Below are positions 1 through 64,000 of a stretch of 64,000 nucleotides of DNA, in pieces (within the stretch, counting starts at the first letter, position 1; the number at the start of each line of letters is the position of its first letter). Below the pieces are notes generated by a model. It was not told the origin of the DNA. It did no database searches and worked only from the letters and a program-made list of their open reading frames with translations. This stretch comes from Thauera aromatica K172. GTDB lineage: Bacteria > Pseudomonadota > Gammaproteobacteria > Burkholderiales > Rhodocyclaceae. The stretch spans positions 2,108,001 to 2,172,000 of the forward strand of contig NZ_CP028339.1 of assembly GCF_003030465.1 (NCBI RefSeq), given 5' to 3'. The position numbers and the translations under genes are program-made.

Positions 1-127
1 GGACATCGAAGCGGCACCGCGGAGCCGGCGCCCGAGCAAGGACGAGCGCGAAGCGCTGCATCGTGATCTGCGCAGCGCCATGCAGGACGTTTATGGCGAA
101 CCGCCGCGCGCGCGCGGCCGGCGCTGA
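1..127 (+). CDS. C-terminal end of an unidentified protein (partial)
   Basis: An open frame enters from the left edge and stops with TGA at 125-127. The visible 41 residues are highly charged and end in an Arg/Gly/Pro-rich tail. I do not recognise the family from so short a piece. It lies 42 bases upstream of tsaB in the same direction. Codon usage is GC-rich like its neighbours, which supports real coding. Confidence 0.5.
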   Translation, partial: DIEAAPRSRRPSKDEREALHRDLRSAMQDVYGEPPRARGRR

Positions 128-154
128 ACGCGCTGCGAAGCCTCGCCGAGCCGG

Positions 155-160
155 TAGAAT
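155..160 (+). promoter_or_regulatory. Candidate -10 box for tsaB, near-leaderless
   Basis: TAGAAT sits 9 bases before the tsaB ATG at 170, inside a small palindrome (CCGGT-AGAAT-ACCGG, 151-165). If used, transcription would begin within a few bases of the start codon, giving an almost leaderless mRNA. No convincing -35 and no Shine-Dalgarno are visible. Confidence 0.4.
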
Positions 161-169
161 ACCGGCACC

Positions 170-862
170 ATGAAAGTACTCGCGATCGAAACCGCCTGCG
201 AACAGGGAAGCGTAGCCTTGCTCTACGAAGGGGAGCTGCTGTCGCGTCGCATCGAAGGGGCGAAAAACCATTCCGAAGCCGTGCTGCGCGATATCCGCGA
301 CCTGCTGGGCGAGGCCGGACTGGTTCCGGCGCAACTCGACGCGGTGGCCTTCGGTGCCGGGCCGGGGGCGTTTACCGGCCTGCGCCTGGCGTGCGGTATC
401 GCCCAGGGGCTCGCACTGGGAGCCGATCTGGGCGTCGCGGCGATCTGCAGCTTGCAGGCGCTCGCGCTGCGCGCCGAGGCCCCGAGGGTGTTCGTCGCCA
501 CCGATGCCCGCCTGGGTGAGGTCTATCACGCGGCCTTCGTGCACGACGCCGAAAACGAGCCTCAAGCGGTAACCGGGGTCGGCTGCTGTGCCCCCGCGGA
601 GGTCGTGCTCCCGCCCGGGCGCTGGAGTGCCGCCGGATCGGCGTTCGCGGCGTGGCCGGAAGTCTTGCGCCAGCGTCTCGACGACCGCCTCGACGCCTGT
701 CTGCCATCGTTGCTGCCCGATGCCGCCGAAGTGGCCCGCCTCGCCGTGCGCAGGGTGGAGCGAGGAGCCTTGCTCGCGCCCGAGCATGCCGCGCCTCTTT
801 ACGTGCGCGACAAGGTCGCCCTGACCACCGCCGAGCGGCTCGCCCGGGGAGGCCGCGCCTGA
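170..862 (+). CDS. tsaB: tRNA t6A biosynthesis protein TsaB
   Basis: 230 residues, the usual TsaB length. TsaB is the inactive TsaD paralogue that scaffolds the TsaBCDE/TsaBDE complex making N6-threonylcarbamoyladenosine at position 37 of ANN-decoding tRNAs. The N-terminus begins with the ASKHA strand (LAIETACEQGSVALL), followed near residue 60 by the family signature GPGAFTGLRLACGIAQG. The stop overlaps the rimI start (ATGA at 862), so the two are translationally coupled, a common proteobacterial arrangement. The start is the ATG just downstream of a TAGAAT box; no ribosome binding site is obvious. Confidence 0.93.
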   Translation: MKVLAIETACEQGSVALLYEGELLSRRIEGAKNHSEAVLRDIRDLLGEAGLVPAQLDAVAFGAGPGAFTGLRLACGIAQGLALGADLGVAAICSLQALALRAEAPRVFVATDARLGEVYHAAFVHDAENEPQAVTGVGCCAPAEVVLPPGRWSAAGSAFAAWPEVLRQRLDDRLDACLPSLLPDAAEVARLAVRRVERGALLAPEHAAPLYVRDKVALTTAERLARGGRA

Positions 863-1326
863 TGGCGCTGTCGCAGGCGCGGCTGCGCCCGATGCGGGGC
901 GAGGACCTCGACTGGGTCTGCGCATGCGAAGCCGAACTCCACGCTTTCCCGTGGACGCGGGGCAATTTCAACGATTCACTGGCGGCCGGCCACGAGCTGT
1001 GGGTCTGGGAAACGGAGAATGGCCCGGAGGCGGCGCCGCTCGGTTATGCGGTGGTGCAGCGCGTTGCCGACGAAGCCGAACTGCTCGACATCGGCGTGGC
1101 GCATCACGCTCAGCGCCGGGGAGTGGGGCGCGCGCTGCTTGCGCGTCTGATCGATCATGCGTGCGAACACGGTGCGACCCAGTTCTTTCTCGAAGTGCGG
1201 CCGTCGAATGTCGCCGCGCTTGCCCTGTATCGGAGCGCCGGCTTCGAGACGGTCGGCCGCCGGCGCGGCTATTACCCCGCCACGCAAGGGCGCGAGGACG
1301 CCCTGGTGATGAGGCTCGCGCTGTGA
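862..1326 (+). CDS. rimI: Ribosomal protein S18 alanine N-acetyltransferase RimI
   Basis: 154 residues of the GNAT fold. The acetyl-CoA loop appears as QRRGVGRALL (about residues 90-100), and the C-terminal signature has FFLEVRPSN..AL.LYRSAGFE and an RRGYY motif typical of RimI, which acetylates the N-terminal alanine of S18. The start ATG overlaps the tsaB stop and the stop overlaps the next gene's ATG (1326), giving a coupled tsaB-rimI-udg unit. A longer in-frame reading upstream exists but lies inside tsaB and is not supported. Confidence 0.92.
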   Translation: MALSQARLRPMRGEDLDWVCACEAELHAFPWTRGNFNDSLAAGHELWVWETENGPEAAPLGYAVVQRVADEAELLDIGVAHHAQRRGVGRALLARLIDHACEHGATQFFLEVRPSNVAALALYRSAGFETVGRRRGYYPATQGREDALVMRLAL

Positions 1327-2261
1327 TGGCCGGGCGGGCGCCTTCGCGCCGTGCCGCGGTGCTGCGCGAGATGGGGCTGGGGCCGCTGTGGCGGTTGCGC
1401 ACGCAGGGCGCGCAGCGGCTCGATGAGGAGGTCGGGGAAGGGGGCTGGGAAGGGGGCGGCGAGAGGGGCGCTGAAGCGCCGCCCGGCGCTGCCCTGGCGG
1501 GGGTGGAGGCGGCTCATGTCGTCCCCCGTCCGCTCGTGGCGGACGCCCCGTCGCCGTCTGCCGCCGCCGCTTCGTCCCCGGCGCTCACTGTGCACGGATT
1601 CCCGGAACAGCGCCCCGCCGGGCGCCGGAGTGCAGAGGCCGCTGCCGGCGACATCGCTCCGTACGCCGATTCAGCGCGCAGTGCGCGCATCGCCACGCTG
1701 GGATGGGACGAACTCGAAGAGGACATCCGCCAGTGCCGTGCCTGCGTGCTGTGCGAGCGGCGCCGGCAGGCCGTGCCCGGTGTCGGTGATCGGCAGGCGC
1801 GCTGGATGCTGGTCGGAGAGGGACCGGGGGCCGAAGAGGATCAGCGCGGCGAGCCTTTTGTCGGCCAGGCCGGCCGCTTGCTCGACAACATGCTGGCGGC
1901 GATCGGCCTGCGGCGGGGAGAGGATGTCTATATCGGCAATGCGGTGAAGTGCCGCCCGCCGCACAACCGCACCCCGGAGCGGGCCGAACTGGCCGCCTGC
2001 CGGCCTTACCTGGAGCGCCAGATCGCTCTGGTCCAGCCACGCCTGCTGGTGGCGCTGGGGCGCCCGGCGGCGCAGGCTCTGCTCGATCGGGAAATCGCCA
2101 TTTCGGCGGCGCGCGGCAAGCTCTTCGATCATGGCGGCGTGCCGGTGGTGGTCACCTATCATCCCGCCTACCTGCTGCGCAACCCGCGCGACAAGGCCAA
2201 GGCCTGGGAAGACCTGTGCTTCGCGCGCCGATTCATGGCGCGTGCGGCAGCGAACGGCTGA
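1326..2261 (+). CDS. Family 4 uracil-DNA glycosylase (Fe-S)
   Basis: 311 residues. The opening LREMGLGPLWRLR is typical of betaproteobacterial family 4 UDGs. A low-complexity Ala/Pro/Gly-rich linker follows (about residues 30-115), then the catalytic domain. Fe-S cysteines are visible: C137/C140 in CRAC, one in VKCRPPHNRTP, and one in AACRPYL. The active-site segments GEGPGAEEDQRGEPFVG and TYHPAYLLRNP are present. The enzyme removes uracil arising from cytosine deamination, the first step of base excision repair. The ATGA overlap with rimI fixes the start; an upstream extension in the same frame lies over rimI and was rejected. Confidence 0.9.
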   Translation: MAGRAPSRRAAVLREMGLGPLWRLRTQGAQRLDEEVGEGGWEGGGERGAEAPPGAALAGVEAAHVVPRPLVADAPSPSAAAASSPALTVHGFPEQRPAGRRSAEAAAGDIAPYADSARSARIATLGWDELEEDIRQCRACVLCERRRQAVPGVGDRQARWMLVGEGPGAEEDQRGEPFVGQAGRLLDNMLAAIGLRRGEDVYIGNAVKCRPPHNRTPERAELAACRPYLERQIALVQPRLLVALGRPAAQALLDREIAISAARGKLFDHGGVPVVVTYHPAYLLRNPRDKAKAWEDLCFARRFMARAAANG

Positions 2262-2313
2262 TTCGCGCCAGCGGCCTCTCTGCCGCCGGCCTCCCCAACA
2301 AAACGCAGGGCCG

Positions 2314-2341
2314 CCCCGGGTTTTCCTGTCCTCTCCCGGGG
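2314..2341. terminator. Inverted repeat between convergent genes
   Basis: CCCCGGG (2314-2320) and CCCGGGG (2335-2341) form a 7-bp stem with a 14-base loop in the gap between udg and the convergent lplT. There is no U-run on either side, so it is at best a weak or Rho-assisted bidirectional terminator. Confidence 0.3.
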
Positions 2342-2368
2342 AACGGCAAAGCCGCCTCCGGGGGGCGT

Positions 2369-3622
2369 TCAATGCGTGCTGTGTTCGTCGAGCAGGGCGA
2401 CGTCGTCGAATTCGCGCTGGTTGGCGTCGTGGCGGCGCTTGATCGCCAGCATCGTGCCGGCCACGAAGAGGCCGAACAGGACGATGACGATGTCGATCGA
2501 CAGGCCGGCCATGAGCAGCAGTGCGTAGGTGCCGGTCATCACCAGGATCGACAGGTTCTCGTTGAAGTTCTGCACTGCGATCGAATGGCCCGCCCCCATC
2601 AGGATGTGACCGCGATGCTGCAGCAGGGCGTTCATCGGCACCACGAAGAAGCCCGCCAGCCCGCCGACCAGCACCATCAGCGCCATCGCCATCCACGCTT
2701 CGGTGATCCCCACCATCGCGATCACGCCCACCCCCATCGCGATGCCGAGCGGGATCACCCGCACCGCGCGGCGCAGCGAGATGTAGCGCGCCGCGAGCAC
2801 CGAGCCGGCGGCGACGCCCAGCGCGACCACTCCCTGCAGCATCGACGCCTGTGACAGGCTCATTCCCAGGCTGTGCTCCGCCCACTTGATCACGATGAAC
2901 TGGAGCGTGGCACCCGCCCCCCAGAACAGGGTCGTCACCGCGAGCGAGATCTGGCCGAGCTTGTCGCGCCACAGCAGGCGCAGGCAGTGGTTGAAGTCGT
3001 GGATCAGGTACAGCGGATTGCTCTTGAGCGGCTTGTGATCGACCCCGGTGTCCGGGATGTAGGCGTTGAAGGCGGCGGCGATCAGATACAGCGTGCCGAT
3101 CACCAGCACCGCGGCTTCGAACGCCGTGTCGGCAAAGGGAAGGCTCAGCGCCATCAGGGCATCGCCGATATCGTTGTCGATCATCGCCCCCCCCATCATC
3201 GTGCCGATGATGATCGCGGCCACGGTCAGGCCTTCGATCCAGCCGTTGGCCAGCACCAGCAGGCGGTGCGGCAGATATTCGGTGAGGATGCCGTATTTGG
3301 CCGGTGAATAAGCGGCTGCGCCGAGACCGATGACCGCGTAGGCGAACAGGGGGTGGGCGCCGAGAAAGAGCATCAGGCAGCCGCCGATCTTGATCGTGTT
3401 GCTGATCAGCATCACGCGCCATTTCGGCATCGAGTCGGCGAAGGCGCCGACGAAGGCGGCCAAGCCGACGTAGGACAAGGTGAAAAAAAGCTTGAGCAGC
3501 GGCTCGTACTCGGAAGGCGCGGCCATGTCGCGCAGCAAGGCGATGGCGACGATCAGCAAGGCATTGTCGGCGAGCGCAGAAAAAAACTGCGCGGCCATGA
3601 TGATGTAAAAGCCTAGCGGCAT
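2369..3622 (-). CDS. lplT: Lysophospholipid transporter LplT (MFS)
   Basis: 417 residues with about 12 hydrophobic segments. The N-terminal MAAQFFSALADNALLIVAIAL is the LplT signature (compare AQFLSA..DNALL in E. coli). LplT flips lysophospholipids across the inner membrane for re-acylation. Here the acyltransferase (Aas) is not fused or adjacent. I chose the ATG at 3622 because the family normally starts just before this motif; a TTG at 3661 would add 13 unconserved residues. It is transcribed away from the lysR gene, with a shared divergent region at 3623-3850. Confidence 0.88.
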   Translation of the reverse strand: MPLGFYIIMAAQFFSALADNALLIVAIALLRDMAAPSEYEPLLKLFFTLSYVGLAAFVGAFADSMPKWRVMLISNTIKIGGCLMLFLGAHPLFAYAVIGLGAAAYSPAKYGILTEYLPHRLLVLANGWIEGLTVAAIIIGTMMGGAMIDNDIGDALMALSLPFADTAFEAAVLVIGTLYLIAAAFNAYIPDTGVDHKPLKSNPLYLIHDFNHCLRLLWRDKLGQISLAVTTLFWGAGATLQFIVIKWAEHSLGMSLSQASMLQGVVALGVAAGSVLAARYISLRRAVRVIPLGIAMGVGVIAMVGITEAWMAMALMVLVGGLAGFFVVPMNALLQHRGHILMGAGHSIAVQNFNENLSILVMTGTYALLLMAGLSIDIVIVLFGLFVAGTMLAIKRRHDANQREFDDVALLDEHSTH

Positions 3623-3753
3623 CGTCCAGGATCCGGAGTAGGGCGACTCGATGCAACTCAAGTTCGGAGCGCGGTTTATATCACGAAGCCGTGCTCACGG
3701 TGATTGACTCCGCGCAAGCCCGCTGCGGAGAGATCCCGGCGCCTCCGCCTTCT

Positions 3754-3768
3754 TACCCCGAAGGGGTA
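3754..3768. other. Perfect hairpin in the lplT/lysR divergent region
   Basis: TACCCC-GAA-GGGGTA is a perfect 6-bp stem in the divergent intergenic region. It could be an operator or a 5'-leader hairpin of lplT. Nothing in the sequence decides. Confidence 0.3.
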
Positions 3769-3809
3769 TCCCGGCGTCCAAGTTGACGGGATCGCGCAAA
3801 GCGTAAGTT

Positions 3810-3841
3810 TTGTGCTTTAATTGCCAATAAATCATACTTAT
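3810..3841 (+). promoter_or_regulatory. Candidate promoter and LysR-type operator for lysR
   Basis: TTGTGC (3810-3815) and CATACT (3833-3838) are spaced 17 bases, so transcription would start about 6 bases before the ATG at 3851. A symmetric ATAA-N7-TTAT (3827-3841), matching the T-N11-A rule for LysR boxes, overlaps the -10. This would fit autorepression. The call is motif-based only. Confidence 0.4.
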
Positions 3842-3850
3842 CCACACCAA

Positions 3851-4771
3851 ATGGCAGATCGTAGACTTCAGGTATTCCACGCGGTGGCCAAGCACGGCTC
3901 ATTCACCCGCGCCGCCGAGCACCTCCACATGACCCAGCCCGCGGTCACGTTCCAGATCAAGCAGCTCGAAGAGCATTTCGACACCCGCCTGCTCGACCGC
4001 GGTCACGGCAAGATCACCCTGACCACCGCCGGCGAGCTCGTTCTGGCCTACGCCGAACGGATCCTCGGCTTGTCGGCCGAGCTCGATTCGCGCGTCTCCG
4101 AACTGACCGACGAGCTCGCCGGCCAGATCAAAATCGGCACCAGCACGACCATCGCCGCCTACTGGCTGCCGCAGATCCTCGAAGGCTTCAAGCGGCGCTA
4201 CCCGCGCGTGCTGCCGCGGGTGCTGGTGGGGACGTCCAAACTCACCGAAGACCGCGTCGCGGCGCGGGAGCTCGACATCGGCCTGATCGAGATTGCCACC
4301 GAGCAGCATTCGATCGAACGCCACAGTGCGGCGCGCGACGAACTCCTGGTGATCTGCCGCCCCGACCATCCGCTGGCGCGCTTCGAGCGCCTGAGCGCGA
4401 AGGACCTGGTCGGATATCCCTTCATCGACCGCGACCCCGGCAACGGCATCCGCCAGATCGCCGATGAGTTCTTCGAGACCGCCGGAATCGCCGGCAGCGA
4501 AATCACGCTGTGCGCCGAACTGGGCAGCCTGGCCGCGATCAAGCAGCTGGCCGCGGCCGGGCTCGGGTTCGCGATCGCATCGCGGCGCGCGATCCGGCGC
4601 GACGTCGAGGAAGGCCGCCTGGCCGCGGTGCCGCTCGAACCGCGCACGTATACGCCGCTCGAAGTGATCGTCCCCCGCGACAAGTTCCGCTCGCGCCTGA
4701 TCACCGCCTTTGCTGACTACGCCTGCGAACAGTTCACCCTCATCGCCGAGCAGGAAGAGCGGGAGCGTTAA
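3851..4771 (+). CDS. LysR-family transcriptional regulator
   Basis: 306 residues. The N-terminal winged helix reads RLQVFHAVAKHGSFTRAAE followed by MTQPAVTFQIKQLEEHF, a canonical LTTR recognition helix. The effector-binding domain runs from about residue 90 (GQIKIGTSTTIAAYWLP) and resembles CysL/YeiE-type regulators rather than aromatic-sensing ones. No co-regulated catabolic genes adjoin it: lplT diverges and radA follows by 8 bases. The target is therefore unknown; autoregulation is likely. I take the ATG at 3851. A TTG at 3821 lies within the putative promoter. No Shine-Dalgarno precedes the ATG. Confidence 0.85.
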   Translation: MADRRLQVFHAVAKHGSFTRAAEHLHMTQPAVTFQIKQLEEHFDTRLLDRGHGKITLTTAGELVLAYAERILGLSAELDSRVSELTDELAGQIKIGTSTTIAAYWLPQILEGFKRRYPRVLPRVLVGTSKLTEDRVAARELDIGLIEIATEQHSIERHSAARDELLVICRPDHPLARFERLSAKDLVGYPFIDRDPGNGIRQIADEFFETAGIAGSEITLCAELGSLAAIKQLAAAGLGFAIASRRAIRRDVEEGRLAAVPLEPRTYTPLEVIVPRDKFRSRLITAFADYACEQFTLIAEQEERER

Positions 4772-4779
4772 GGCTGCCC

Positions 4780-6189
4780 ATGGCCAAACCCAAGAGCGCC
4801 TTCGTGTGCACCGAGTGCGGTGCGCAAGCCCTGCGCTGGCAAGGCCAGTGCCCGCAGTGCCAAGCCTGGAACACAATGGTGGAAACGCTGCTGGAGCCCG
4901 CCGCGCCGGCTTCCGGCAGCCGTTTTGCCGCGCTCGCCGGAGTCTCCGGCCGCCTCCAGTCTCTCGCTGAGCTGGCGCCGCGGGAAGAACCGCGCCAGCC
5001 CACCGGGCTCGACGAGTTCGACCGCGTGCTGGGCGGCGGCCTGGTCGCCGGCGGGGTGGTGCTGATCGGCGGCGACCCGGGGATCGGCAAGTCCACGCTG
5101 CTGCTGCAGGCGCTCTCCAACCTCGCCGCCTTGTCCGCCAGCGCCGACGGCGGGAGCCGGGCGGACGGCGCCGTGGTCTATGTCAGCGGCGAGGAATCGG
5201 GCGAGCAGGTCGCACTACGCGCCCAGCGCCTGCAACTGCCGCCATCGACGCTGCAGATGCTGGCCGAAATCAACCTCGAGCGCATCCTGCACAGTCTGCG
5301 CGAAGTCCGCCCCCGGGTTGCGGTCATCGATTCCATTCAAACCGTTTATTCCGAAGCCCTGCAATCGGCGCCCGGTTCCGTCGCCCAGGTGCGCGAATGC
5401 GCGGCCCAGCTCACCCGCTTCGCCAAGCAAAGCGGCACCAGTCTGATCCTGGTCGGCCACGTCACCAAGGACGGCACGCTCGCCGGGCCGCGCGTGCTCG
5501 AGCACATCGTCGACACCGTGCTGTATTTCGAAGGCGACACCCATTCGAGCTTCCGCCTGATCCGCGCATTCAAGAACCGCTTCGGCGCGGTCAACGAGCT
5601 GGGCGTGTTCGCGATGACCGAGCGCGGCCTGCGCGGCGTCTCCAACCCTTCAGCGCTCTTCCTGTCGCAGCACTCGCAGCAGGTCGCCGGCAGCTGTGTG
5701 CTGGTGACGCAGGAAGGCACGCGTCCGCTGCTGGTCGAGATCCAGGCCCTCGTCGACAGCGCGCAAAGCCCCAACCCGCGGCGCCTGTCGGTCGGCCTCG
5801 AGCCCACCCGGCTGGCGATGCTGCTTGCAGTCATGCACCGCCATGCGGGCATCGTCTGCTTCGACCAGGACGTGTTCGTCAACGCCGTCGGCGGAGTCAA
5901 GATCGCCGAACCGGCAGCCGATCTGGCGATCCTGTTCGCGATCCAGTCTTCGCTGCGCGACCGCCCGCTGCGCCGCGGCCTGGCGGTGTTCGGCGAAGTC
6001 GGCCTCGCCGGCGAAATCCGCCCCGCGCCGCGCGGCCAGGACCGCCTGAAGGAAGCCGCCAAGCTCGGTTTCGATACTGCCATCGTGCCGCGCGCCAACG
6101 CCCCCAGGCAGGCGATCGAAGGCCTCCGCGTGATCGCCGTGGAGCGTGTCGAAGAGGCGCTGGAGCAGCTACGGACGCTGGAAGATTGA
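4780..6189 (+). CDS. radA: DNA repair protein RadA
   Basis: 469 residues, close to E. coli RadA (460). Domains in order: a zinc finger with C10, C13, C24, C27; a RecA-like ATPase with Walker A GGDPGIGKST at residues 97-106; the RadA-specific KNRFG motif (KNRFGAVNELGVF); and a C-terminal Lon-protease-like domain (from about residue 300). RadA drives branch migration in homologous recombination. It starts 8 bases after the lysR stop. A short gap (6190-6287) separates it from the autotransporter gene. Confidence 0.95.
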   Translation: MAKPKSAFVCTECGAQALRWQGQCPQCQAWNTMVETLLEPAAPASGSRFAALAGVSGRLQSLAELAPREEPRQPTGLDEFDRVLGGGLVAGGVVLIGGDPGIGKSTLLLQALSNLAALSASADGGSRADGAVVYVSGEESGEQVALRAQRLQLPPSTLQMLAEINLERILHSLREVRPRVAVIDSIQTVYSEALQSAPGSVAQVRECAAQLTRFAKQSGTSLILVGHVTKDGTLAGPRVLEHIVDTVLYFEGDTHSSFRLIRAFKNRFGAVNELGVFAMTERGLRGVSNPSALFLSQHSQQVAGSCVLVTQEGTRPLLVEIQALVDSAQSPNPRRLSVGLEPTRLAMLLAVMHRHAGIVCFDQDVFVNAVGGVKIAEPAADLAILFAIQSSLRDRPLRRGLAVFGEVGLAGEIRPAPRGQDRLKEAAKLGFDTAIVPRANAPRQAIEGLRVIAVERVEEALEQLRTLED

Positions 6190-6287
6190 GTGGTCCGGGT
6201 CGGCCCCGGTCTTCGGAGCATGGGCGGTGAACACTACAACGACGATCGGCTTTCCAGAGGGGGGGCGAGGCCGGCACGGATCCGAAA

Positions 6288-9200
6288 ATGAAAAATAAAC
6301 ATGGACCTTGCATCTGCAGGGTGCGCGCAGGCGTCGTCCTGGCGCTTATCCTGTCCGCCGTCGATCTCCAGGGCGGCGCGCTGGCGACTGCAACGCCGCC
6401 TTACGTGATGGCCGATGGCGGGCGTAGCGCCGATCTTGAGCAGGCCGCCCAGTCGTGGCGCGACGATCCGGAGTTCAACGGCAACTGGGGCTTGAGCGCG
6501 ATTGGGGCCGAATATGCCTACGCGCAGGGCCATACCGGACTGGATGCGCGCATCGGCGTCATCGACCAGCCGGTTTGGGGACCCCATCCGGAGTTTGCTG
6601 CGGCCGTTGCCGGGGAGGACAAGCTGACCTTTGTCCCCACCGCAGGTCTTCGCCTCTACGACGACCCCTACCTTCCCTTCAGGGCAGGAGAGCCCTTCTT
6701 CTACGACGGGCAGATGTACGTCGACGGCCGTGGTGGCGTCGCAACGCATGGTACGCACGTCGCCGGCATCGCCGCGGCCAACCGTGACAGCGAGGGCGGC
6801 GCGGTCGGGTTCATGCAGGGCGTTGCTTACGATGCCCGTCTCTTTGCCGCCGACAACGGCGACCCCGGGCCTGAGGACGGCATCGTGCGCGGCAACGATG
6901 GCGGTCCCTACCTGGCCGCGTGGCAGGCGATGATCGACAGCGGTGTCGATGTCATCACCAACAGCTGGGGGATCGGTATCGTCAAGGGTGTCGACTGGAA
7001 CCTGTCGTCCGCAGGCAGGCAGTTTCTCGAGATCCGGTCCCTGTTCGGAACGCCTGAAGGAGGGGCTTACGACGGGGCCCTGCTGGCCGCGCGCAGCGGG
7101 ATCGTCGTCGAGTTCTCGGCCGGCAACGACAGTGGGCGCCACCCCGATGCCATGGCCGGGCTGCCCACCTTCATTCCCGACATCGAAAACAACTGGATCA
7201 TCACGACGAGCCTTGCCCCTTCCGACGAGGGGCTGACCCTGAGCTATTTTTCGAGCATCTGCGGCTATGCGAAGTATTACTGCATCGCTGCGCCCGGCAG
7301 CGAGATCAACAGCTCGATCGTGAGCGCAGACACCACCGGCATGCAGCCGGGCGATCCGGTGACCGACGGTGTAGCCGACTATACCTTGCTCAGTGGCACC
7401 TCGATGGCTGGCCCCTTCGTGTCGGGCTCGATCGGTGTGCTCACCCAGCGCTTTCCTTATCTCGCCAATGGTGATGTGGCCCAGATCCTCAAGACGACGG
7501 CGACCGACCTCGGTGAGCCGGGTGTGGACGAGGTGTATGGCTGGGGACTGATCGACCTCCGCAAAGCGATGAACGGCCCCGGCCAGCTGATGACCCGGAT
7601 GGTAGCCGACCTCCCCGCAGGATCGAGCGATGTCTGGTCCAACGACATCGGTGAGGCGGCCCTGGTGCAGCGCGAGGCGGAAGCGCAGGCTGAGATCGCT
7701 GCATGGACACGGCGAAAGATCGACATGGGGTGGGAGAACGGTTGGGAAAGTGTCGACGCCACCGCCAGCATTGATGGCCTCTACGCCGACTATCGCCCGG
7801 AGGTCGCCGCGGCGCGCGCCTCGGTCCGTACGCTGCTGGAAATCAGGGCGACGCCGCCCTACACAGGTTTCAGCGAAGCGTATCTTGCAGTGGAGAATGA
7901 TCCGGTCGCCTCCGCGCTCATCGCCGAATTCGGCAAGGAGACGAACTGGCTCGAACTCGGCCCCGATCCCGCGGTGTTCGATCGATTCATCGCGGCTCAT
8001 TATCCGGACGATGATGCGCTCGCCAGGGCCCTGGCTGAATCGACCTTCAGGAACCAGGGGCTGGAATACGAGGCCATGGAGCTGTACACCGCCAACCTGG
8101 CAACGCTCACCTATGAAAACGGGCTCACCAAGCAGGGCGCGGGGGCCCTGTGGCTGACCGGCCGGAACACCTACCAGGGCGAAACCCGCGTCGAGGAAGG
8201 TGCGCTGATCGTGGAGGGGTCGCTCGCGGGCGGTGTTGCGGCATACGGGCAGGGCGTGCTCGGGGGCAATGGCCGCGTCGGCGGGCTGATCGTGAGCGAC
8301 GGTGGGGCGGTCGCCCCCGGCACCTCGATCGGCACACTGACGGTCGATGGCCGCGACATGTCCGGTGACGAGGCAGGGACGGTGCGCTTTGAAACCGGCT
8401 CCTCACTCGAGGTCGAAATCAGCGCCGACGGCCGTTCCGACCAGCTCGTCGTCGCGCGTAAGGTCTCTCTCCTGGGGGGGCAGGTCAACGTGCTCGCCGA
8501 GTACGGCAGCGATCCGCTCGCCCCCTTTGTCGCGGCGTCGGCCGGGGGACTGTCCTACACCTTCCTCACCGCGGGCGAGGGCGTGGAAGGGCAGTTCGAG
8601 GGCGCAAGCTCGCCCTATGCGTTTTTCAGCCCCACGCTGGCCTATGGCGTCGACCATGTCAGCCTGGGGATCGAGCGCCTGCCCTTTGCAACAGGGGGGC
8701 GGAACGACAATGAGCGGCAGACCGCCGCCGGCATCGACAGCCTCGGCGCGGACAACGCGCTTTACGCGCAGGTGCTTGCCTTTCCGGCCGGTTTTGCCAG
8801 CGGCGCCTTCTTTGCGGCCGCCTCGGGCGCGCTGCACCCCACGACCGGCGGGATGCTCCTGGAGGATGGGCGTTTCCTGCGGGAGGCGGCGATCGCGCGC
8901 CTCCATGACGCCGGGGATGCCGGTGACACGCAGGGGCCGCATGCCTGGGGCCGGATCGACAAGGCCTGGACGCAGGCCGACGGCGACGGCAATGCCGCCG
9001 GCTACGACCGGAACCTGGGAGGATTCTTCGTCGGCGGCGACAGCCGCATCGGCGAGCAGGCCGTGCTCGGCTTCCTGGTCGGCTACGGGGACAGCAGCCT
9101 GACATCGGCCGGCGCGCGCGCGACGGCAGACAGTTACCGCGTTGGGGTCTACGGCGGCGGCGACCGGGGCCCGCTGAGGCTGCGGTTCGGCGCGGGGTAT

Positions 9201-9740
9201 GCCCGTCATGCGCTCGAGACGGCCCGCACTCCGCCGGCCGGACAGGCATCGGCCCGTTATCACGTCAGCGACTGGCAGGTCTTTGCCGAGATCGGTCGCG
9301 CGCTTGGGCATCAGGCTGTGCAGGTGGAGCCCTTCGTCGGGCTCGCCTATGCGCATTCGAAAAGCATCAGCTTCACGGAAGAAGCGGGCGGCCTCTACCG
9401 CCTATCCGGCGTGGTGGAGGGGGCGGCGATTGCGACCGGCACGGCAGGCGTCCGGGTCGCCCACGCCCTGCGGTGGGGGGAGGAAGGTGCGCGGTTTTCG
9501 GGAACGGTAGCCTGGCGGCATGCGGCCGGCGACACCACGCCCCGCGCCCGGCTGGCCTTCGATCGCGGTGACGTCTTCGTCAATCGTGGCGTGGCGATGG
9601 CACGCAACGCGCTGGCACTGACTGCCCAGCTCAGGGCGACTTTGTCCCCGACGGCGACATTCAGCCTCGACTATGCCGGCCAGCTCGCGTCCGATCTCAG
9701 GGAGCATGCGCTCAGCGCCCGCCTCGGGGTCGATTTCTGA
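6288..9740 (+). CDS. Subtilisin-like (S8) autotransporter
   Basis: 1150 residues, a type Va secreted protease. A long signal peptide (about 1-34) is followed by an S8 domain with catalytic Asp93 (GVIDQPVW), His154 (HGTHVAG) and Ser372 (SGTSMAGP). A helical-looking, Trp/Glu-rich stretch (about 440-610) with no motif I know separates it from a beta-helix segment (610-690) carrying the passenger-associated repeat (GLTKQGAGALWLTGRNTYQG). The last about 280 residues form the outer-membrane beta-barrel ending in Phe (GVDF). The passenger may be released or stay surface-bound; substrates are unknown. It stands alone between radA and the convergent hox operon. Confidence 0.9.
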   Translation: MKNKHGPCICRVRAGVVLALILSAVDLQGGALATATPPYVMADGGRSADLEQAAQSWRDDPEFNGNWGLSAIGAEYAYAQGHTGLDARIGVIDQPVWGPHPEFAAAVAGEDKLTFVPTAGLRLYDDPYLPFRAGEPFFYDGQMYVDGRGGVATHGTHVAGIAAANRDSEGGAVGFMQGVAYDARLFAADNGDPGPEDGIVRGNDGGPYLAAWQAMIDSGVDVITNSWGIGIVKGVDWNLSSAGRQFLEIRSLFGTPEGGAYDGALLAARSGIVVEFSAGNDSGRHPDAMAGLPTFIPDIENNWIITTSLAPSDEGLTLSYFSSICGYAKYYCIAAPGSEINSSIVSADTTGMQPGDPVTDGVADYTLLSGTSMAGPFVSGSIGVLTQRFPYLANGDVAQILKTTATDLGEPGVDEVYGWGLIDLRKAMNGPGQLMTRMVADLPAGSSDVWSNDIGEAALVQREAEAQAEIAAWTRRKIDMGWENGWESVDATASIDGLYADYRPEVAAARASVRTLLEIRATPPYTGFSEAYLAVENDPVASALIAEFGKETNWLELGPDPAVFDRFIAAHYPDDDALARALAESTFRNQGLEYEAMELYTANLATLTYENGLTKQGAGALWLTGRNTYQGETRVEEGALIVEGSLAGGVAAYGQGVLGGNGRVGGLIVSDGGAVAPGTSIGTLTVDGRDMSGDEAGTVRFETGSSLEVEISADGRSDQLVVARKVSLLGGQVNVLAEYGSDPLAPFVAASAGGLSYTFLTAGEGVEGQFEGASSPYAFFSPTLAYGVDHVSLGIERLPFATGGRNDNERQTAAGIDSLGADNALYAQVLAFPAGFASGAFFAAASGALHPTTGGMLLEDGRFLREAAIARLHDAGDAGDTQGPHAWGRIDKAWTQADGDGNAAGYDRNLGGFFVGGDSRIGEQAVLGFLVGYGDSSLTSAGARATADSYRVGVYGGGDRGPLRLRFGAGYARHALETARTPPAGQASARYHVSDWQVFAEIGRALGHQAVQVEPFVGLAYAHSKSISFTEEAGGLYRLSGVVEGAAIATGTAGVRVAHALRWGEEGARFSGTVAWRHAAGDTTPRARLAFDRGDVFVNRGVAMARNALALTAQLRATLSPTATFSLDYAGQLASDLREHALSARLGVDF

Positions 9741-9775
9741 GCGTTTCAACCGCGGCAAACATCGCCCTGTGGGGC

Positions 9776-10222
9776 TTATGCGCGCATGTCGAGCCAGTCG
9801 TCGAAGGCGCGCAACGCCGCCTTGAGATTGTGCAAGGCGGCGTTGCCCGGCGCGCTGCCGAGCGTCCAGGCCTCGCCGCGGATGGCGAGCTGCCAGCACG
9901 GCGGCGGAGCCTCGCCTTCGAGGTCGCGGTACACCTGCAGGATGCTCTGGGGCGACACTGCGTGGCTGCTGTAACTGACGTCGCGTGCAGCTTCGATGGG
10001 GCACAGCGTGAAGGGGGCCGTCGCGTCGGAGGACGCATCCACGAACAGCACCCGCTCGCGCCCGCGCAGATCGAGTGCATGCTCGACCTGGAGCTGGAAA
10101 TCAGTGAGACATTCCACCCCGGGCAACGCCATCGCCATGACTGCCTCGATGAACAGCGGCCCGAGGGCATCGTCTCCGCGGCTCGGGTTGCCCCAGCCGA
10201 AAACCAGCACCGGCACAGTCAT
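9776..10222 (-). CDS. hoxW: Hydrogenase maturation endopeptidase HoxW
   Basis: 148 residues of the HyaD/HycI/HoxW family. The N-terminal GWGNPSRGDDALGP contains the conserved Asp/Glu region that binds nickel in the large-subunit precursor, and LFVDASSD carries the second acidic site. It cleaves the C-terminal tail of HoxH after the active site is assembled. The ATG at 10222 overlaps the hoxH stop (ATGA), so it is the last gene of the hox operon. Upstream in-frame codons lie within hoxH and were discarded. Confidence 0.9.
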   Translation of the reverse strand: MTVPVLVFGWGNPSRGDDALGPLFIEAVMAMALPGVECLTDFQLQVEHALDLRGRERVLFVDASSDATAPFTLCPIEAARDVSYSSHAVSPQSILQVYRDLEGEAPPPCWQLAIRGEAWTLGSAPGNAALHNLKAALRAFDDWLDMRA

Positions 10223-11685
10223 GCTTTGTGTTTCCGGTCCAGCTCGGCGCCGTCGGCAGCGATCAGGCTCACCGCCAGCGGCATCTTGCCGAGCGCGTGG
10301 GTGGCACACGACAGGCAGGGGTCGAAGGCGCGGATCGCGACCTCGATGTGATTGAGCAGGCCCTCGGTGAGCGCGCGACCGTCGAAGTACTGCCGCGCCA
10401 CTTCGCGCACCGCGGTGTTCATCGCCTGGTTGTTGTGGGTGGTCGAGACGATCAGGTTGGCCATGCTGACGAGGTCGTCGTCGCCCACTTCATAGTGATG
10501 GATGAGAGTGCCGCGCGGCGCCTCGATGACTCCGACGCCGCTGCGCCGGCGCGCGCCGCTCGCCACCAGCTCGTTGCCTTCGAGGGCATCGTCCTGCAGC
10601 AGGGTTTCGATCGTCTCGGCGGCAAACAGCATTTCGATCATCCGCGCCCAGTGGTAGGCGAGCGGGGCGTGGATCGGCGCGCCGTCGCCGTGGGCGAGGA
10701 ATTCGCCGCGCTCGGCTTCGGCGAGCGGAGTCGGGATGCGGTCGCAGACCTGCAGCCGGGCGAGCGGGCCGACCTTGTACCAGCCGTGCTCGGGGCCGAG
10801 CGCGCTGAGGTAGGGAAACTTCATGTAGGTCCAGGGCTTGACCGCCTCGGTGATCAGGCTGGCGTAGTCCTGGACATCGACCTGGTCGTACAGTATCGCG
10901 CCGTCGGCGTCGCGCACGCGCAGCGCACCGTCGTAGAGGTCGAGGCTGCCGTCGGCGGCGACCTGGCCCATGAAGCCGGAACGGAAGTGGCCGAAGCGGT
11001 CGTACAGCGCCGGGTCGCTGCGGTGCAGGCGCTTCACCAGCGCGACCGCCTCGCGGCTCCAGGCGATGACCTGGCCGAGGTCGCGGCGCAGCTCGGCGCG
11101 CTCGTCCGCTTTCAGTGCGCGGTTGACGCCGCCCGGCACCGAGCCCGTGCCGTGCACGCGCTTGCCGGCGGTGAGGCGGATCACTTCCTGGCCGTACTTG
11201 CGCAGCAGGATGCCTTTCTTCGCCACATCCGGATAACGCTCGAGCACGCCGACGAGGTTGCGCCGCCCGACGTCGGCATCGAAGCCGAACAGCAGGTCGG
11301 GCGAGCACAGATGGAAGAAATGCAGGGCGTGCGACTGCAGGATCTGGCCGTAGTGCATCAGCCGGCGCATGGCTTCGGCGGTGGGCGTGAGGCGCTCGGC
11401 GCCGAGCACGCGGTCGAGCGCCTTGCTCGCCGCGAGGTGGTGCGAGACCGGGCAGATCCCGCACAGGCGTTGCACCAGCACCGGCACTTCCCAGTACGGC
11501 CGGCCCTCGATGAAGGCTTCGAAGCCGCGGAATTCGACGATGTGCAGGCGCGCCTGATGGACGCGGCCCTGCTCGTCGAGCAGCAGGGTGACCTTGCCAT
11601 GGCCTTCGACCCGCGACACCGGATCAATGGCGACGCGGCGCAGGGTTTCGGGCGGAACGGCAGCGGTTTCGAGGTCGGGGCGCAT
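10219..11685 (-). CDS. hoxH: NAD-reducing [NiFe] hydrogenase large subunit HoxH
   Basis: 488 residues. Nickel ligands are in the N-terminal L1 motif (RLCGICPVSHH, C75 and C78) and the C-terminal L2 motif (DPCLSCATH, C457 and C460). The 25 residues after His463 form the tail that HoxW should remove. The motifs match group 3d bidirectional hydrogenases, which couple H2 to NAD(H). The start MRPDLETA at 11685 is favoured; the frame is open far upstream but overlaps hoxY. The 80-base gap to hoxY is the only sizeable gap in this operon. Confidence 0.95.
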   Translation of the reverse strand: MRPDLETAAVPPETLRRVAIDPVSRVEGHGKVTLLLDEQGRVHQARLHIVEFRGFEAFIEGRPYWEVPVLVQRLCGICPVSHHLAASKALDRVLGAERLTPTAEAMRRLMHYGQILQSHALHFFHLCSPDLLFGFDADVGRRNLVGVLERYPDVAKKGILLRKYGQEVIRLTAGKRVHGTGSVPGGVNRALKADERAELRRDLGQVIAWSREAVALVKRLHRSDPALYDRFGHFRSGFMGQVAADGSLDLYDGALRVRDADGAILYDQVDVQDYASLITEAVKPWTYMKFPYLSALGPEHGWYKVGPLARLQVCDRIPTPLAEAERGEFLAHGDGAPIHAPLAYHWARMIEMLFAAETIETLLQDDALEGNELVASGARRRSGVGVIEAPRGTLIHHYEVGDDDLVSMANLIVSTTHNNQAMNTAVREVARQYFDGRALTEGLLNHIEVAIRAFDPCLSCATHALGKMPLAVSLIAADGAELDRKHKA

Positions 11686-11765
11686 GGTCGTGGCGGGGAG
11701 TCGGGTTGCAGGCGAAGGGGCGGGCGGCACGGTCCGGGCGCTGCGCCGTCGGCCGCGGTGCGATG

Positions 11766-12308
11766 TCAGTCGTAGCGCAGCAGCGGACCGTTGAGCCGGG
11801 GCGGGCGGCCGGCGATCAGCGCGCCGAGAAACTCGCGGAAAGCGTCGGCCGACGGCGGGCAGCCGGGCAGGAAGTGGTCGACATGGACGAGCTCGTGCAC
11901 CGGCCGGACCTTGTCGAGGAGCAGCGGCAGTTCGGGATCGTCGGGAATCGCGCTGCCCGCGGCGAGGCCGCTGCCGCGGCGGTACACCCAGTGCAGGACG
12001 TCGCCCACCGCGAGGTGGTTGCGCTGCGCGGGCAGGCCGCCGTTGATCGCGCAGGCGCCGACCGCGACCAGCACCTTGCACTGGCGGCGGAATTCGTGCA
12101 GCACATGGATGTTCTCGGCGTTGCACAGCCCGCCTTCGATGAGGCCGAGGTCGCAGGGGCCGCAGTGCTTGAGATCGGTCAGCGGCGAGCGGTCGAAGGT
12201 GATGTGCTCGAGCAGCCCGAGCAGATCCTCGTCGATGTCGAGGAAGGACATGTGGCAGCCGAAGCAGCCGGCCAGCGAGACCGTGGCGACCCGCAGCTTT
12301 GCGCTCAT
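11766..12308 (-). CDS. hoxY: Hydrogenase small subunit HoxY
   Basis: 180 residues. The N-terminus SLAGCFGCHMSFLDID holds the proximal-cluster CxxC (C15, C18). Further cluster cysteines appear in GACAINGG and in LPGCPPS. The short length without medial and distal cluster domains is typical of group 3d HoxY, which relays electrons between HoxH and HoxU/HoxF. The ATG overlaps the hoxU stop (ATGA at 12308). Confidence 0.94.
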   Translation of the reverse strand: MSAKLRVATVSLAGCFGCHMSFLDIDEDLLGLLEHITFDRSPLTDLKHCGPCDLGLIEGGLCNAENIHVLHEFRRQCKVLVAVGACAINGGLPAQRNHLAVGDVLHWVYRRGSGLAAGSAIPDDPELPLLLDKVRPVHELVHVDHFLPGCPPSADAFREFLGALIAGRPPRLNGPLLRYD

Positions 12309-13021
12309 TGTCCTTTCTCCAGCGCGGCGGCGGCGGTGCAGCCGTCGGCCTGCTCGAGGTCGCAGGCGCGCGCACCGATCGGAATTGCGAAGCCCACCCG
12401 TTTGCGCAGGATCGCCCCCACCGGGCACACCCCGGCGGCACGGTCGGAGGCCGCGAATGCGGTATCGGCGAGACGCCCGGAAGGGGCGCCGACCACAAGA
12501 TGGGCCTGTGCGCCGCGGCCGGCGATGGCGAACACGTCCTTGCCGTCGATGTCGCGGCTGGCGCGCACGCACAGCTCGCACAGGATGCAGCGGTTGAAAT
12601 CGATCAGCACGTCGGGGTGGGAGGCGTCGAGCGGACGGTCGGGGTAGAAGTGCTCGAAGTGCGGATCGCGCATGCCGAGCCGGTAAGCGGTGCTCTGCAG
12701 CAGGCAGTCGCCGCTCTTCTCGCACGCCGGGCAGAAGTGGTTGCCCTCGACGAACAGCAGCTGGAGCAGCGTGCGCCGGGCAGCGTCCAGCTCGGCGCTG
12801 GCGTTTTCCACCTCGAGGCCGGCCGCCGCCAGCGTGGTGCAGGCCGCCACTTCGCGCCCGCCGCAGCGCACGATGCACAACCGGCACGAGCCATGGGCGC
12901 CGAAATCGGGATGCCAGCACAGGTGGGGAATGTACTTGCCGGCTGCGCGGGCGGCCTGGATCAGGGTCTGGCCGGGCGAGAACGGAATCGCCTCGCCGTC
13001 GAGGAAGAAAGTGTCGCTCAT
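12305..13021 (-). CDS. hoxU: Hydrogenase diaphorase subunit HoxU
   Basis: 238 residues resembling the N-terminal part of NuoG. In order: a [2Fe-2S] domain (LCWHPDFGAHGSCRLC and AAC), a His-Cys3 [4Fe-4S] segment (HFCPACEKSGDC), and a [4Fe-4S] site (CILCELC with CPVG further on). It passes electrons between HoxY and the flavin subunit HoxF. Both ends overlap neighbouring genes by ATGA, so HoxF, HoxU and HoxY should be made in matched amounts. Confidence 0.94.
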   Translation of the reverse strand: MSDTFFLDGEAIPFSPGQTLIQAARAAGKYIPHLCWHPDFGAHGSCRLCIVRCGGREVAACTTLAAAGLEVENASAELDAARRTLLQLLFVEGNHFCPACEKSGDCLLQSTAYRLGMRDPHFEHFYPDRPLDASHPDVLIDFNRCILCELCVRASRDIDGKDVFAIAGRGAQAHLVVGAPSGRLADTAFAASDRAAGVCPVGAILRKRVGFAIPIGARACDLEQADGCTAAAALEKGQ

Positions 13022-14823
13022 CGCAGCGGTTCGTCGGGGAGGGGAGTGGGATCGGGGTGAAAGTGGGCTTGTCGGTCGTCACGCCCGGTGGCCTGCCGTG
13101 CCGGGGCGAGGGCGGCGTCTAGGTCGAAGGCGGGGACGAAATCCTCCGTGCGCAGGCGGCGGCTGAAGGCCGGGCGGAACTTGTCGACGATGTCGGTGAG
13201 CGCCAGCGTCGCCGTGCTGCCCAGGCCGCAATGGCTGGCGCTGCGCAGCAGGCGGTCCATCGCCGCCAGTTCGGCGACATCCGCCGGCACCCCGCGGCCG
13301 GCGGCGATCTTGTCCATCAGGCGGCGGTTGACCGCGGTGCCGACGCGGCACGGAGTGCAGAAACCGCAGCTTTCATGGGCGAAGAAGTCGACGAAGGCGT
13401 GGGCGACGTCGAACAGGTCGCGGCGCTCGTCGAAGACCATGAAGGAGCCGCCGGTGGGCACGTCCTCGAAGGCGATGCGGCGGCCGAACTCGGCCGGGGC
13501 CAGGCAATGACCGGCGGCGCCGGCGATCTGCACCGCCTGCGTCGCCCGCGCACCGCAATCGGCCAGGACTTCGGCGACGGTGACGCCGAACGGATATTCG
13601 TAGATGCCCGGCCGCTCGACGTCGCCCGACACCGACAGCAGCTTGGTGCCGCTCGACTGTGCGGTGCCGATGGCGCGGAAGACCTCGCCGCCGTGGATCG
13701 CGACGAGGCCGGCGAGGGCGAGCGTTTCGACGTTGTTCACCGTCGTCGGCTGGCCGCGGTAGCCGCGGCTGACCGGGAAGGGCGGGCGGATGCGCGGCCG
13801 GCCGGGGCGGCCTTCGAGCGACTCGAGCAGCGCCGACTCCTCGCCGCAGACATAGGCGCCGGCGCCGAGGTGGATCTCGATGTCGAAGTCGAAGCCGCGG
13901 CCGAGGATGTCCGTGCCGAGCAGGCCCTGGCGGCGGCGCTCGGCGAGCAGCGCTTCGAGCGGGTCGAGCAGGTGGCGGTACTCGCCGCGCAGGTAGATGA
14001 AGCCGCGGTGCGCGCCGACGGCGTGGGCGGCGATGCCCATGCCGTCGATCACGAGCTGGGGAAAATCGCTCAGCAGCACGCGGTCCTTGAACGTGCCCGG
14101 CTCGCCCTCGTCGGCGTTGCACACCACGTAGTGCGCTTCGCCGGGTGCGGCGCGGCAGGCCCGCCACTTCGCCGCCGTCGGATAACCGGCGCCGCCGCGC
14201 CCGCGCAGGCGCGAAGCTTCGATCTCGGCCAGCAGGCCCCCGGGGGAGCGGGCGAGGGCGGCGGCCAGCGCCTCGCCGGGGGCGAGGCCGGCACCGAGCA
14301 GGGCGTCGCGGCGGCGGAGGTTGGGCTCGATGCGGAACCACTCTGCCGGCCAGTCATCGACCGCAACCCCGCGCCGGATCAGATCGGCCATCGGCACCAC
14401 GCGCTCGGCGCTCATCCGCGTCAGCGGGCGCTGGTTGACGAGCAGTGCCGGGCCCTGGTCGCACAGGCCGGTGCACGACGTGGTGCCGACGCGGACCCGG
14501 CCATTTCCGGCGGGTAGACCGGGGGCCAGCTCCAGCGCGCGGCACAGCGCCGCAGCCAGCGCCGGGCCGCCCTGCATGCGGTCGGTGATGTTGTCCGCGA
14601 ACAGAATGTCGTAGGCGGGCGCCGGGCCGGTGCGCAGCAGACTGTAGAAGCTCGCGGTGGCCAGGACCTGGGCCAGCGGCAGGGTGAGGGCGGAGGCGAT
14701 CCGTTCGAGCAGGGCAGTCGGCAGGTGTCCGGCCCGCTCCTGCGCCTGGCGCAGGATCTGCAGCAGCTGCCGCGGGTCGTGGTGGTTGGCGGCGAGAATC
14801 GGTTCGAGTTCGGCGTCGCTCAT
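13018..14823 (-). CDS. hoxF: NAD(H)-dehydrogenase subunit HoxF (NuoE-NuoF fusion)
   Basis: 601 residues. An N-terminal NuoE-like domain (1-150) shows only a C-x3-C pair (SCTGLC). The NuoF-like domain follows, with the FMN/NAD glycine-rich loop GRGGAGYPTAAKW, GAYVCGEESALL, and the [4Fe-4S] motif SCGFCTPCRVG plus HCGLG. HoxF is the site of NAD+/NADH exchange in the soluble hydrogenase. The ATG at 14823 overlaps the stop of the upstream MFS gene. The same frame stays open upstream, but that reading runs antisense-free through the MFS gene and has no family match. Confidence 0.94.
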   Translation of the reverse strand: MSDAELEPILAANHHDPRQLLQILRQAQERAGHLPTALLERIASALTLPLAQVLATASFYSLLRTGPAPAYDILFADNITDRMQGGPALAAALCRALELAPGLPAGNGRVRVGTTSCTGLCDQGPALLVNQRPLTRMSAERVVPMADLIRRGVAVDDWPAEWFRIEPNLRRRDALLGAGLAPGEALAAALARSPGGLLAEIEASRLRGRGGAGYPTAAKWRACRAAPGEAHYVVCNADEGEPGTFKDRVLLSDFPQLVIDGMGIAAHAVGAHRGFIYLRGEYRHLLDPLEALLAERRRQGLLGTDILGRGFDFDIEIHLGAGAYVCGEESALLESLEGRPGRPRIRPPFPVSRGYRGQPTTVNNVETLALAGLVAIHGGEVFRAIGTAQSSGTKLLSVSGDVERPGIYEYPFGVTVAEVLADCGARATQAVQIAGAAGHCLAPAEFGRRIAFEDVPTGGSFMVFDERRDLFDVAHAFVDFFAHESCGFCTPCRVGTAVNRRLMDKIAAGRGVPADVAELAAMDRLLRSASHCGLGSTATLALTDIVDKFRPAFSRRLRTEDFVPAFDLDAALAPARQATGRDDRQAHFHPDPTPLPDEPLR

Positions 14824-16091
14824 GATCGTGGGGGCGGCGACAGAATCGGCCCGGCCCGGCCCGCCGCATCCTGCGGTTTGCGGATCTGGCGGGCGATGAG
14901 CGAGGCCAGCACCAGGCCGCAGAGCGAAGCGGCCCCGGTGACGGCCCAGGTCCACTGCCAGCCGCCGCTCAGCGCCGCCACCCAGGCGATCAGCGGCGGC
15001 CCGAGGAACTGGCCGGTGGAAGAGCACTGCTGCATCCAGCCTACCGTCGCCGAAACCGTCCGCTCGCTCGGCGCCACCTGGACGGCGAGCGAGAACAGGG
15101 CGCCGGGAATCAGGCCGCCGATTGCCGAGAACAGCAGCACGGCCACGTAGCGTACGACGAACAGCCCGTCGAACGCGCTTCCGAATGCCACCACCGTCCC
15201 CAGCGCCATGGAGACGAATGCGCCGTGAAGGATCTGGCGGGCCGCGATGCCACGGTGGAGCAGGCGACCGGCGGCGACGTTGCCGACCACGTTCACCAGG
15301 CAGACGAGCGCGGTCAGCGCGCCGCCGAGTCCGCTGCCGAGCCCGGCCTGGTCGTAGATCGAGGGGAGAAAGCCGACCACCCCCAGCCACTGGCTGGAAT
15401 ACATCGCAAAGCACAGGGCCACCAGCCAGGGGCCGCTGCTGCTCAGGGTCAGGCGCAGGCGCTGGCGCCAGTCGTCGGTGGCGGGGGCGATCGCTACGGC
15501 AGGGGCGGCGGCACGGCGCGAGCGGTCCGACGGCACGCTCCAGCGCAGCCACAAAGCCAAGCCGATCGACGAGGCGGCGAGCAGCGACCACCAGCCCTGC
15601 CAGCCCACCACGGCCATCACCCACGGACCGCAGAACAGGGCGAGCGCGGTGCCGATCCCCATGTAGCCGCCCCACATGCCCAGATACAGCGCCAGCCGCT
15701 GCGGCGGCACCAGCGCGCGCAGCAGCGCCGGCGCGGGCAGCACCGTCAGCAGAAAGCCGAAGCCTTCCACTGCCCGCAGCCCGAGCAGCGTCGGCGCATC
15801 CGGCGCCACGGCTCCGGCCGCGCTCGCCAGCGCCAGCACGCTCAGCCCGATCAGCATGCTGCGCCGCAGGCCGAGCCCTTCGACGGCGATGCCGGCGAGC
15901 AGACCCAGCGCCATTCCGGCGAACTGCACCAGCGACAGCAGGAAGCCGGCCTGCAGCAAGGTGACGCCGAGCGCCTCGCGTAACACCGGAATCGCCGGCG
16001 GCAGCTTGCCGACATGCAGTGCGGCACCGATGCCGACGAGGATCACGACCAGTGCGGGCGCCCCTCGCGGAAAAACCTGTGTCGCCTTCAT
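14820..16091 (-). CDS. MFS transporter of the CynX/NimT type, in the hox operon
   Basis: 423 residues with about 12 membrane segments and an MFS loop-2-3 signature (GIAVEGLGLRRSMLIG). It looks like the CynX/NimT branch of MFS permeases. Its stop overlaps the hoxF start (ATGA at 14823), so it is the first gene of the hox transcription unit. That linkage suggests a function tied to hydrogenase synthesis or use, such as ion or small-molecule uptake, but the substrate cannot be read from sequence. The ATG at 16091 is chosen because the upstream in-frame residues are basic and not membrane-like. Confidence 0.8.
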   Translation of the reverse strand: MKATQVFPRGAPALVVILVGIGAALHVGKLPPAIPVLREALGVTLLQAGFLLSLVQFAGMALGLLAGIAVEGLGLRRSMLIGLSVLALASAAGAVAPDAPTLLGLRAVEGFGFLLTVLPAPALLRALVPPQRLALYLGMWGGYMGIGTALALFCGPWVMAVVGWQGWWSLLAASSIGLALWLRWSVPSDRSRRAAAPAVAIAPATDDWRQRLRLTLSSSGPWLVALCFAMYSSQWLGVVGFLPSIYDQAGLGSGLGGALTALVCLVNVVGNVAAGRLLHRGIAARQILHGAFVSMALGTVVAFGSAFDGLFVVRYVAVLLFSAIGGLIPGALFSLAVQVAPSERTVSATVGWMQQCSSTGQFLGPPLIAWVAALSGGWQWTWAVTGAASLCGLVLASLIARQIRKPQDAAGRAGPILSPPPRS

Positions 16092-16391
16092 TCTCGATAT
16101 GCCACGCTTGATCTGCCGGAAAGACCTAACAGTACCATCGGCGCAGCACCGGTGGCGCACCCGCGGCTACGACGTTCGGATGATTTTCCGGCGGCGGGCG
16201 GGCAAGGCCGGGGCGGCAAGCGCTGATCCTGCGGTCGTGGCCGATGGAGCAGTCGAGTATCATCGACCGTGAGATCGACCGTGGGCGCAGGGCCCGGAGC
16301 CGGATCACAGCATGAACCAGGAGGCCGAGATGAGGTGTGACAGCAGCCCGCGGGCGGGCCGGATGGACATCGCGTGGGAGCATCCCGGCTG
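16092..16391. promoter_or_regulatory. Divergent intergenic region, MFS-hox and ubiB-like genes
   Basis: About 300 bases between divergent genes. I see no convincing sigma-54 pair for the hox operon. There is a 10-bp direct repeat, ATCGACCGTG, at 16262-16271 and 16274-16283 (12-bp phase), close to a TATCAT (16258-16263). It could be a regulator site for the plus-strand gene. Confidence 0.3.
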
Positions 16392-18083
16392 ATGCTCTGG
16401 CAGGCCATCGGTGCGGCGCGCGACCTTTCCCGCGTCCATGAAATCGCTTCCGTCCTGATCCACTACGGCTTCAGCGATCTGGTGCGGCGGGTCGGCCTGG
16501 GCAAGGTCCTTGAGCGTGCAGGCCGGGTGTTGCACTGGCGCACGCCCGAGGAGTTCGCCCACCTCGATCCGCCGGAGCGGGTCCGGCGCGCGCTCGAAGA
16601 ACTCGGCCCCACCTTCATCAAGCTCGGCCAGGTGCTCGCCGCCCGGGTCGACCTCTTCCCGCCGGAATGGATCGCCGAGTTCGGCAAGCTGCAGGACGCC
16701 GCTCCGGCGGCACCGTTCGACCACATCCGCGCCCAGCTCACAGAGGACCTCGGCCAGGCGCCGGAAGCCGTGTTCGCCGAGCTTGAAGTCGAGCCCCTGG
16801 CGGCGGCCTCGCTCGCCCAGGTCCATCGGGCGCGGCTCGCCGACGGGCGCACGGTCGTGCTCAAGGTGCGCCGCCCCGGCATCCGCCCGCTGGTCGAGGC
16901 CGACCTCCACCTCCTCGCCCGCCTGGCGGAACTCCTCGAAGCCGAAGCGTCCGAGTTGCGCCGCTACCGGCCGCGCGAAGTGGTGCGCGAATTCACCCTG
17001 TCGCTGCGCCGCGAGCTGGACTTCGCCGCCGAATGCCGCAACGCCGAGCGTATCGCGGCGAATTTCGCCGATCACCCCGAAGTCGTCATTCCGGCGATCC
17101 ACTGGAACTGGTGCGGCGAGCGCCTGAACGTCCAGGATTATGTCGAAGGCATTGCCGGGCGCAATCTTGCCGCGGTCGATGCCGCCGGCCTCGACCGCAA
17201 GCTGCTCGCCCGCCGCGGCGCCGCGGCGGTGCTCAAGATGATGCTCGAGGACGGCCTGTTCCATGCCGACCCGCATCCGGGCAACGTCTTCTACCTCGCC
17301 GGCAACCGCATCGCCTTCATCGACTTCGGCATGGTCGGGCGCCTGTCCGAAGAGCGCCGGCACGAAGTCGCGGTGATGCTGTTCGGGCTGGTGAGCGGCG
17401 ACTCGGAAGCGGTCGCCGACGTGCTCCTCGAATGGCGCAGCGGCGACGAAGGCGACAGCGCCGCCGACCCCGAGCGCCTGCGCCGGGACATCGACGCCTT
17501 CGTCGATCAGTACAAGGGGGTGCCGCTCAAGCGCCTCGATCTCGGCGCGATGCTCTCCGACCTGATGGCCCTGCTGCGCGAGCACGGCCTCGCCCTGCCG
17601 CCGGAGCTGTCGCTGCTGGTCAAGGCCTTCATCACCCTCGAAGGCATGGGGCGCCAGCTCGACCCGGATTTCGACATCGCCGCCGAAGCGCGGCCGCTGC
17701 TGCAGCAGGTCCTGCTCGCGCACCGTTCGCCGGCCGCCGCCGCCCGCCGTGGCTGGCGCAGCCTGGGCGATGCGCTCGAACTGCTCGCCGGCCTGCCGCA
17801 GGACCTCGGCAGCCTGCTGCGCGCCGGGCGGCGCGGCAGGCTGCGGCTGCAGATCGACGTGGTGTCACTCGCGCAGGCGGTCGACCAGCTCGACCGCGCG
17901 ATCAGCCGCATGACCATCGGCATCGTCACCGCGGCGCTGATCATCGGCACCGCGATCCTGATGACGGTGGTGCGCGACCCGGCCCTGGCCGGGCTGCGCA
18001 CCTTCGGCCTGCTCGGCTTTCTCGGCACCGTGCTCGGCGGATTGTGGGTGCTGCTATCGATCTGGCGCAGCGGCCGGCGCTAG
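16392..18083 (+). CDS. UbiB/ABC1-family atypical kinase-like protein
   Basis: 563 residues. The ABC1/AarF core is clear: the KxGQ-type motif in FIKLGQVLAARVDLFP, the Ala-rich loop AAASLAQVHRARL, the lysine in VVLKVRRPGI, HADPHPGNVF (catalytic loop) and IDFGMVGRL (metal-binding). Two hydrophobic segments end the protein, as in UbiB. UbiB proteins support ubiquinone synthesis or lipid handling at the membrane by ATPase activity. With no ubi neighbours this may be a paralogue rather than the main ubiB. Start: ATG 16392; a GTG at 16374 is possible and slightly closer to a weak purine run. Confidence 0.85.
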   Translation: MLWQAIGAARDLSRVHEIASVLIHYGFSDLVRRVGLGKVLERAGRVLHWRTPEEFAHLDPPERVRRALEELGPTFIKLGQVLAARVDLFPPEWIAEFGKLQDAAPAAPFDHIRAQLTEDLGQAPEAVFAELEVEPLAAASLAQVHRARLADGRTVVLKVRRPGIRPLVEADLHLLARLAELLEAEASELRRYRPREVVREFTLSLRRELDFAAECRNAERIAANFADHPEVVIPAIHWNWCGERLNVQDYVEGIAGRNLAAVDAAGLDRKLLARRGAAAVLKMMLEDGLFHADPHPGNVFYLAGNRIAFIDFGMVGRLSEERRHEVAVMLFGLVSGDSEAVADVLLEWRSGDEGDSAADPERLRRDIDAFVDQYKGVPLKRLDLGAMLSDLMALLREHGLALPPELSLLVKAFITLEGMGRQLDPDFDIAAEARPLLQQVLLAHRSPAAAARRGWRSLGDALELLAGLPQDLGSLLRAGRRGRLRLQIDVVSLAQAVDQLDRAISRMTIGIVTAALIIGTAILMTVVRDPALAGLRTFGLLGFLGTVLGGLWVLLSIWRSGRR

Positions 18084-18244
18084 CGCGGCAATCGCCCGCA
18101 GCGGGCTGCAGGTTCGGCCGTGGATGACAATGCGGCCGGCGTTGGGCATGATCCGGGCGATGCCGGCGCTGTCCGCGGGCAAGGTGGCGGCCGTATCGCG
18201 CAGGATCGCGGCGGCGCCCTCACGCTGCCGGGGGAGGGCAGAGC

Positions 18245-19300
18245 ATGATCGATCAGGTCGCGGAAAGGATCGCTCGCCGGGTGATTCTCGGCCTCTTGCT
18301 GGGTGGACTGCTGGCCCTGGGCTACGCGGTGCTGCATCTTTTCATCGTCCCGGTGGCCTGGGCGGTGATCATCGCCTTCGCCACCTGGCCCCCTTATCAC
18401 CAGTTGCGCTCCCGCCTGCCGCTGCGCCCGGGGCTGGCCGCGCTGCTCATGACCCTGCTGCTGACCGCGGCCTTCGTCCTGCCCGCCCTGTGGCTGGTGA
18501 TGCTGATGCGCAGCGAGGTGGGGGTGGTGATCGCGGCGGCAACCGAGCTCCTCAAGGAGGACACGCCCCCGTTGCCGGATTTCATCCGCGCGCTGCCGTG
18601 GCTGGGCGATTTCCTCCAGGGTTTGATCGAGCAGATTGCGGGCGATCCCGAAGCCTTCCGCGGGCAGGTCAGCGAATGGGTCCGGCAGGGGGCCGACCGG
18701 GCGGTGGCCCTGATCGGCGATGTCGGGCGCAACGCGGCCAAGTTCGGCTTTGCGCTGATCACCGTGTTTTTCCTTTACCGGGACGGCGACCGGGTCCTGG
18801 CGCAGGTCCATCGCGTGCTGCACCGCTTCCTGGGGGCGCGCGTCGATGCCTACCTGGTCGCCGTCGGCGGGATGACGAAAGCGGTGGTGTGGGGGCTGGT
18901 GATCACGGCACTGGCGCAGGGGCTGGTCGCCGGCCTCGGCTACTGGTGGGCCGGACTGCAGGCGCCGGTACTGCTCGGCGCGATCACCGCGCTGATCGCG
19001 ATGGTGCCGTTCGGGGCGCCCTTCGTCTGGGGGTCGGCCAGTCTCTGGCTGCTGGCAGAGGGCGACATGCTGGGCGGGATCGGACTGATGCTGTGGGGGG
19101 GGCTGGTGGTGAGCTGGGTGGACAACCTGGTCCGTCCGCTCGTCATCAGCAATGCGACCCGGATTCCGTTCCTGCTCGTGATGTTCGGCGTCCTCGGCGG
19201 GCTCGCCGCCTTCGGCCTGGTCGGCCTGTTCCTCGGCCCCGTCGTCCTCGCGGTGCTGATGGCGGTATGGCGCGAATGGATCGAGGAAACCGAGCTGTAG
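18245..19300 (+). CDS. AI-2E-family (PerM) membrane transporter
   Basis: 351 residues with seven to eight hydrophobic segments in the AI-2E/PerM pattern. It has an early pair of helices, a long soluble loop (about 95-165), then a conserved C-terminal block (GAITALIAMVPFGAPFVWG) and GLFLGPVVLAV. Members export varied small solutes or sodium; an autoinducer role should not be assumed. A strong GGGGGAGGG lies 6 bases before the ATG. It follows the UbiB-like gene by 161 bases on the same strand. Confidence 0.85.
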   Translation: MIDQVAERIARRVILGLLLGGLLALGYAVLHLFIVPVAWAVIIAFATWPPYHQLRSRLPLRPGLAALLMTLLLTAAFVLPALWLVMLMRSEVGVVIAAATELLKEDTPPLPDFIRALPWLGDFLQGLIEQIAGDPEAFRGQVSEWVRQGADRAVALIGDVGRNAAKFGFALITVFFLYRDGDRVLAQVHRVLHRFLGARVDAYLVAVGGMTKAVVWGLVITALAQGLVAGLGYWWAGLQAPVLLGAITALIAMVPFGAPFVWGSASLWLLAEGDMLGGIGLMLWGGLVVSWVDNLVRPLVISNATRIPFLLVMFGVLGGLAAFGLVGLFLGPVVLAVLMAVWREWIEETEL

Positions 19301-19445
19301 TTCGTTAAGATGCCGTTAATATTTCATTAAGTATATGTATGTAAAAGGGAAATTTATTCTGGCGTAAGCGCCTTGTAAGCCTTCCCGCATACCTTGCGGC
19401 ACACCGGGCTCGTGCCCGGCCCGTTCGTGGACGCAGGAGGGAGAC
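19301..19445 (+). promoter_or_regulatory. Leader/promoter region of the acetate permease operon
   Basis: This AT-rich stretch holds three near-identical hexamers, GTTAAG (19304), GTTAAT (19315) and ATTAAG (19326), exactly 11 bp apart. That places them on one face of the helix, as for direct-repeat regulator sites. Downstream are two short hairpins, GGCG-TAAG-CGCC and CCGGGC-TCGT-GCCCGG (19404-19419). An AGGAGGGAG ribosome binding site precedes the ATG at 19446. The nearby two-component system (21.5-23.7 kb) is a plausible regulator, by location only. Confidence 0.45.
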
Positions 19446-19754
19446 ATGAAAAACGACCTGGCGGCAAAGATTGCCGCCAACCCCAAGTATCAGGCGCTGG
19501 TCAGGACGCGGTCGCGTTTCGGCTGGGCGCTCACCGCAGTGATGATGGTCGTCTATTACGGCTACATCGCCATCATCGCCTTCGACAAGGAGCTGTTTGC
19601 CGTCCGACTCGGAGAGGGAGTGACGACGGTCGGCATTCCGGTCGGCCTCGGAGTGATCTTCTTCACCATCCTGATCACCGGCTTCTACGTGCGCCGGGCG
19701 AACTCCGAGTTCGACCGCCTGACCCGCGAAATCGTCCAGGAGAGCGCCAAATGA
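19446..19754 (+). CDS. DUF485 membrane protein (YjcH-like)
   Basis: 102 residues, with two hydrophobic segments (about 30-50 and 63-82) and the family N-terminus [19 protein letters not shown]485 proteins are encoded with actP-type acetate/pyruvate permeases across proteobacteria and probably help their assembly or activity, though the mechanism is not established. The stop overlaps the actP ATG (19751). A near-consensus ribosome binding site (AGGAGGGAG) precedes its start. Confidence 0.9.
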
Positions 19755-21493
19755 GTGCCCGTCATTCCCTTGCGGCTGGCGCCGCGCTGCGTGCCGCAGC
19801 ACTCGCGGCAACCCTCGGCCTGCTGTCCTCGGCGGTGCTGGCCGCCGGCGGCGATCTCGGCCAGGCCGAAAAGCAGGCCACCAACTGGACGGCGATCCTG
19901 ATGTTCGGCGTGTTCGTCGTGTTCACCCTGTTCATCACCAAATGGGCGGCGGCGAAGACCAAGTCGGCGGCCGACTTCTACACCGCCGGCGGCGGCATCA
20001 CCGGCTTCCAGAACGGCCTCGCGATCGCCGGCGACTACATGTCGGCAGCGTCCTTCCTCGGCATTTCCGCCGCGGTGATGATGAACGGCTACGACGGGCT
20101 GATCTACTCGATCGGCTTCCTGGTCGGCTGGCCGGTGATCACCTTCCTGATGGCCGAACGCCTGCGCAACCTGGGCAAGTTCACCTTCGCCGACGTCGCC
20201 GCCTATCGCTTCAGGCAGACCCCGATCCGCGCCTTCGCCGCTTCGGGCACGCTGGTCGTGGTCGCGTTCTACCTGATCGCGCAGATGGTCGGCGCCGGCC
20301 AGCTGATCAAGCTCCTGTTCGGTCTCGAGTACTGGATGGCGGTGGTCATCGTCGGCGCGCTGATGATGGTGTACGTGCTCTTCGGCGGCATGACCGCAAC
20401 CACCTGGGTGCAGATCATCAAGGCCTGCCTGCTGCTCGCCGGAGCAAGCTTCATGGCCTTCATGGTGCTGCTCGCCTACGGCTTCTCGCCCGAGGCGATG
20501 TTCGCCGACGCGGTGCGGATCAAGGTCGAGACCGCGATGGCCGGGGGCAAGGGCGCGGAGGAAGCCGCAACCATCGGCCAGGCGATCATGGGTCCGGGCT
20601 CCTTCATCAAGGATCCGATCTCGGCGATCTCCTTCGGCATGGCGCTGATGTTCGGCACTGCCGGCCTGCCGCACGTGCTGATGCGTTTCTTCACCGTGCC
20701 CGACGCCAAGGAAGCGCGCAAGTCGGTGTTCTGGGCGACGACCTGGATCGGCTACTTCTACATCCTGACCTTCATCATCGGCTTCGGCGCGATCGTGCTG
20801 GTGTCGACCAACCCGGACTTCCTCGATGCCAAGGGCGGCCTGATCGGCGGCGGCAACATGGCCGCTATCCACCTCGCCAACGCGGTCGGCGGCAACGTCT
20901 TCCTCGGCTTCATCTCCGCGGTCGCGTTCGCCACCATCCTCGCCGTGGTCGCCGGGCTGACCCTGTCGGGCGCTTCGGCGGTGTCGCACGACCTCTACGC
21001 CACGGTGTTCAAGAACGGCAACGCCGACTCGGCTTCGGAGCTGCGGGTGTCGCGCATCACTACCGTGGTGCTGGGCATCGTCGCCGTGGTACTGGGGATC
21101 GCGTTCGAGAAGCAGAACATCGCCTTCATGGTGTCGCTCGCCTTCGCCATCGCCGCTTCGGCCAACTTCCCGGTGCTGTTCATGTCGGTGCTGTGGAAGG
21201 ACTGCACGACGCGCGGAGCGACCATCGGCGGCTTCATCGGCCTTGCCACCGCGGTGGTCCTGACCGTCGTCTCGCCGTCGGTGTGGGAAGCCACGCTCGG
21301 TAATCCGAAGGGGTCGGCGTTGTTCCCCTACGCTTCGCCGGCGCTGTTCTCGATGGCCGCGGGCTTCATCGGCATCTGGCTGTTCTCGGTCCTCGACCGC
21401 GGCGCTCGCGGCGCCGAGGACCGCGCCGGCTACCTGGCGCAGAAAGTGCGCTCGGAAACCGGCATCGGTGCGGCCGCCGCATCCAGCCACTGA
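19751..21493 (+). CDS. actP: Cation/acetate symporter ActP (SSS family)
   Basis: 580 residues. The N-terminus looks like a cleavable signal ([17 protein letters not shown]), as known for ActP, followed by about 13 membrane helices. Family motifs include [26 protein letters not shown] and [17 protein letters not shown]. It takes up acetate and other short monocarboxylates with sodium or protons. It is translationally coupled to the DUF485 gene. The adjacent histidine kinase and response regulator on the opposite strand could control it. Confidence 0.93.
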
Positions 21494-21553
21494 GCACCAC
21501 CCCCGGCGCCCGGAGCGGGCGCCGGTCCGGCGCGCGGGGCGGTGGGCGAAGGC

Positions 21554-22993
21554 TCACCGCCCCGCGTCGTTCTGACGCGGCAAGCGGACCCGGACCTGGG
21601 TGCCGCGGCCGTCCGCCGGCGTTTCGATGACGATGCTGCCACCATGGCTGCGGACGATTTCGCGCGCGATCGACAGCCCCAGGCCGCTGCCACTCGCCCG
21701 TGCCCCGGGGTGGCGGTAGAAGCGCTCGAACACCCGTTCACGAACCGCCTCCGGAATGCCCGGACCGTCGTCGGTGACGCTGAGTTCGACTTCGTTCTCG
21801 CTGCCCGCGCAGCGCAGGGTGACGCGCCCGCCCGGCGCAGTGTATTTGAGCGCGTTGTCCATCAGGTTGGCGATCAGCTCCTGCAGCAGGGTGGGGTCTC
21901 CGGCGACGACCACCGGCCGGCGGTGGATGCCCAGGTCGATGTCGCGCTGGTCGGCGATGCGCAGCCAGCCTTCGACCATGTCATCGATCAGGCCGTCCAC
22001 CGCCACCGGAGTCGAAGTCTCGACCACGCGGCCACCGGCTTCGGCCCGCGCCAGCGCCAGCAACTGGTTGGCGAGCCGGGTAATGCGGCCGACCGATTGC
22101 CGCAGCCGGCTCCTCGCTTCGTCGTCGAGCGGCTTCGACTCCAGCAGCTCGAGTTCCATCTGCAGTCCGGCCAGCGGCGTGCGCAGCTGATGGGCGGCAT
22201 CCTGCAGGAACTCGCGCTGTTGCGCGCTGAACTCGCGCAGGCGACCGAAAAGGACGTTGAGGGCCGCAACAAGCTCACCGATCTCGTCCGGCACCGTGGC
22301 CGGGTCGATCGGCGACAGGTCGGAACCCGAACGCTTGCGCAGCGAGCCGGCCAGGCGCTCGAGCGGCGCCAGCCCCGACGGAATGCCGAAACGGGCGGCG
22401 ACCGCCGCGGCGAGCAGGAGCAGCGCTCCGGCCGAAACGAAGCCCAGCAGCAGCCGGTCCATCGCTTCGCGCCGCTTGTCGAGGGTTTCCCCGACGGTGA
22501 CGTAGACGCCTTTCCGTTCCAGCTTGCGGTACAGCCGCACCGCGCGCAGGGCCTGCCCGTGGTGCTGGAGGTCGCGGAAGATCGGTTTCGTCGAAGGCGG
22601 GCGCACGGCCGTCGCTGCCGCTTCTTCACCCAGCGGCTGGTAAGGAACGGGCAGGGCGGAAAGCTCGTCGATTTCATCGAGCTGCGGCAGGTCGGCATCG
22701 CCTCCGAGGTAGCGCCCCTGCTCATCGCGCACGCGGAAGAAGATCTCGTCCTCGGTATCGGTGCGCAGCATCACCACCGCCTCCGGCGACAGGCCCAGTG
22801 CGAGGCCGTCCGGCACCGGGCGGACGTGGGTCGCGACTCCGTGCGCGAGGTTCAGCAGGTTCTGGTCGTAGGCGCGGTTGACGACGGTCTTGGCCGTGCC
22901 GTAGGCGATCGCGCCGCCCGCCAGCAGCAGCAGTGCGGTCGGCCCGGCCAGGGTGTGGAGCAGGTTGTGGCGGAGGCTAGGCGGTGCCGTCAC
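21554..22993 (-). CDS. Sensor histidine kinase, TctE-like
   Basis: 479 residues. One N-terminal helix (about 11-31), a periplasmic 2CSK_N-type domain (to about 180) and a second helix (about 181-203) are followed by HAMP-like and HisKA segments with phosphoacceptor His268 (DAAHQLRTPL). The catalytic domain has the N box ANLMDNALKYT, DDGPGIP, and GSGLGLSI. The TctE group senses extracellular carboxylates. The GTG start at 22993 overlaps the end of the response regulator gene by 17 bases. Its position beside actP suggests acetate or another carboxylate as signal (inference). Confidence 0.88.
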   Translation of the reverse strand: MTAPPSLRHNLLHTLAGPTALLLLAGGAIAYGTAKTVVNRAYDQNLLNLAHGVATHVRPVPDGLALGLSPEAVVMLRTDTEDEIFFRVRDEQGRYLGGDADLPQLDEIDELSALPVPYQPLGEEAAATAVRPPSTKPIFRDLQHHGQALRAVRLYRKLERKGVYVTVGETLDKRREAMDRLLLGFVSAGALLLLAAAVAARFGIPSGLAPLERLAGSLRKRSGSDLSPIDPATVPDEIGELVAALNVLFGRLREFSAQQREFLQDAAHQLRTPLAGLQMELELLESKPLDDEARSRLRQSVGRITRLANQLLALARAEAGGRVVETSTPVAVDGLIDDMVEGWLRIADQRDIDLGIHRRPVVVAGDPTLLQELIANLMDNALKYTAPGGRVTLRCAGSENEVELSVTDDGPGIPEAVRERVFERFYRHPGARASGSGLGLSIAREIVRSHGGSIVIETPADGRGTQVRVRLPRQNDAGR

Positions 22994-23651
22994 GCTGCCC
23001 TCTGGCGTGCTCGAGGCGGTAGCCGAAACCGCGCACGGTGCGAATCAGCACCCCGGCCGACTCCAGCCGTGGACGCAGGCGCGAGACATAGACTTCAAGC
23101 GCGTTGCCGCTGCCTTCGCCCTGCAGGCGTTCGCGCGCGACCGTACGGCCGTCGGCGCGCACCAGGGCTTCGAGCAGTTCCCATTCGCGCCCGGTGAGCA
23201 TCAGGGGTTCTCCGGCGAGCGTCGCCAGGCGGCCTTCGGCATCGAGCGCCAGGGGGCCGAAGCTCGACCGCGACGCGCCGGCTGCGCCTCCGCCGCTGCG
23301 GCGCTGAACGGCGCGCATGCGCGCGGTGAGTTCGGCCAGCTCGAAAGGCTTGAGCAGGTAGTCGTCGGCGCCGAGGTCGAGCCCGTAGATGCGGTCGTCG
23401 AGCGCATCGCGCGCGGTGATCAGGATCACCGGCAGCGCCTGGCCGCGGTCGCGGATGCGGCGTACCACCTCGTAGCCGCCGAGGCCGGGAAGGCCGACGT
23501 CGACCAGGGCGAAATCGAAGCTCCGTTCCTGCAGCAGGCGGTCGGCCTGCATGCCGTCGTTCTCCAGGGTCACGTCGTCGCCCTGGCCGCGCAGGAATTC
23601 GGTAATTCCGGCAGCGAGCACGGGATCGTCCTCGACCAGCAGGATCTGCAT
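22977..23651 (-). CDS. OmpR-family response regulator, TctD-like
   Basis: 224 residues. The receiver domain has acidic residues (VEDD at 6-9), phosphoacceptor Asp51 (LVDVGLPG) and a conserved Lys (LLKPF). The C-terminal winged helix contains LTGREWELLEALV and the recognition region ALEVYVSRLRPRLE. It pairs with the overlapping kinase gene. The ATG at 23651 is the first one that opens the receiver fold (MQILLVEDDP); the upstream frame is Arg/Pro-rich and non-conserved. Confidence 0.9.
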   Translation of the reverse strand: MQILLVEDDPVLAAGITEFLRGQGDDVTLENDGMQADRLLQERSFDFALVDVGLPGLGGYEVVRRIRDRGQALPVILITARDALDDRIYGLDLGADDYLLKPFELAELTARMRAVQRRSGGGAAGASRSSFGPLALDAEGRLATLAGEPLMLTGREWELLEALVRADGRTVARERLQGEGSGNALEVYVSRLRPRLESAGVLIRTVRGFGYRLEHARGQRDGTA

Positions 23652-23893
23652 GATGTCCTCATCGGTTCCGGGGGGAGGGCGCCGGCGATTCGCCGTGCCG
23701 GCGGCGGCGCGCAGGCGCAATCGTAGCGCGCCCCGCGGCGGGCGGATACCGGCGGCGAGCCTCCCGGGCGCGGGAATGCGGCGTGGCGCCGGCCGGGCGG
23801 CCTCCCCGCGTGCCGGAAGGGCGCAGGGAAAAGCTCGGAAAGGGTATGATCATCGAGCCTCCACGACTGTCCGGGGGACGCCCGGCCAACTGT

Positions 23894-25180
23894 ATGCCGC
23901 ACGACATCCCGCTCGCCATTCCACTCGATGCCGGCCAGATCGAGGCTTTCCTGATCGCGACCGGAATCGGCCTGCTGATCGGCCTCGAGCGCGAGCGCGT
24001 GCCGTCGGCGCGCGCCGGGCTGCGCACCTTCGCCCTGGTGGGCATGTTCGGTGCGTTGACCGCGATGCTCGGCCAGCAGCTGGCCAGCTTCGCCCCTTTC
24101 GTCGCCGGGCTGCTGATCGTCGCGCTGATGATCATCACCGCCTATCTGCGTCACCCCGACCCGTCCGACCCCGGCACGACTTCGGTCGCCGCCCTGGTGG
24201 TGTGTTACTGCTTCGGCGCCGCAACCTGGTTCGGCCATGCCCAGCTGGCGGTGATGCTGGCGGTGGCGACGACCGTGCTGCTGTACTTCAAGGCCCAGCT
24301 GCGCGGGATCGCGAGCCGGCTCGACGGCCGCGACTGGATCTCGATCCTGCAGTTCGGGGTGCTGTCACTGGTCATCCTGCCGATCCTGCCGAACGAGGAG
24401 TTCGGCCCCTATGGCGCACTCAATCCGCACCAGATCTGGTGGATGGTGGTCCTGATCTCGGGCGTGGGCCTGGCCGGCTACGCGGCCTTGCAACTTGTCG
24501 GCGTCCGTTACGGGTCGGTGTTCGTCGGCGTGTTCGGCGGCCTGGCTTCGAGTACCGCGACGACGATGGTGTATGCCCGCCAGGCCAATGAATCTCCGTC
24601 CCTGACGGCGACCGCGGCATTGGTGATCGTAGTCGCGAACCTGGTGATGGTGCTGCGGGTCGGCGTGATCGCGGCCGTCGTTGCGCCCGCAGTCATGCGA
24701 TCGTTGCTGCCGGTGGTGCTGCCCGGCCTCGTCTTCGGGCTGCTGGGGGCGGTGTGGCATTGGCGGCAGTTGCTCGAGCGTGGCGAAGCGGTGCTGCCGG
24801 CGACGAACAACCCAACCGAGCTCAAGACGGCATTGGGCTTCGGTGCGCTCTACGCGCTGGTCCTGCTGTGCGCGGCCTGGCTGTCGGATTTCGCCGGCAA
24901 CCGCGGCCTGTACGTGCTTGCCCTGGTGTCGGGCCTGACCGATGTCGATGCGATCACCTTGTCGAGCCTGCGCCTGTTCTCGCTCGAGCGCCTCGAACTG
25001 GTGCCGACCGTGATCGCGATCGGGATCGCGATGATCGGCAACCTCGGCTTCAAGCTCGGCATGGCGGTGGCGATCGGTGGCCGGGCCCTGGGCCTGAAGG
25101 CGGCCGCCGGGATGGGGGCTGTGGCCCTGGGTCTGGGCAGCGGCATGGTCTGGGTCGGGCTGCGGGGGGCCGCGCTTTGA
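23894..25180 (+). CDS. MgtC/DUF4010-family membrane protein
   Basis: 428 residues with about 12 hydrophobic segments. The N-terminal MgtC/SapB-like half carries GLLIGLERER and AGLRTFALVGMFGALTAML; the second half is DUF4010 (GLASSTATTMVYARQA, NNPTELKTALGFGALYA). Function is unknown; a transport or channel role is only guessed for the family. Start choice: ATG at 23846 has a better ribosome binding site (GGAAAGG) but codons 23846-23893 have an unusually AT-rich third position for this genome, so I place the start at 23894. Confidence 0.75.
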   Translation: MPHDIPLAIPLDAGQIEAFLIATGIGLLIGLERERVPSARAGLRTFALVGMFGALTAMLGQQLASFAPFVAGLLIVALMIITAYLRHPDPSDPGTTSVAALVVCYCFGAATWFGHAQLAVMLAVATTVLLYFKAQLRGIASRLDGRDWISILQFGVLSLVILPILPNEEFGPYGALNPHQIWWMVVLISGVGLAGYAALQLVGVRYGSVFVGVFGGLASSTATTMVYARQANESPSLTATAALVIVVANLVMVLRVGVIAAVVAPAVMRSLLPVVLPGLVFGLLGAVWHWRQLLERGEAVLPATNNPTELKTALGFGALYALVLLCAAWLSDFAGNRGLYVLALVSGLTDVDAITLSSLRLFSLERLELVPTVIAIGIAMIGNLGFKLGMAVAIGGRALGLKAAAGMGAVALGLGSGMVWVGLRGAAL

Positions 25181-25213
25181 ACCGGCAGCGCCTGTGCCGG
25201 GGACGGGCGCGAG

Positions 25214-25483
25214 TCAGTCGCGCTCGATCAGGGCGATGACATCGCCTTCGTTGACGCTCTGGTATTCGCCGACCCGCACTTCGGTGATCACGCCCTCGTA
25301 AGGGCTGGGGATGTCGAGTGCCACTTTGCCGGTTTCGAGCACGATCAGGGTGTCGTCGCGCGCGACCCGGTCGCCCGCCGCGATCAGCACGCTCTGGACG
25401 ATGATGTCGCCGTTGGCGCAGTTGCCGCAGCTGCTCCAGCATTCGGGATACTTCGGAATCCTGATTTCCACGGCTGAAAGCAT
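25214..25483 (-). CDS. Free-standing lipoyl/biotinyl-domain protein with CxxC insert
   Basis: 89 residues forming one lipoyl-type beta-barrel. The acceptor Lys53 sits in ETGKVALDIPSP, where lipoyl domains have xDKA and biotin domains MKM, so lipoylation is more likely. Between the first two strands is a cysteine-rich insert, PECWSSCGNC (C15, C19, C22), whose CGNC resembles a thioredoxin-type CxxC. No E2, glycine-cleavage or carboxylase gene adjoins it. It lies 156 bases downstream of the AAHS-type permease on the same strand. Function unknown. Confidence 0.75.
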   Translation of the reverse strand: MLSAVEIRIPKYPECWSSCGNCANGDIIVQSVLIAAGDRVARDDTLIVLETGKVALDIPSPYEGVITEVRVGEYQSVNEGDVIALIERD

Positions 25484-25639
25484 CGAACGCTCCGCGGTCG
25501 GGTAAAGGGTGGACTATACGTCCGCCCATCCCGCCCGAGGAGCGTTCCCGGTTGCCGTCCGATGTTTTCCGGCCTTGCCCGGCCCGCCGTGCCTCTGCCG
25601 AAGCCAGCCTCGGGACCTGGAAAGGCGGGCAGGGGGGCT

Positions 25640-27001
25640 TCAGTCCACTTCCATCTTGCCGCTTTCGGCGGCGAACGCCAGGTTCCTCTTCTCGATCGGG
25701 GCATGCCGTGCGCTGCGCCCGACCAGCGAGATCGCCAGCCCGGCAATCACCCCGGGAACCGCGAAGGCGAGGAAGTTCATCTGCAGGGGCAGCTCCGCCG
25801 CCATCAGCATGCCGCCCAGGATCGGGCCGAGAATCGCGCCCATGCGCCCGACGCCCGAGGCCCAGCCCAGGCCGGTGGAGCGGATGTGCATGGGGTAGTA
25901 CTGGGCGACATAGGCGTACAGCAGGATCTGCGTGCCGATCGTGGTCGCACCGGCGATGGCGACCACGCCATACAGCACCACGGTCGGGTTCTTGAAGCCG
26001 AGCAGGCTGATCGAGACCGCAGCGATGGCGAAGAACACCGTCAGCACGCGGCGCAGGTGCAGGCGGTCGGCGATCCAGCCGCCGCCGATGGCGCCGAAGA
26101 TCGCGCCGAAGTTGAGCACCAGCAGGAAGCCCAGGCTTGAGCCCAGCGCGTAGCCGGCCGAGTTCATCAGCTTCGGCAGCCAGGAGCCGAGCGCGTACAC
26201 CATCAGCAGGCAGCAGAAGAACGCCACCCAGAAGCTCGCCGTGCTCAGCAGCCGGCCCTCGGTGAACAACTGCCCGACCGAGCCTTTCTGCCCTTTGGCG
26301 GCCTCGATCACGAAACGGTCGCCGGCCTGGGCACGGAACGACGGCTCGACCCGGGCCAGCATCCGGCCGGCTTCCGCTTCGCGCTGGTCACGCACCAGGA
26401 AGCCGACCGATTCGGGCAGGAAGCGCAGGATCACCGGCAGCAGCAAGAGCGGAACGATGGCGACGAAGAACAGCGACTGCCAGCCGAAATTCGACAGCAT
26501 GTAGATGCCGAGCCCCGCCGACAGCATGCCGCCGACGGCGTAGCCGCTGAACATGATCGCCACCAGCGTGCTGCGGATCTTGCGCGGAGCGTATTCGCTC
26601 ATCAGCGCGACGACGTTGGGCATCACCCCGCCGATGCCGAGCCCGGCGAGGAAGCGGCACACGCCGAATTCGAGCGGGTTGCGCGCGAAGCCGTTGATGA
26701 AGGTGAAGCCGCTGAACAGGATCACGCAGATCGCGATCGCCTTCTTGCGCCCGATGCGGTCGGACAGCGGGCCGAAGATCAGCGCTCCGAACATCATGCC
26801 GAACAGCGCGTAGCTCCCCAGGGCCCCGGCCTGCAGCGGCGGCAGCTGCCATTCCTGCATCAGCTTGGGCAGAACGACGCCGTAGATCACCAGATCGTAG
26901 CCGTCGAAGATGATGATCAACGCGCACCAGAACAGCACGGTCCAGTGGAATCGGTTGAATCTTGCTTCATCGATGATTTTGTTGACGTCAACAGCTCTCA
27001 T
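25640..27001 (-). CDS. MFS permease, aromatic acid:H+ symporter (AAHS) type
   Basis: 453 residues with 12 membrane segments. The order DGYDLVIYGVVLP in helix 1, GPLSDRIGRKKAI in loop 2-3 and the loop 8-9 repeat matches the AAHS family (BenK, PcaK, VanK), which imports benzoate, protocatechuate or vanillate-type acids. A GGAG lies 5 bases before the ATG at 27001. It is divergent from the corrinoid methyltransferase operon across a 529-bp AT-rich region. That arrangement suggests it supplies the substrate of that operon, for example a methoxylated aromatic acid (inference). Confidence 0.87.
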   Translation of the reverse strand: MRAVDVNKIIDEARFNRFHWTVLFWCALIIIFDGYDLVIYGVVLPKLMQEWQLPPLQAGALGSYALFGMMFGALIFGPLSDRIGRKKAIAICVILFSGFTFINGFARNPLEFGVCRFLAGLGIGGVMPNVVALMSEYAPRKIRSTLVAIMFSGYAVGGMLSAGLGIYMLSNFGWQSLFFVAIVPLLLLPVILRFLPESVGFLVRDQREAEAGRMLARVEPSFRAQAGDRFVIEAAKGQKGSVGQLFTEGRLLSTASFWVAFFCCLLMVYALGSWLPKLMNSAGYALGSSLGFLLVLNFGAIFGAIGGGWIADRLHLRRVLTVFFAIAAVSISLLGFKNPTVVLYGVVAIAGATTIGTQILLYAYVAQYYPMHIRSTGLGWASGVGRMGAILGPILGGMLMAAELPLQMNFLAFAVPGVIAGLAISLVGRSARHAPIEKRNLAFAAESGKMEVD

Positions 27002-27530
27002 GCGAACTCCGGGTTCTGTTTTCGAGATGTGGTCGAGGCGGGGTATCACGGAAACGAATACCGCCTCATTCGGAAGTTGAATGCTCGTTCATCAGATTTG
27101 GGGTGTCAATGAAGGTATTAGTAATTTCTTTATATAACGATCAACAAATAAACGAATAACAAGCCTGGAAAAGCCTCTTCATGCCGGTTATCCGCTCCAT
27201 CCGTAGTGGATTCGGCCGGTGTCGCCCGTTTTTGCCGCGACACCTGGAAAATATAGTTGGAAATCAATCAATCTTGTTTATTTGTATACAGAAATTTAAA
27301 TAAAATTTACGAATTGTTTGGCGTCGAACGGTTTTTTGGCTTTTTCATGGCTTTCTTTTGATAAATATCAATCTGTTGTGAAGATTGGCCAAACTTCCTG
27401 CGACGTCGATTGACCGCCTTTCTGCTGAGTTGTATACATCTTCCCATCAAGACCGGTCAGCGCCTGGCGCTTCAAAAGCCGTAGCGACGGCTTTCCGGCC
27501 GCATCCACTGTCAGCGGGAGCCTGTATACG
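27002..27530. promoter_or_regulatory. AT-rich divergent control region with TGTATAC palindromes
   Basis: This region is strikingly AT-rich against its surroundings and shows no coding signal. TTGTATACA occurs at 27282-27290 and 27430-27438, and TGTATACG at 27523-27530 directly against the metVF start codon. A fourth TGTATAC lies inside the gene (27583-27589). Such palindromes fit operators of GntR/FadR-type or similar dimeric repressors. The third copy sits between the ribosome binding site (GGGAG, 27516-27520) and the ATG. I found no cobalamin-riboswitch core. Confidence 0.5.
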
Positions 27531-28991
27531 ATGTACTCGGTACGTCTCTGGTCGGTTCGCAATGCCCGTGCCCTGCATCGGCTGTATACCTTCTTCTCGC
27601 GGCTGGCGCCGCGGTTGGCGCCGCTGGTGCACCGGGTAGGAGAGCGACGGGCGGAAGTCCTGCTGCGGCCGCTCGAGCGGAGCGCGAAAAACGTCCTCTT
27701 CGACTGCCGGATGTGCGGCCAATGCGTGCTGTCCTCGACCGGCATGGCCTGCCCGATGAACTGCGCCAAGCAGATGCGCAACGGCCCGTGCGGCGGGGTG
27801 CGCGCCGACGGCCAGTGCGAAGTCGAGCCCGGGATGCGCTGCGTCTGGGTGGAGGCAACCGAAGGCACGAAGCGCATCGCCGCAGACCACCTCGCCCATC
27901 CGACGCCGCTGCTGCCGGCGATCGACCAGCGCCGCCGCGGACGTTCGACCTGGATCGAGGTCGTCCATGGGCGTCCGGCGCCGGTGTTCCAGCCCCCGGT
28001 GGGCGAGCGCATCACCCCAGAGAGCGAGCAGAGCCTGTTCGAACGCAGCTGCGCCGCCGGGCGCCCGGTGGTCACGGTCGAGATCGCCCCGCCGGACTCG
28101 GCCGATCCGGCCGCGCTGCTGGCGCGCGCCGAACTGTTCCGCGGCCTCGTCGATGCGATGAACATCACCGACGGCGCCGGCGGCAACTGCCACATGTCGA
28201 GCGTGGCGGCTTCGGCGATCCTCGCCACCCACGGCTTCGAGCCGGTCTATCAGATCGCCTGCCGCGACCGCAACCGGATCGCGATCCAGGGCGACCTGCT
28301 CGGCGCCGCCGCGCTCGGCGTGAAGAACATCCTGTGCCTGACCGGCGACGACGTCAGCCGCGGCGACCATCCGCAGGCCAAACCGGTGTTCGACCTCGAC
28401 GCCGTGTCGCTGCTGCATGTAGCGCGCGGCATGTGCGACCGCGCCGAATTCGCCTCCGGGCGCAAGCTCGAACAGGCGCCCGACCTCTTCATCGGCGCCA
28501 CCGTCAATCCCTTCGTGCCTCCTTATGTGGACCGGGTCGCCAATCTCGAAAAGAAGATCCGCGCCGGGGCGCGCTTCATCCAGACCCAGTTCTGCTTCGA
28601 CGTCGAGCGTTTCGCCGACTTCATGGCCGAGGTCCGCCGCCGCGGCCTCCATCGCCAGGCGCACATCCTCGTCGGCGTGGGCACGCTGGGTTCGGCGAAG
28701 GCCTTGCGCTGGATGGCGAACAACGTCCCCGGAGTGTTCATCCCGGAAGCCTTGCTCGCCCGCATCGAGGCCGCGCCCGACCAGAAGGCCGAAGCAAAGC
28801 AGGCGTGCATCGAGATCATCCGCGCGGTGACCGCGATCGAAGGCGTGGCCGGCGTCCATCTGATGGGCCACCGCAACGAAGCGGTGCTCGCCCGCATCAT
28901 CGTCGACGCCGGCCTGCGCGCGCCGCCGCCGGCCGTCGATGAGGCCGATCCTGGCGCCGCCCCGGCGTCGTCGCGGCTGGCCGCAGCGTGA
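27531..28991 (+). CDS. MetV-MetF fusion, methylene-tetrahydrofolate reductase
   Basis: 486 residues. The N-terminal about 110 residues hold eight cysteines (59, 62, 65, 74, 78, 87, 96, 104) in the MetV pattern CRMCGQCVLSSTGMACPMNC. A linker leads to a MetF-type barrel from about residue 180 (RPVVTVEIAPP, ITDGAGGNCHMSS, RDRNRIAIQGDLLGA, LTGDDVSRGDH). In acetogens MetV and MetF are usually separate subunits; here they are fused. The enzyme would interconvert methyl- and methylene-H4folate, probably oxidising methyl groups delivered by the downstream methyltransferases. It is the first gene of the operon and has a TGTATAC palindrome against its ATG. Confidence 0.85.
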   Translation: MYSVRLWSVRNARALHRLYTFFSRLAPRLAPLVHRVGERRAEVLLRPLERSAKNVLFDCRMCGQCVLSSTGMACPMNCAKQMRNGPCGGVRADGQCEVEPGMRCVWVEATEGTKRIAADHLAHPTPLLPAIDQRRRGRSTWIEVVHGRPAPVFQPPVGERITPESEQSLFERSCAAGRPVVTVEIAPPDSADPAALLARAELFRGLVDAMNITDGAGGNCHMSSVAASAILATHGFEPVYQIACRDRNRIAIQGDLLGAAALGVKNILCLTGDDVSRGDHPQAKPVFDLDAVSLLHVARGMCDRAEFASGRKLEQAPDLFIGATVNPFVPPYVDRVANLEKKIRAGARFIQTQFCFDVERFADFMAEVRRRGLHRQAHILVGVGTLGSAKALRWMANNVPGVFIPEALLARIEAAPDQKAEAKQACIEIIRAVTAIEGVAGVHLMGHRNEAVLARIIVDAGLRAPPPAVDEADPGAAPASSRLAAA

Positions 28992-29027
28992 CACTTGAAT
29001 GACCAACAACCCGAAGGAGGAGACACC

Positions 29028-29708
29028 ATGAGCGAACAGGACATTTTGAACGCACTGGAAGGCGAAGAGCGCGAGCTCGTCGAGTGGCTGGCCGACATGA
29101 ACGAGGACGATGCGCTGGCGCTGGCCAACCGGATGCTGCTCGAAGACAAGAAGAGCCCGCTGCGCGTGCTCGAACTGTGCCGGATGGCGATGGACATCGT
29201 CGGCAAGCGCTTCGAGGAAGGCGAATATTTCCTCCCCGAGCTGGTGCTCGCCGGCGAGATGCTCGAGCAGGTCGGCGCCATCGCCAAACCGCTGCTGGTC
29301 GACGGCGAGGGCGAAGGGGCGAAGAAGCTCGGCCGCGTGCTGGTGGGCACGGTGCACGGCGACCTCCACGACATCGGCAAGAACATCGTCAGCTTCATGC
29401 TCGATATCAACGGCTACGAGGTCAAGGACATCGGCATCGACGTGCCGGTGGCCACCTTCCTCGACGAGGTGCGCAGCTTCAAGCCCGACGTGGTGGCGTT
29501 GTCCGGCTTCCTGACCCTGGCGTTCGACTCGATGAAGGAGACCGTCGAAGCCTTCGAGAAGGAAGGGCTGCGCGACCAGTTCAAGATCATGGTCGGCGGC
29601 GGCCAGATCGACGAGACCGTGCGCGCCTACACCGGCGCCGACGGCTTCGGCGTCAATGCGGTGGAGGCGGTCAACCTGTGCAACCGCTGGCTGGGGGTGG
29701 CGGCATGA
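29028..29708 (+). CDS. Methyltransferase cognate corrinoid protein
   Basis: 226 residues. An N-terminal helical cap (1-95) precedes the B12-binding Rossmann domain with the base-off motif DLHDIG (residues 112-117, His114 being the lower axial ligand), then SGFLTL and GGGQID. This is the MtvC/MtaC/MtbC architecture: it carries the methyl group as methylcobalamin between two methyltransferases. A strong AAGGAGGAG precedes the ATG. The stop overlaps the next gene (ATGA at 29705), coupling it to its URO-D partner. Confidence 0.92.
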   Translation: MSEQDILNALEGEERELVEWLADMNEDDALALANRMLLEDKKSPLRVLELCRMAMDIVGKRFEEGEYFLPELVLAGEMLEQVGAIAKPLLVDGEGEGAKKLGRVLVGTVHGDLHDIGKNIVSFMLDINGYEVKDIGIDVPVATFLDEVRSFKPDVVALSGFLTLAFDSMKETVEAFEKEGLRDQFKIMVGGGQIDETVRAYTGADGFGVNAVEAVNLCNRWLGVAA

Positions 29709-30973
29709 ACGCGCCGATCGAAGCGAGCGCCGCCGCCCAGGTGGCCTACGACGAACGCTGGCAGCGCATCCTCGACTGCGTCGCCCTGAAGCAGCCCGAC
29801 CGCATGCCGACCGCGTTCTACGCCACCTTCTGGCTCGCCAAGAAATACGGCAACATCAGCTGCAAGGAGCTGATGTACGACTACGAAAAGACCAAGGCGC
29901 TGGCCGAGCGCGCGGTGCTCGAATTCGAGCCCGACGCCTGCGCACCGATTGTCGCCGCAGTGGCCTCGGGGCGCTCGCTCGAGGCGATCGGCTTCAAGCA
30001 GCTGCAGTGGCCCGGCCACGGCGTCGACGAGAACCAGCCTTTCCAGTACCTCGACCGCGAATACATGCTGGCCGACGAGTACGACGAGTTCCTCTTCGAC
30101 CCCACCGGCTTCTACCTGCACAAATACCTGCCGCGGGTGGCGAGCGCCTTCGAAGGCATCGACCAGCTGCCGATCTTCCCCGGCCTGCATTACTTCCGCC
30201 TCATCAACGGCATCCGCTCGTTCGCCAAGCCCGACGTGCGTGCCAGCTTCGAGCGCATCATCCGCGCCGCCGAGGAGGTGGAGACCTTCGCCGCCCACGG
30301 CGCCGACTTCAACGCCCGCATCAAGGCCCACGGCTTCCCGCTGATCAACGGCGTCAATGCAGTGTCGCCGTACGACTTCATCGCCGACTACTTCCGCGGC
30401 GCCACCGGCATGATGAAGGACCTCTACCGCAACAAGGACAAGCTCCTCGCGCTGCTCGACAAGGCCTCGATCTTCCTCACCCGGCAGACCATCGCCACCG
30501 CCCAGGCCTCCGGCCATCCGATCGTGATGATCCCGATCCACTGGGCACCGGACGCCTTCATGTCGGACAAGCAGTTCCAGACCTTCTGGTGGCCGCCGTT
30601 CCGCAAGATGCTGATCGGCCTGATCGACGCCGGCCTGATCCCGATGCCGCTGTGGGAAGCCGACTGTACCAAGCGCCTGGAGACGATCCGCGACGTGCCC
30701 GCGGGCAAGTGCATCTACTGGTTCGAGCGCACCGACATGGTCAAGGCCTTCGAGGTGCTCGGCGACGTGGTCGCGCTGCGCGGCAACCTGTCGCCGTCGC
30801 TGCTTACCACCGGCCGCCCCGAAGAAGTCGATGCCGCGGTCAAGCACCTGGTCGACAATGTCTGGAACAAGGGCGGCAAGCTGATCCTCGACGCCGCCTT
30901 CGGCATTCCCGACGAGACTCCGGTCGACAACGTGCGCGCGATGTACGCTGCCGCGCGCAAGTACGCCGGCTGA
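29705..30973 (+). CDS. URO-D-family corrinoid methyltransferase (MT-I candidate)
   Basis: 422 residues of the uroporphyrinogen decarboxylase fold, the family of MtaA, CmuA and the O-demethylase methyltransferase MtvB. True HemE is excluded by context and by the divergent N-terminus (LKQPDRMPTAFYATFWLAKKYG). IPIHWAPDAFM and PMPLWEADCTKRL are candidate metal or substrate sites. It probably moves a methyl group from the growth substrate to the corrinoid protein encoded just upstream. Substrate unknown: methoxyaromatic acids fit the neighbouring transporter; chloromethane-type chemistry (CmuA relatives) is an alternative. Confidence 0.82.
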   Translation: MNAPIEASAAAQVAYDERWQRILDCVALKQPDRMPTAFYATFWLAKKYGNISCKELMYDYEKTKALAERAVLEFEPDACAPIVAAVASGRSLEAIGFKQLQWPGHGVDENQPFQYLDREYMLADEYDEFLFDPTGFYLHKYLPRVASAFEGIDQLPIFPGLHYFRLINGIRSFAKPDVRASFERIIRAAEEVETFAAHGADFNARIKAHGFPLINGVNAVSPYDFIADYFRGATGMMKDLYRNKDKLLALLDKASIFLTRQTIATAQASGHPIVMIPIHWAPDAFMSDKQFQTFWWPPFRKMLIGLIDAGLIPMPLWEADCTKRLETIRDVPAGKCIYWFERTDMVKAFEVLGDVVALRGNLSPSLLTTGRPEEVDAAVKHLVDNVWNKGGKLILDAAFGIPDETPVDNVRAMYAAARKYAG

Positions 30974-31001
30974 CGCACGCGAGCGCCTGGAGTCCGCGAC
31001 C

Positions 31002-31676
31002 ATGTCCGCACTGAGCTGCGCGAGCCTGCTGCGCCAGCTGCCCCCGCCGGCGCCCGATGAGCGTCCCGGAGCGCAGCGCCGGCGCGCGGCGGCGCTCGCC
31101 GAAGTGTGCGCCGACGCCCTCGTCGAGCCTGCCTACAGTGTGCGCATCGTCGCGCTCGAAGCCCCGCCAGGCGCGATCCTGCGTGCCGGCGGCCAGTGCC
31201 TGCATGCCCCGCGCCTGGTGCCGGCCTCGGGCCGGCTCACCGCCCTCGGCGCGGTGGCGTGCACGCTCGGGCCGCGCCTGGAAGAGCGCGTGCGGGCCCA
31301 TTTCGCCGCCCGCCGCCCGGCCGCCGCGCTCGCCCTCGACGAGCTGGGCACCGCGCTGCTGCTCGCGCTCGTACGCCACGCCCAGGACCGCCTGGTCGCG
31401 CAGGCCGCCCGTCGCGGCCTGAGCGTGGCCGGCGAGCTCGCCGCGGGCGACCCCGGACTCGCGCTCGACGCCCAGGCCACCGTGCTCCAGCTCGCCGACG
31501 GCGCAGCGATCGGCATGCGCGCCAGTGCCGCGGGCGCGCTTCATCCACTCAAGTCGTGCACCAGCGTGCACGGGGTCGGCATCGCGCTCCCCGCCACCGC
31601 CTGGTCGCGCTGCGACGCCTGCCCCTCGGCGCCGCGGTGCACGATCGCGCGCCGGCGCAAGGAGATTCCCGCATGA
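31002..31676 (+). CDS. B12-dependent methionine synthase activation-domain protein
   Basis: 224 residues resembling the stand-alone MetH activation-domain family found in corrinoid methyltransferase operons. Visible marks are LGPRLEERVRAHF, LALDELGTALLLALVRHAQDRL and a C-terminal cysteine group SRCDACPSAPRC (C-x2-C-x5-C), which could bind metal or an Fe-S cluster. It may help reactivate or dock the corrinoid protein together with the RACo-like activator. Its stop overlaps the next start (ATGA at 31673). A 28-base gap separates it from the URO-D gene. Confidence 0.7.
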   Translation: MSALSCASLLRQLPPPAPDERPGAQRRRAAALAEVCADALVEPAYSVRIVALEAPPGAILRAGGQCLHAPRLVPASGRLTALGAVACTLGPRLEERVRAHFAARRPAAALALDELGTALLLALVRHAQDRLVAQAARRGLSVAGELAAGDPGLALDAQATVLQLADGAAIGMRASAAGALHPLKSCTSVHGVGIALPATAWSRCDACPSAPRCTIARRRKEIPA

Positions 31677-33769
31677 ACCGCAGCCAGGAGCATGCCCGCG
31701 CCGCGGACGCGGCGACCGAGTCCAACCTCCCCGCGGATGCGGCGCCCGAGTCCGGCCGTCCCGTCGACACCGGCGCCCCCAACGCGTCCTACCGCTTGTA
31801 TTTCCCTCAGCTCGAACGCGAGATCGCCTGCGAAGCGGGCGAGAGCCTCTTTCACGCCGCCCGCCGCCACGGCGTGCGCATCGTCGGCGCCTGCGGCGGA
31901 CGTGGCACCTGCGCGAGCTGCATGGTGCGGGTCAGCGAGGGTGCGCTGCGCCCGCTCGAGGGGCGCGGCCCGCAGGGCTTCGACATCGTCCTCGACGACG
32001 AGGGGCGGCCGACGAACCGGCGGCGCTGGATGCGCGCCTGCCGCATCGGCGCACGCAGCGACTGCACCGTCGAGATCGGCGCGCGCTCGCTGGCGCCGGT
32101 GGTGCGCGCCGAGGAAGAAAGCGCGCTCGCCGGCGAAGAGGCCGCTCCCGCCCTCGCGCTCGACCCCGCCGTCCGTGCGCACGAGCTCGACGTCCCCGCG
32201 CCCAGCCTCGCCGACGATCGCGCCGATGCCGACCGCGTGCTCGACGCTTGCCGCGAGCGGGAAGCGCACGAAGCCGGGCAGCGGATGATTCCGGCTGCGC
32301 AAGACGCCGCCACACTCGCAGCGCCCCCGCGCGCGCTCACCGTCGCCCCCGCTGCCACCGCCGAACTCGCCACCGTGCTGCGCGCCGGCAGCGGCCCCCG
32401 TTGCCGCCTGCGCGCCTGGCAGCGGGGCGGGGCGCTGATCGCGTTCGCCCCGAGCGGGCGGCGCAGCCTGGGGCTGGCGGTCGATCTGGGCACCACCAAC
32501 CTGGCCGCCTTCCTCGTCGATCTGGACGACGGCCGCACGCTCGCCCGCCTCGGCGTGGAGAACCCGCAGACCGCCTGGGGCGCCGACCTGGTGAGCCGCA
32601 TCGACCATGCGGCGGGCGATCCCAAGGTCGCCGAGGCCCTGCGCGCCGCCGCACTTGAGGCGATCGATGCGCTCGCCCACGACCTGTGCGCCAGCATCGG
32701 CCAGCGCCCGCAGGACATCGTCGATGTCGCCGTGTGCGGCAACACCGCCATGCACCACCTGCTGCTCGGCCTGCCAGTGCGCCAGCTCGGGCGCGCGCCC
32801 TTCGTCGCCGCGCTGCGCGACAGCGTCGACCTGAGCGCGCGCGAGCTCGGGCTCGCCGTGGCCCCCGGCGCCTGGGTCCACGTCGCCCCCAACATCGGCG
32901 GCTTCATCGGCGGCGACCACGTCACCGCGCTGCTCGCCACCGAGTCACGCTGGCGCGGACTCGGCTGCGCGCTGGTGATGGACATCGGCACCAACACCGA
33001 GATCAGCCTCATCCACCGCGGCCGGCTGTGGTCGGCGTCCTCGCCCTCGGGGCCGGCGCTCGAAGGCGGGCACATCGGCTGCGGCATGCGCGCGGCCGAA
33101 GGCGCGATCGAGAAAGTCACCCTCGAAGACGGGCGTCTGGCGGTGCACACCATCGGCGGCGGTGAGGCGGTCGGGCTGTGCGGCTCGGGTGTGCTCGACG
33201 CGGTGGCCGCGCTGCGCCGCGGCGGCCTGCTCGATGCCCGCGGCCGGCTGAGCGCCACCCACCCGGACATCGTCAGCGGCGAAGACGGCCGGCGTGCCGC
33301 CCAGCTCGCCCCCGAAGTGCTGTTCACCCAGGCCGACGTGCGCGCGGTGCAACTGGCCAAGGCCGCGATCCGCAGCGCTACCGAGCTGCTGCTGGCCGAA
33401 GCCGGGCTCGCCGAGGACGCGATCGAGTGCTTCATCCTCGCCGGCGCCTTCGGCGCCTACCTCGACATCGACAGCGGCATCGACATCGGCCTGTTCCCGC
33501 CGTTGCCGCGCAGCCGCTTTGTCCAGGTCGGCAACGCCGCCGGGCAGGGCGTGCGCCACCTGCTGCGGTCGTGCGCCGAGCGCGAACACGCGCGCGAACT
33601 GGCACGCACCGCGCAGGCGTGCGCGCTCAACGCCCGCGCCGATTTCCAGAACGTCTTCCTCCGCCACATCGGCTTTGCCGAGCCCCCCGAGATATCCGAA
33701 CCCTCCGAGGCCGCCGCGACGACGGCCTGCGCCAACCCAAGCACCGCCACTGAAGAGAGTCCGTCATGA
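31673..33769 (+). CDS. RACo-like corrinoid activation protein (2Fe-2S plus ASKHA)
   Basis: 698 residues. After an Ala-rich N-terminus (1-38), a plant-type [2Fe-2S] domain has C74, C80, C83 and C123. A linker/middle region (about 130-262) leads to an ASKHA ATPase domain starting at LGLAVDLGTTNLAAF, with MDIGTNTEISL, GHIGCGMRAAEGAIE, GLCGSGVLD and AGAFGAYLDIDSG. RACo-type proteins reduce inactive Co(II) to Co(I) using ATP. An AAGGAGATT ribosome binding site precedes the ATG. Both ends overlap neighbours by ATGA. Confidence 0.9.
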   Translation: MNRSQEHARAADAATESNLPADAAPESGRPVDTGAPNASYRLYFPQLEREIACEAGESLFHAARRHGVRIVGACGGRGTCASCMVRVSEGALRPLEGRGPQGFDIVLDDEGRPTNRRRWMRACRIGARSDCTVEIGARSLAPVVRAEEESALAGEEAAPALALDPAVRAHELDVPAPSLADDRADADRVLDACREREAHEAGQRMIPAAQDAATLAAPPRALTVAPAATAELATVLRAGSGPRCRLRAWQRGGALIAFAPSGRRSLGLAVDLGTTNLAAFLVDLDDGRTLARLGVENPQTAWGADLVSRIDHAAGDPKVAEALRAAALEAIDALAHDLCASIGQRPQDIVDVAVCGNTAMHHLLLGLPVRQLGRAPFVAALRDSVDLSARELGLAVAPGAWVHVAPNIGGFIGGDHVTALLATESRWRGLGCALVMDIGTNTEISLIHRGRLWSASSPSGPALEGGHIGCGMRAAEGAIEKVTLEDGRLAVHTIGGGEAVGLCGSGVLDAVAALRRGGLLDARGRLSATHPDIVSGEDGRRAAQLAPEVLFTQADVRAVQLAKAAIRSATELLLAEAGLAEDAIECFILAGAFGAYLDIDSGIDIGLFPPLPRSRFVQVGNAAGQGVRHLLRSCAEREHARELARTAQACALNARADFQNVFLRHIGFAEPPEISEPSEAAATTACANPSTATEESPS

Positions 33770-34668
33770 CTGAAAGCACCCTCAGCGAAACCAACCGCTT
33801 CGGCATCCGCATCATCGGCGAGCGCATCAACCCCGGCTTCAAGAGCACGCGCGCGATGTTCGAGGACAAGGACCTCGCCGCCATCCAGGCGCTCGCGCTC
33901 AAGCAGGTCGAGGCCGGCGCCTTCGCCCTCAACGTCAACATCGGCCCGCAGGCGATGACCGACCGTGGCTTCCTGGTCGACGTGATTCGCGCCATCCAGG
34001 ACGTGGTCGCGGTGCCGCTGTCGTTCGATGTGCCCACCACCGAGCTCTTCGCCCTGTGCCTCACCACCTACGATCGTGAGCGCACCGGCGGCGAGCTGGC
34101 GATCGTCAACTCCATCACCGAACACCGCTGGGAAGCGATGCAGCTCTACCGCGACCTGCCGTTCCGGGTCATGGTGATGGCCTCCGAGCGCGTCACCGAC
34201 GGCGTGGCGAAGAACAACAAGACCGCCGAGGACATCGCCGCCACCGCACGGCGCGCGGCGCTGCGCCTGCGCGACGAATACGGCATGGCGCTCGATCACG
34301 TCTTCGTCGACCTGTCGGTGAGCGCGATCATCGCCGACACCGAGGGCCTGAACCGCGCCACCCTCGACGCGGTGCGCCTGATCGGCGCCGACCCGGACCT
34401 GAAAGGCCTGCACATGATGGGCGGACTGTCCAACATCGGCCAGCAGCTCCCGCCCAAGGCCGCCGACGGCTCGGACCTCAAGCACGGGCTGGAAAACGCC
34501 TTCCTCACCCTGGCGGTGCCGCACGGCTTCGACACCGTGCTCGGCACCCCGTGGCGCGGCTATGCGCCGCTGGCCGAAGACGACTACGTGCTCACCGCCT
34601 ACCGCAACTTCCTCGACACTACCGGCAGCAACGCGCTGCGCGCGGTGCGCAAGCTCTACAAGGCCTGA
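33766..34668 (+). CDS. Methyltetrahydrofolate:corrinoid methyltransferase (MT-II)
   Basis: 300 residues of the pterin-binding AcsE/MtvA/CmuB family. The barrel opens with IIGERINPGF and continues with LNVNIGPQAMTDR, SFDVPTTELF, IVNSITEHRWEAMQ, VFVDLSVSAIIAD and MGGLSNIGQQLP, the expected pterin-site elements. It would transfer the methyl group from methylcobalamin to tetrahydrofolate, feeding the MetV-MetF fusion protein. The start overlaps the activator gene stop (ATGA at 33766). Confidence 0.9.
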   Translation: MTESTLSETNRFGIRIIGERINPGFKSTRAMFEDKDLAAIQALALKQVEAGAFALNVNIGPQAMTDRGFLVDVIRAIQDVVAVPLSFDVPTTELFALCLTTYDRERTGGELAIVNSITEHRWEAMQLYRDLPFRVMVMASERVTDGVAKNNKTAEDIAATARRAALRLRDEYGMALDHVFVDLSVSAIIADTEGLNRATLDAVRLIGADPDLKGLHMMGGLSNIGQQLPPKAADGSDLKHGLENAFLTLAVPHGFDTVLGTPWRGYAPLAEDDYVLTAYRNFLDTTGSNALRAVRKLYKA

Positions 34669-34670
34669 AC

Positions 34671-35885
34671 ATGATCCCGACCGATCGCTTTGCCGTCGTC
34701 GCCGACGGCTGGTTCGACGGTGAGCGCCTGCACGCGCACGGCCCGTTCACCTTCCGCATCGAGGAGGGGCGCATCGCCGACATCGCCGCGGGCGACTTCG
34801 GCGCGACGCTCGCCACCCAGGGGATGGAGGTCGTGCGTGGCGGCTTTCTGATGCCCGGGCTGGTCGATGCCCACGTGCACCTGTTCCTCGACGGCGCCCC
34901 GACCGACGGCGCCCAGCGCGCCGCCCATCTCAAGAAGCCGGTCGAGGACCTGGTCGACGCCGCCCGCGCGAGCGCCCGCCAGGCGCTCGCCTGCGGGGTG
35001 ACCCTGGTGCGCGACGCGGGCGATCGTCACGGCATCAACCACCGGCTCCGCGACGAAGCCGCCCACAGCCCGGGCCTTGCCCGGGTGCGCTCGGCCGGGC
35101 TCGGAGTCAAGCGCCCCAAGCGCTACGGCGCCTTCATGGCGCGCGACGTCGCCGACGACGCCGCGATCCGCGACTCGGTGCGCGAACTGGCCCGCGACAG
35201 CGATGAGATCAAGCTGATCCTGACCGGGATCATCGACTTCGACGCCGGCGCGGTCACCGACGAGCCGCAGTTCGATCTGGCCGCGGCGCGCCTGGTGGTC
35301 GACACCGCGCGCGCCTGCGGGCGCACCACGATGGTCCACTGCAGCGGCGCGGCCGGACTGGAGATCGCCGCCCGCGCCGGAGTCGGCTCGATCGAGCACG
35401 GCTTCTTCATGCGCCGCGACCTGCTGGCGCTGATGGCCGAGCATGACGTCGCATGGACGCCGACCTTCTGCCCGGTGCATTTCCAGTGGGCGCAGCCCGA
35501 GGCGGTGGGGTGGTCGGCACAGACCGTGGGCAACCTGCGCCGCATCCTCGACGAACATGCGCGCCACCTGCTCATCGCCCGCGAGCTCGGAGTGCGCCTG
35601 CTGCTCGGCACCGACGCCGGCAGCATGGGAGTCGAGCACGGCCACGCTGTGCATGAGGAAATCGAGCGCTACCTCGAAGCGGGCCTCACCACCGCCGAAG
35701 TGCTGCAGGCCGCCACCGCCACCGCCCGCCGCCACTTTGGCCATCCCCACCCGCGCCTCGAACGCGGCGCGCCCTTCGATGCGCTGCTGCTCGAGCGCTC
35801 GCCGTTCGAGGACATCGGTGCGCTGCGCACGCCCTTGCGTGCCTGGGCGGGGCAGCCGGCCTGCGAAGGAGAAGCGCTGCAATGA
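34671..35885 (+). CDS. Metal-dependent amidohydrolase
   Basis: 404 residues of the imidazolonepropionase-like amidohydrolase superfamily. Metal ligands appear as HxH (H68, H70 in DAHVHLF), a possible carbamylated lysine in EIKLIL, His in MVHCSG and IEHGFF, and Asp in LLGTDAGS. It begins 2 bases after the methyltransferase stop and overlaps the folD fragment (ATGA at 35882), so it belongs to the operon. Its role is not standard for C1 transfer operons. It might release the methylated substrate from an amide or ester precursor, or deaminate a by-product (speculation). Confidence 0.83.
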   Translation: MIPTDRFAVVADGWFDGERLHAHGPFTFRIEEGRIADIAAGDFGATLATQGMEVVRGGFLMPGLVDAHVHLFLDGAPTDGAQRAAHLKKPVEDLVDAARASARQALACGVTLVRDAGDRHGINHRLRDEAAHSPGLARVRSAGLGVKRPKRYGAFMARDVADDAAIRDSVRELARDSDEIKLILTGIIDFDAGAVTDEPQFDLAAARLVVDTARACGRTTMVHCSGAAGLEIAARAGVGSIEHGFFMRRDLLALMAEHDVAWTPTFCPVHFQWAQPEAVGWSAQTVGNLRRILDEHARHLLIARELGVRLLLGTDAGSMGVEHGHAVHEEIERYLEAGLTTAEVLQAATATARRHFGHPHPRLERGAPFDALLLERSPFEDIGALRTPLRAWAGQPACEGEALQ

Positions 35886-36019
35886 GCGCGCAGATCATCG
35901 ACGGCAAAGCCTTGTCCCGGCATCTTCGCCGCCGATGCCGGGAAAGGGTGGGGGCTCGGCCGAGCGCGGCCTGGAACGAGGGAGCGGTAGCGGCCGTCCG
36001 GTCTGGGATACGGCCGTGA
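35882..36019 (+). pseudogene. folD: 5' fragment of folD, truncated
   Basis: The first residues, MSAQIIDGKALSRHLR, match the start of FolD (methylene-H4folate dehydrogenase/cyclohydrolase). After about 16 codons the similarity ends, and the frame runs through unrelated sequence to a TGA at 36017. The 45-codon product cannot be an enzyme. It overlaps the amidohydrolase stop (ATGA), so a full folD once closed this C1 operon. The break lies just before the tRNA-Val promoter, consistent with a deletion or recombination event at this junction. Confidence 0.7.
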
Positions 36020-36032
36020 TCTGGCACCAACC

Positions 36033-36061
36033 TTGACGGACAGTTCTCAGCCTTCTAGAAT
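36033..36061 (+). promoter_or_regulatory. Sigma-70 promoter of tRNA-Val
   Basis: TTGACG (36033-36038) and TAGAAT (36056-36061) are separated by exactly 17 bases and followed by a GCGCGC discriminator, typical of stringently controlled stable-RNA promoters. The first tRNA-Val begins 18 bases downstream. Confidence 0.75.
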
Positions 36062-36079
36062 GCGCGCTCTTTGTCGGAA

Positions 36080-36154
36080 GGGCGGTTAGCTCAGCGGTAG
36101 AGCACTGCCTTCACACGGCAGGGGTCACTGGTTCGATCCCAGTACCGCCCACCA
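36080..36154 (+). tRNA. tRNA-Val (anticodon CAC)
   Basis: 75 bases including an encoded CCA. The acceptor stem pairs GGGCGGT with ACCGCCC. The D arm is GCTC/GAGC. The anticodon stem CTGCC/GGCAG carries loop TTCACAC, giving anticodon CAC, which reads GTG. The T loop is GTTCGATCC. It follows a strong promoter. Confidence 0.96.
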
Positions 36155-36188
36155 GTAAAATCAAGAACTTACTGGACCTTCCGCGAAG

Positions 36189-36219
36189 CTGTACGGAAAC
36201 TGTACGGAAAACAGTTTCC
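36189..36219 (+). repeat. Tandem 11-bp repeat plus inverted repeat between the tRNAs
   Basis: CTGTACGGAAA occurs twice in perfect tandem (36189-36199, 36200-36210). In addition, GGAAACTGT (36195-36203) is perfectly complementary to ACAGTTTCC (36211-36219), giving a 9-bp stem. Candidates are a tRNA-processing hairpin or recombinase arm sites left from integration. Confidence 0.6.
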
Positions 36220-36225
36220 AGAAAA

Positions 36226-36300
36226 GGGCGATTAACTCAGCGGTAGAGTGCCACCTTCACACGGTGGAAGTCAGTGGTTCGATCCCACTATCGCCCACCA
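36226..36300 (+). tRNA. tRNA-Val (anticodon CAC), second divergent copy
   Basis: 75 bases with encoded CCA. It has the same anticodon CAC (stem CCACC/GGTGG) but differs from the first copy by paired changes: acceptor GGGCGAT/ATCGCCC, D stem ACTC/GAGT, and changes in the anticodon and T stems. All stems pair, so it should fold and function. It is probably cotranscribed with the first copy, 71 bases upstream. Confidence 0.95.
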
Positions 36301-36310
36301 GAACACCTGC

Positions 36311-36340
36311 AAAAAGCCAGTTCTCGCGAGCTGGCTTTTT
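36311..36340 (+). terminator. Rho-independent terminator after the tRNA-Val pair
   Basis: AAAAAGCCAG and CTGGCTTTTT form a 10-bp stem around TTCTCGCGAG. The T-run makes it a good intrinsic terminator for the tRNA transcript; the matching A-run means it could also act on the minus strand. Confidence 0.85.
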
Positions 36341-36464
36341 GCTTTCTGCTGCATGGCTTTTGCGATGGGCAGGCACCCACGGTTCCGCGCACCTTTCCGC
36401 GCGAGGGGGCGGGCGAGCTGGTCAAGCCGGACTTTGGCCTGCCGGGAGATCACCCCGGTGATGC
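36341..36464. other. No gene recognised
   Basis: Between the terminator and the end of the PIN-domain gene I see no coding signal and no motif. Confidence 0.4.
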
Positions 36465-36881
36465 TCAGGCTTTCAACACTTCGGTACAGAACACCGTTGG
36501 CGTCAGGATGCGGGTGCGGCCCAAGTGGCCGCGCTGCAGCAGGCCAGCCCGGCGATCGCCGGTCACCAGATAGTCCACGTTGCCCGCGCCGGCCATGGCC
36601 AGCAAGAAGGCATCGTCTGGGTCGTCCGCCTCGAAATGGTGCGGCAACTGCTCCAGCACGAGGGCCCGCTGCAGGTTGTTGATCATCACCCCCACCTTGA
36701 CAGGTTGCAGCACCGCCTGCAGCTTGGGGTAACGGCTGGCGCGGCGGATTTCCTCAAGTTGCGCGCGGGAGGTCACAAGCTCGAAGCGCGCGCTGCGCCA
36801 GGCACGGTAAATCGCATCCGGTGCCCCGTGTGGCGAAATCAGCGCACTGAACAGGATGTTGGTGTCGAGCACCACCCGCAT
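36465..36881 (-). CDS. PIN-domain ribonuclease toxin (VapC-like)
   Basis: 138 residues. The PIN fold starts MRVVLDTNILFSAL with catalytic Asp6 and Asn8. A second acidic region (EADDPDDAFLLAMA) and YLVTGDRR complete the active site. It resembles the PIN_3/COG1569 toxins that cleave RNA. The start codon overlaps the antitoxin stop by one base (TAATG at 36881), so the two are coupled. GC content is lower than in the flanking metabolic genes. Confidence 0.85.
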   Translation of the reverse strand: MRVVLDTNILFSALISPHGAPDAIYRAWRSARFELVTSRAQLEEIRRASRYPKLQAVLQPVKVGVMINNLQRALVLEQLPHHFEADDPDDAFLLAMAGAGNVDYLVTGDRRAGLLQRGHLGRTRILTPTVFCTEVLKA

Positions 36882-37120
36882 TACTGCGCCCTGGCCCAGT
36901 CAAGCGCCTCGTCAACCATCGCAGCAAGATCCGCCTCGCTTACGCCAGCGCTGGTGGCCTTGGCTTCCTCTGCGCTCAGTTCCAGAATATGCGCCCGCAC
37001 CGCTTCTTCGATGAAGCGCGACAGATCGCCCTTGCGCCCTCCGCCCTGGCTTGCCAGGAACATCCGCAATGCCTGGTCGGTTTCGGTGGAGACCGCCACG
37101 TTCCAACGTGTGCTTGCCAT
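36881..37120 (-). CDS. Ribbon-helix-helix antitoxin (VapB-like)
   Basis: 79 residues. The N-terminal segment RWNVAVSTETDQALRMFLAS followed by GDLSRFIEEAVRAHIL is a ribbon-helix-helix DNA-binding unit; the acidic C-terminus would bind and block the toxin. It lies directly upstream of the PIN gene, the standard antitoxin-first order, and probably represses its own promoter in 37121-37244. Confidence 0.83.
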   Translation of the reverse strand: MASTRWNVAVSTETDQALRMFLASQGGGRKGDLSRFIEEAVRAHILELSAEEAKATSAGVSEADLAAMVDEALDWARAQ

Positions 37121-37244
37121 CTTCGACTCCTGAGATCGGTGTTTATGTGTTCAATTGTGCCACGATGCCAGCCTCTCGTCGCTGCGCACCTCGTCCTGCA
37201 GGCGCTAACATCCTTCGCCCCCCTTACCGATCAAGGAATGAAGC

Positions 37245-38447
37245 GTGACCGATCCCGCTGGAACCGACCGTAGCCCCTGGGCGGTCTTTCTGATCTTTCT
37301 TCGCCTCGGGCTGACTTCTTTCGGCGGCCCGGTGGCCCACCTGGGCTACTTCCGCGACGAATTCGTGACCCGGCGGCAGTGGCTGAGCGAGCGCAGCTAC
37401 GCGGATCTGGTTGCCCTCTGCCAGTTCCTGCCGGGGCCGGCCAGCAGCCAGGTGGGGATCGCGCTCGGGCTGTCCCGCTCCGGTTATGCCGGAGCCTTGG
37501 CCGCGTGGACGGGGTTCACCTTGCCGTCGGCGATCGCCCTGATCCTGTTCGCGCTGGGCATCGCCGGTTACGGCGAGGCGGTGCCGCCCGGCGTGCTGCA
37601 CGGCTTGAAGGTGGTGGCCGTAGCCGTTGTCGCCCAGGCGGTCTGGGGCATGGCCCGCAATCTCTGCCCGGACACACCGCGCATCACTCTCATGGCCGCC
37701 GCGACCTGCGCCGTTCTGCTGCTGCCGTCGGCCTGGGGACAGGTGGGCGTCATGGCGATCGCGGCGCTCGTCGGCCTCATGCTGTTCAAGCCGCGGCAGG
37801 GGCTGGCGCATGACGCGCTGCCGGCCGTGGTCGGGCACCGGGCGGGCCTGTTCTGGCTGACCCTGTTCCTGGCGCTGTTGATCGGATTGCCGCTGCTCTC
37901 GGCCCTGTTCCCGAGCCGGGCGCTGTCGATGGTGGATGCCTTCTACCGCGCCGGGTCGCTGGTGTTCGGTGGCGGGCATGTCGTGCTGCCGCTGCTGCAA
38001 GCCGAAGTCGTGCCCAGCGGCTGGGTCGGCAACGAGTCCTTTCTGGCCGGCTACGGGGCGGCGCAGGCCGTCCCGGGGCCGCTGTTTACCTTTGCGGCGT
38101 TTCTCGGTGCCTCGATGACCGAGGCCCCCTCCGGCTGGCTGGGCGGGGTGATCTGCCTGCTGGCGATCTTCGCGCCGTCCTTCCTCCTGGTCGCCGGTGC
38201 ATTGCCGTTCTGGGAGCGCCTGCGCCGCAACGTCCGTACCCAGGCCGCACTCGCGGGCATCAACGCGGCGGTGGCCGGCCTGCTGCTGGCGGCGCTCTAC
38301 CAGCCGGTATGGACCAGCGCGATTCATGCACCGCAAGACTTCGGCCTCGCCCTCGTGGCGCTGGTCGCGCTGATGTTCTGGAAACTGCCGCCGTGGTTGG
38401 TCGTGATCGGCAGCGGGGTCGCAGGAGGGTTGCTGAGCAGCGCGTAG
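37245..38447 (+). CDS. chrA: Chromate efflux transporter ChrA
   Basis: 400 residues made of two homologous CHR halves. Each begins with the family signature: FLRLGLTSFGGPVAHLGYFR in the N-terminal half, and FYRAGSLVFGGGHVVLPLLQ with AAQAVPGPLFTFAAFLG in the second. About ten membrane segments are visible. ChrA exports chromate, using the proton gradient. The start is GTG with AAGGA 7 bases upstream. It stands alone; no chrB or chrF regulator is adjacent. Confidence 0.92.
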   Translation: MTDPAGTDRSPWAVFLIFLRLGLTSFGGPVAHLGYFRDEFVTRRQWLSERSYADLVALCQFLPGPASSQVGIALGLSRSGYAGALAAWTGFTLPSAIALILFALGIAGYGEAVPPGVLHGLKVVAVAVVAQAVWGMARNLCPDTPRITLMAAATCAVLLLPSAWGQVGVMAIAALVGLMLFKPRQGLAHDALPAVVGHRAGLFWLTLFLALLIGLPLLSALFPSRALSMVDAFYRAGSLVFGGGHVVLPLLQAEVVPSGWVGNESFLAGYGAAQAVPGPLFTFAAFLGASMTEAPSGWLGGVICLLAIFAPSFLLVAGALPFWERLRRNVRTQAALAGINAAVAGLLLAALYQPVWTSAIHAPQDFGLALVALVALMFWKLPPWLVVIGSGVAGGLLSSA

Positions 38448-38821
38448 GTCGAGTCCTGGCGGCTCGAGGTCGATCCGACGCTCAAAAGCCGTGAACCAGC
38501 CCGGGCAGGGATCGAGTTGCGGCGGGACCCTGGCCGAGGGCCAAGCGGATGCGGCAAACTGCGCGCCGGAAGTCGACGATAATCACGAAACCCGGGCTCC
38601 GTGACTGGCGTCCGATCCGCGCCGCAGCCCGACCGGAGACGACGCTCCGGCCGCTTCGGCAGTTCACTCCATTCATGGAATCCGGCCCGGGCGACCGGGC
38701 GGGCTTGTGCCCGAGGCGAGCCGATGACCAATCTGCGCATTTCCGTGCCGTACCCCACGCGCCCACGACGGGCGGACCGACCTGCGCGGCCGGCGCGGCA
38801 CGGGGTGGCGGGAGCAGGGCG
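38448..38821. other. Gap without recognised gene upstream of egtD
   Basis: About 370 GC-rich bases. I see no conserved coding signal, although the egtD frame stays open through most of it. A possible -10 (GATAAT, 38578-38583) and a GC-rich hairpin near 38685 are the only marks. Confidence 0.35.
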
Positions 38822-39772
38822 GTGAGTTCCCCCCGCTTCGTCCAGCTCGCGCCCGAAGCCCCGGCGCGGATCCGGGCCGAACTGCTCGCCGGCCTGAGCG
38901 CGCCGGTGGCGACGATCGCGCCGAAATACCTGTACGACGCGCTCGGCGCGCGGCTCTTCGCGGCAATCACCGAACTCCCCGAGTACTACCCGACGCGCAC
39001 CGAGGCGGCGATCTTCGCGCGACACCTGGCGGAAATGGCCGCAGAACTCGGCCCCGCCACCACCCTGGTCGACCTCGGTGCGGGCAACTGCGAGAAGGCC
39101 GAGCGCCTGTTCACGGCCTTCGGCGTGCGCCGCTACGTCGCCGTCGATATTTCGGTGGACTATCTGCGCACATCGCTCGAACACCTTCAGCGCCATCATC
39201 CGGCGATCGAGATGCTGGGCGTGGGGCTCGATTTCACCCGTTCGCTGTGCCTGCCGCCGGAAGTCGGCGACGGCCCGCGCACGCTGTTCTACCCGGGGTC
39301 GAGCATCGGCAACTTCACCCCCGACGAGGCCCTGGCTTTCCTGCGCCAGGCGCATGGCGAATGCCGCGGCGGGGCCTTGCTGATCGGCGTCGATCTGGTC
39401 AAGGCGCGCGACCTCCTCGAAGCGGCCTACGACGACCCGCTCGGCGTCACCGCCGCCTTCAACCGCAACCTGCTGCGCCACCTCAACCGGCTCGCCGGAA
39501 CCGACTTCGACCTTGCCGACTGGCGCCATGTCGCCTTCTTCGACGCGCACCACTCGCGCATCGAAATGCACCTCGAGGCGCGGCTCGACACGACCGTGCA
39601 CTGGGCCGAAGGCGAGCGCCGCTTTGCCGTGTCCGCGCGCATCCACACCGAGAACTCGTACAAATGGCGCGTCGAGGATTTCACCGCGCTGCTCGCCGCG
39701 GCGGGGTTTTCGGCGTCGCGCCACTGGTGCGATGCGCGCGGCTGGTTCGCGGTGTTCACCGCCCATGCCTGA
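38822..39772 (+). CDS. egtD: L-histidine N-alpha-methyltransferase EgtD
   Basis: 316 residues (mycobacterial EgtD 321). The N-terminus has the family marks KYLYDALGARLFAAITELPEYYPTRTE. The SAM site is LVDLGAGNCEKA, and FYPGSSIGNFTPDEALAFL and GVDLVKARDLLEAAYDD follow. It trimethylates histidine to hercynine, the shared precursor of ergothioneine and selenoneine. GTG at 38822 has a GGGAG-like ribosome binding site; the open frame further upstream is not conserved. It converges with the senA-like gene, leaving 22 bases between stops. Confidence 0.93.
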   Translation: MSSPRFVQLAPEAPARIRAELLAGLSAPVATIAPKYLYDALGARLFAAITELPEYYPTRTEAAIFARHLAEMAAELGPATTLVDLGAGNCEKAERLFTAFGVRRYVAVDISVDYLRTSLEHLQRHHPAIEMLGVGLDFTRSLCLPPEVGDGPRTLFYPGSSIGNFTPDEALAFLRQAHGECRGGALLIGVDLVKARDLLEAAYDDPLGVTAAFNRNLLRHLNRLAGTDFDLADWRHVAFFDAHHSRIEMHLEARLDTTVHWAEGERRFAVSARIHTENSYKWRVEDFTALLAAAGFSASRHWCDARGWFAVFTAHA

Positions 39773-39794
39773 TGCCGCGGTGCGATCTCCGGCC

Positions 39795-40973
39795 CTAGAG
39801 CGCGCAGCTGCGAAAGCCGCTGTAGATGTCGTTGCGCTCGGGGGTGAAGTAGTTGCGGTAGCGTGGATGCACCATGCGCGGGCTGGTCGCACGGCTCGCA
39901 CCGCGCAGCACGTAGCGCTCGCCGAACCACGGTGCCGAGTAATCGCGGTAGGGGTGGGGGGCGAAGCCGGGGTAGGGGGCGAAGCGGCTGGCGGTCCATT
40001 CCCAGACCCGGCCCCAGCGAAATTCCGCCCGGGTCAGGGCGGCGAGCTCCCACTCGGCTTCGTTCGGCAGGCGGCGCCCCGCCCAACGGCACCAGGCGTC
40101 GGCTTCGTCCCAGCGCAGGTGCACGGCCGGGGCATCGAGCGCCAGCGCCTCCCAGCGGCCGAACACGCGGCGCTGCCAGCTCCCGTCCTGGCGGCGCAGA
40201 TAGCGCGGCGGCGCGGCGCCGGTCTGCTCGACGAACGCCAGGTAGCGGCGCCAGCTCACCACCTCGGCATCGATCTCGAACGCCGGCAGCGCGACCTCGT
40301 GCGCCGCGAGCTCGTTGTCGAAGGCGAAGCCGTCGCCGTGCCAGCCGAGCGTCCAGCGCTGCGCCGGGATGCCCAGTGCGCGGGCCTGCGGCACGCCACC
40401 CGCCGGCCCGGGCAGAGCCTCGGGCAGCGCACCGGACAGCGTCTCGGGCAGCGGAATATCGAGCGCCTGCGCCATGTAGACCCCGGCCTCGCCGTGCATG
40501 TCCTCGTGAAACAGCGCGAGGCGGAAGAAATACAGCTCCGCATCGGTCTCCGGGGTAACGGCGAGCAGGGCCAGAGTCTCCGCCAGGCCCTCGGCCAGAT
40601 CGGCGCGGGTTGCGCCGAGATCGGGCAGTTCGAGCTGCCAGCGCGCTGCGTGCGCGACCTTGCCCGAGTCGTACAGCGCATCGGCCCCGGGCAGGCGCCC
40701 GGCGGCGCGTCGGTGGTCGGGGTCGCAGGCGATGCCCATCGCGCGCTGCCGGTTGCGCGCGATCCAGTAGTCCTGGAACCAGCCGACATGCCCGGCCTCC
40801 CAGCGCGGCGGGTTGAGCTGGGGCGAATAGGGCACCGTCAGTGCCTCGCCGAGCACCGCGGCGTAGGCGTCGAGCAGCGCCAGGGTGCGTGCGCGGCTGT
40901 CGGCCAGTGCGGCGGCGAGGACGCGGCGGCCACCCCGGCGGGCGGCTTCGGAGCGGGTAGGGGCGAGGTTCAT
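39795..40973 (-). CDS. senA: EgtB-like iron sulfoxide/selenoxide synthase, probable SenA
   Basis: 392 residues. The N-terminal DinB-like domain has the iron ligands H62 (HVGWFQ), H155 and H159 (HEDMH). The C-terminal FGE-sulfatase domain (from about 205) includes RRLPNEAEWELAA, WEWTASRF and RGASRAT. EgtB joins hercynine to a thiol donor using O2; SenA joins hercynine to selenosugar. I prefer SenA because of the adjacent senB and selenium-type ABC transporter; the sequence alone does not exclude EgtB. Only 17 bases separate its ATG from that of senB on the other strand. Confidence 0.8.
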   Translation of the reverse strand: MNLAPTRSEAARRGGRRVLAAALADSRARTLALLDAYAAVLGEALTVPYSPQLNPPRWEAGHVGWFQDYWIARNRQRAMGIACDPDHRRAAGRLPGADALYDSGKVAHAARWQLELPDLGATRADLAEGLAETLALLAVTPETDAELYFFRLALFHEDMHGEAGVYMAQALDIPLPETLSGALPEALPGPAGGVPQARALGIPAQRWTLGWHGDGFAFDNELAAHEVALPAFEIDAEVVSWRRYLAFVEQTGAAPPRYLRRQDGSWQRRVFGRWEALALDAPAVHLRWDEADAWCRWAGRRLPNEAEWELAALTRAEFRWGRVWEWTASRFAPYPGFAPHPYRDYSAPWFGERYVLRGASRATSPRMVHPRYRNYFTPERNDIYSGFRSCAL

Positions 40974-40990
40974 GGCGGGAGCGGAGTGCG

Positions 40991-41998
40991 ATGACCGGTG
41001 CCCCGAGTATGCCGCAACTGGTGATCGTCAGTCCGGCGCTGCGCGATGCCAACAACGGCAACTGGCAAACGGCGCGGCGCTGGCAGCGCCATCTTGCGGG
41101 GATCTGCCGGGTGCGCATCGGCAAGGCCTGGCCCGATGCGCTGGCTGCCGGCGACATTGCGATGATCGCGCTCCATGCGCGGCGCTCGGCGGAATCGATC
41201 GCGGCCTGGGCCGATACGCACCCGGGCAGGGGCCTCGCGCTGGTGCTCACCGGAACCGACCTGTATCGCGACATCGCTGCCGACGCGGCGGCGCGGCATT
41301 CGCTGGATCTCGCTCAGGCGCTCGTCGTGCTGCAGGAATGCGCGCCGCTGGCGCTGCCGGACGCGGTGCGCGCCAAGGCCCGGGTGATTTTCCAGTCCAC
41401 CACGGCGCGCCAGGCGCTGGTGAAGTCGTCGCATCACCTGCGGGCGGTGATGGTCGGCCACCTGCGCGAAGAAAAGTCGCCGCAGACGCTGTTCGCCGCC
41501 GCACGGCGGCTCGCCGGCCGGCGCGACCTCTTCATCGACCACATCGGCGACGCACTCGATCCGGCGCTCGGCGAGGCCGCGCGGGCGACGATGGCCGCGG
41601 CACCGAACTACCGCTGGCTCGGGGGGCTGCCGCACGAAGCGGTGCGCCGCCACATCCAGCGCGCGCATCTGCTGATCCACGCCAGCCGCATGGAAGGCGG
41701 CGCCCATGTCGTGATGGAGGCGGTCGCGAGCGGCACGCCGGTGCTCGCGTCGCGGATCGACGGCAACGTCGGCATGCTCGGCGCCGATTACGCCGGCTAC
41801 TTTCCCTGGGGCGATGCCGAAGCGCTGGCGGCGCTGCTGCTGCGCTGTCGCGAATCGGTCGCGGGGGAGGGCGGCAGGCTGATGGCGCAACTGGCCGTAC
41901 AGTGCCACCAGCGCGCGCCGCTGTTCGCACCGGAGCGCGAGCGCAGCGCGCTGCACCGGCTGGTCGGCGATCTGCTTCGAACTGCGGGAGATGCTTGA
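40991..41998 (+). CDS. senB: Selenosugar synthase SenB (glycosyltransferase family)
   Basis: 335 residues of the glycosyltransferase group seen in selenoneine loci. VIVSPALRDANNGNWQTARRW is its characteristic start; GTDLYRDI, MVGHLREEKSP and a C-terminal GT-B block with HASRMEGGAHVVMEAVASGTPVLAS follow. In the known pathway SenB makes a selenosugar from UDP-sugar and selenophosphate, and SenA attaches it to hercynine. Start ATG 40991 has GGGAG about 9 bases upstream; ATG 41009 is an alternative. SelD/SenC, which makes selenophosphate, is not in the window. Confidence 0.85.
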   Translation: MTGAPSMPQLVIVSPALRDANNGNWQTARRWQRHLAGICRVRIGKAWPDALAAGDIAMIALHARRSAESIAAWADTHPGRGLALVLTGTDLYRDIAADAAARHSLDLAQALVVLQECAPLALPDAVRAKARVIFQSTTARQALVKSSHHLRAVMVGHLREEKSPQTLFAAARRLAGRRDLFIDHIGDALDPALGEAARATMAAAPNYRWLGGLPHEAVRRHIQRAHLLIHASRMEGGAHVVMEAVASGTPVLASRIDGNVGMLGADYAGYFPWGDAEALAALLLRCRESVAGEGGRLMAQLAVQCHQRAPLFAPERERSALHRLVGDLLRTAGDA

Positions 41999-42081
41999 AT
42001 GGACGCAAATCGGGAGCGACGCGGTCCGGGTCAGGTTCGCGCCTCCGGCGGGGCGCTCGAACCGGGTCGGCTGCTTTCTGC

Positions 42082-42087
42082 TATAAC
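42082..42087 (+). promoter_or_regulatory. Candidate -10 box of the ABC transporter operon
   Basis: TATAAC lies 69 bases before the substrate-binding protein start, in the 158-base gap after senB. No good -35 is visible. The transporter may instead be read from the senB transcript. Confidence 0.3.
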
Positions 42088-42156
42088 GACAGCCCCCGGC
42101 GGCTCCGTGCCGCGTCCTGCCGGCTGCGGAACCGTAACTGGCAAATGGAGAACCCG

Positions 42157-43020
42157 ATGATTCCGATCCCCCGCCTGATTTCCCGCTGCGCGCTCGCGCT
42201 TTCGCTGGTGCTCGGCGTCGCCACCGCCCATGCCCAGGTCTTGCGCGTGTCGGCGATCCCCGACGAAGCGCCGACCGAGCTGCAGCGCAAGTTCAAGCCG
42301 CTCGGCGACTATCTGGAGAAGGAGACCGGTCTCGAAGTGGTGTTCACCCCAGTCAGCGACTACGCGGCCGTCGTCGAGGGCCTGGCGGCGAAGAAGATCG
42401 ATCTCGCCTGGCTCGGCGGTTTCACCTACGTCCAGGCCAGGCTGCGCACCCACGGCGAGGCGCTGCCGATCGTCCAGCGTGCCGAAGACGAAGTGTTCAC
42501 CAGCAAGTTCATCGTCCCCGCCGACAGTCCGGTGAAGTCGCTCGCCGAGCTGAAAGGCAAGACCTTCGCTTTCGGCTCGCCCTCGTCGACCTCCGGGCAT
42601 CTGATGCCGCGCTTCTTCCTCCTCGAAGACGGTATCGACCCCGACAAGGATTTTGCCCGCATCGCCTTCTCCGGTGCGCACGACGCGACCGTCGCCTTCG
42701 TCGCCTCCGGCCGCGCCGAAGCCGGCGTGCTCAACGCCTCGGTGATGGACAAGCTGATCGAGAAGGGCGACGCCAACGCCGGCCGCGTCAAGGTAATCGC
42801 CACCACGCCACCGTATTACGACTACAACTGGACGGTGCGCCCCGGCCTCGATCCGGCGCTGCGCGAGAAGATCGCCAACGCCTTCCTCAAACTCGATCCG
42901 GCCGATCCGGCGCACAAGGAGCTGATGGCGCTGCAGCGCGCCTCGAAGTTCGTGCCCACCACCAGCGCCAACTACGATGGCATCGAGCGCGCGGCGCGCA
43001 GCGCCGGGCTGATCAAGTAG
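42157..43020 (+). CDS. PhnD-like substrate-binding protein, putative selenium oxyanion uptake
   Basis: 287 residues. A signal peptide (about 1-26, ending AHAQ) is followed by a PhnD-like type II binding fold: [60 protein letters not shown]. It resembles the subfamily named putative selenate ABC transporter binding protein, which co-occurs with selenium genes (recalled, not searched). Here it directly follows senB, which supports that reading. ATG 42157 has GGAG 6 bases upstream. Phosphonate or phosphite uptake is the alternative, but no phn genes are near. Confidence 0.82.
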
Positions 43021-43039
43021 GCGCCCGCGGAGCGCAGGC

Positions 43040-43882
43040 ATGGGATTCGAGCTGGAGGGCGTCGGCCTGACCCACGGCAACGGCTTTCGTGCGCTGCAGC
43101 GGATCTCGCTGCGCGCCGCCCGCGGTGAGCGGGTCGCGGTGATTGGCCCCTCGGGCGCCGGCAAGACCAGCCTGATCCGGCTCCTCGGCACCGCGCTGCG
43201 CCCCTCCGAAGGGCGGCTCGAGGTCCTCGGCGCCAACCCCTGGCGGCTGTCGGCCGGCGCGCTGCGGCGCCTGCGCGCGCGCATCGGCACGATCCACCAG
43301 AGCCCGCCGATCCCGCCGCGGCTGCGCGTGGTCACCGCGATCCACGCCGGCCGGCTCGGCCGCTGGCCGGCATGGAAGAGTTTGCTGTCGCTGCTCTATC
43401 CGGTCGATATCGCCGGCGCGCAGGCGGCGCTGGCGCGCTTCGACCTCGCCGACCGCCTGTTCGAGCGCTGCGACCGGCTCTCCGGCGGCCAGCTCCAGCG
43501 CGTCGGCATTGCCCGCGTGCTCTATCAGCAGCCCGACCTGATCCTCGCCGACGAGCCGGTTTCCGCGCTCGACCCCGCGCTTGCCGACGCCGCGCTCGGC
43601 GAGCTGGTCGCTGCATCCGGGCACAGCGGCGCCAGCCTGTTCGCCTCGCTGCACGCGGTCGACCTGGCGCTGAAGTGGTTTCCGCGCATCATCGGCCTGC
43701 GCGGCGGCGAAGTGGTGTTCGACCTGCCGACCGCCCGCGTCACCGACTCGATGCTGCACGAACTCTACGCCACCGAGGGTGAGCTGCTGCCGCTACAAAC
43801 CAGGGATGCCCCGGTCCGCACCGCCGCCGATGCCGATGCACAGCCGGCGCCTGTGCGCCTGGACCACTGCCGCGGGCGTTGA
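43040..43882 (+). CDS. ABC transporter ATP-binding protein (PhnC-like)
   Basis: 280 residues. Walker A is [10 protein letters not shown] (Lys42), the signature [10 protein letters not shown], Walker B LILADEP. The C-terminal about 35 residues form a variable tail. It energises uptake with the two permeases that follow. It lies 19 bases after the binding protein gene and one base before the first permease start. Confidence 0.88.
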
Positions 43883-43883
43883 C

Positions 43884-44726
43884 ATGGACGCACCGCCAAA
43901 AACGCTTCCGCTGCCCGACCGCGACCCCGACGCACGCGCGCGCCTGGGATGGACGCTCGCCGCCCTGGTACTGCTGTGGCCGCTGCTGGTGCTCGCCGAA
44001 TTCCGCCCCTGGGTGCTGTTCGAGCCCGGCAATCTGCAGGTGATGGGCCGTTTTCTCGGCGGCTTCCTGCCGCCGGCAAGCTCGGCCGAATTCCTCGGCT
44101 ACCTCCTCGAGGCAACGCTGGAAACGATGGCGATCGCCACCGCCGGCATCGCCCTTGCGCTGCTGCTGGCGGTGCCGCTGTCGATCCTGAGCACCCGCGC
44201 GCTGGCGGTGGCGGCGATCGGGCCGGGGCCGGGGCGCCTCGGCGGCCGTGTGCTGCGCGCCGCCGGACGGGCGGTGCTGACTTTCCTGCGCGCAGTTCCC
44301 GAGATCGTCTGGGCGCTGATGTTCGTGCGCGTGCTCGGGCTCGGGCCGGCCGCCGGCGTGCTGGCGCTGGCGATCACCTACGGCGGGATGCTCGGCAAGG
44401 TCTACACCGAGATCCTCGAATCGACCGACACGCGCCCGGCGCGGGCGATCCTCGAAGCCGGCGGCGGGCGCTTTGCCGCCCTCGCTTACGGGCTGCTGCC
44501 CAACGCCGCGCAGGAGCTGACTTCGTACACCGTGTATCGCTGGGAATGCGCGGTGCGCGCTTCGGTGATCATGGGCTTCGTCGGTGCCGGCGGACTCGGG
44601 CAGCTGATGGACCAGTCGATGAAGATGCTCAACGGCGGCGAAGCAGCGACGATCCTGCTCGTCTTCCTCGTCCTGGTGCTGTTCGCCGACGCGCTGAGCG
44701 CGGCCCTGCGCCGAGCGCTCGCATGA
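43884..44726 (+). CDS. ABC permease 1 (PhnE-like)
   Basis: 280 residues with about six membrane helices and the BPD permease EAA-type loop (EAGGGRFAALAYGLLPNAAQE). RAVPEIVWALMFVR and the GFVGAGGLGQLM ending are typical of PhnE-type permeases. It starts one base after the ATPase gene. It differs enough from the second permease for the two to form a heterodimeric channel. Confidence 0.87.
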   Translation: MDAPPKTLPLPDRDPDARARLGWTLAALVLLWPLLVLAEFRPWVLFEPGNLQVMGRFLGGFLPPASSAEFLGYLLEATLETMAIATAGIALALLLAVPLSILSTRALAVAAIGPGPGRLGGRVLRAAGRAVLTFLRAVPEIVWALMFVRVLGLGPAAGVLALAITYGGMLGKVYTEILESTDTRPARAILEAGGGRFAALAYGLLPNAAQELTSYTVYRWECAVRASVIMGFVGAGGLGQLMDQSMKMLNGGEAATILLVFLVLVLFADALSAALRRALA

Positions 44727-44769
44727 GCACCAAGGTGTGCGGCGCGGGGCAGGGCGGCGAGGGCGTGCG

Positions 44770-45582
44770 ATGAACGGGAGCCGCGAGCCCTGCGCCCCGC
44801 CGCGCGGCGCAGCCGACTTCTGCCTGAGCTGCGTGCTCACCACCGCCCTGGTCGTGGCTGCGGTGGCGGGGAGCTTCGCCTATCTCGGGATCGACTTCGC
44901 CGCGCTCTTTTCGGCCGGCGCGGCGGCCGACATGGGGCGCTTCGCAGCCTCGTTCTTCCCCCCCGATCTGGAACCGGAGTTCCTGCGCAAGACCGCCTAC
45001 GGCGCCGTCCAGACCTTCGCCGTGGCCTTGGTCGGCACGCTGCTCGCCGCCGCCGCCGGCCTGCTCCTCGCGCTGCCCGCGGCGGGGCGCCACGGCACCG
45101 CCGCCCGCCGGCTGGCGCGCTTCGCCCTCAATCTGCTGCGCAGCGTGCCCGAACTGGTGTGGGCGACGTTGATGGTGCTGGCCGCCGGGCTCGGCCCTTT
45201 CGCCGGAGCGCTGGCGCTGGCGCTGCACACCACCGGCGTGCTCGGCCGGCTGTTCGCCGAAGCGATCGAAAACGCGCCGCCGCAGCCCGAGCAAAGCCTC
45301 CGGGAAGCCGGCAGCGGCGGCGTGCCGGCCTTCGTCTACGGCACGCTGCCGCTGGTGTGGGCACAAGCCGTAGCCTACGGACTCTACCGCCTGGAGATGA
45401 ACATCCGCATGGCTGCGGTGCTCGGCTTCGTCGGCGCCGGCGGCCTCGGCCAGATGCTGTATTTCCACCTGTCGATCTTCCAGCAGGCCCAGGCGGCGAC
45501 GGTGCTGATCGCGATGCTGGCGCTGGTGCTCGCGGTCGATACGCTGAGCGACCGCCTGCGCGGGTGGATGGGGCGCAGCTGA
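44770..45582 (+). CDS. ABC permease 2 (PhnE-like)
   Basis: 270 residues, about six helices. The same landmarks appear as in permease 1: RSVPELVWATLMVL, an EAA-type loop (EAGSGGVPAFVYGTLP) and FVGAGGLGQML. It closes the four-gene transporter operon, 43 bases after permease 1. Two distinct PhnE-like permeases fit the selenium-linked version of this transporter. Confidence 0.87.
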   Translation: MNGSREPCAPPRGAADFCLSCVLTTALVVAAVAGSFAYLGIDFAALFSAGAAADMGRFAASFFPPDLEPEFLRKTAYGAVQTFAVALVGTLLAAAAGLLLALPAAGRHGTAARRLARFALNLLRSVPELVWATLMVLAAGLGPFAGALALALHTTGVLGRLFAEAIENAPPQPEQSLREAGSGGVPAFVYGTLPLVWAQAVAYGLYRLEMNIRMAAVLGFVGAGGLGQMLYFHLSIFQQAQAATVLIAMLALVLAVDTLSDRLRGWMGRS

Positions 45583-45637
45583 CCTCTAATCCGGTACGGA
45601 ATAGAGGTGCTGGCAACGTCGCAACAAGCACTTCTGC

Positions 45638-45669
45638 GATAATTCAGACGAGTCCGAATAAGCATATTC
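45638..45669 (+). promoter_or_regulatory. Promoter with overlapping operator palindromes
   Basis: GATAAT (45638-45643) is a good -10. ATTC-A-GAC-GA-GTC-C-GAAT (45642-45659) is a near-perfect palindrome, and GAATA-AGCA-TATTC (45656-45668) overlaps it. This looks like the repressor-controlled promoter of the gene that begins at 45692, of which only fragments remain. Confidence 0.5.
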
Positions 45670-45691
45670 AATAAACCGGCAAACCTCTCCG

Positions 45692-45930
45692 ATGCTCCCC
45701 TTTGCCCCCGGCTCCCGCGTCGTCATCCGCGACGAAGAATGGCTCGTCCGCCGCATCGACCCCGCGACTACACGCCCGACGACTTCCGCAGCAAAGGTCT
45801 GGTCATCCGCCGCTTCAAGAAGGACATCCGCGACCAGGTCAGCGCCGACTTTCAGGAGCACATCACCAACTGCCTGCGCGCACCGGCCACCGCGCAGGAC
45901 CCGATGCGGATGCGGAATTCATTTGCTTGA
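45692..45930 (+). pseudogene. Remnant of a large SNF2/DrmD-like helicase
   Basis: ATG at 45692 opens a frame reading MLPFAPGSRVVIRDEEWLVRRIDPA, like the N-terminus of large SNF2-type helicases of the DISARM DrmD kind. At about 45765 the sense switches to another frame (DYTPDDFRSKGLVIRRFKKDIRDQV), which looks like an internal helicase segment. The two pieces are not contiguous in a working protein, so most of the gene has been deleted. The assignment is from recalled family flavour, not a search; that it is broken is clear. Confidence 0.5.
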
Positions 45931-45966
45931 GCGTTCGGCCTTGAAACTGCTGTCGAACCACAAAAT

Positions 45967-45996
45967 GCCCTTCGACAACAGGCTCAGGGCGAACGG
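45967..45996. repeat. REP-like dispersed repeat
   Basis: The stretch GCCCTTCGACA-(ACAGG)-CTCAGGGCGAACGG matches the short palindromic family (TTCGACAAGCTCAG..CGAAC) scattered through many beta- and gammaproteobacterial genomes. A weaker inverted partner (GTTCGGCC..GTCGAAC) lies at about 45933-45958. It marks non-coding, recombination-prone DNA. Confidence 0.55.
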
Positions 45997-46030
45997 TTTC
46001 ATGCGCTGGGGTGGGTTCCATCCATGCGCG

Positions 46031-47338
46031 TCAGCCGAGTCGTTGCGCCATGTCCTTGATGACGATGTGTTGTATCGCCCGCAGGCAGCGCGTCTCGCCC
46101 GCCAGGGTGATCCCGAGCTCAGGCTGCGCCACGGCCAGGCGGGCGTTCTCTGCTTCAATGTCGGCGTAGAGCGCTTGCGCTTCCGTGATGATGCGCTTGC
46201 GCAGGCTTTCCAGTACCCGCTCGGCCGTGCCTTTGGCCAGATTCAGTGCGGCCCCGGCCTTCAGCATCAGATCCCGACTGATGTCCGAAAAGTGCGCAAC
46301 GTCGAGAATCGGCCAGGCGAGTTGGGTCTGGTCCGGCCAGGCTTTCTTGTTGAAGGCGGGCGTGTCATAGCAGGCGACGCTCAGGAGGTCGTAGAACGGC
46401 GAGAGTTGTATGCCTTCATGCGTAACCAGAAAGCTCAGGTTTTTCAGGTGGGCGTCACTGTTGCCGACCAGGACGTTGAACACCAGCCAGCCGAAGAGGC
46501 GGGTGCGGGCGACCGCCGGGCTACGGCAGCGCTTGGCGAGGACGGCGAGATTTTCCATGCTGCCCTGGCTGTACTTGAAGCTGCGGTCCAGGCCAAGTAG
46601 TTGGCAGGCATCGATGACGTGCCGGCGTTGCCAGCCGGTTTCGCCATGGACTCGGTCAAAGCGGTTGATCAAATACACCGGCGAGGGGACGTAGCGACGA
46701 TGAACCTCGGGGACATCCAGGCCCAGACGTTTTGCCAGTCGCATGACGAACCATTCGTTGATCACGGAATGCGGGTAGTCGTCGTCAGGGTGGTCGGGCT
46801 TCAGGATATGGGTGGAGGGAGTGCTGCCGGCAGGTTCAAACAAGGCATCGTCCCGAAGTACGACGGCGAGCTTGTGCTGTGCGCCGGCGAGCGACATGCG
46901 TTTGATTGCGGCGTGGGTGAGCGGCGTTCTGGGAAGTTGGCGGATGCGTTCTTCCAGAGCGCTGTCAGGCAGGGGGCAGAGGGCTGCAGCGCTCGGCGCC
47001 CCGGCTTCCGGCGGGAGCAAGGTGATCGAGCCCGCTGACTCTGCACCGTACCAGGCGAGCAGGCCAAAGGCGTCTGCCGCATCCAGGTGGGCATCGTTGG
47101 CGAGCAGGCGGCGCTGTCCTTCTTCCGGCAAGAGATTGTCGAAATACCACTGGACGGGGCGCCGCGTGGCGCCATCCAGCTGGGCTTCGGCGGTCAGCGG
47201 CAGATGGGGGCTCAAGACAAAGTGCTGTCCGTCGTCGAGCCATACTTCCGAATACTTGAAGCTCCAGAGGCCGTTGACTTCCTGTAGCGTGCCGACCTCT
47301 GTCTGATTGATCAGCGCATGTAGCGATCGGCCGTTCAT
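46031..47338 (-). CDS. hipA: HipA-like serine/threonine kinase toxin
   Basis: 435 residues, close to E. coli HipA (440). The N-terminal Couple_hipA region (HALINQTEVGTLQ) is followed by the kinase: SLAGAQHKLAV (nucleotide site), HILKPDHPDDDYPHSV, catalytic GNSDAHLKNLSF and the metal site SPFYDLLSV. HipA phosphorylates glutamyl-tRNA synthetase and induces dormancy; the target here is not known. All catalytic residues look intact. The start overlaps the hipB stop (ATGA at 47338). Confidence 0.9.
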   Translation of the reverse strand: MNGRSLHALINQTEVGTLQEVNGLWSFKYSEVWLDDGQHFVLSPHLPLTAEAQLDGATRRPVQWYFDNLLPEEGQRRLLANDAHLDAADAFGLLAWYGAESAGSITLLPPEAGAPSAAALCPLPDSALEERIRQLPRTPLTHAAIKRMSLAGAQHKLAVVLRDDALFEPAGSTPSTHILKPDHPDDDYPHSVINEWFVMRLAKRLGLDVPEVHRRYVPSPVYLINRFDRVHGETGWQRRHVIDACQLLGLDRSFKYSQGSMENLAVLAKRCRSPAVARTRLFGWLVFNVLVGNSDAHLKNLSFLVTHEGIQLSPFYDLLSVACYDTPAFNKKAWPDQTQLAWPILDVAHFSDISRDLMLKAGAALNLAKGTAERVLESLRKRIITEAQALYADIEAENARLAVAQPELGITLAGETRCLRAIQHIVIKDMAQRLG

Positions 47339-47601
47339 GACGGGTCTCGCGGTTCGGTTGATGACTTGAGGTACTGGGCGACGCTGTCTGGTACATCGAC
47401 CATGACTTGAATGCCCAAACCTTCGAGCACCTGGAAGAGCTTGCCCCATTGCACGGCATCGCTGCCGCGCTCGACCTTGCCCAGGAAATTCTCGCTGACA
47501 CCAATGCTGCCGGCCGCATCATCCTGGCGAATCTGCTGGGCTTTACGGGCGGCGCGGACGATCTGGCCGAGGGCTGCGGGGGTGTGGATGGGTAGCTTCA
47601 T
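47335..47601 (-). CDS. hipB: HipB-like XRE antitoxin
   Basis: 88 residues with a helix-turn-helix at about 10-65 (LGQIVRAARKAQQIRQDDAA and SENFLGKVERGSDAVQWG), the HipB type. It should neutralise HipA and repress the operon through the repeated ATCC-N12-GGAT sites upstream, the nearest of which begins 6 bases before its start codon. It is translationally coupled to hipA. Confidence 0.88.
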   Translation of the reverse strand: MKLPIHTPAALGQIVRAARKAQQIRQDDAAGSIGVSENFLGKVERGSDAVQWGKLFQVLEGLGIQVMVDVPDSVAQYLKSSTEPRDPS

Positions 47602-47606
47602 GTCGA

Positions 47607-47726
47607 ATCCTCATGTTTGTGAGGATTGTGCGCAGGAGTCGCGTAATTTTCAATAAATCCTTTTGGTCGTGAGGATTTTTGCGGGTGACCGTTTTTCATC
47701 TGCAAAATCCGCTTGATCGTGAGGCG
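47607..47726 (-). promoter_or_regulatory. Three-site HipB operator array, 50-bp period
   Basis: Site 1 (47607-47626) is a perfect inverted repeat ATCCTCA-N6-TGAGGAT. Site 2 (47657-47676) is ATCC-N12-GGAT. Site 3 (47707-47726) keeps ATCC and GTGAGG but ends GGCG. The three begin exactly 50 bp apart and share the right half-site GTGAGG. E. coli HipB uses repeated TATCC-N8-GGATA operators, so an array is expected; the N12 spacing and the period here are distinctive. Confidence 0.65.
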
Positions 47727-47894
47727 CTTGGCCCTGGGCCGAATGCGGGTGCGTAATCCCTTTGTTTGAGCGTTCACGGTGCTGGCTTCCCATTCCCCGA
47801 GGACGTGACGCAACACATCGGCAGCCGTTGTGACCCCAGCGTCGGCACAGGCAACCTTCACCCGGATTCCCGTTTTATCAAACTACTTATATAA

Positions 47895-48116
47895 TTGACG
47901 TTCGAAAAGAAAACGCTGCGCTTCGTCGGTTCGAGCCTGGACGATCTGAAGAACTTCCCGGCGGAGGCTCGTCGGGAAGCGGGCTTCGAACGGGATGCGG
48001 TGCAGCGAGGCTTGATGCCTTCCGAATTCAAGCCGATGCTGGCGGTCGGAGCGGGCGGCCCGCCGTTACAGGCTTGTCGAGGAGTAAAGCGTGATGAAGA
48101 CCGAAGCAATCGTTGA
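47895..48116 (+). pseudogene. Truncated HigB/Gp49-like toxin
   Basis: The first about 55 codons (TTG start) read KTLRFVGSSLDDLKNFPAEARREAGF and the GLMPSEFKPM motif of phage-derived Gp49-like HigB toxins. The second half, with the catalytic strand and conserved Phe/His region, is missing. The frame runs straight into the antitoxin start. A TATAAT lies at 47890-47895. About half the toxin appears deleted, leaving the antitoxin intact. Confidence 0.7.
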
Positions 48117-48378
48117 GTCCTCGGGCAATGTGTTTGCGGATCTGGGCTTTTCGCGGGAAGAGGCTACGCTGCTGGCAATGCGCGCGGAGTTGATGGCGCA
48201 CCTGCGCGAAACCATCGCCCGCAATGGCTGGACACAGGCGCAGGCGGCGCAGCATCTGGGCGTGGGCCAGTCCAGGGTATCGGACCTGGTGCGCGGCAAG
48301 TACGACAAGTTCAGCCTCGACATGCTGGTGACGCTTGCGACCCGCGCCGGGGGACGTGTGGAGCTGGCGGTGTGCTGA
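48091..48378 (+). CDS. HigA-like XRE antitoxin, orphaned
   Basis: 95 residues of the HTH_37/XRE type: FADLGFSREEATLLAMRAELM, then the helix-turn-helix WTQAQAAQHLGVGQSRVSDLVRGK. GGAG lies 6 bases before GTG 48091 (ATG 48094 also possible). It is the partner of the truncated toxin just upstream, so it now has no intact cognate toxin in the window. It may persist as a regulator or anti-addiction gene. Confidence 0.82.
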   Translation: MMKTEAIVESSGNVFADLGFSREEATLLAMRAELMAHLRETIARNGWTQAQAAQHLGVGQSRVSDLVRGKYDKFSLDMLVTLATRAGGRVELAVC

Positions 48379-48766
48379 CCCGCACCGAAGCCTCCGCAGG
48401 TTACGCCCCGGAGTTCGTGCTGAGAAACGCCGTCGAGCAGGCGCAGCTTTCCGATTCATGACTGCGATCAGCTCATTCAAGCTCGTCTAGGGAGCAGTTC
48501 GCATCCGACAAACCAGACGCCGAAGTCTGAAGTTTACATAATGCACATTATCACGCTTTTACATGACTGGCCTCCCGTCTCAGAGCCGGGTACGAAGCTC
48601 TTCATCCTACGTACCAACACGAGTACCCTCTTGAGCCTGCGGTTCTTTTGAAGATGACGCGTGGGCACTTCGCCGAGGCACAATGGGTCGGCCGCACTGT
48701 AGTTGGTCTGCTTGACGCGGAAGTTGCAGACTTCGATGTATCGCCATATGCAAGGATGAGAAAGCA
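48379..48766. other. Gap without recognised gene, lower GC
   Basis: I recognise no gene here. A palindrome ATAATG-CA-CATTAT lies at 48538-48551. A short plus-strand reading before 48766 (HFAEAQWVGRTVVGLLD) looks protein-like but has no start context; it may be another gene remnant. Confidence 0.35.
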
Positions 48767-48994
48767 ATGAACCCCGACCTCGATCAGCGCATCACCTTCA
48801 ATCCCCGCCAGTGCGGCGGCCAACCTTGCATCCGGGGAATGAGAATCCGCGTGGCCGACATCCTCGAGATGCTTGCACAGGGCGCCGATCAGGCTGAAAT
48901 CCTGGCCGACTTCCCCGACCTGGAGCTGGCAGACATCATGGCCTGCCTGCATTTCGCCGCGAAACGCGCAGCCATCGCGAGACTGGCGGCATGA
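48767..48994 (+). CDS. DUF433 antitoxin
   Basis: 75 residues, a typical DUF433 protein: RITFNPRQCGGQPCIRGMRIRVADILEMLAQG followed by ILADFPDLELADIMACLHFAA. DUF433 proteins are antitoxins of PIN-like DUF5615 toxins. AAGGATGAG precedes the ATG. The stop overlaps the toxin start (ATGA at 48991). Confidence 0.87.
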   Translation: MNPDLDQRITFNPRQCGGQPCIRGMRIRVADILEMLAQGADQAEILADFPDLELADIMACLHFAAKRAAIARLAA

Positions 48995-49332
48995 TCTTCT
49001 GGCTGGATGCCCAACTGCCACCCGGCCTGGCGCCGTGGCTTACCGAAACGTTCGGCGTGGAGGCCTGCTCGATGCGCTACCTCGGTCTGCACTCAGCCGA
49101 GGATGCAGAAATTTTCGATCGGGCGCGAGCCTCGGACGATGTCGTGTTGATCAGTAAGGACAGCGACTTCATCGAGCTGATCACACAACGGGGAACGCCC
49201 CCGCGGATGCTTTGGGTGACGTGCGGAAACCTGACGAACCGGCGCTTGCGGGAGGTTTTCGAGCGCCTGTTTACCGATGCGGTTGCGCTTTTGCGGGCAG
49301 GCGAATCCATCGTTGAACTGGGAGATGCGTGA
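48991..49332 (+). CDS. DUF5615 PIN-like toxin
   Basis: 113 residues. The N-terminal FWLDAQLPPGLAPWL and the acidic ISKDSDFIELITQRGTPPRMLWVTCGN give the usual DUF5615 (PIN-like, Mut7-C) catalytic residues, an RNase fold. It is coupled to the DUF433 antitoxin. Both genes look intact, unlike the neighbouring higB. Confidence 0.87.
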   Translation: MIFWLDAQLPPGLAPWLTETFGVEACSMRYLGLHSAEDAEIFDRARASDDVVLISKDSDFIELITQRGTPPRMLWVTCGNLTNRRLREVFERLFTDAVALLRAGESIVELGDA

Positions 49333-49464
49333 ATTCCCCCTTCGGAAACGCCCTGCTTCGGCTCGGCGTCTTTTTACGCCTGACTACTTGATTCGCGATC
49401 CACGAAAAAACAGAACTTCCTTCCGTGGAAGCACATAAATCCGATTAAGCCTTTGATTTTCAAG

Positions 49465-49549
49465 TGGTGCGGGGAAAGAGACTCGAACTCTCACGCCTTG
49501 CGGCGCTGGAACCTAAATCCAGTGCGTCTACCAATTCCGCCATCCCCGC
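49465..49549 (-). tRNA. tRNA-Leu (anticodon TAG)
   Basis: 85 bases with encoded CCA. Acceptor stem GCGGGGA pairs with TTCCCCGC-side bases. The D arm has the class II GGCGGAATTGGTAGACGC. Anticodon stem CTGGA/TCCAG with loop TTTAGGT gives TAG, which reads CTA. A long variable arm (CGCCGCAAGGCG) confirms leucine. Confidence 0.96.
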
Positions 49550-49577
49550 GTTGCTCGCCGATGCAAAAACGGAGCGC

Positions 49578-49583
49578 ATTATA
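49578..49583 (-). promoter_or_regulatory. -10 box of tRNA-Leu
   Basis: A perfect TATAAT on the minus strand lies 28 bases upstream of the tRNA, followed by a GCGCTCC discriminator as in stable-RNA promoters. No clear -35 is seen at the expected distance. Confidence 0.65.
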
Positions 49584-49691
49584 CACAGCAGGTTCGCTCT
49601 GGTTTTCGGCGGTCCGTCATGGCGGTGCCTGCTGCGGCCTCCGGATTTCGCAGGCCTGTTCTCCGGCGGCCACTCCCGGTCGCCGGGTCCG

Positions 49692-50612
49692 TCACTCCAG
49701 AATTTCGCGCAGCATTCTTTCCACCCCTTGCCGCCAGTCCGGCAGGTGCAGGCCGAACGCCTCGCGCAGATGCCGGGTGTCGAGCCGCGAATTGAGCGGG
49801 CGGGCGGCGGCGACCGGGTAGTCGGCACTGGCGATCGGTGCGATTTCTTCCACTTTCAGCACGGCGCCGAGGCGGCGTGCCTGCTCGATGACGAAGCTGG
49901 CGTAGCCGTGCCAGCTGGTCTCGCCGCCGGCGGCGAGGTGGTAGGTGCCGCAGAGCGCGGAGTTGCGCAGCGTGGCGCGGATCGCATGCGCGCTAACGTC
50001 GGCGATCAGTTCGGCGCCGGTGGGAGCGCCGATCTGGTCGGCGATCACGGTCAGGCGTTCGCGCTCGACGGCCAGGCGCAGCATGGTGCGGGCGAAGTTG
50101 CCCCCGCGCGCGCCATGGACCCAGGAAGTGCGAAAGATCAGGTGGCGGCAGCCGCTGGCGCGGATCGCCTCCTCGCCTTCGAGCTTGGTCCGGCCATAGA
50201 CCGACAGCGGGCCGGTGGGAGACTCTTCCTGCCAAGGGCGCTCGCCGCTGCCGTCGAACACGTAATCGGTCGAGTAATGCACCAGCAGCGCATCGTTGCG
50301 GGCTGCCGCCCGGGCGAGTACGTCGACCGCGGCGGCGTTGATCGTGTACGCCAGCGCCGGTTCGGCTTCGGCCTTGTCGACCGCGGTGTAGGCCGCAGCG
50401 TTGACGATGACGTCGGGCGCGAGCCCGTCCACGGTGGCGGCGAGCCCGTCGAGATCGGTGAGATCGCCGCACAGCCGAGCGCCCTCACCCGGCCTCATCC
50501 CCTCCTCCACGGCCCCGCGGCGATCGAGCGCGATCAGCTCACCGAGCGGCGCCAGCGCGCGCTGCAGTTCCCAGCCGACCTGGCCGTTCTTCCCCAGTAG
50601 CAGGATCCTCAT
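49692..50612 (-). CDS. rfbD: dTDP-4-dehydrorhamnose reductase RfbD
   Basis: 306 residues of the SDR fold. The NAD(P) loop is [16 protein letters not shown]. Catalytic Tyr/Lys are in YGRTKLEGE, with STDYVFDG and [17 protein letters not shown] following. It makes dTDP-L-rhamnose for surface polysaccharide. The start overlaps the rfbB stop (ATGA at 50612). The usual partners rfbA and rfbC are not next to it; tRNA-Leu follows instead. Confidence 0.93.
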
Positions 50613-51679
50613 CGTCCGGCCTCGCGCGCCGCGTAGTTGCGCGCCACCCAGTCGCGGTAGGCGCCGCTTTGCACGTTGGCCACCCAGCGCGGGTTGTCCA
50701 GATACCACTGCACGGTCTTGCGGATGCCGGTGGCGAAAGTCTGCGCCGGTTTCCAGCCCAGCTCGTGTTCGATCTTGCGCGCATCAATGGCGTAGCGGCG
50801 GTCGTGTCCGGGGCGGTCGGTGACATGGGTGATCAGGCGCGCATGGCTGCCGGCGGCATCCGGGCGCAGCTCGTCGAGCAGCGCGCACAGGCTGTGGACG
50901 ATGTCGAGGTTGGTGATCTCGTTCCAGCCGCCGATGTTGTAGGTCTCACCCACCCGGCCGCGCGCAAGCACGGTGCGGATCGCACTGCAGTGGTCGCCGA
51001 CGTACAGCCAGTCGCGCACGTTGAGGCCGTCGCCGTAGACCGGCAGCGGCTTGCCGGCGAGAGCATTGACGATCATCAGCGGGATCAGCTTTTCCGGAAA
51101 CTGGAAAGGGCCGTAGTTGTTCGAGCAGTTGGTGGTCAGCACCGGCAGACCGTAGGTGTGGTGCCAGGCGCGCACGAGGTGGTCGCTCGCGGCCTTGCTT
51201 GCCGAATACGGGCTGTTGGGCTCGTAGGTTTTGGTTTCGGTGAACGCCGGGTCGTCGGGGCCGAGCGAGCCGTACACCTCGTCGGTGCTGACATGCAGGA
51301 AACGGAAGGCTTCGCGCTCGCCTTGGGGCAACGCCGACCAGTAGGCGCGGGCGGCTTCGAGCAAGGTGAACGTGCCTTCGACGTTGGTGCGGACGAAAGC
51401 GCCCGGGCCGTGGATCGAGCGGTCGACGTGACTTTCGGCGGCGAAATGCACGATCGCGCGCGGACGATGCGCGGCGAGCAGGCGCTCGAGCAGCGCGCGG
51501 TCGCAGATGTCGCCGTGGACGAAGCGGTGCGCCGGATCGCCGTCCACGCTCGCCAGGGTCTCGAGGTTGCCGGCATAGGTCAGGGCGTCGAGGTTGAGCA
51601 CCGGCTCGCCGCCGCCAGCAAGCCAGTCGAGAACGAAATTTGCACCGATGAAGCCGGCGCCGCCGGTCACGAGGATCAC
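50609..51679 (-). CDS. rfbB: dTDP-glucose 4,6-dehydratase RfbB
   Basis: 356 residues. [17 protein letters not shown] is the NAD loop, [12 protein letters not shown] and [10 protein letters not shown] follow, and [22 protein letters not shown] holds the catalytic Tyr-x3-Lys. It converts dTDP-glucose to the 4-keto-6-deoxy sugar. Start: GTG at 51679, with GGAG 8 bases upstream, gives the standard N-terminus ILVTGGAGF; a longer frame adds 26 unconserved residues. Confidence 0.94.
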
Positions 51680-51792
51680 GATCTTGCTCCTGCCCTGATG
51701 GGAAAGGGGCGGATTATCGCACCGCGAATGCACCGCGTCGTGAACGCCGGGCGACAAAAGCAGCGCAGCGCGAGCGGCAGCGGCGGCCGGCG

Positions 51793-52956
51793 CTACATCC
51801 CCAGGCGCTCGGCGTAGCCGGTCATCTCCAGGTAGCCTTCACCGATTTCGACCTCCCTGCCCTGCGCTTCGGCCTGGTACAGGCGCACCGCGCCTTCCCA
51901 GTAGATCGCCCCGGTCGACGCCCGGCTGTCGAGTTCCTGGTCGTCCATCAGCGGGCGCAGCAGCAGGCGGCGGCCATCGTCCAGTTCGAGTGCCCACTCG
52001 ACCGGATACTCGGTTCCGGTGCGGGGCGAGCGCCAGTGCCGCAGCGGCGTGAAGCGCAGGGCGCCGGGAGCGAACGTGCGCCGCTCGCCCCCGGCGCCGG
52101 TCCAGGTGCCGGCATGCCACAGTGCGCCGCCGGCGTGGTCACGCATCTGGAACGCCATCAGCGAACCACCATCGTGCAGGTTGATCCCGATCCAGTCCCA
52201 GCCGCGCGCGCTGGCGGGCAGGATCTCGCTCGACCATTCGTGATCGAGCCAGGCATGGCCGCTCACCGCGAACGCGGCCCCGTCCAGGCGCAGGCTGCCG
52301 CGGACTGCGAGCTGCGGCCGGCTGTAGTAGTAGCTGGCGTTGCGCGGATCGGGCGCCTTCTGGCTGAAGCCGTGCTCGCCGTTTTCCACCGGAGGCTGCG
52401 CGGTGGCGAACTCGAGCTCGAAAGCGAAGTCCTCGGCGCTGATCCGGCTGCGATAGAGCCCTGTGCCGACAGCGTGCAAGAACCAATCGTCGAGCTGCAC
52501 CCCAGTGTGCCCTTCCCGCGCTTCGACCAGCCCGGAATAGACGCGCGCCGCCCGTTCGGCATGGCGCAGGCGGCCGCTCGCCGGGTCGGCGATGGCGGCG
52601 TGGGCGAGGATCAGCTGGCGCGGAGCGAAGCGGCTGGGGTTGTCCTCGCCGATGCGGGTGCGCACGCGGAAGAACGTGAGCTGAAAGCCGCGCTCGGACC
52701 CGGCGGCATCGCGCAGCCAGCCGGTGATGTACCACCATTCGGTGCGGTAGTCGGGGTGGGCGCCGAAGTCGCGGGGAAAGGACAGCGCCTGGCCGCGGAC
52801 GACAGGCGGATAGGCCGCCTCGGGCGCCGCTTCGGCATGCACCGTACCGGCTGCCACCAGCCACAGCACGATCTGGAGCGCGGCCCGGAGCGCGGCCTGG
52901 AACCGCCCCCGCAGCGCTCCGGACAGCATGGGCGACAAGCACTTCGTCTCTTTCAC
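51793..52956 (-). CDS. CrtC/AttH-like lipocalin-fold protein, exported
   Basis: 387 residues. A signal peptide (about 1-41) precedes the AttH/CrtC domain: [66 protein letters not shown]. The fold is named after carotenoid 1,2-hydratase, but no carotenoid genes are here. With the ABC ATPase and FtsX-type permease just upstream it reproduces the AttE-AttF/G-AttH layout, so it is likely a periplasmic partner of that exporter. Activity unknown. Confidence 0.83.
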
Positions 52957-52963
52957 GGTTCCC

Positions 52964-55506
52964 TCACCAGTCCGCCTTCACCGCCAGCACGGCCGAACGC
53001 CGCATCGCATGGCCCCCGGCAAGGCGGGCGACAAGCGCCGCAAGCCCGATCAGACTCACCGCGAACACGGCCAGCGCAGCCCAGGGTACGGCCAGCTCCA
53101 TGCTCCAGTGAAAGCTCTGGCGGTTGATGACCTCGATCAGCACCCAGGCGATCGCACCGCCGGCGATGAGGCCGGCGAGCACGCCGAGCCCGGCGGTGAG
53201 CGCCCCCTCGGCGGCGATCAGACGGCCGATTTCGGCGCGCCGCAGGCCGAGATGGCGCAACATGCCGAACTCGCCCTGGCGGGTGGTGGCAAGCGCGGCG
53301 AACGTGGTGGCAATGCCGAACAGCCCGATCAGCACCGCCACCGCCTCCATCAGATAGGTGATCAGGAAAGTACGGTCGAAGATCCGCAGGCTGAGCGCGC
53401 GGATTTCACCCGGCAGCGCAATCGTGAAGTACGCGCTGCCGAACAGGGCGCGCAGGGTACCGGCGACGGCCTGCGGATCGGTGCCGGGGTGGACGCGGAG
53501 GGCGGCATCGTTGACCCGGGTATCGCCGGTCAGGGCGATGTAGTCACGGTGGTCGATCAGCGCCGCACCGTGCTGGCGGGCATAGTCGCGCCAGATGCCG
53601 GCGACCGCGAAACGCCGCAGGCGGCCGCCCAGGGGCAGTTCGAAGGTGTCGCCCGGTTGCAGGCCATGGCGATCGGCTGCCGCTTCCGAAACCCACACCG
53701 GCGGCGGCCCGCCGGCCGGCGCATCGAGCGTGCCGGCGACCAGCGGCAGCCCCCAATTGCCGCCTACCGGGCGGGCGAGCACGCTGAACAGCGGCTCGTC
53801 CGCGGACAGCCGCAGATTGACCAGGCGGGTGGTGTCGACGCGGGCGACGCCCGGAATCGCGGCGATCCGGGCCAGCGCCTGGGGATCCAGATAGCCGCTG
53901 TTGCCGGTGGAAGAGGCGCGCAGGTAGAGGTCGGCGGGCAGCACCTGGGTCAGCCACTCATCGACCGACACCCGGAACGAGCTGACCATGATCGCCATCG
54001 ACACCGCCAGGGCGACGCTGGCCACCACGCCGGCGCCCGCCACCACGGCCTGGCCGGGCATGGTGCAAAGGCGGGCATGCGCGAGCCGCCACATTACCCC
54101 CTGCCCCCGGCGCAGCAGCGGCAGCACTGCCCGGGTCAGAGCCGGCAAGGCCATCACCGCGGCGACCAGCACCAGCGCCACCGCGGCATAACCGCCCAAG
54201 GGGACGCCGCCGACCGGCGGCGGCAGGCAGGCGAGCGCAGCCAGCGCCAGCAGCGCAACGGCACTGCGCGCACGCACCCGCACCGGCATCAGCCCGGCAC
54301 GCTCGCCCTCGCCCGCGCGCAGGGCGTGGGCGGGCGGCACCCGCGCCGCTTCACGCGCTGGCAGCCAGGTTCCGGCCATGCCGGCAAGCACGCCCAGCAC
54401 CAGGTAGCCCAGGCTCAGCACCGGGTCGAAGTGCAGCGCCGGCGTCAGCCCGCTGAAGAAACCCGCCCCGAGATCGGCGCCGACCAGGCGGAAGGCGAGT
54501 GCGGCCAGGGCATGGCCGACGATGACGCCGGCCATGCCTCCGATCAGCCCGACCACGGCCCCTTCGGCGAGCAGCCCGCGCACCAGCTGGCGCCGCACCA
54601 GGCCGAGGGCACGCAGCAGGGCGAATTCGCGCCGGCGCCGGGCCACCGACAGGAGCTGGGTGGAAAACACCAGAAAGCCGCCGGTCAGTAGCGCGATCGC
54701 CGCCAGCATGGTCAGATTGACCCGGTAGGCACGGGTCAGCGTCCCGGCCTCACCGGCAGCCGCTTCCGGCCGGCGCAATGCAAGGCCGGGCGGCAGCAGC
54801 GGTGCCAGCGCGGCAGTGGCGACCTGCGGCGTGATCCCGTCGGCCAGCTTCAGATCGATGCGGCTCAGCACGCCGATGCGCTCGAAATGCTGCTGTGCGC
54901 CGGCAAGGTCCATGACGCCGAGCACCCCGCTCGCGCCTGGCAGCGAACCGGCCAGGCGCAGCCGCAGCGACTCGAGCCCGGATTGCGCGAGCAGGGTCGC
55001 GCCGTCGATCGCGGGCGGCTGGAGCGTGCCGTCCGCGGCCCGCAGCGCCTGCGACAGCTGTGCCCGCGCCTCGTCGGTGACGAACAGCGCATCGGGCTGC
55101 AGTGCGGCGAGGTGGTTCCCGCTTTCGTTGGCAAGCGGCAGCAATGCGGGCTGCACCCGGGCGAGGCGGAACAGGTCGATGCCGAGAATGCGCAGGCTGT
55201 CGCTGCGCCCCGGCAGCCGGGCCTCGATTTCCAGCACCGGGCTGGCGGCGGCAATTTCGGCGCGCAGCGCGAGCACCGGGTAGATCGCTTCATCGAAGCC
55301 CTCGCGCGGCCCGACCAGCTGCAGGTCGGCCGCACCCGCGAGCAGGCGCACGCCGCGCCCGAACTCGTCGAGCGCGGCGCCGTGAATCAGCTGCACCGCC
55401 AGTCCCAGGGCCACCCCGAGTGCGATCGCGAACAGCGACAGTGCCGTCGCCAGCCGCCGGCGCAGCAGGCTGGCAAGAAAGACATGGCGCAAGCCGGCGC
55501 GGGAGG

Positions 55507-55510
<4 letters not shown>
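52964..55510 (-). CDS. FtsX-family ABC transporter permease
   Basis: 848 residues with two FtsX/MacB-type units: an N-terminal helix (about 20-42), large periplasmic domain, three helices (from about 255, RVNLTMLAAIALLTGGFLVFST), a middle pair, a second periplasmic domain and three final helices (RTFLITYLMEAVAVLIGLFGI). It is probably a lipid or lipoprotein exporter, like other long FtsX permeases. Its ATG (55510) overlaps the ATPase stop, and its stop is 7 bases before the AttH-like gene. Confidence 0.88.
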
Positions 55511-56190
<680 letters not shown>

Positions 56191-56364
56191 GGCATCCCCG
56201 GCGGTCCAGGCGGTGAAGCACGCATTGTGTCATCCATGGGGGCCAAATGGAGCCTCCTGCCGCCGGCAGGGCCGCCATCCGGCGAGGCGGACGCCGGACC
56301 ACGGACGGTCTGCCGCCACCTCCCCGACGAAAGCGGCCGAATCCGCAACAAAGGAGCTGAAGGG

Positions 56365-56370
56365 TATACT
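56365..56370 (+). promoter_or_regulatory. Candidate -10 box for hpnCDE
   Basis: TATACT in the 251-base divergent region between the ABC ATPase gene and hpnC, 71 bases before the hpnC ATG. No good -35 is seen. Confidence 0.3.
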
Positions 56371-56441
56371 CCGCGGCCTCGTGACCCTCCCCGCAGGCCT
56401 GCACCGGCCTGCGATGAACGCCCCCTCTCTTGCTCCCTTCG

Positions 56442-57326
56442 ATGCCGGTCGAGCACTACGAAAACTTTCCCGTCGCCTCCTTTTTGCTGCCGGCGCGCTT
56501 GCGTGCGCCGGTGGAGGCGATCTACGCCTTCGCGCGCAGCGCCGACGACATCGCCGACGAAGGCGATGCCCCCGGCGTCGCCCGCCTTGCCCGCCTGCAG
56601 GACTACCGCCTCGCGCTCGAAGCCTGTGCTCACGGCATCACGGTAAAGGACGCCGCGCTGGCGCCGATGTTCGAGCGCCTCGGGCATGCGATCCGCACCC
56701 ACAAGCTGCCGGTGCAGCCCTTTCGCCACCTTCTCGACGCCTTTGCCCAGGATGTCGGCAAGACCCGCTACCGCGACTTCGACGAGCTGCTCGATTACTG
56801 CCGGCGTTCCGCCAACCCGGTCGGCCGCCTGATGCTGTGCCTGTACGGCGCGGCCACGCCGGACAAGCTGCGCCGCGCCGACGCGATCTGCACCGCCCTG
56901 CAGCTGATCAACTTCTGGCAGGACGTCGCCATCGATCTCGCCAAGGGGCGGATCTACCTGCCGCAGGACGACATGGCGCGCTTCGGAGTCGACGAAGCCG
57001 CACTCACCACACTCGCCGCGCTGGCCGAGGACGCCCGCCGCTCGCCACGCGCCGGCGCGCCGGCACCGGACGCCACCGGCTGGCAGGCGCTGATGGCCTT
57101 CGAAGTGCAACGTGCGCGCGCGATGATGCTCGACGGCGCCGCGCTCGCGCGCGAACTGCCTGGGCGCATCGGCTGGGAGCTGCGCCTGGTGGTGCTGGGC
57201 GGGCTGCGCATCCTCGAACGGATCGAGGCGGTTGATTACGACGTTTTCCGGCGGCGCCCGAAGCTGGGGGCCGGCGACTGGCCGCGGCTGGGCTGGCGTG
57301 CCCTCCATTACGGACGACTGACATGA
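56442..57326 (+). CDS. hpnC: Presqualene/squalene pathway enzyme HpnC
   Basis: 294 residues of the trans-isoprenyl (squalene/phytoene synthase) family. VEHYENFPVASFLLPARLRAPVEAIYAFARSADDIADEGD holds the first Asp-rich motif and NFWQDVAIDLAKGRIYLP the second. HpnC turns presqualene diphosphate into hydroxysqualene for hopanoid synthesis. The TTG at 56430 would add four residues; ATG 56442 is preferred. The stop overlaps hpnD (ATGA at 57323). Confidence 0.92.
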   Translation: MPVEHYENFPVASFLLPARLRAPVEAIYAFARSADDIADEGDAPGVARLARLQDYRLALEACAHGITVKDAALAPMFERLGHAIRTHKLPVQPFRHLLDAFAQDVGKTRYRDFDELLDYCRRSANPVGRLMLCLYGAATPDKLRRADAICTALQLINFWQDVAIDLAKGRIYLPQDDMARFGVDEAALTTLAALAEDARRSPRAGAPAPDATGWQALMAFEVQRARAMMLDGAALARELPGRIGWELRLVVLGGLRILERIEAVDYDVFRRRPKLGAGDWPRLGWRALHYGRLT

Positions 57327-58156
57327 ACCCGCACGACTACTGCCAGGACAAAGCCGCCCAGAGCGGCTCCAGCTTCTACTACAGCTTCATGTTCCTGCCC
57401 GCCGAACGGCGCCGGGCGATCACCGCCCTGTACGCCTTCTGCCGCGAAGTCGACGACGTCGTCGACGAATGCCACGACCCCGCGCTCGCGCAGAGCACGC
57501 TCGAGTGGTGGCGGCAGGAAGTCGACCGCATCTACGCCGGCACCCCCACCCATCCGGTCGGCCAGGCGCTGCAGGAGGTGCTCGGCCGCTTCCAGCTGGC
57601 GCGCGAGCAGCTGCTCGAGATCATCGACGGCATGGCGATGGACCTGACCCAGACGCGCTATGCCGACTTCAAGGCCCTGCAGCTCTACTGCTACCGGGTG
57701 GCGAGCGTGGTCGGCCTGCTCGCGGCGGAAATCTTCGGCTACCAGGACCGCCGGACGCTGAAGTACGCCCACGATCTCGGCATGGCCTTCCAGCTCACCA
57801 ACATCATCCGCGACGTCGGCGAGGATGCCCGCCGCGGCCGCATCTACCTGCCGGTCGACGATCTGCAGCGCTTCGGTGTGCCGGCGAAGGACCTCCTCGA
57901 GGCCCGCCATTCGGACGCCTTCCGTGAGCTGATGGCATTCCAGGCCGGGCGCGCCGAGCATTTCTACGATCAGGCCTTCGCCCAGCTGCCGAAAATCGAC
58001 CGCAAAGCCCAGCGCCCCGGGCTGGTCATGGCGGCAATCTACCGCACCCTGCTGCGCGAGATCGCCGCCGACGGCTTCCAGGTGCTCGATCGCCGCACTT
58101 CGCTGACGCCGCTGCGCAAGGTGTGGCTGGCCGGCACCACCTGGTTCAGGGGCTGA
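57323..58156 (+). CDS. hpnD: Presqualene diphosphate synthase HpnD
   Basis: 277 residues. SSFYYSFMFLPAERRRAITALYAFCREVDDVVDE contains the first Asp-rich motif, and NIIRDVGEDARRGRIYLP the second. It condenses two farnesyl diphosphates to presqualene diphosphate. It is coupled to hpnC (ATGA) and 5 bases before hpnE. Confidence 0.93.
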   Translation: MNPHDYCQDKAAQSGSSFYYSFMFLPAERRRAITALYAFCREVDDVVDECHDPALAQSTLEWWRQEVDRIYAGTPTHPVGQALQEVLGRFQLAREQLLEIIDGMAMDLTQTRYADFKALQLYCYRVASVVGLLAAEIFGYQDRRTLKYAHDLGMAFQLTNIIRDVGEDARRGRIYLPVDDLQRFGVPAKDLLEARHSDAFRELMAFQAGRAEHFYDQAFAQLPKIDRKAQRPGLVMAAIYRTLLREIAADGFQVLDRRTSLTPLRKVWLAGTTWFRG

Positions 58157-58161
58157 GGGCG

Positions 58162-59490
58162 ATGAGCGGGCCCGCGGTCGCCGTCATCGGCGCCGGCTAC
58201 GCTGGGCTGGCGTGCGCCGTGGAGCTGGCGCGCGCCGGCGCGCGGGTGACCGTGTTCGAGCGTTCGCACACGCTCGGCGGACGCGCCCGGGTGGTACACA
58301 AGGACCACCACTGGCGGGTCGACAACGGCCAGCACATCCTGCTCGGCGCCTACTCCGAGCTCACCCGCCTGCTGCGCCTGTGCGGCGTGTCGCCGAAGCA
58401 GCTCGCCCACCTGCCGCTGACCCTGCACGTGCCCGGCCGCCTGCGCCTGCAGGCGGCGGCGCTGCCTGCCCCGCTGCACCTGGCGGTCGGCCTGCTGCGC
58501 GCGCAAGGGCTGAGCTGGGCGGACCGGCTGGCGATGCTGCGCCTGATGCAGTGGCTCAAGCGCCATGCCTTTCGCGTGGCGCCGGGCATGACCGTCGCCG
58601 GCCTGCTGCGCGAAACCCGGCAGACGCCGCGGCTCGCAGCGCTGGTGTGGGAGCCCTTGTGCGTGGCGGCGCTGAACACGCCGCTCGCCGAAGCCGACGC
58701 CCAGCTCTTCGCCAACGTCCTGCGCGACAGTCTCGCCGCCGGCGCAGCGGCAAGCGAACTGCTGATTCCGCGCACCGACCTGTCCGAGTTGTTTCCGGTG
58801 CCGGCGGCCCGTTACCTCGCCACCCGGCGCGGCCGGCTGCGCACCGGCAACGCGATCGAGGCGATCCGTCCGGTCGCAGGCGGATTCCGCCTCGAAGGCG
58901 ACCCCGGCGGCCAGCCCTGGCCCCAGGTCGTGCTCGCCACCGCGCCCTACCACGCCGGCGCCCTGCTCGCCTCCACCGGCGCCTGCGACCGCCTCGCCGC
59001 ACAGATCGACGCCCTTCCGCACGAACCGATCGTCACCGTCTATCTCGCGCTGGGCAAGGGACAGCGCCTGCCCGAGCCGATGATCGGCCTGGTCGGCGGC
59101 ACGGCGGCCGAACCGGCGCAATGGGCCTTCGACCGCGGCCGCCTCGGCGGCCCCGAAGGGCTCGTCGCCTGCGTCATCAGCGCCCACGGCGCGCACGAGG
59201 CGCTGGCGCGCGACGAGCTGATCCTCGCCGTCCACGCCCAGCTCGAGCGCCTGCTCGGCCGCCGCCTGCCGGCGCCCGAATGGGCGCAGGTCATCGTCGA
59301 AAAGCGCGCCACCCTCGCCTGCCGCCCGGGCATCGTCCGCCCCGCCATCCGCACTCCACTCCCTGGGCTGTGGCTGGCCGGCGACTACATCGACTCCGAC
59401 TACCCGGCGACGCTGGAATCGGCGGTGCGCTCGGGCGTGGCCTGCGCCGCCGCCATCCTCGCAAGAATCCGCAATGGCACCGGAGCGTGA
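58162..59490 (+). CDS. hpnE: Hydroxysqualene reductase HpnE
   Basis: 442 residues, an FAD amine-oxidase/desaturase-like flavoprotein. The dinucleotide loop is VIGAGYAGLACAVELARAGARVTVFE, and HTLGGRAR and the C-terminal GLWLAGDYIDSDYPATLESAVRSG are typical of HpnE. It reduces hydroxysqualene to squalene, completing hpnCDE. GAGGG precedes the ATG. Hopanoid cyclase (shc) is not in the window. Confidence 0.92.
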   Translation: MSGPAVAVIGAGYAGLACAVELARAGARVTVFERSHTLGGRARVVHKDHHWRVDNGQHILLGAYSELTRLLRLCGVSPKQLAHLPLTLHVPGRLRLQAAALPAPLHLAVGLLRAQGLSWADRLAMLRLMQWLKRHAFRVAPGMTVAGLLRETRQTPRLAALVWEPLCVAALNTPLAEADAQLFANVLRDSLAAGAAASELLIPRTDLSELFPVPAARYLATRRGRLRTGNAIEAIRPVAGGFRLEGDPGGQPWPQVVLATAPYHAGALLASTGACDRLAAQIDALPHEPIVTVYLALGKGQRLPEPMIGLVGGTAAEPAQWAFDRGRLGGPEGLVACVISAHGAHEALARDELILAVHAQLERLLGRRLPAPEWAQVIVEKRATLACRPGIVRPAIRTPLPGLWLAGDYIDSDYPATLESAVRSGVACAAAILARIRNGTGA

Positions 59491-59512
59491 TCACCGGATT
59501 CGACGATCGGCC

Positions 59513-59518
59513 TATACT
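59513..59518 (+). promoter_or_regulatory. Candidate -10 box of the helicase gene
   Basis: TATACT 28 bases before the helicase ATG, after the hpnE stop. It suggests separate transcription from hpnCDE. No -35 is clear. Confidence 0.3.
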
Positions 59519-59546
59519 TCCGCCTCCCCACACCCCTCCGACACCG

Positions 59547-62500
59547 ATGAGAATTCTCACCTACGCCGGACTCGACGTCAGCCGCGTCCGTGCCGCCTAC
59601 GACAAGGTCTGCGCCGCCATCGCCAGAGGGGATTTCCGCGCAGCCCAGGTGAAGAAGCTGCGCCATGCCTCCCCGCATGGGGCCTACTACCGCGCACGCC
59701 TGAGCGACGCCGACCGCCTGCTGTTCACCCTGCTGCGCCACGGCGACGAAGTCTGTGCCCTGATGCTGGAGGTGATCGCCCACCACGCCTACGACAAGTC
59801 GCGCTTCCTGCGTGGTGCCGCCATCGACCTCGACCAGCTCGACGAGGGCGAGGACGCGCTCGCCGAGGCCGAGCTCGCCGCCGTGCGCACGGCACCGCCG
59901 ATCCGCTACCTGCACCCCGAGCATGGAACCGTCCATCTGCTCGACAAGCCGCTGTCCTTCGACGACGCCCAGGAAGCGGTCTATCGACGCCCGCCGCCCC
60001 TCATCGTGGTCGGCAGCGCGGGCAGCGGCAAGACCGCGCTCACGCTGGAAAAACTCAAGCACGCCGAAGGCGAGGTGCTCTACGTCACGCATTCGGCCTA
60101 TCTCGCGCAGAGCGCGCGCGACCTGTACTACGCCCACGGCTTCGAGCATGCGGGGCAGGATGCGGTGTTCCTGTCGTACCGCGAGTTTGTCGAGTCGATC
60201 CACGTCCCGGCCGGGCGCGAGGCCCGTTGGCGCGACTTCGCCGCCTGGTTCGGGCGCATGCGTCAGGCCTTTCGCGGCCTCGACGCGCACCAGGTGTTCG
60301 AGGAGATCCGCGGCGTCATCACCGCGGCGGCGAGCGGGGTGCTCGGGCGCGACGAGTACCTCACGCTCGGCGTGCGCCAGTCGATCTTTCCCGCCGGTGA
60401 GCGCGGGCGGCTCTACGACCTGTTCGAAAAGTACCGCAGCTGGCTCGGCGAGGCCGGTCTCTACGATCTGAACCTCGTCGCCCACGCCAGCCGCGCGCTG
60501 GCCGCGCCGCGCTACGATTTCGTCGTCGTCGACGAGGTCCAGGACCTCACCCCGGTGCAGCTCGCGCTGGTCCTCGCCACGCTGAAGAAGCCCGGCCACT
60601 TCCTGCTGTGCGGCGATTCGAACCAGATCGTCCACCCCAACTTCTTCTCCTGGAGCCAGGTCAAGGCGCTGTTCTGGCACGACACCGAGCTCGCCCGCAA
60701 GCAGGAACTCGCGGTCCTCACCGCCAACTTCCGCAACGGCCGCGAAGCCACCCGCGTAGCCAACACGCTGCTCAAGATCAAGCACCGGCGCTTCGGCTCG
60801 ATCGACCGCGAGAGCAACTTTCTCGTCGACGCCGTCGGCGGCGAGGCTGGCAAGGTCGCGCTCGTCGCCGACAAGGACGCCGCGCTCCGCGAACTCGACC
60901 GCTCGAGCCGTCAATCGACCCGCTTCGCCGTGCTGGTCATGCGCGACGAGGACAAGGCCGCTGCCCGTGCGCGCTTCGCCACGCCGCTGCTGTTCTCGAT
61001 CCACGAGGCCAAGGGCCTCGAGTACGAGAACATCGTGCTCTACCGCTTCGTCTCGGACAACCGACGTGAGTTCGACGACATCGCCGCCGGCGTCGACCGT
61101 GCCGACCTGGCCGCCGACACCCTCGAGTACCGCCGCGCCCGCGACAAGGACGACAAGTCGCTGGAGGTCTACAAGTTCTTCGTGAATGCCCTCTACGTGG
61201 CGCTGACCCGCGCCACCCGCAATCTCTATCTGGTCGAGTCGGACACCGCGCACCCCCTGTTCGGCTTGCTGGAACTCGCCAGTAGCGGTGCTGCCCGGGT
61301 CGAGGCGACGAAGTCGTCGCTGGAGGAGTGGCAGAAGGAAGCGCGCAAGCTCGAGCTGCAAGGCAAGCAGGAGCAGGCCGATGCCATCCGCCGCGACATC
61401 CTGCGCCAGACGCCGGTGCCCTGGCCGGTAATCGACGAAGCCCGGCTGCGCGAGCTGCTCCAGAAGACCTTCGTCGACAAGGCGCCCGGCGGCAAGCACA
61501 AGCAGCAGTTGAACGAGTACGCCGTTTGCCACGAAGAACCGGAGCTTGCGCTGCATCTCGTCAATGACGCCCGCTTCGACGCCGCGGCCAAGTATACGCA
61601 GCAGCTCACCACGCTCGGCCGCAAGAGCTGGGTGGGTTATTTCCAGCGCAATTTCAAGGACATCCTCCGTCAGTGCGACCAGCACGGGGTCGAGCACCGC
61701 CTGCCGATGAACCAGACGCCGTTGATGGCCGCGGCCGCCGCCGGTAACGTCGCCCTCGTCGATGCCCTCCTCGAGCGCGGCGCGAGCCTCTCCACCGCCG
61801 ACCACTACGGCTGGAGCGCGCTCCACTGGGCGCTGCGCGAGGCCTTCCGCGACCCGGCCTATGCGCGCGGCCCATTCGCCGCGGTGTATGAGCGCGTTGC
61901 CCCCTCCACTTTCGACGTCAACACCGGCGAGCGCCTCGTGCGCCTCGACCGCCATCACGCCGAATACCTGCTCTTCCACACCCTGTGGACGCTGTTCCGC
62001 AGTCGCTTCACCACCATGCTGCGCAAACCCAACAAGGCCGCCTTCGAGACCGCCGACATCCTCGAGGCCTGGCAGCACCTGCCCGCCGCGGTGCTGCGTC
62101 CCGAGCGCAACAAGCGCGCGCACCTGTCCAGCGTGCTGTCGCGCAACGAGGTTGCGCGCGACTACGCCTACAACCGCAAGCTGTTCCAGCGCATCGCCCA
62201 GGGCTGGTACCAGTTCAACCCGCAACTGGGGGTGCGGCGCGACACGCGCGAAGAGGACGGCGAAGCCTGGCAGCCGATCTTCGGCATGCTCAACCTGCCT
62301 TTGATCGGCGACTTCGTCCGCATGGACGCCTACCGCCCGCTCCACGCCCTGGCCCAGGCCGCCGGGGTCGCCGTGGCGGAGCTGCCCCTGCTCAAGGCGG
62401 GACGTATCCTTCAAGCCCGCGAGGCGCTGCAAGCCCAACAGGAGACCATGCGCCGGCGCGAGGCCGAACGCCAGGCTCCCGCCGCGGCCTCGCAACCCAC

Positions 62501-62621
62501 CGCTGCCGGTCCCGCCGCCCCCGCGCCGTGGGGCACGCCCCAGGCCAAGGCGCAGGCGATCGAGCGGTTGCGCGCCGAGATCGCCGCACGCCATGCGGCC
62601 GAGCCAGCAGAGAAGAAATAG
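59547..62621 (+). CDS. RelE-like/UvrD-type helicase/ankyrin fusion protein
   Basis: 1024 residues. The first about 95 residues resemble a RelE/ParE-type toxin fold (HGAYYRARLSDADRLLFTLL, then a HHAYDKSRFL ending). An SF1 helicase follows: Walker A GSAGSGKTAL (about 156-165), DEVQDLTP (Asp329, Glu330), FSIHEAKGLEYENIVLYRF and YVALTRATRNLYLVE (about 549). Past a charged linker is an ankyrin unit (about 722-765), then an unassigned C-terminal domain. Not UvrD, Rep or RecB. Defence or stress use is a guess. The frame is open 1.3 kb upstream, but that part overlies hpnE. Confidence 0.78.
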   Translation: MRILTYAGLDVSRVRAAYDKVCAAIARGDFRAAQVKKLRHASPHGAYYRARLSDADRLLFTLLRHGDEVCALMLEVIAHHAYDKSRFLRGAAIDLDQLDEGEDALAEAELAAVRTAPPIRYLHPEHGTVHLLDKPLSFDDAQEAVYRRPPPLIVVGSAGSGKTALTLEKLKHAEGEVLYVTHSAYLAQSARDLYYAHGFEHAGQDAVFLSYREFVESIHVPAGREARWRDFAAWFGRMRQAFRGLDAHQVFEEIRGVITAAASGVLGRDEYLTLGVRQSIFPAGERGRLYDLFEKYRSWLGEAGLYDLNLVAHASRALAAPRYDFVVVDEVQDLTPVQLALVLATLKKPGHFLLCGDSNQIVHPNFFSWSQVKALFWHDTELARKQELAVLTANFRNGREATRVANTLLKIKHRRFGSIDRESNFLVDAVGGEAGKVALVADKDAALRELDRSSRQSTRFAVLVMRDEDKAAARARFATPLLFSIHEAKGLEYENIVLYRFVSDNRREFDDIAAGVDRADLAADTLEYRRARDKDDKSLEVYKFFVNALYVALTRATRNLYLVESDTAHPLFGLLELASSGAARVEATKSSLEEWQKEARKLELQGKQEQADAIRRDILRQTPVPWPVIDEARLRELLQKTFVDKAPGGKHKQQLNEYAVCHEEPELALHLVNDARFDAAAKYTQQLTTLGRKSWVGYFQRNFKDILRQCDQHGVEHRLPMNQTPLMAAAAAGNVALVDALLERGASLSTADHYGWSALHWALREAFRDPAYARGPFAAVYERVAPSTFDVNTGERLVRLDRHHAEYLLFHTLWTLFRSRFTTMLRKPNKAAFETADILEAWQHLPAAVLRPERNKRAHLSSVLSRNEVARDYAYNRKLFQRIAQGWYQFNPQLGVRRDTREEDGEAWQPIFGMLNLPLIGDFVRMDAYRPLHALAQAAGVAVAELPLLKAGRILQAREALQAQQETMRRREAERQAPAAASQPTAAGPAAPAPWGTPQAKAQAIERLRAEIAARHAAEPAEKK

Positions 62622-62624
62622 CCG

Positions 62625-63791
62625 TCATCCAGGATCGACGCCCACCACGACCGGCCGTGCCGGGGCGGGCGGGGCCAGGTGGTGGAGGATCGGGCCGAGC
62701 ATCGCCGCCCCCAGGCGTTTGCTGCGCGCGCCGTCCCAGCCGACCTCTTCGTCGGGCAGCAGCGCATTGTCCTTGAACGGCATTTCCAGCGTCAGCGACA
62801 CGCAGCCGAAGCGGTGCGCGACCCACTTGCTCGCCAGGCTCAGCAGTTCATCGCCGAAGCGCCCCGGCCGGTAACCTTCCAAGGTCTGGAAGTCGGGGCT
62901 CGCGGCGGCGAAGGCTTCGACGAAGCGGGCCTGCTGCGCCGCCATCGCGGCGGAAAAACCGGGGACTTCCTCCGCGGTGGAAAAGAATACGTAGGGCAGC
63001 GCCTCGTCGCCGTGGATGTCGAGGAACAGCGCGCAGCCGGTGCGCTCCATCTCCGCGCGCACGGCGAACACTTCCGGGCTGGCGGCGGGGTCGGGAGCGC
63101 GCCATTCGCGGTTCAGGTTGCGTCCCGCGGCGTTGGTGCGCAGGTTGCCGCGGACCGCGCCGTCCGGGTTCATGTTGGGCACGATGTAGAGCACGGCGCG
63201 CTCCCGCACCCGCCGCGCCACCGGATCGGCGCGCTCGAGCAGGCGTTCGAGCAGGCCTTCGACGAACCATTCGGCCATCGTCTCGCCCGGATGCTGGCGG
63301 GCGATGATCCACACCGGCACACGCCCGGGTGCCGGGCGGCCGACCACGACGAGGTCGAGGTCGCGCCCGTCCACCGTGCTCCCCAGATTGCGCACGCGGA
63401 CATGGGGCGACTGCGCCACCCGGCCGAGGAGATCGAGATGGCGCTCGTGCGAATAAGGTTCGAAATAGGCGTAGTAGATGCTGTCGCGTTCGGGCGTGTG
63501 CTCGACGATCAGCGTGCCGTCCTCGTAGCGGGTGGCGGGGATGCGGAGCCAGTGGCGGCGGTCGTAGGAGGCCACGCAGCGATAACCCGGCCAGCCGTCC
63601 GGGTAGGCGGCGTCGGCGGCGTTGTCGAACACCATGCGCAGCGGCGTGCCGGCGGCGCCGGAGAGGCGGAAATGGAACCACTGGTGGAAGTCGGCGGCAT
63701 TGTCCTTGCGCAGGCGCAGGTGGATGTCCTGCGGATCGTCGAGGCGGACGACCTCGATCGCACCGGAATCGAAGCACGCGCTGATCTTCAT
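62625..63791 (-). CDS. M14-family zinc carboxypeptidase (M14_6, CCP-like)
   Basis: 388 residues. An N-terminal beta-sandwich (1-125) typical of cytosolic carboxypeptidase relatives precedes the peptidase. Zinc ligands are H167 and E170 (RQHPGETMAEWF) and H260 (FLDIHGDE); the general base is E336 (LTLEMPFK). The motifs NMNPDGAVRGNLRTN and RNLNREW are present. Substrate unknown in bacteria. ATG 63791 has GGAG 8 bases upstream. It converges with the helicase gene, with three bases between stops. Confidence 0.9.
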   Translation of the reverse strand: MKISACFDSGAIEVVRLDDPQDIHLRLRKDNAADFHQWFHFRLSGAAGTPLRMVFDNAADAAYPDGWPGYRCVASYDRRHWLRIPATRYEDGTLIVEHTPERDSIYYAYFEPYSHERHLDLLGRVAQSPHVRVRNLGSTVDGRDLDLVVVGRPAPGRVPVWIIARQHPGETMAEWFVEGLLERLLERADPVARRVRERAVLYIVPNMNPDGAVRGNLRTNAAGRNLNREWRAPDPAASPEVFAVRAEMERTGCALFLDIHGDEALPYVFFSTAEEVPGFSAAMAAQQARFVEAFAAASPDFQTLEGYRPGRFGDELLSLASKWVAHRFGCVSLTLEMPFKDNALLPDEEVGWDGARSKRLGAAMLGPILHHLAPPAPARPVVVGVDPG

Positions 63792-63796
63792 CGGTC

Positions 63797-64000
63797 TCAC
63801 TCCTCGCGGCGGCGGAACACCAGGGTGTCGGCGTCCGACGCCGCGGCGGCGAAAGCGTAGCCTGCGCTGTCGAAGCCTTTCAGCGCCTCGACCTCGTCGA
63901 TGCGCTGGCGGATCACGAAGCGGCTCATCAGGCCGCGTGCGCGCTTGGCGTAGAAGCTGATGATCTTGTAGCGCCCGCCCTTCCAGTCCTCGAACACCGG
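63797..64000 (-). CDS. yaaA: Peroxide stress protein YaaA (C-terminal part)
   Basis: The last about 67 residues of a DUF328/YaaA protein: [37 protein letters not shown] and a terminal LVFRR. YaaA limits free iron and DNA damage during peroxide stress. The gene continues beyond the right edge of the window. Its stop lies 5 bases before the M14 peptidase start, so the two are probably cotranscribed. Confidence 0.9.

Follow-up and report, generated by a model that had tools for sequence, protein, structure and literature searches.

A corrinoid methyltransferase operon of Thauera aromatica K172 as a candidate oxygen-independent O-demethylase with putative VanR-type operator sites

Gene content of the locus

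We analysed a 64,000-nucleotide stretch of the Thauera aromatica K172 genome (the window, to which all coordinates refer unless another locus is named). Seven contiguous + strand open reading frames with matching domains were observed between 27531 and 35885, and the seven-gene operon claimed in the preliminary description was thus borne out. The genes and their surroundings are as follows.

25640..27049, - strand: AAHS-type MFS aromatic-acid/H+ symporter, divergent, possible substrate uptake (alternative start 27013)
27531..28991, + strand: MetV-MetF fusion, metVF (PF12225, 6.5e-24; PF02219, 3e-36)
29028..29708, + strand: corrinoid protein (PF02607, PF02310; DLHDIG in sequence)
29705..30973, + strand: URO-D-superfamily substrate:corrinoid methyltransferase (MT-I), 422 aa (PF01208, 1.3e-21)
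31002..31676, + strand: stand-alone, divergent MetH-type activation (B12 reactivation) protein (profile search, AF2 model)
31673..33769, + strand: RACo-type reductive activator with 2Fe-2S and ASKHA domains (PF14574, 1.3e-67; PF17651, 2e-46; PF00111, 4.9e-8)
33766..34668, + strand: MT-II, methyl-corrinoid:tetrahydrofolate methyltransferase (PF00809, 8.1e-9)
34671..35885, + strand: amidohydrolase (PF01979, 2.1e-22)
35882..36019, + strand: folD remnant, 45 codons, ends matching the intact folD of a second cassette
36080..36154, + strand: tRNA-Val(CAC), bordering the cassette
36226-36300: tRNA-Val(CAC), second copy

The ATGA overlaps described earlier were found at four of the seven junctions (corrinoid protein/MT-I, reactivation protein/RACo, RACo/MT-II, and amidohydrolase/folD start), and at the remaining three the genes are 36, 28, and 2 bases apart. 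The MetV-MetF protein is a methylene-tetrahydrofolate (methylene-THF) reductase with a Cys-rich MetV domain at its N-terminus, and the DLHDIG stretch of the corrinoid protein corresponds to the DxHxxG cobalamin motif. MT-II matches solved methyl-THF:corrinoid/iron-sulfur protein methyltransferases at 2.4e-10. The reactivation protein itself gave no Pfam match in the domain scan; a 42-sequence profile built on it found the MetH activation domain 1j6r (E 1.1e-6), and all 19 matches of its AF2 model (pLDDT 92.3) at E<=0.001 were methionine synthase activation domains or fragments holding one. As judged from profile and model, this protein, in which C204, C207, and C213 are invariant, has the MetH activation fold. 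MT-I, the corrinoid protein, MT-II, and the reductive activator are distinct proteins encoded side by side, as in three-component corrinoid methyltransferase systems of the MtvABC/Mto/Odm type.

Identity of MT-I

The preliminary description would have been refuted if MT-I had grouped with HemE. This was not the case: the best solved relative of MT-I was CdmB (PDB 9rui; E 9.5e-35, and 4.1e-51 by profile), and HemE was rejected as an identity because the NCBIfam HemE equivalog model scored only 40.1 bits against a cut-off of 302.95. The MtaA/CmuA model reached 29.8 bits (cut-off 235). By sequence comparison, MT-I is therefore placed in the UroD superfamily but in neither HemE nor MtaA/CmuA. No corrinoid-binding domain was found in its 422 residues, which contain only PF01208; a gene of its own encodes the corrinoid protein. 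When the AF2 model of MT-I (pLDDT 92.9) was searched with Foldseek (library to April 2026), UroD entries and an M. mazei methyltransferase were nearest among the best 50 matches listed, and CdmB was not among these 50, so that the fold search does not separate MT-I from HemE.

H279, E318, and C321 are invariant across 57 aligned MT-I proteins, and the corresponding residues of CdmB, whose pieces sit on a very long branch in the MT-I tree, are W, Q, and H. A zinc site at these three positions is only an idea; one paper reports that some O-demethylases contain zinc and that the Moorella O-demethylase does not. A tblastn search of 72,556 plasmid records with MT-I gave zero matches at E<=1e-20.

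Conservation and neighbouring genes

A gene-neighbourhood search had been proposed as a check, and it supported the cassette: genes for corrinoid protein, MT-I, RACo, and MT-II occur together in 49 of the 81 loci examined, and 45 of these 49 keep the same order on a single strand. A VanA-type Rieske demethylase gene is found no more than 10 kb away in 14 of the 81 loci, against about 0.5 such genes predicted for the 1.23 Mb of loci from their frequency in the 13 host genomes (21 in 51.4 Mb); the other 67 loci have no VanA neighbour in the stretch covered. The VanA_C domain was present in all seven VanA-bearing loci scanned out of these 14. In seven loci, metVF follows directly on the van genes, only 4-21 bases apart, and LigA- and LigB-like genes (five loci) and PobA (three loci) were also observed. 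In T. aromatica K172 itself, vanAB lies approximately 225 kb from the operon, and the evidence for linkage comes from relatives only. The suggestion that the operon acts on methoxylated aromatics fits these vanAB, ligAB, and pobA neighbours and the VanR-type operator described below, in the absence of activity data. Related MT-I genes are present in cultured Thauera phenylacetica, Aromatoleum anaerobium, and Paramagnetospirillum caucaseum. Judging from record titles, carriers of MT-I also occur among groundwater, lake, and sludge bins.

Candidate operators

Four palindromic or degenerate sites were located upstream of and within metVF.

27283..27290: TGTATACA palindrome, first candidate VanR-group operator; it forms the core of ATGTATACAT, to which Atu1419 binds
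27431..27438: TGTATACA palindrome, second candidate operator, at a distance of 148 bp from the first
27523..27530: TGTATACG, a degenerate operator immediately 5' of the metVF ATG, kept in the sister genome G025
27583..27590: degenerate operator TGTATACC, within metVF, not among the G025 sites

The 148-bp spacing of the two candidate operators is kept in G025. In the 3.71-Mb genome, TGTATACA occurs six times, twice before the operon and twice before vanR-vanA-vanB, and the reversed-pattern control occurs once. One of the two other copies lies where another FCD-GntR gene begins, and hence a different repressor could act on the operon. In Agrobacterium fabrum, Atu1419 acts through a measured operator as the repressor of a THF-dependent vanillate O-demethylase and of a MetF-like gene; its proposed effector, based on gel shifts and mutants, is methylene-THF, with no response to the aromatic substrate. 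The VanR of T. aromatica matches Atu1419 (6z74) at 8.3e-62. Our criterion for a regulon, namely TGTATACA-core palindromes before the operon together with an Atu1419-like regulator in the genome, was thus met. Across related loci, the VanR link is only partial. GTATAC cores precede only 11 of the 66 related operons examined, some in a different context (e.g., AGTATACT in L040), and a site just before vanA was found in only four of 13 loci checked. Only three loci (L024, L049, and L084) combine a GntR neighbour with a GTATAC site upstream of the cassette; in L065 and L066, which have a GntR gene, the site precedes vanA.

Fate of the methyl group

Members of the genus Thauera degrade aromatics and are facultative and denitrifying. 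We found no CODH/ACS (CdhC family) in any of the 16 genomes searched, host included, whereas formyl-THF synthetase is present in three, the host not among them, and PurU in all 16. The host also has Fdh-alpha and benzoyl-CoA reductase. Acetogenic Wood-Ljungdahl metabolism, assessed by CdhC and formyl-THF synthetase, was rejected. Because the host lacks both enzymes, the methyl group is, from gene content, probably oxidised through THF, and the earlier inference of such oxidation fits the distribution of the three genes.

Amidohydrolase and permease

The solved relatives of the amidohydrolase belong to the Xaa-Pro dipeptidase/arginine carboxypeptidase/ochratoxinase group. Its gene adjoins MT-II in 39 of the 50 loci with room for it and was found at E<=1e-60 in four of 61 genomes searched, all four MT-I positive; it is an accessory gene of the cassette. 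The proposal that it is an obligatory stand-in for missing formate release was weakened by the universal occurrence of PurU in the 16 genomes and is kept only as an open idea.

The divergent permease had been taken as a pointer to the substrate. It is of the aromatic-acid symporter type, with 411 bits for TIGR00895 (cut-off 418.6) and 278 for the PcaK model (cut-off 770). The link is weaker than proposed: transporters at least 57% identical to it occur in 12 of 61 genomes, nine of which lack MT-I. Its role as a dedicated partner of the operon was weakened accordingly.

Proposed function

We consider it probable that the operon encodes an O2-independent O-demethylase for vanillate-type acids, belongs to a VanR-type regulon, and drains to formate via THF. 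Gene content, protein families, conservation, the distribution of the motif, and which pathway genes are present or absent were observed directly; the substrate, the direction of flow, the electron acceptor, and the identity and effector of the repressor are all inferred without activity or binding data. MT-I would take the O-methyl group off the aryl substrate and load it onto Co(I) of the corrinoid protein, freeing the phenol, which would be protocatechuate if vanillate is the substrate, and MT-II would transfer the methyl group to THF. Inactivated corrinoid would be rescued by RACo and probably also by the MetH-like reactivation protein. The resulting methyl-THF may then be oxidised by MetVF to methylene-THF, from which FolD, encoded elsewhere, and PurU would yield formate, and formate dehydrogenase would produce CO2 with electrons passing to respiration. 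An Atu1419-like VanR-group repressor is predicted to bind the palindromes before both the operon and vanR-vanA-vanB, and would probably be released when methylene-THF, the product of MetVF, accumulates.

A more ambitious and, in our view, doubtful proposal is that one folate-sensing repressor governs both VanAB and the corrinoid demethylase and that, in addition, the amidohydrolase is a new C1 enzyme, for example a formate-releasing formyl-THF hydrolase, which is itself an open idea. If true, two chemically unrelated demethylases, O2-dependent and O2-independent, would serve the same methoxyl group, from one operon in some species, and proteobacteria at oxic-anoxic borders would keep their use of lignin monomers whichever way oxygen swings.

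Comparison with known systems and alternative explanations

O-demethylase MT-I proteins belong to the UroD superfamily, with folate or methanopterin as methyl acceptor, according to two papers (PMC8630106, PMC13222342). Like MtvABC of Moorella, Odm/Vdm of A. dehalogenans, and MtoABCD of Methermicoccus, the Thauera operon has separate MT-I, corrinoid protein, MT-II, and activator, but it carries MetVF, the MetH-type reactivation protein, and the amidohydrolase in addition, and its host lacks CODH/ACS. O-demethylation of methoxyaromatics, as in these systems, is inferred from neighbourhood and operator evidence only, without sequence comparison with MtvB, OdmB, VdmB, or MtoB. Atu1418-1420 of A. 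fabrum, to which LigM/DesA of Sphingobium are comparable, likewise combines THF-linked vanillate demethylation, a MetF-like gene, and a VanR-group repressor that binds ATGTATACAT; however, Atu1420 hands the methyl group straight to THF, whereas the Thauera operon uses a corrinoid chain of MT-I, corrinoid protein, and MT-II. VanAB, an O2-requiring Rieske oxygenase that releases formaldehyde, is an unrelated protein that likely shares the substrate, and in the Thauera genome the same palindrome stands before its regulator gene.

The operon might instead be a Cdm-type chloromethane/haloalkane dehalogenase, in which MT-I transfers the methyl group of CH3Cl to Co(I) and methyl-THF is oxidised as in Cmu methylotrophs. 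Cdm of Acetobacterium dehalogenans has the same three-component design, with MT-I, corrinoid protein, MT-II, and the need for an activating enzyme, and it provides the closest solved relative of MT-I. According to a published statement, CdmB uses haloalkanes and does not convert methoxyaromatics, which is a counterpoint to the vanillate reading. However, CdmB lacks the invariant H279, E318, and C321, and its central cavity is described as mainly aromatic and metal-free. With the vanAB-, ligAB-, and pobA-like neighbours, the VanR-type operator, and none of ten named neighbour proteins (a small sample) suggesting haloalkanes, we regard a dehalogenase as very unlikely. The Cmu system (CmuA/CmuB), which comes with metF, folD, and purU, also feeds corrinoid chemistry into THF oxidation in Proteobacteria, but CmuA unites the MT-I and corrinoid protein that the Thauera operon encodes separately.

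Another methyl donor, such as veratrate, methoxyphenols, or N- or S-methyl compounds, would leave the VanR link as shared methylene-THF sensing only. Since Atu1419 senses methylene-THF and not the aromatic substrate, a repressor of this type could serve any demethylation linked to THF; MT-I paralogues are diverse, and the second cassette of the genome is devoid of the GTATAC site; the recurrence of vanAB- and protocatechuate-type genes by related operons nevertheless makes this explanation an unlikely one, though one less easily dismissed than a dehalogenase. That the system supplies methyl-THF for biosynthesis rather than catabolic oxidation seems barely tenable: methyl-THF is indeed what MT-II delivers, and the reactions of methylene-THF reductases are reversible in principle, but MetVF, PurU, and formate dehydrogenase permit full oxidation, and the operator is similar to one known from a catabolic regulon.

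If the vanillate-type O-demethylase reading is true, acetogen-type demethylation extends to Proteobacteria. A 2005 paper by Mechichi et al. concerns, by its title, Clostridium methoxybenzovorans together with Thauera sp. Cin3,4 and methoxylated aromatics. Methoxyl removal from lignin monomers without oxygen by respiring bacteria is poorly worked out, and the operon provides a full candidate gene set for it, and its candidate operators suggest a type of regulator for which an effector has been proposed. A 2025 study of Rhodopseudomonas palustris (PMC12366328) reports vanAB homologues to be essential for S-unit use even anoxically, although O2 is typically involved in the reactions of such enzymes, and states that the anaerobic pathways for G- and S-lignin are, in any organism, annotated less thoroughly than the p-hydroxybenzoate pathway. 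A mire survey reports that 19 bacterial phyla, among them Proteobacteria, contain mtxB genes (PMC10805028). Among the titles and abstract openings listed by searches of an open-access library, which covers few subscription papers, none concerned a proteobacterial corrinoid O-demethylase operon of this kind.

A second cassette in the same genome

The open reading frame described as a folD start is present at the end of the operon; however, it is an internally deleted remnant and not a working gene. Both of its ends match an intact folD (L004:16273-17184) that belongs to another cassette in this genome, one not visible to the preliminary description, which has a near-identical back end, a different MT-I (62%), and no GTATAC site. 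Compared with the window, G025 has diverged to a similar extent in the front and back parts, and the direction of copying between the two cassettes is consequently unresolved. This natural exchange of MT-I on a near-identical back end makes substrate specificity directly testable.

Operon genes and identity of the methyltransferase

The seven genes of the corrinoid methyl-transfer operon (27531-36019, + strand) named in the preliminary description were all found, on one strand and in the order claimed, by open reading frames and domain matches. The Pfam domains were MetV (PF12225) plus MTHFR, two B12-binding domains, URO-D, RACo domains, Pterin_bind, and Amidohydro_1, and ATGA overlaps occurred at four of the seven gene junctions. 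A folD start had also been reported, and folD sequence does lie there, but only as a 45-codon remnant that lacks the middle and corresponds at each end to an intact folD in another cassette of the host genome. The reactivation protein alone had no Pfam match; a profile built from 42 homologues matched 1j6r, a MetH activation domain, at E 1.1e-6, and all 19 matches of its structural model (pLDDT 92.3) at E ≤ 0.001 were methionine synthase activation domains or fragments with one. Elsewhere in the window, ORFs resembling an NAD-type NiFe hydrogenase and a maturation protease (9776-14823, - strand) and a PIN-domain-like ORF (36465-36881, - strand) adjoining both tRNA-Val genes were noted by eye.

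The closest solved relative of the substrate:corrinoid methyltransferase MT-I was CdmB of the Acetobacterium chloromethane system (E 9.5e-35 with the single sequence and 4.1e-51 with a profile), and UroD was far behind (1.4e-7 and 7.4e-9). Curated HemE, MtaA/CmuA, and MtaA models scored far below their cut-offs on MT-I, so that identity with true HemE, which would have refuted the earlier proposal, does not apply. The AF2 model was confident (pLDDT 92.9, pTM 0.90) and had a UroD-type fold, common to an M. mazei methyltransferase. His279, Glu318, and Cys321 were identical in all 57 aligned MT-Is, whereas CdmB has Trp, Gln, and His at these positions in the alignment. Because of this difference, and because zinc is present in some O-demethylases (PMC13222342), we infer, from the alignment alone, that the three residues might form a metal or acid site usable for ether cleavage. 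The same source reports no zinc in CdmB or the Moorella O-demethylase, and the latter speaks against zinc as a general requirement.

Conservation of the cassette

MT-I was detected at E ≤ 1e-40 in 5 of 61 genomes searched, including that of the host (3.71 Mb in two contigs, window included), and in 3 of 29 genomes of the genus group (the host, G024, and G025). A scan of genome contigs gave 79 loci from the best 80 of 99 relatives; judged by title, all of these were proteobacterial except one Desulfuromonadales and one Terriglobia bin. With L004 and L012 added, 81 loci were counted. The core of corrinoid protein, MT-I, RACo, and MT-II recurred together in 49 of the 81 loci, on one strand and in the same order in 45 of those 49. 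Also present were metVF (42 of 81), the reactivation protein (47), the amidohydrolase (41), and folD (7), all lower bounds, since many loci are cut at contig ends and genes were called by a simple script. Of the 50 loci long enough to show it (1.5 kb), 39 have the amidohydrolase after MT-II; at E ≤ 1e-60 it was found in four of 61 genomes, all MT-I positive, and not in the fifth MT-I-positive genome (G046).

Six loci (L023, L025, L035, L060, L061, and L097) carry a solo MT-I: nothing in the available stretch was labelled as corrinoid protein, RACo, or MT-II, and these MT-Is may rely on the back end of another cassette. The solo gene of L035 adjoins genes resembling VanA, 4,5-dihydroxyphthalate decarboxylase (by eye), and an ABC transporter. 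In G034, a genome of another genus, there are four MT-I copies (L014-L017) at 70-77% identity; one belongs to a cassette that also encodes corrinoid protein, reactivation protein, RACo, MT-II, and amidohydrolase, and another lies beside a corrinoid-protein piece close to a contig end. L091 has a tandem pair of MT-I genes (2747-5323) with a corrinoid protein on one side and RACo on the other.

Linkage to vanillate demethylase genes

The neighbour cluster that recurred most often, in 14 of 81 loci, was that of VanA-like Rieske oxygenases (34-100% identity to one cluster member), and the VanA_C domain was present in all seven of the 14 that were scanned. VanB-like reductases (8 loci), GntR-family regulators (10), PobA (3), and LigA- and LigB-like proteins (both in the same five loci) were also found; cluster names rest on annotating one member each. 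At E ≤ 1e-40, 21 VanA-like genes were counted in the 51.4 Mb of thirteen host genomes of the loci, our own excluded. At that density, about 0.5 would be expected in the 79 loci (1.23 Mb together), a generous figure because those genomes were chosen for having such a gene. On the MT-I tree, the VanA-neighbour label (13 rows) required seven changes, and none of 500 shuffles was as low; the linkage is thus partly clustered, yet has several origins. In L065, L066, L053, L070, L071, L037, and L042, van genes run directly into metVF with gaps of only 4-21 bases, and both demethylases may therefore be on one transcript.

A palindrome also stands before both systems in this genome. GTATAC occurs seven times in the 64-kb window, four of them within 27,284-27,584. 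The longer TGTATACA has six copies genome-wide, versus one for the reversed control: the window operon and a vanR-vanA-vanB cluster are each preceded by two, another FCD-GntR gene has one at its start, and the last stands upstream of a gene for a hydroxyacyl-CoA dehydrogenase/hydratase. The van cluster (locus L100) comprises:

8519-9280, vanR
9370-10419, VanA_C protein
10506-11471, reductase

G025 keeps the first three window sites and the 148-base spacing, despite an identity of only 81-83% across the two 300-base bins concerned. Upstream of related operons we counted 20 GTATAC sites in 36.4 kb versus 1.9 expected, borne by 11 of 66 operons; some flanks differ, as in AGTATACT of L040. A site lies 10-34 bases before vanA in L024, L084, L065, and L066, and none was found within 400 bases before vanA in the other nine of 13 loci checked.

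Atu1419 of Agrobacterium fabrum is reported (PMC7797058) to be a VanR-group FCD-GntR repressor that binds ATGTATACAT; one promoter region has two operator copies at a distance of 190 bp, and looping was seen by microscopy. Its targets are a THF-dependent vanillate O-demethylase and a MetF-like gene, and methylene-THF is the proposed releasing ligand. The best PDB match of host VanR was Atu1419 (6z74, E 8.3e-62), and SRTPxR of the recognition helix is kept in that alignment. In the simplest reading, for which there are no binding data, methylene-THF from MetVF would induce both demethylases, with VanR or another FCD-GntR protein of the host acting at the window operon.

Fate of the methyl group

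CODH/ACS-based acetogenesis in the host is not supported: CdhC was found in none of 16 genomes. Formyl-THF synthetase was present in three of these, the host not among them, and PurU exceeded its cut-off in all 16. Host Fdh-alpha scored 697.7 against a cut-off of 666.25 when pieces in one frame were summed, and benzoyl-CoA reductase A reached 933 bits; Thauera aromatica degrades protocatechuate anaerobically, as stated in PMC4585845. On these grounds, demethylation to protocatechuate with respiratory oxidation of the methyl group is coherent, as is the route through tetrahydrofolate suggested earlier; substrate and activity are untested. The chemistry itself has been described before. What looks new is the group of hosts, the addition of MetVF, reactivation, and amidohydrolase genes, the link with vanAB, and the operator; among the titles and abstract beginnings listed in searches of an open-access library, none described such an operon, most subscription papers being outside the search. 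Substrate, activity, binding, and the role of the amidohydrolase need the bench.

A second cassette in the host genome

The host carries another cassette within L004 (G000:C1:194000-213500):

G000:C1, about 203-213 kb, second cassette with its own metVF and intact folD

Across the common back end (31,091-35,890 in the window), the only 150-base bins that differ are two at the RACo linker (139/150 plus a 30-base gap, and 149/150); this linker difference argues against an assembly duplicate. The two MT-Is share 62% identity, and at the base level one 150-base bin drops to 49%. A quick tree grouped the window MT-I with Thauera sequences and placed the second with a Rubrivivax and a bin of the Burkholderiaceae, these three rows having an SH-aLRT of 100. 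From the near-identical back ends and divergent MT-Is, we infer that recent copying, in a direction still unresolved, kept the shared machinery alike while two old, different MT-Is persisted, which would amount to a natural specificity swap. L004 has no GTATAC site, and the second cassette therefore probably has a different substrate and regulator. The locus also encodes a LuxR-like regulator (by eye), which clusters with proteins from L088 and L091, as well as a molybdoenzyme resembling formate dehydrogenase (289 bits, below cut-off) and EthD-like ORFs recognized by eye.
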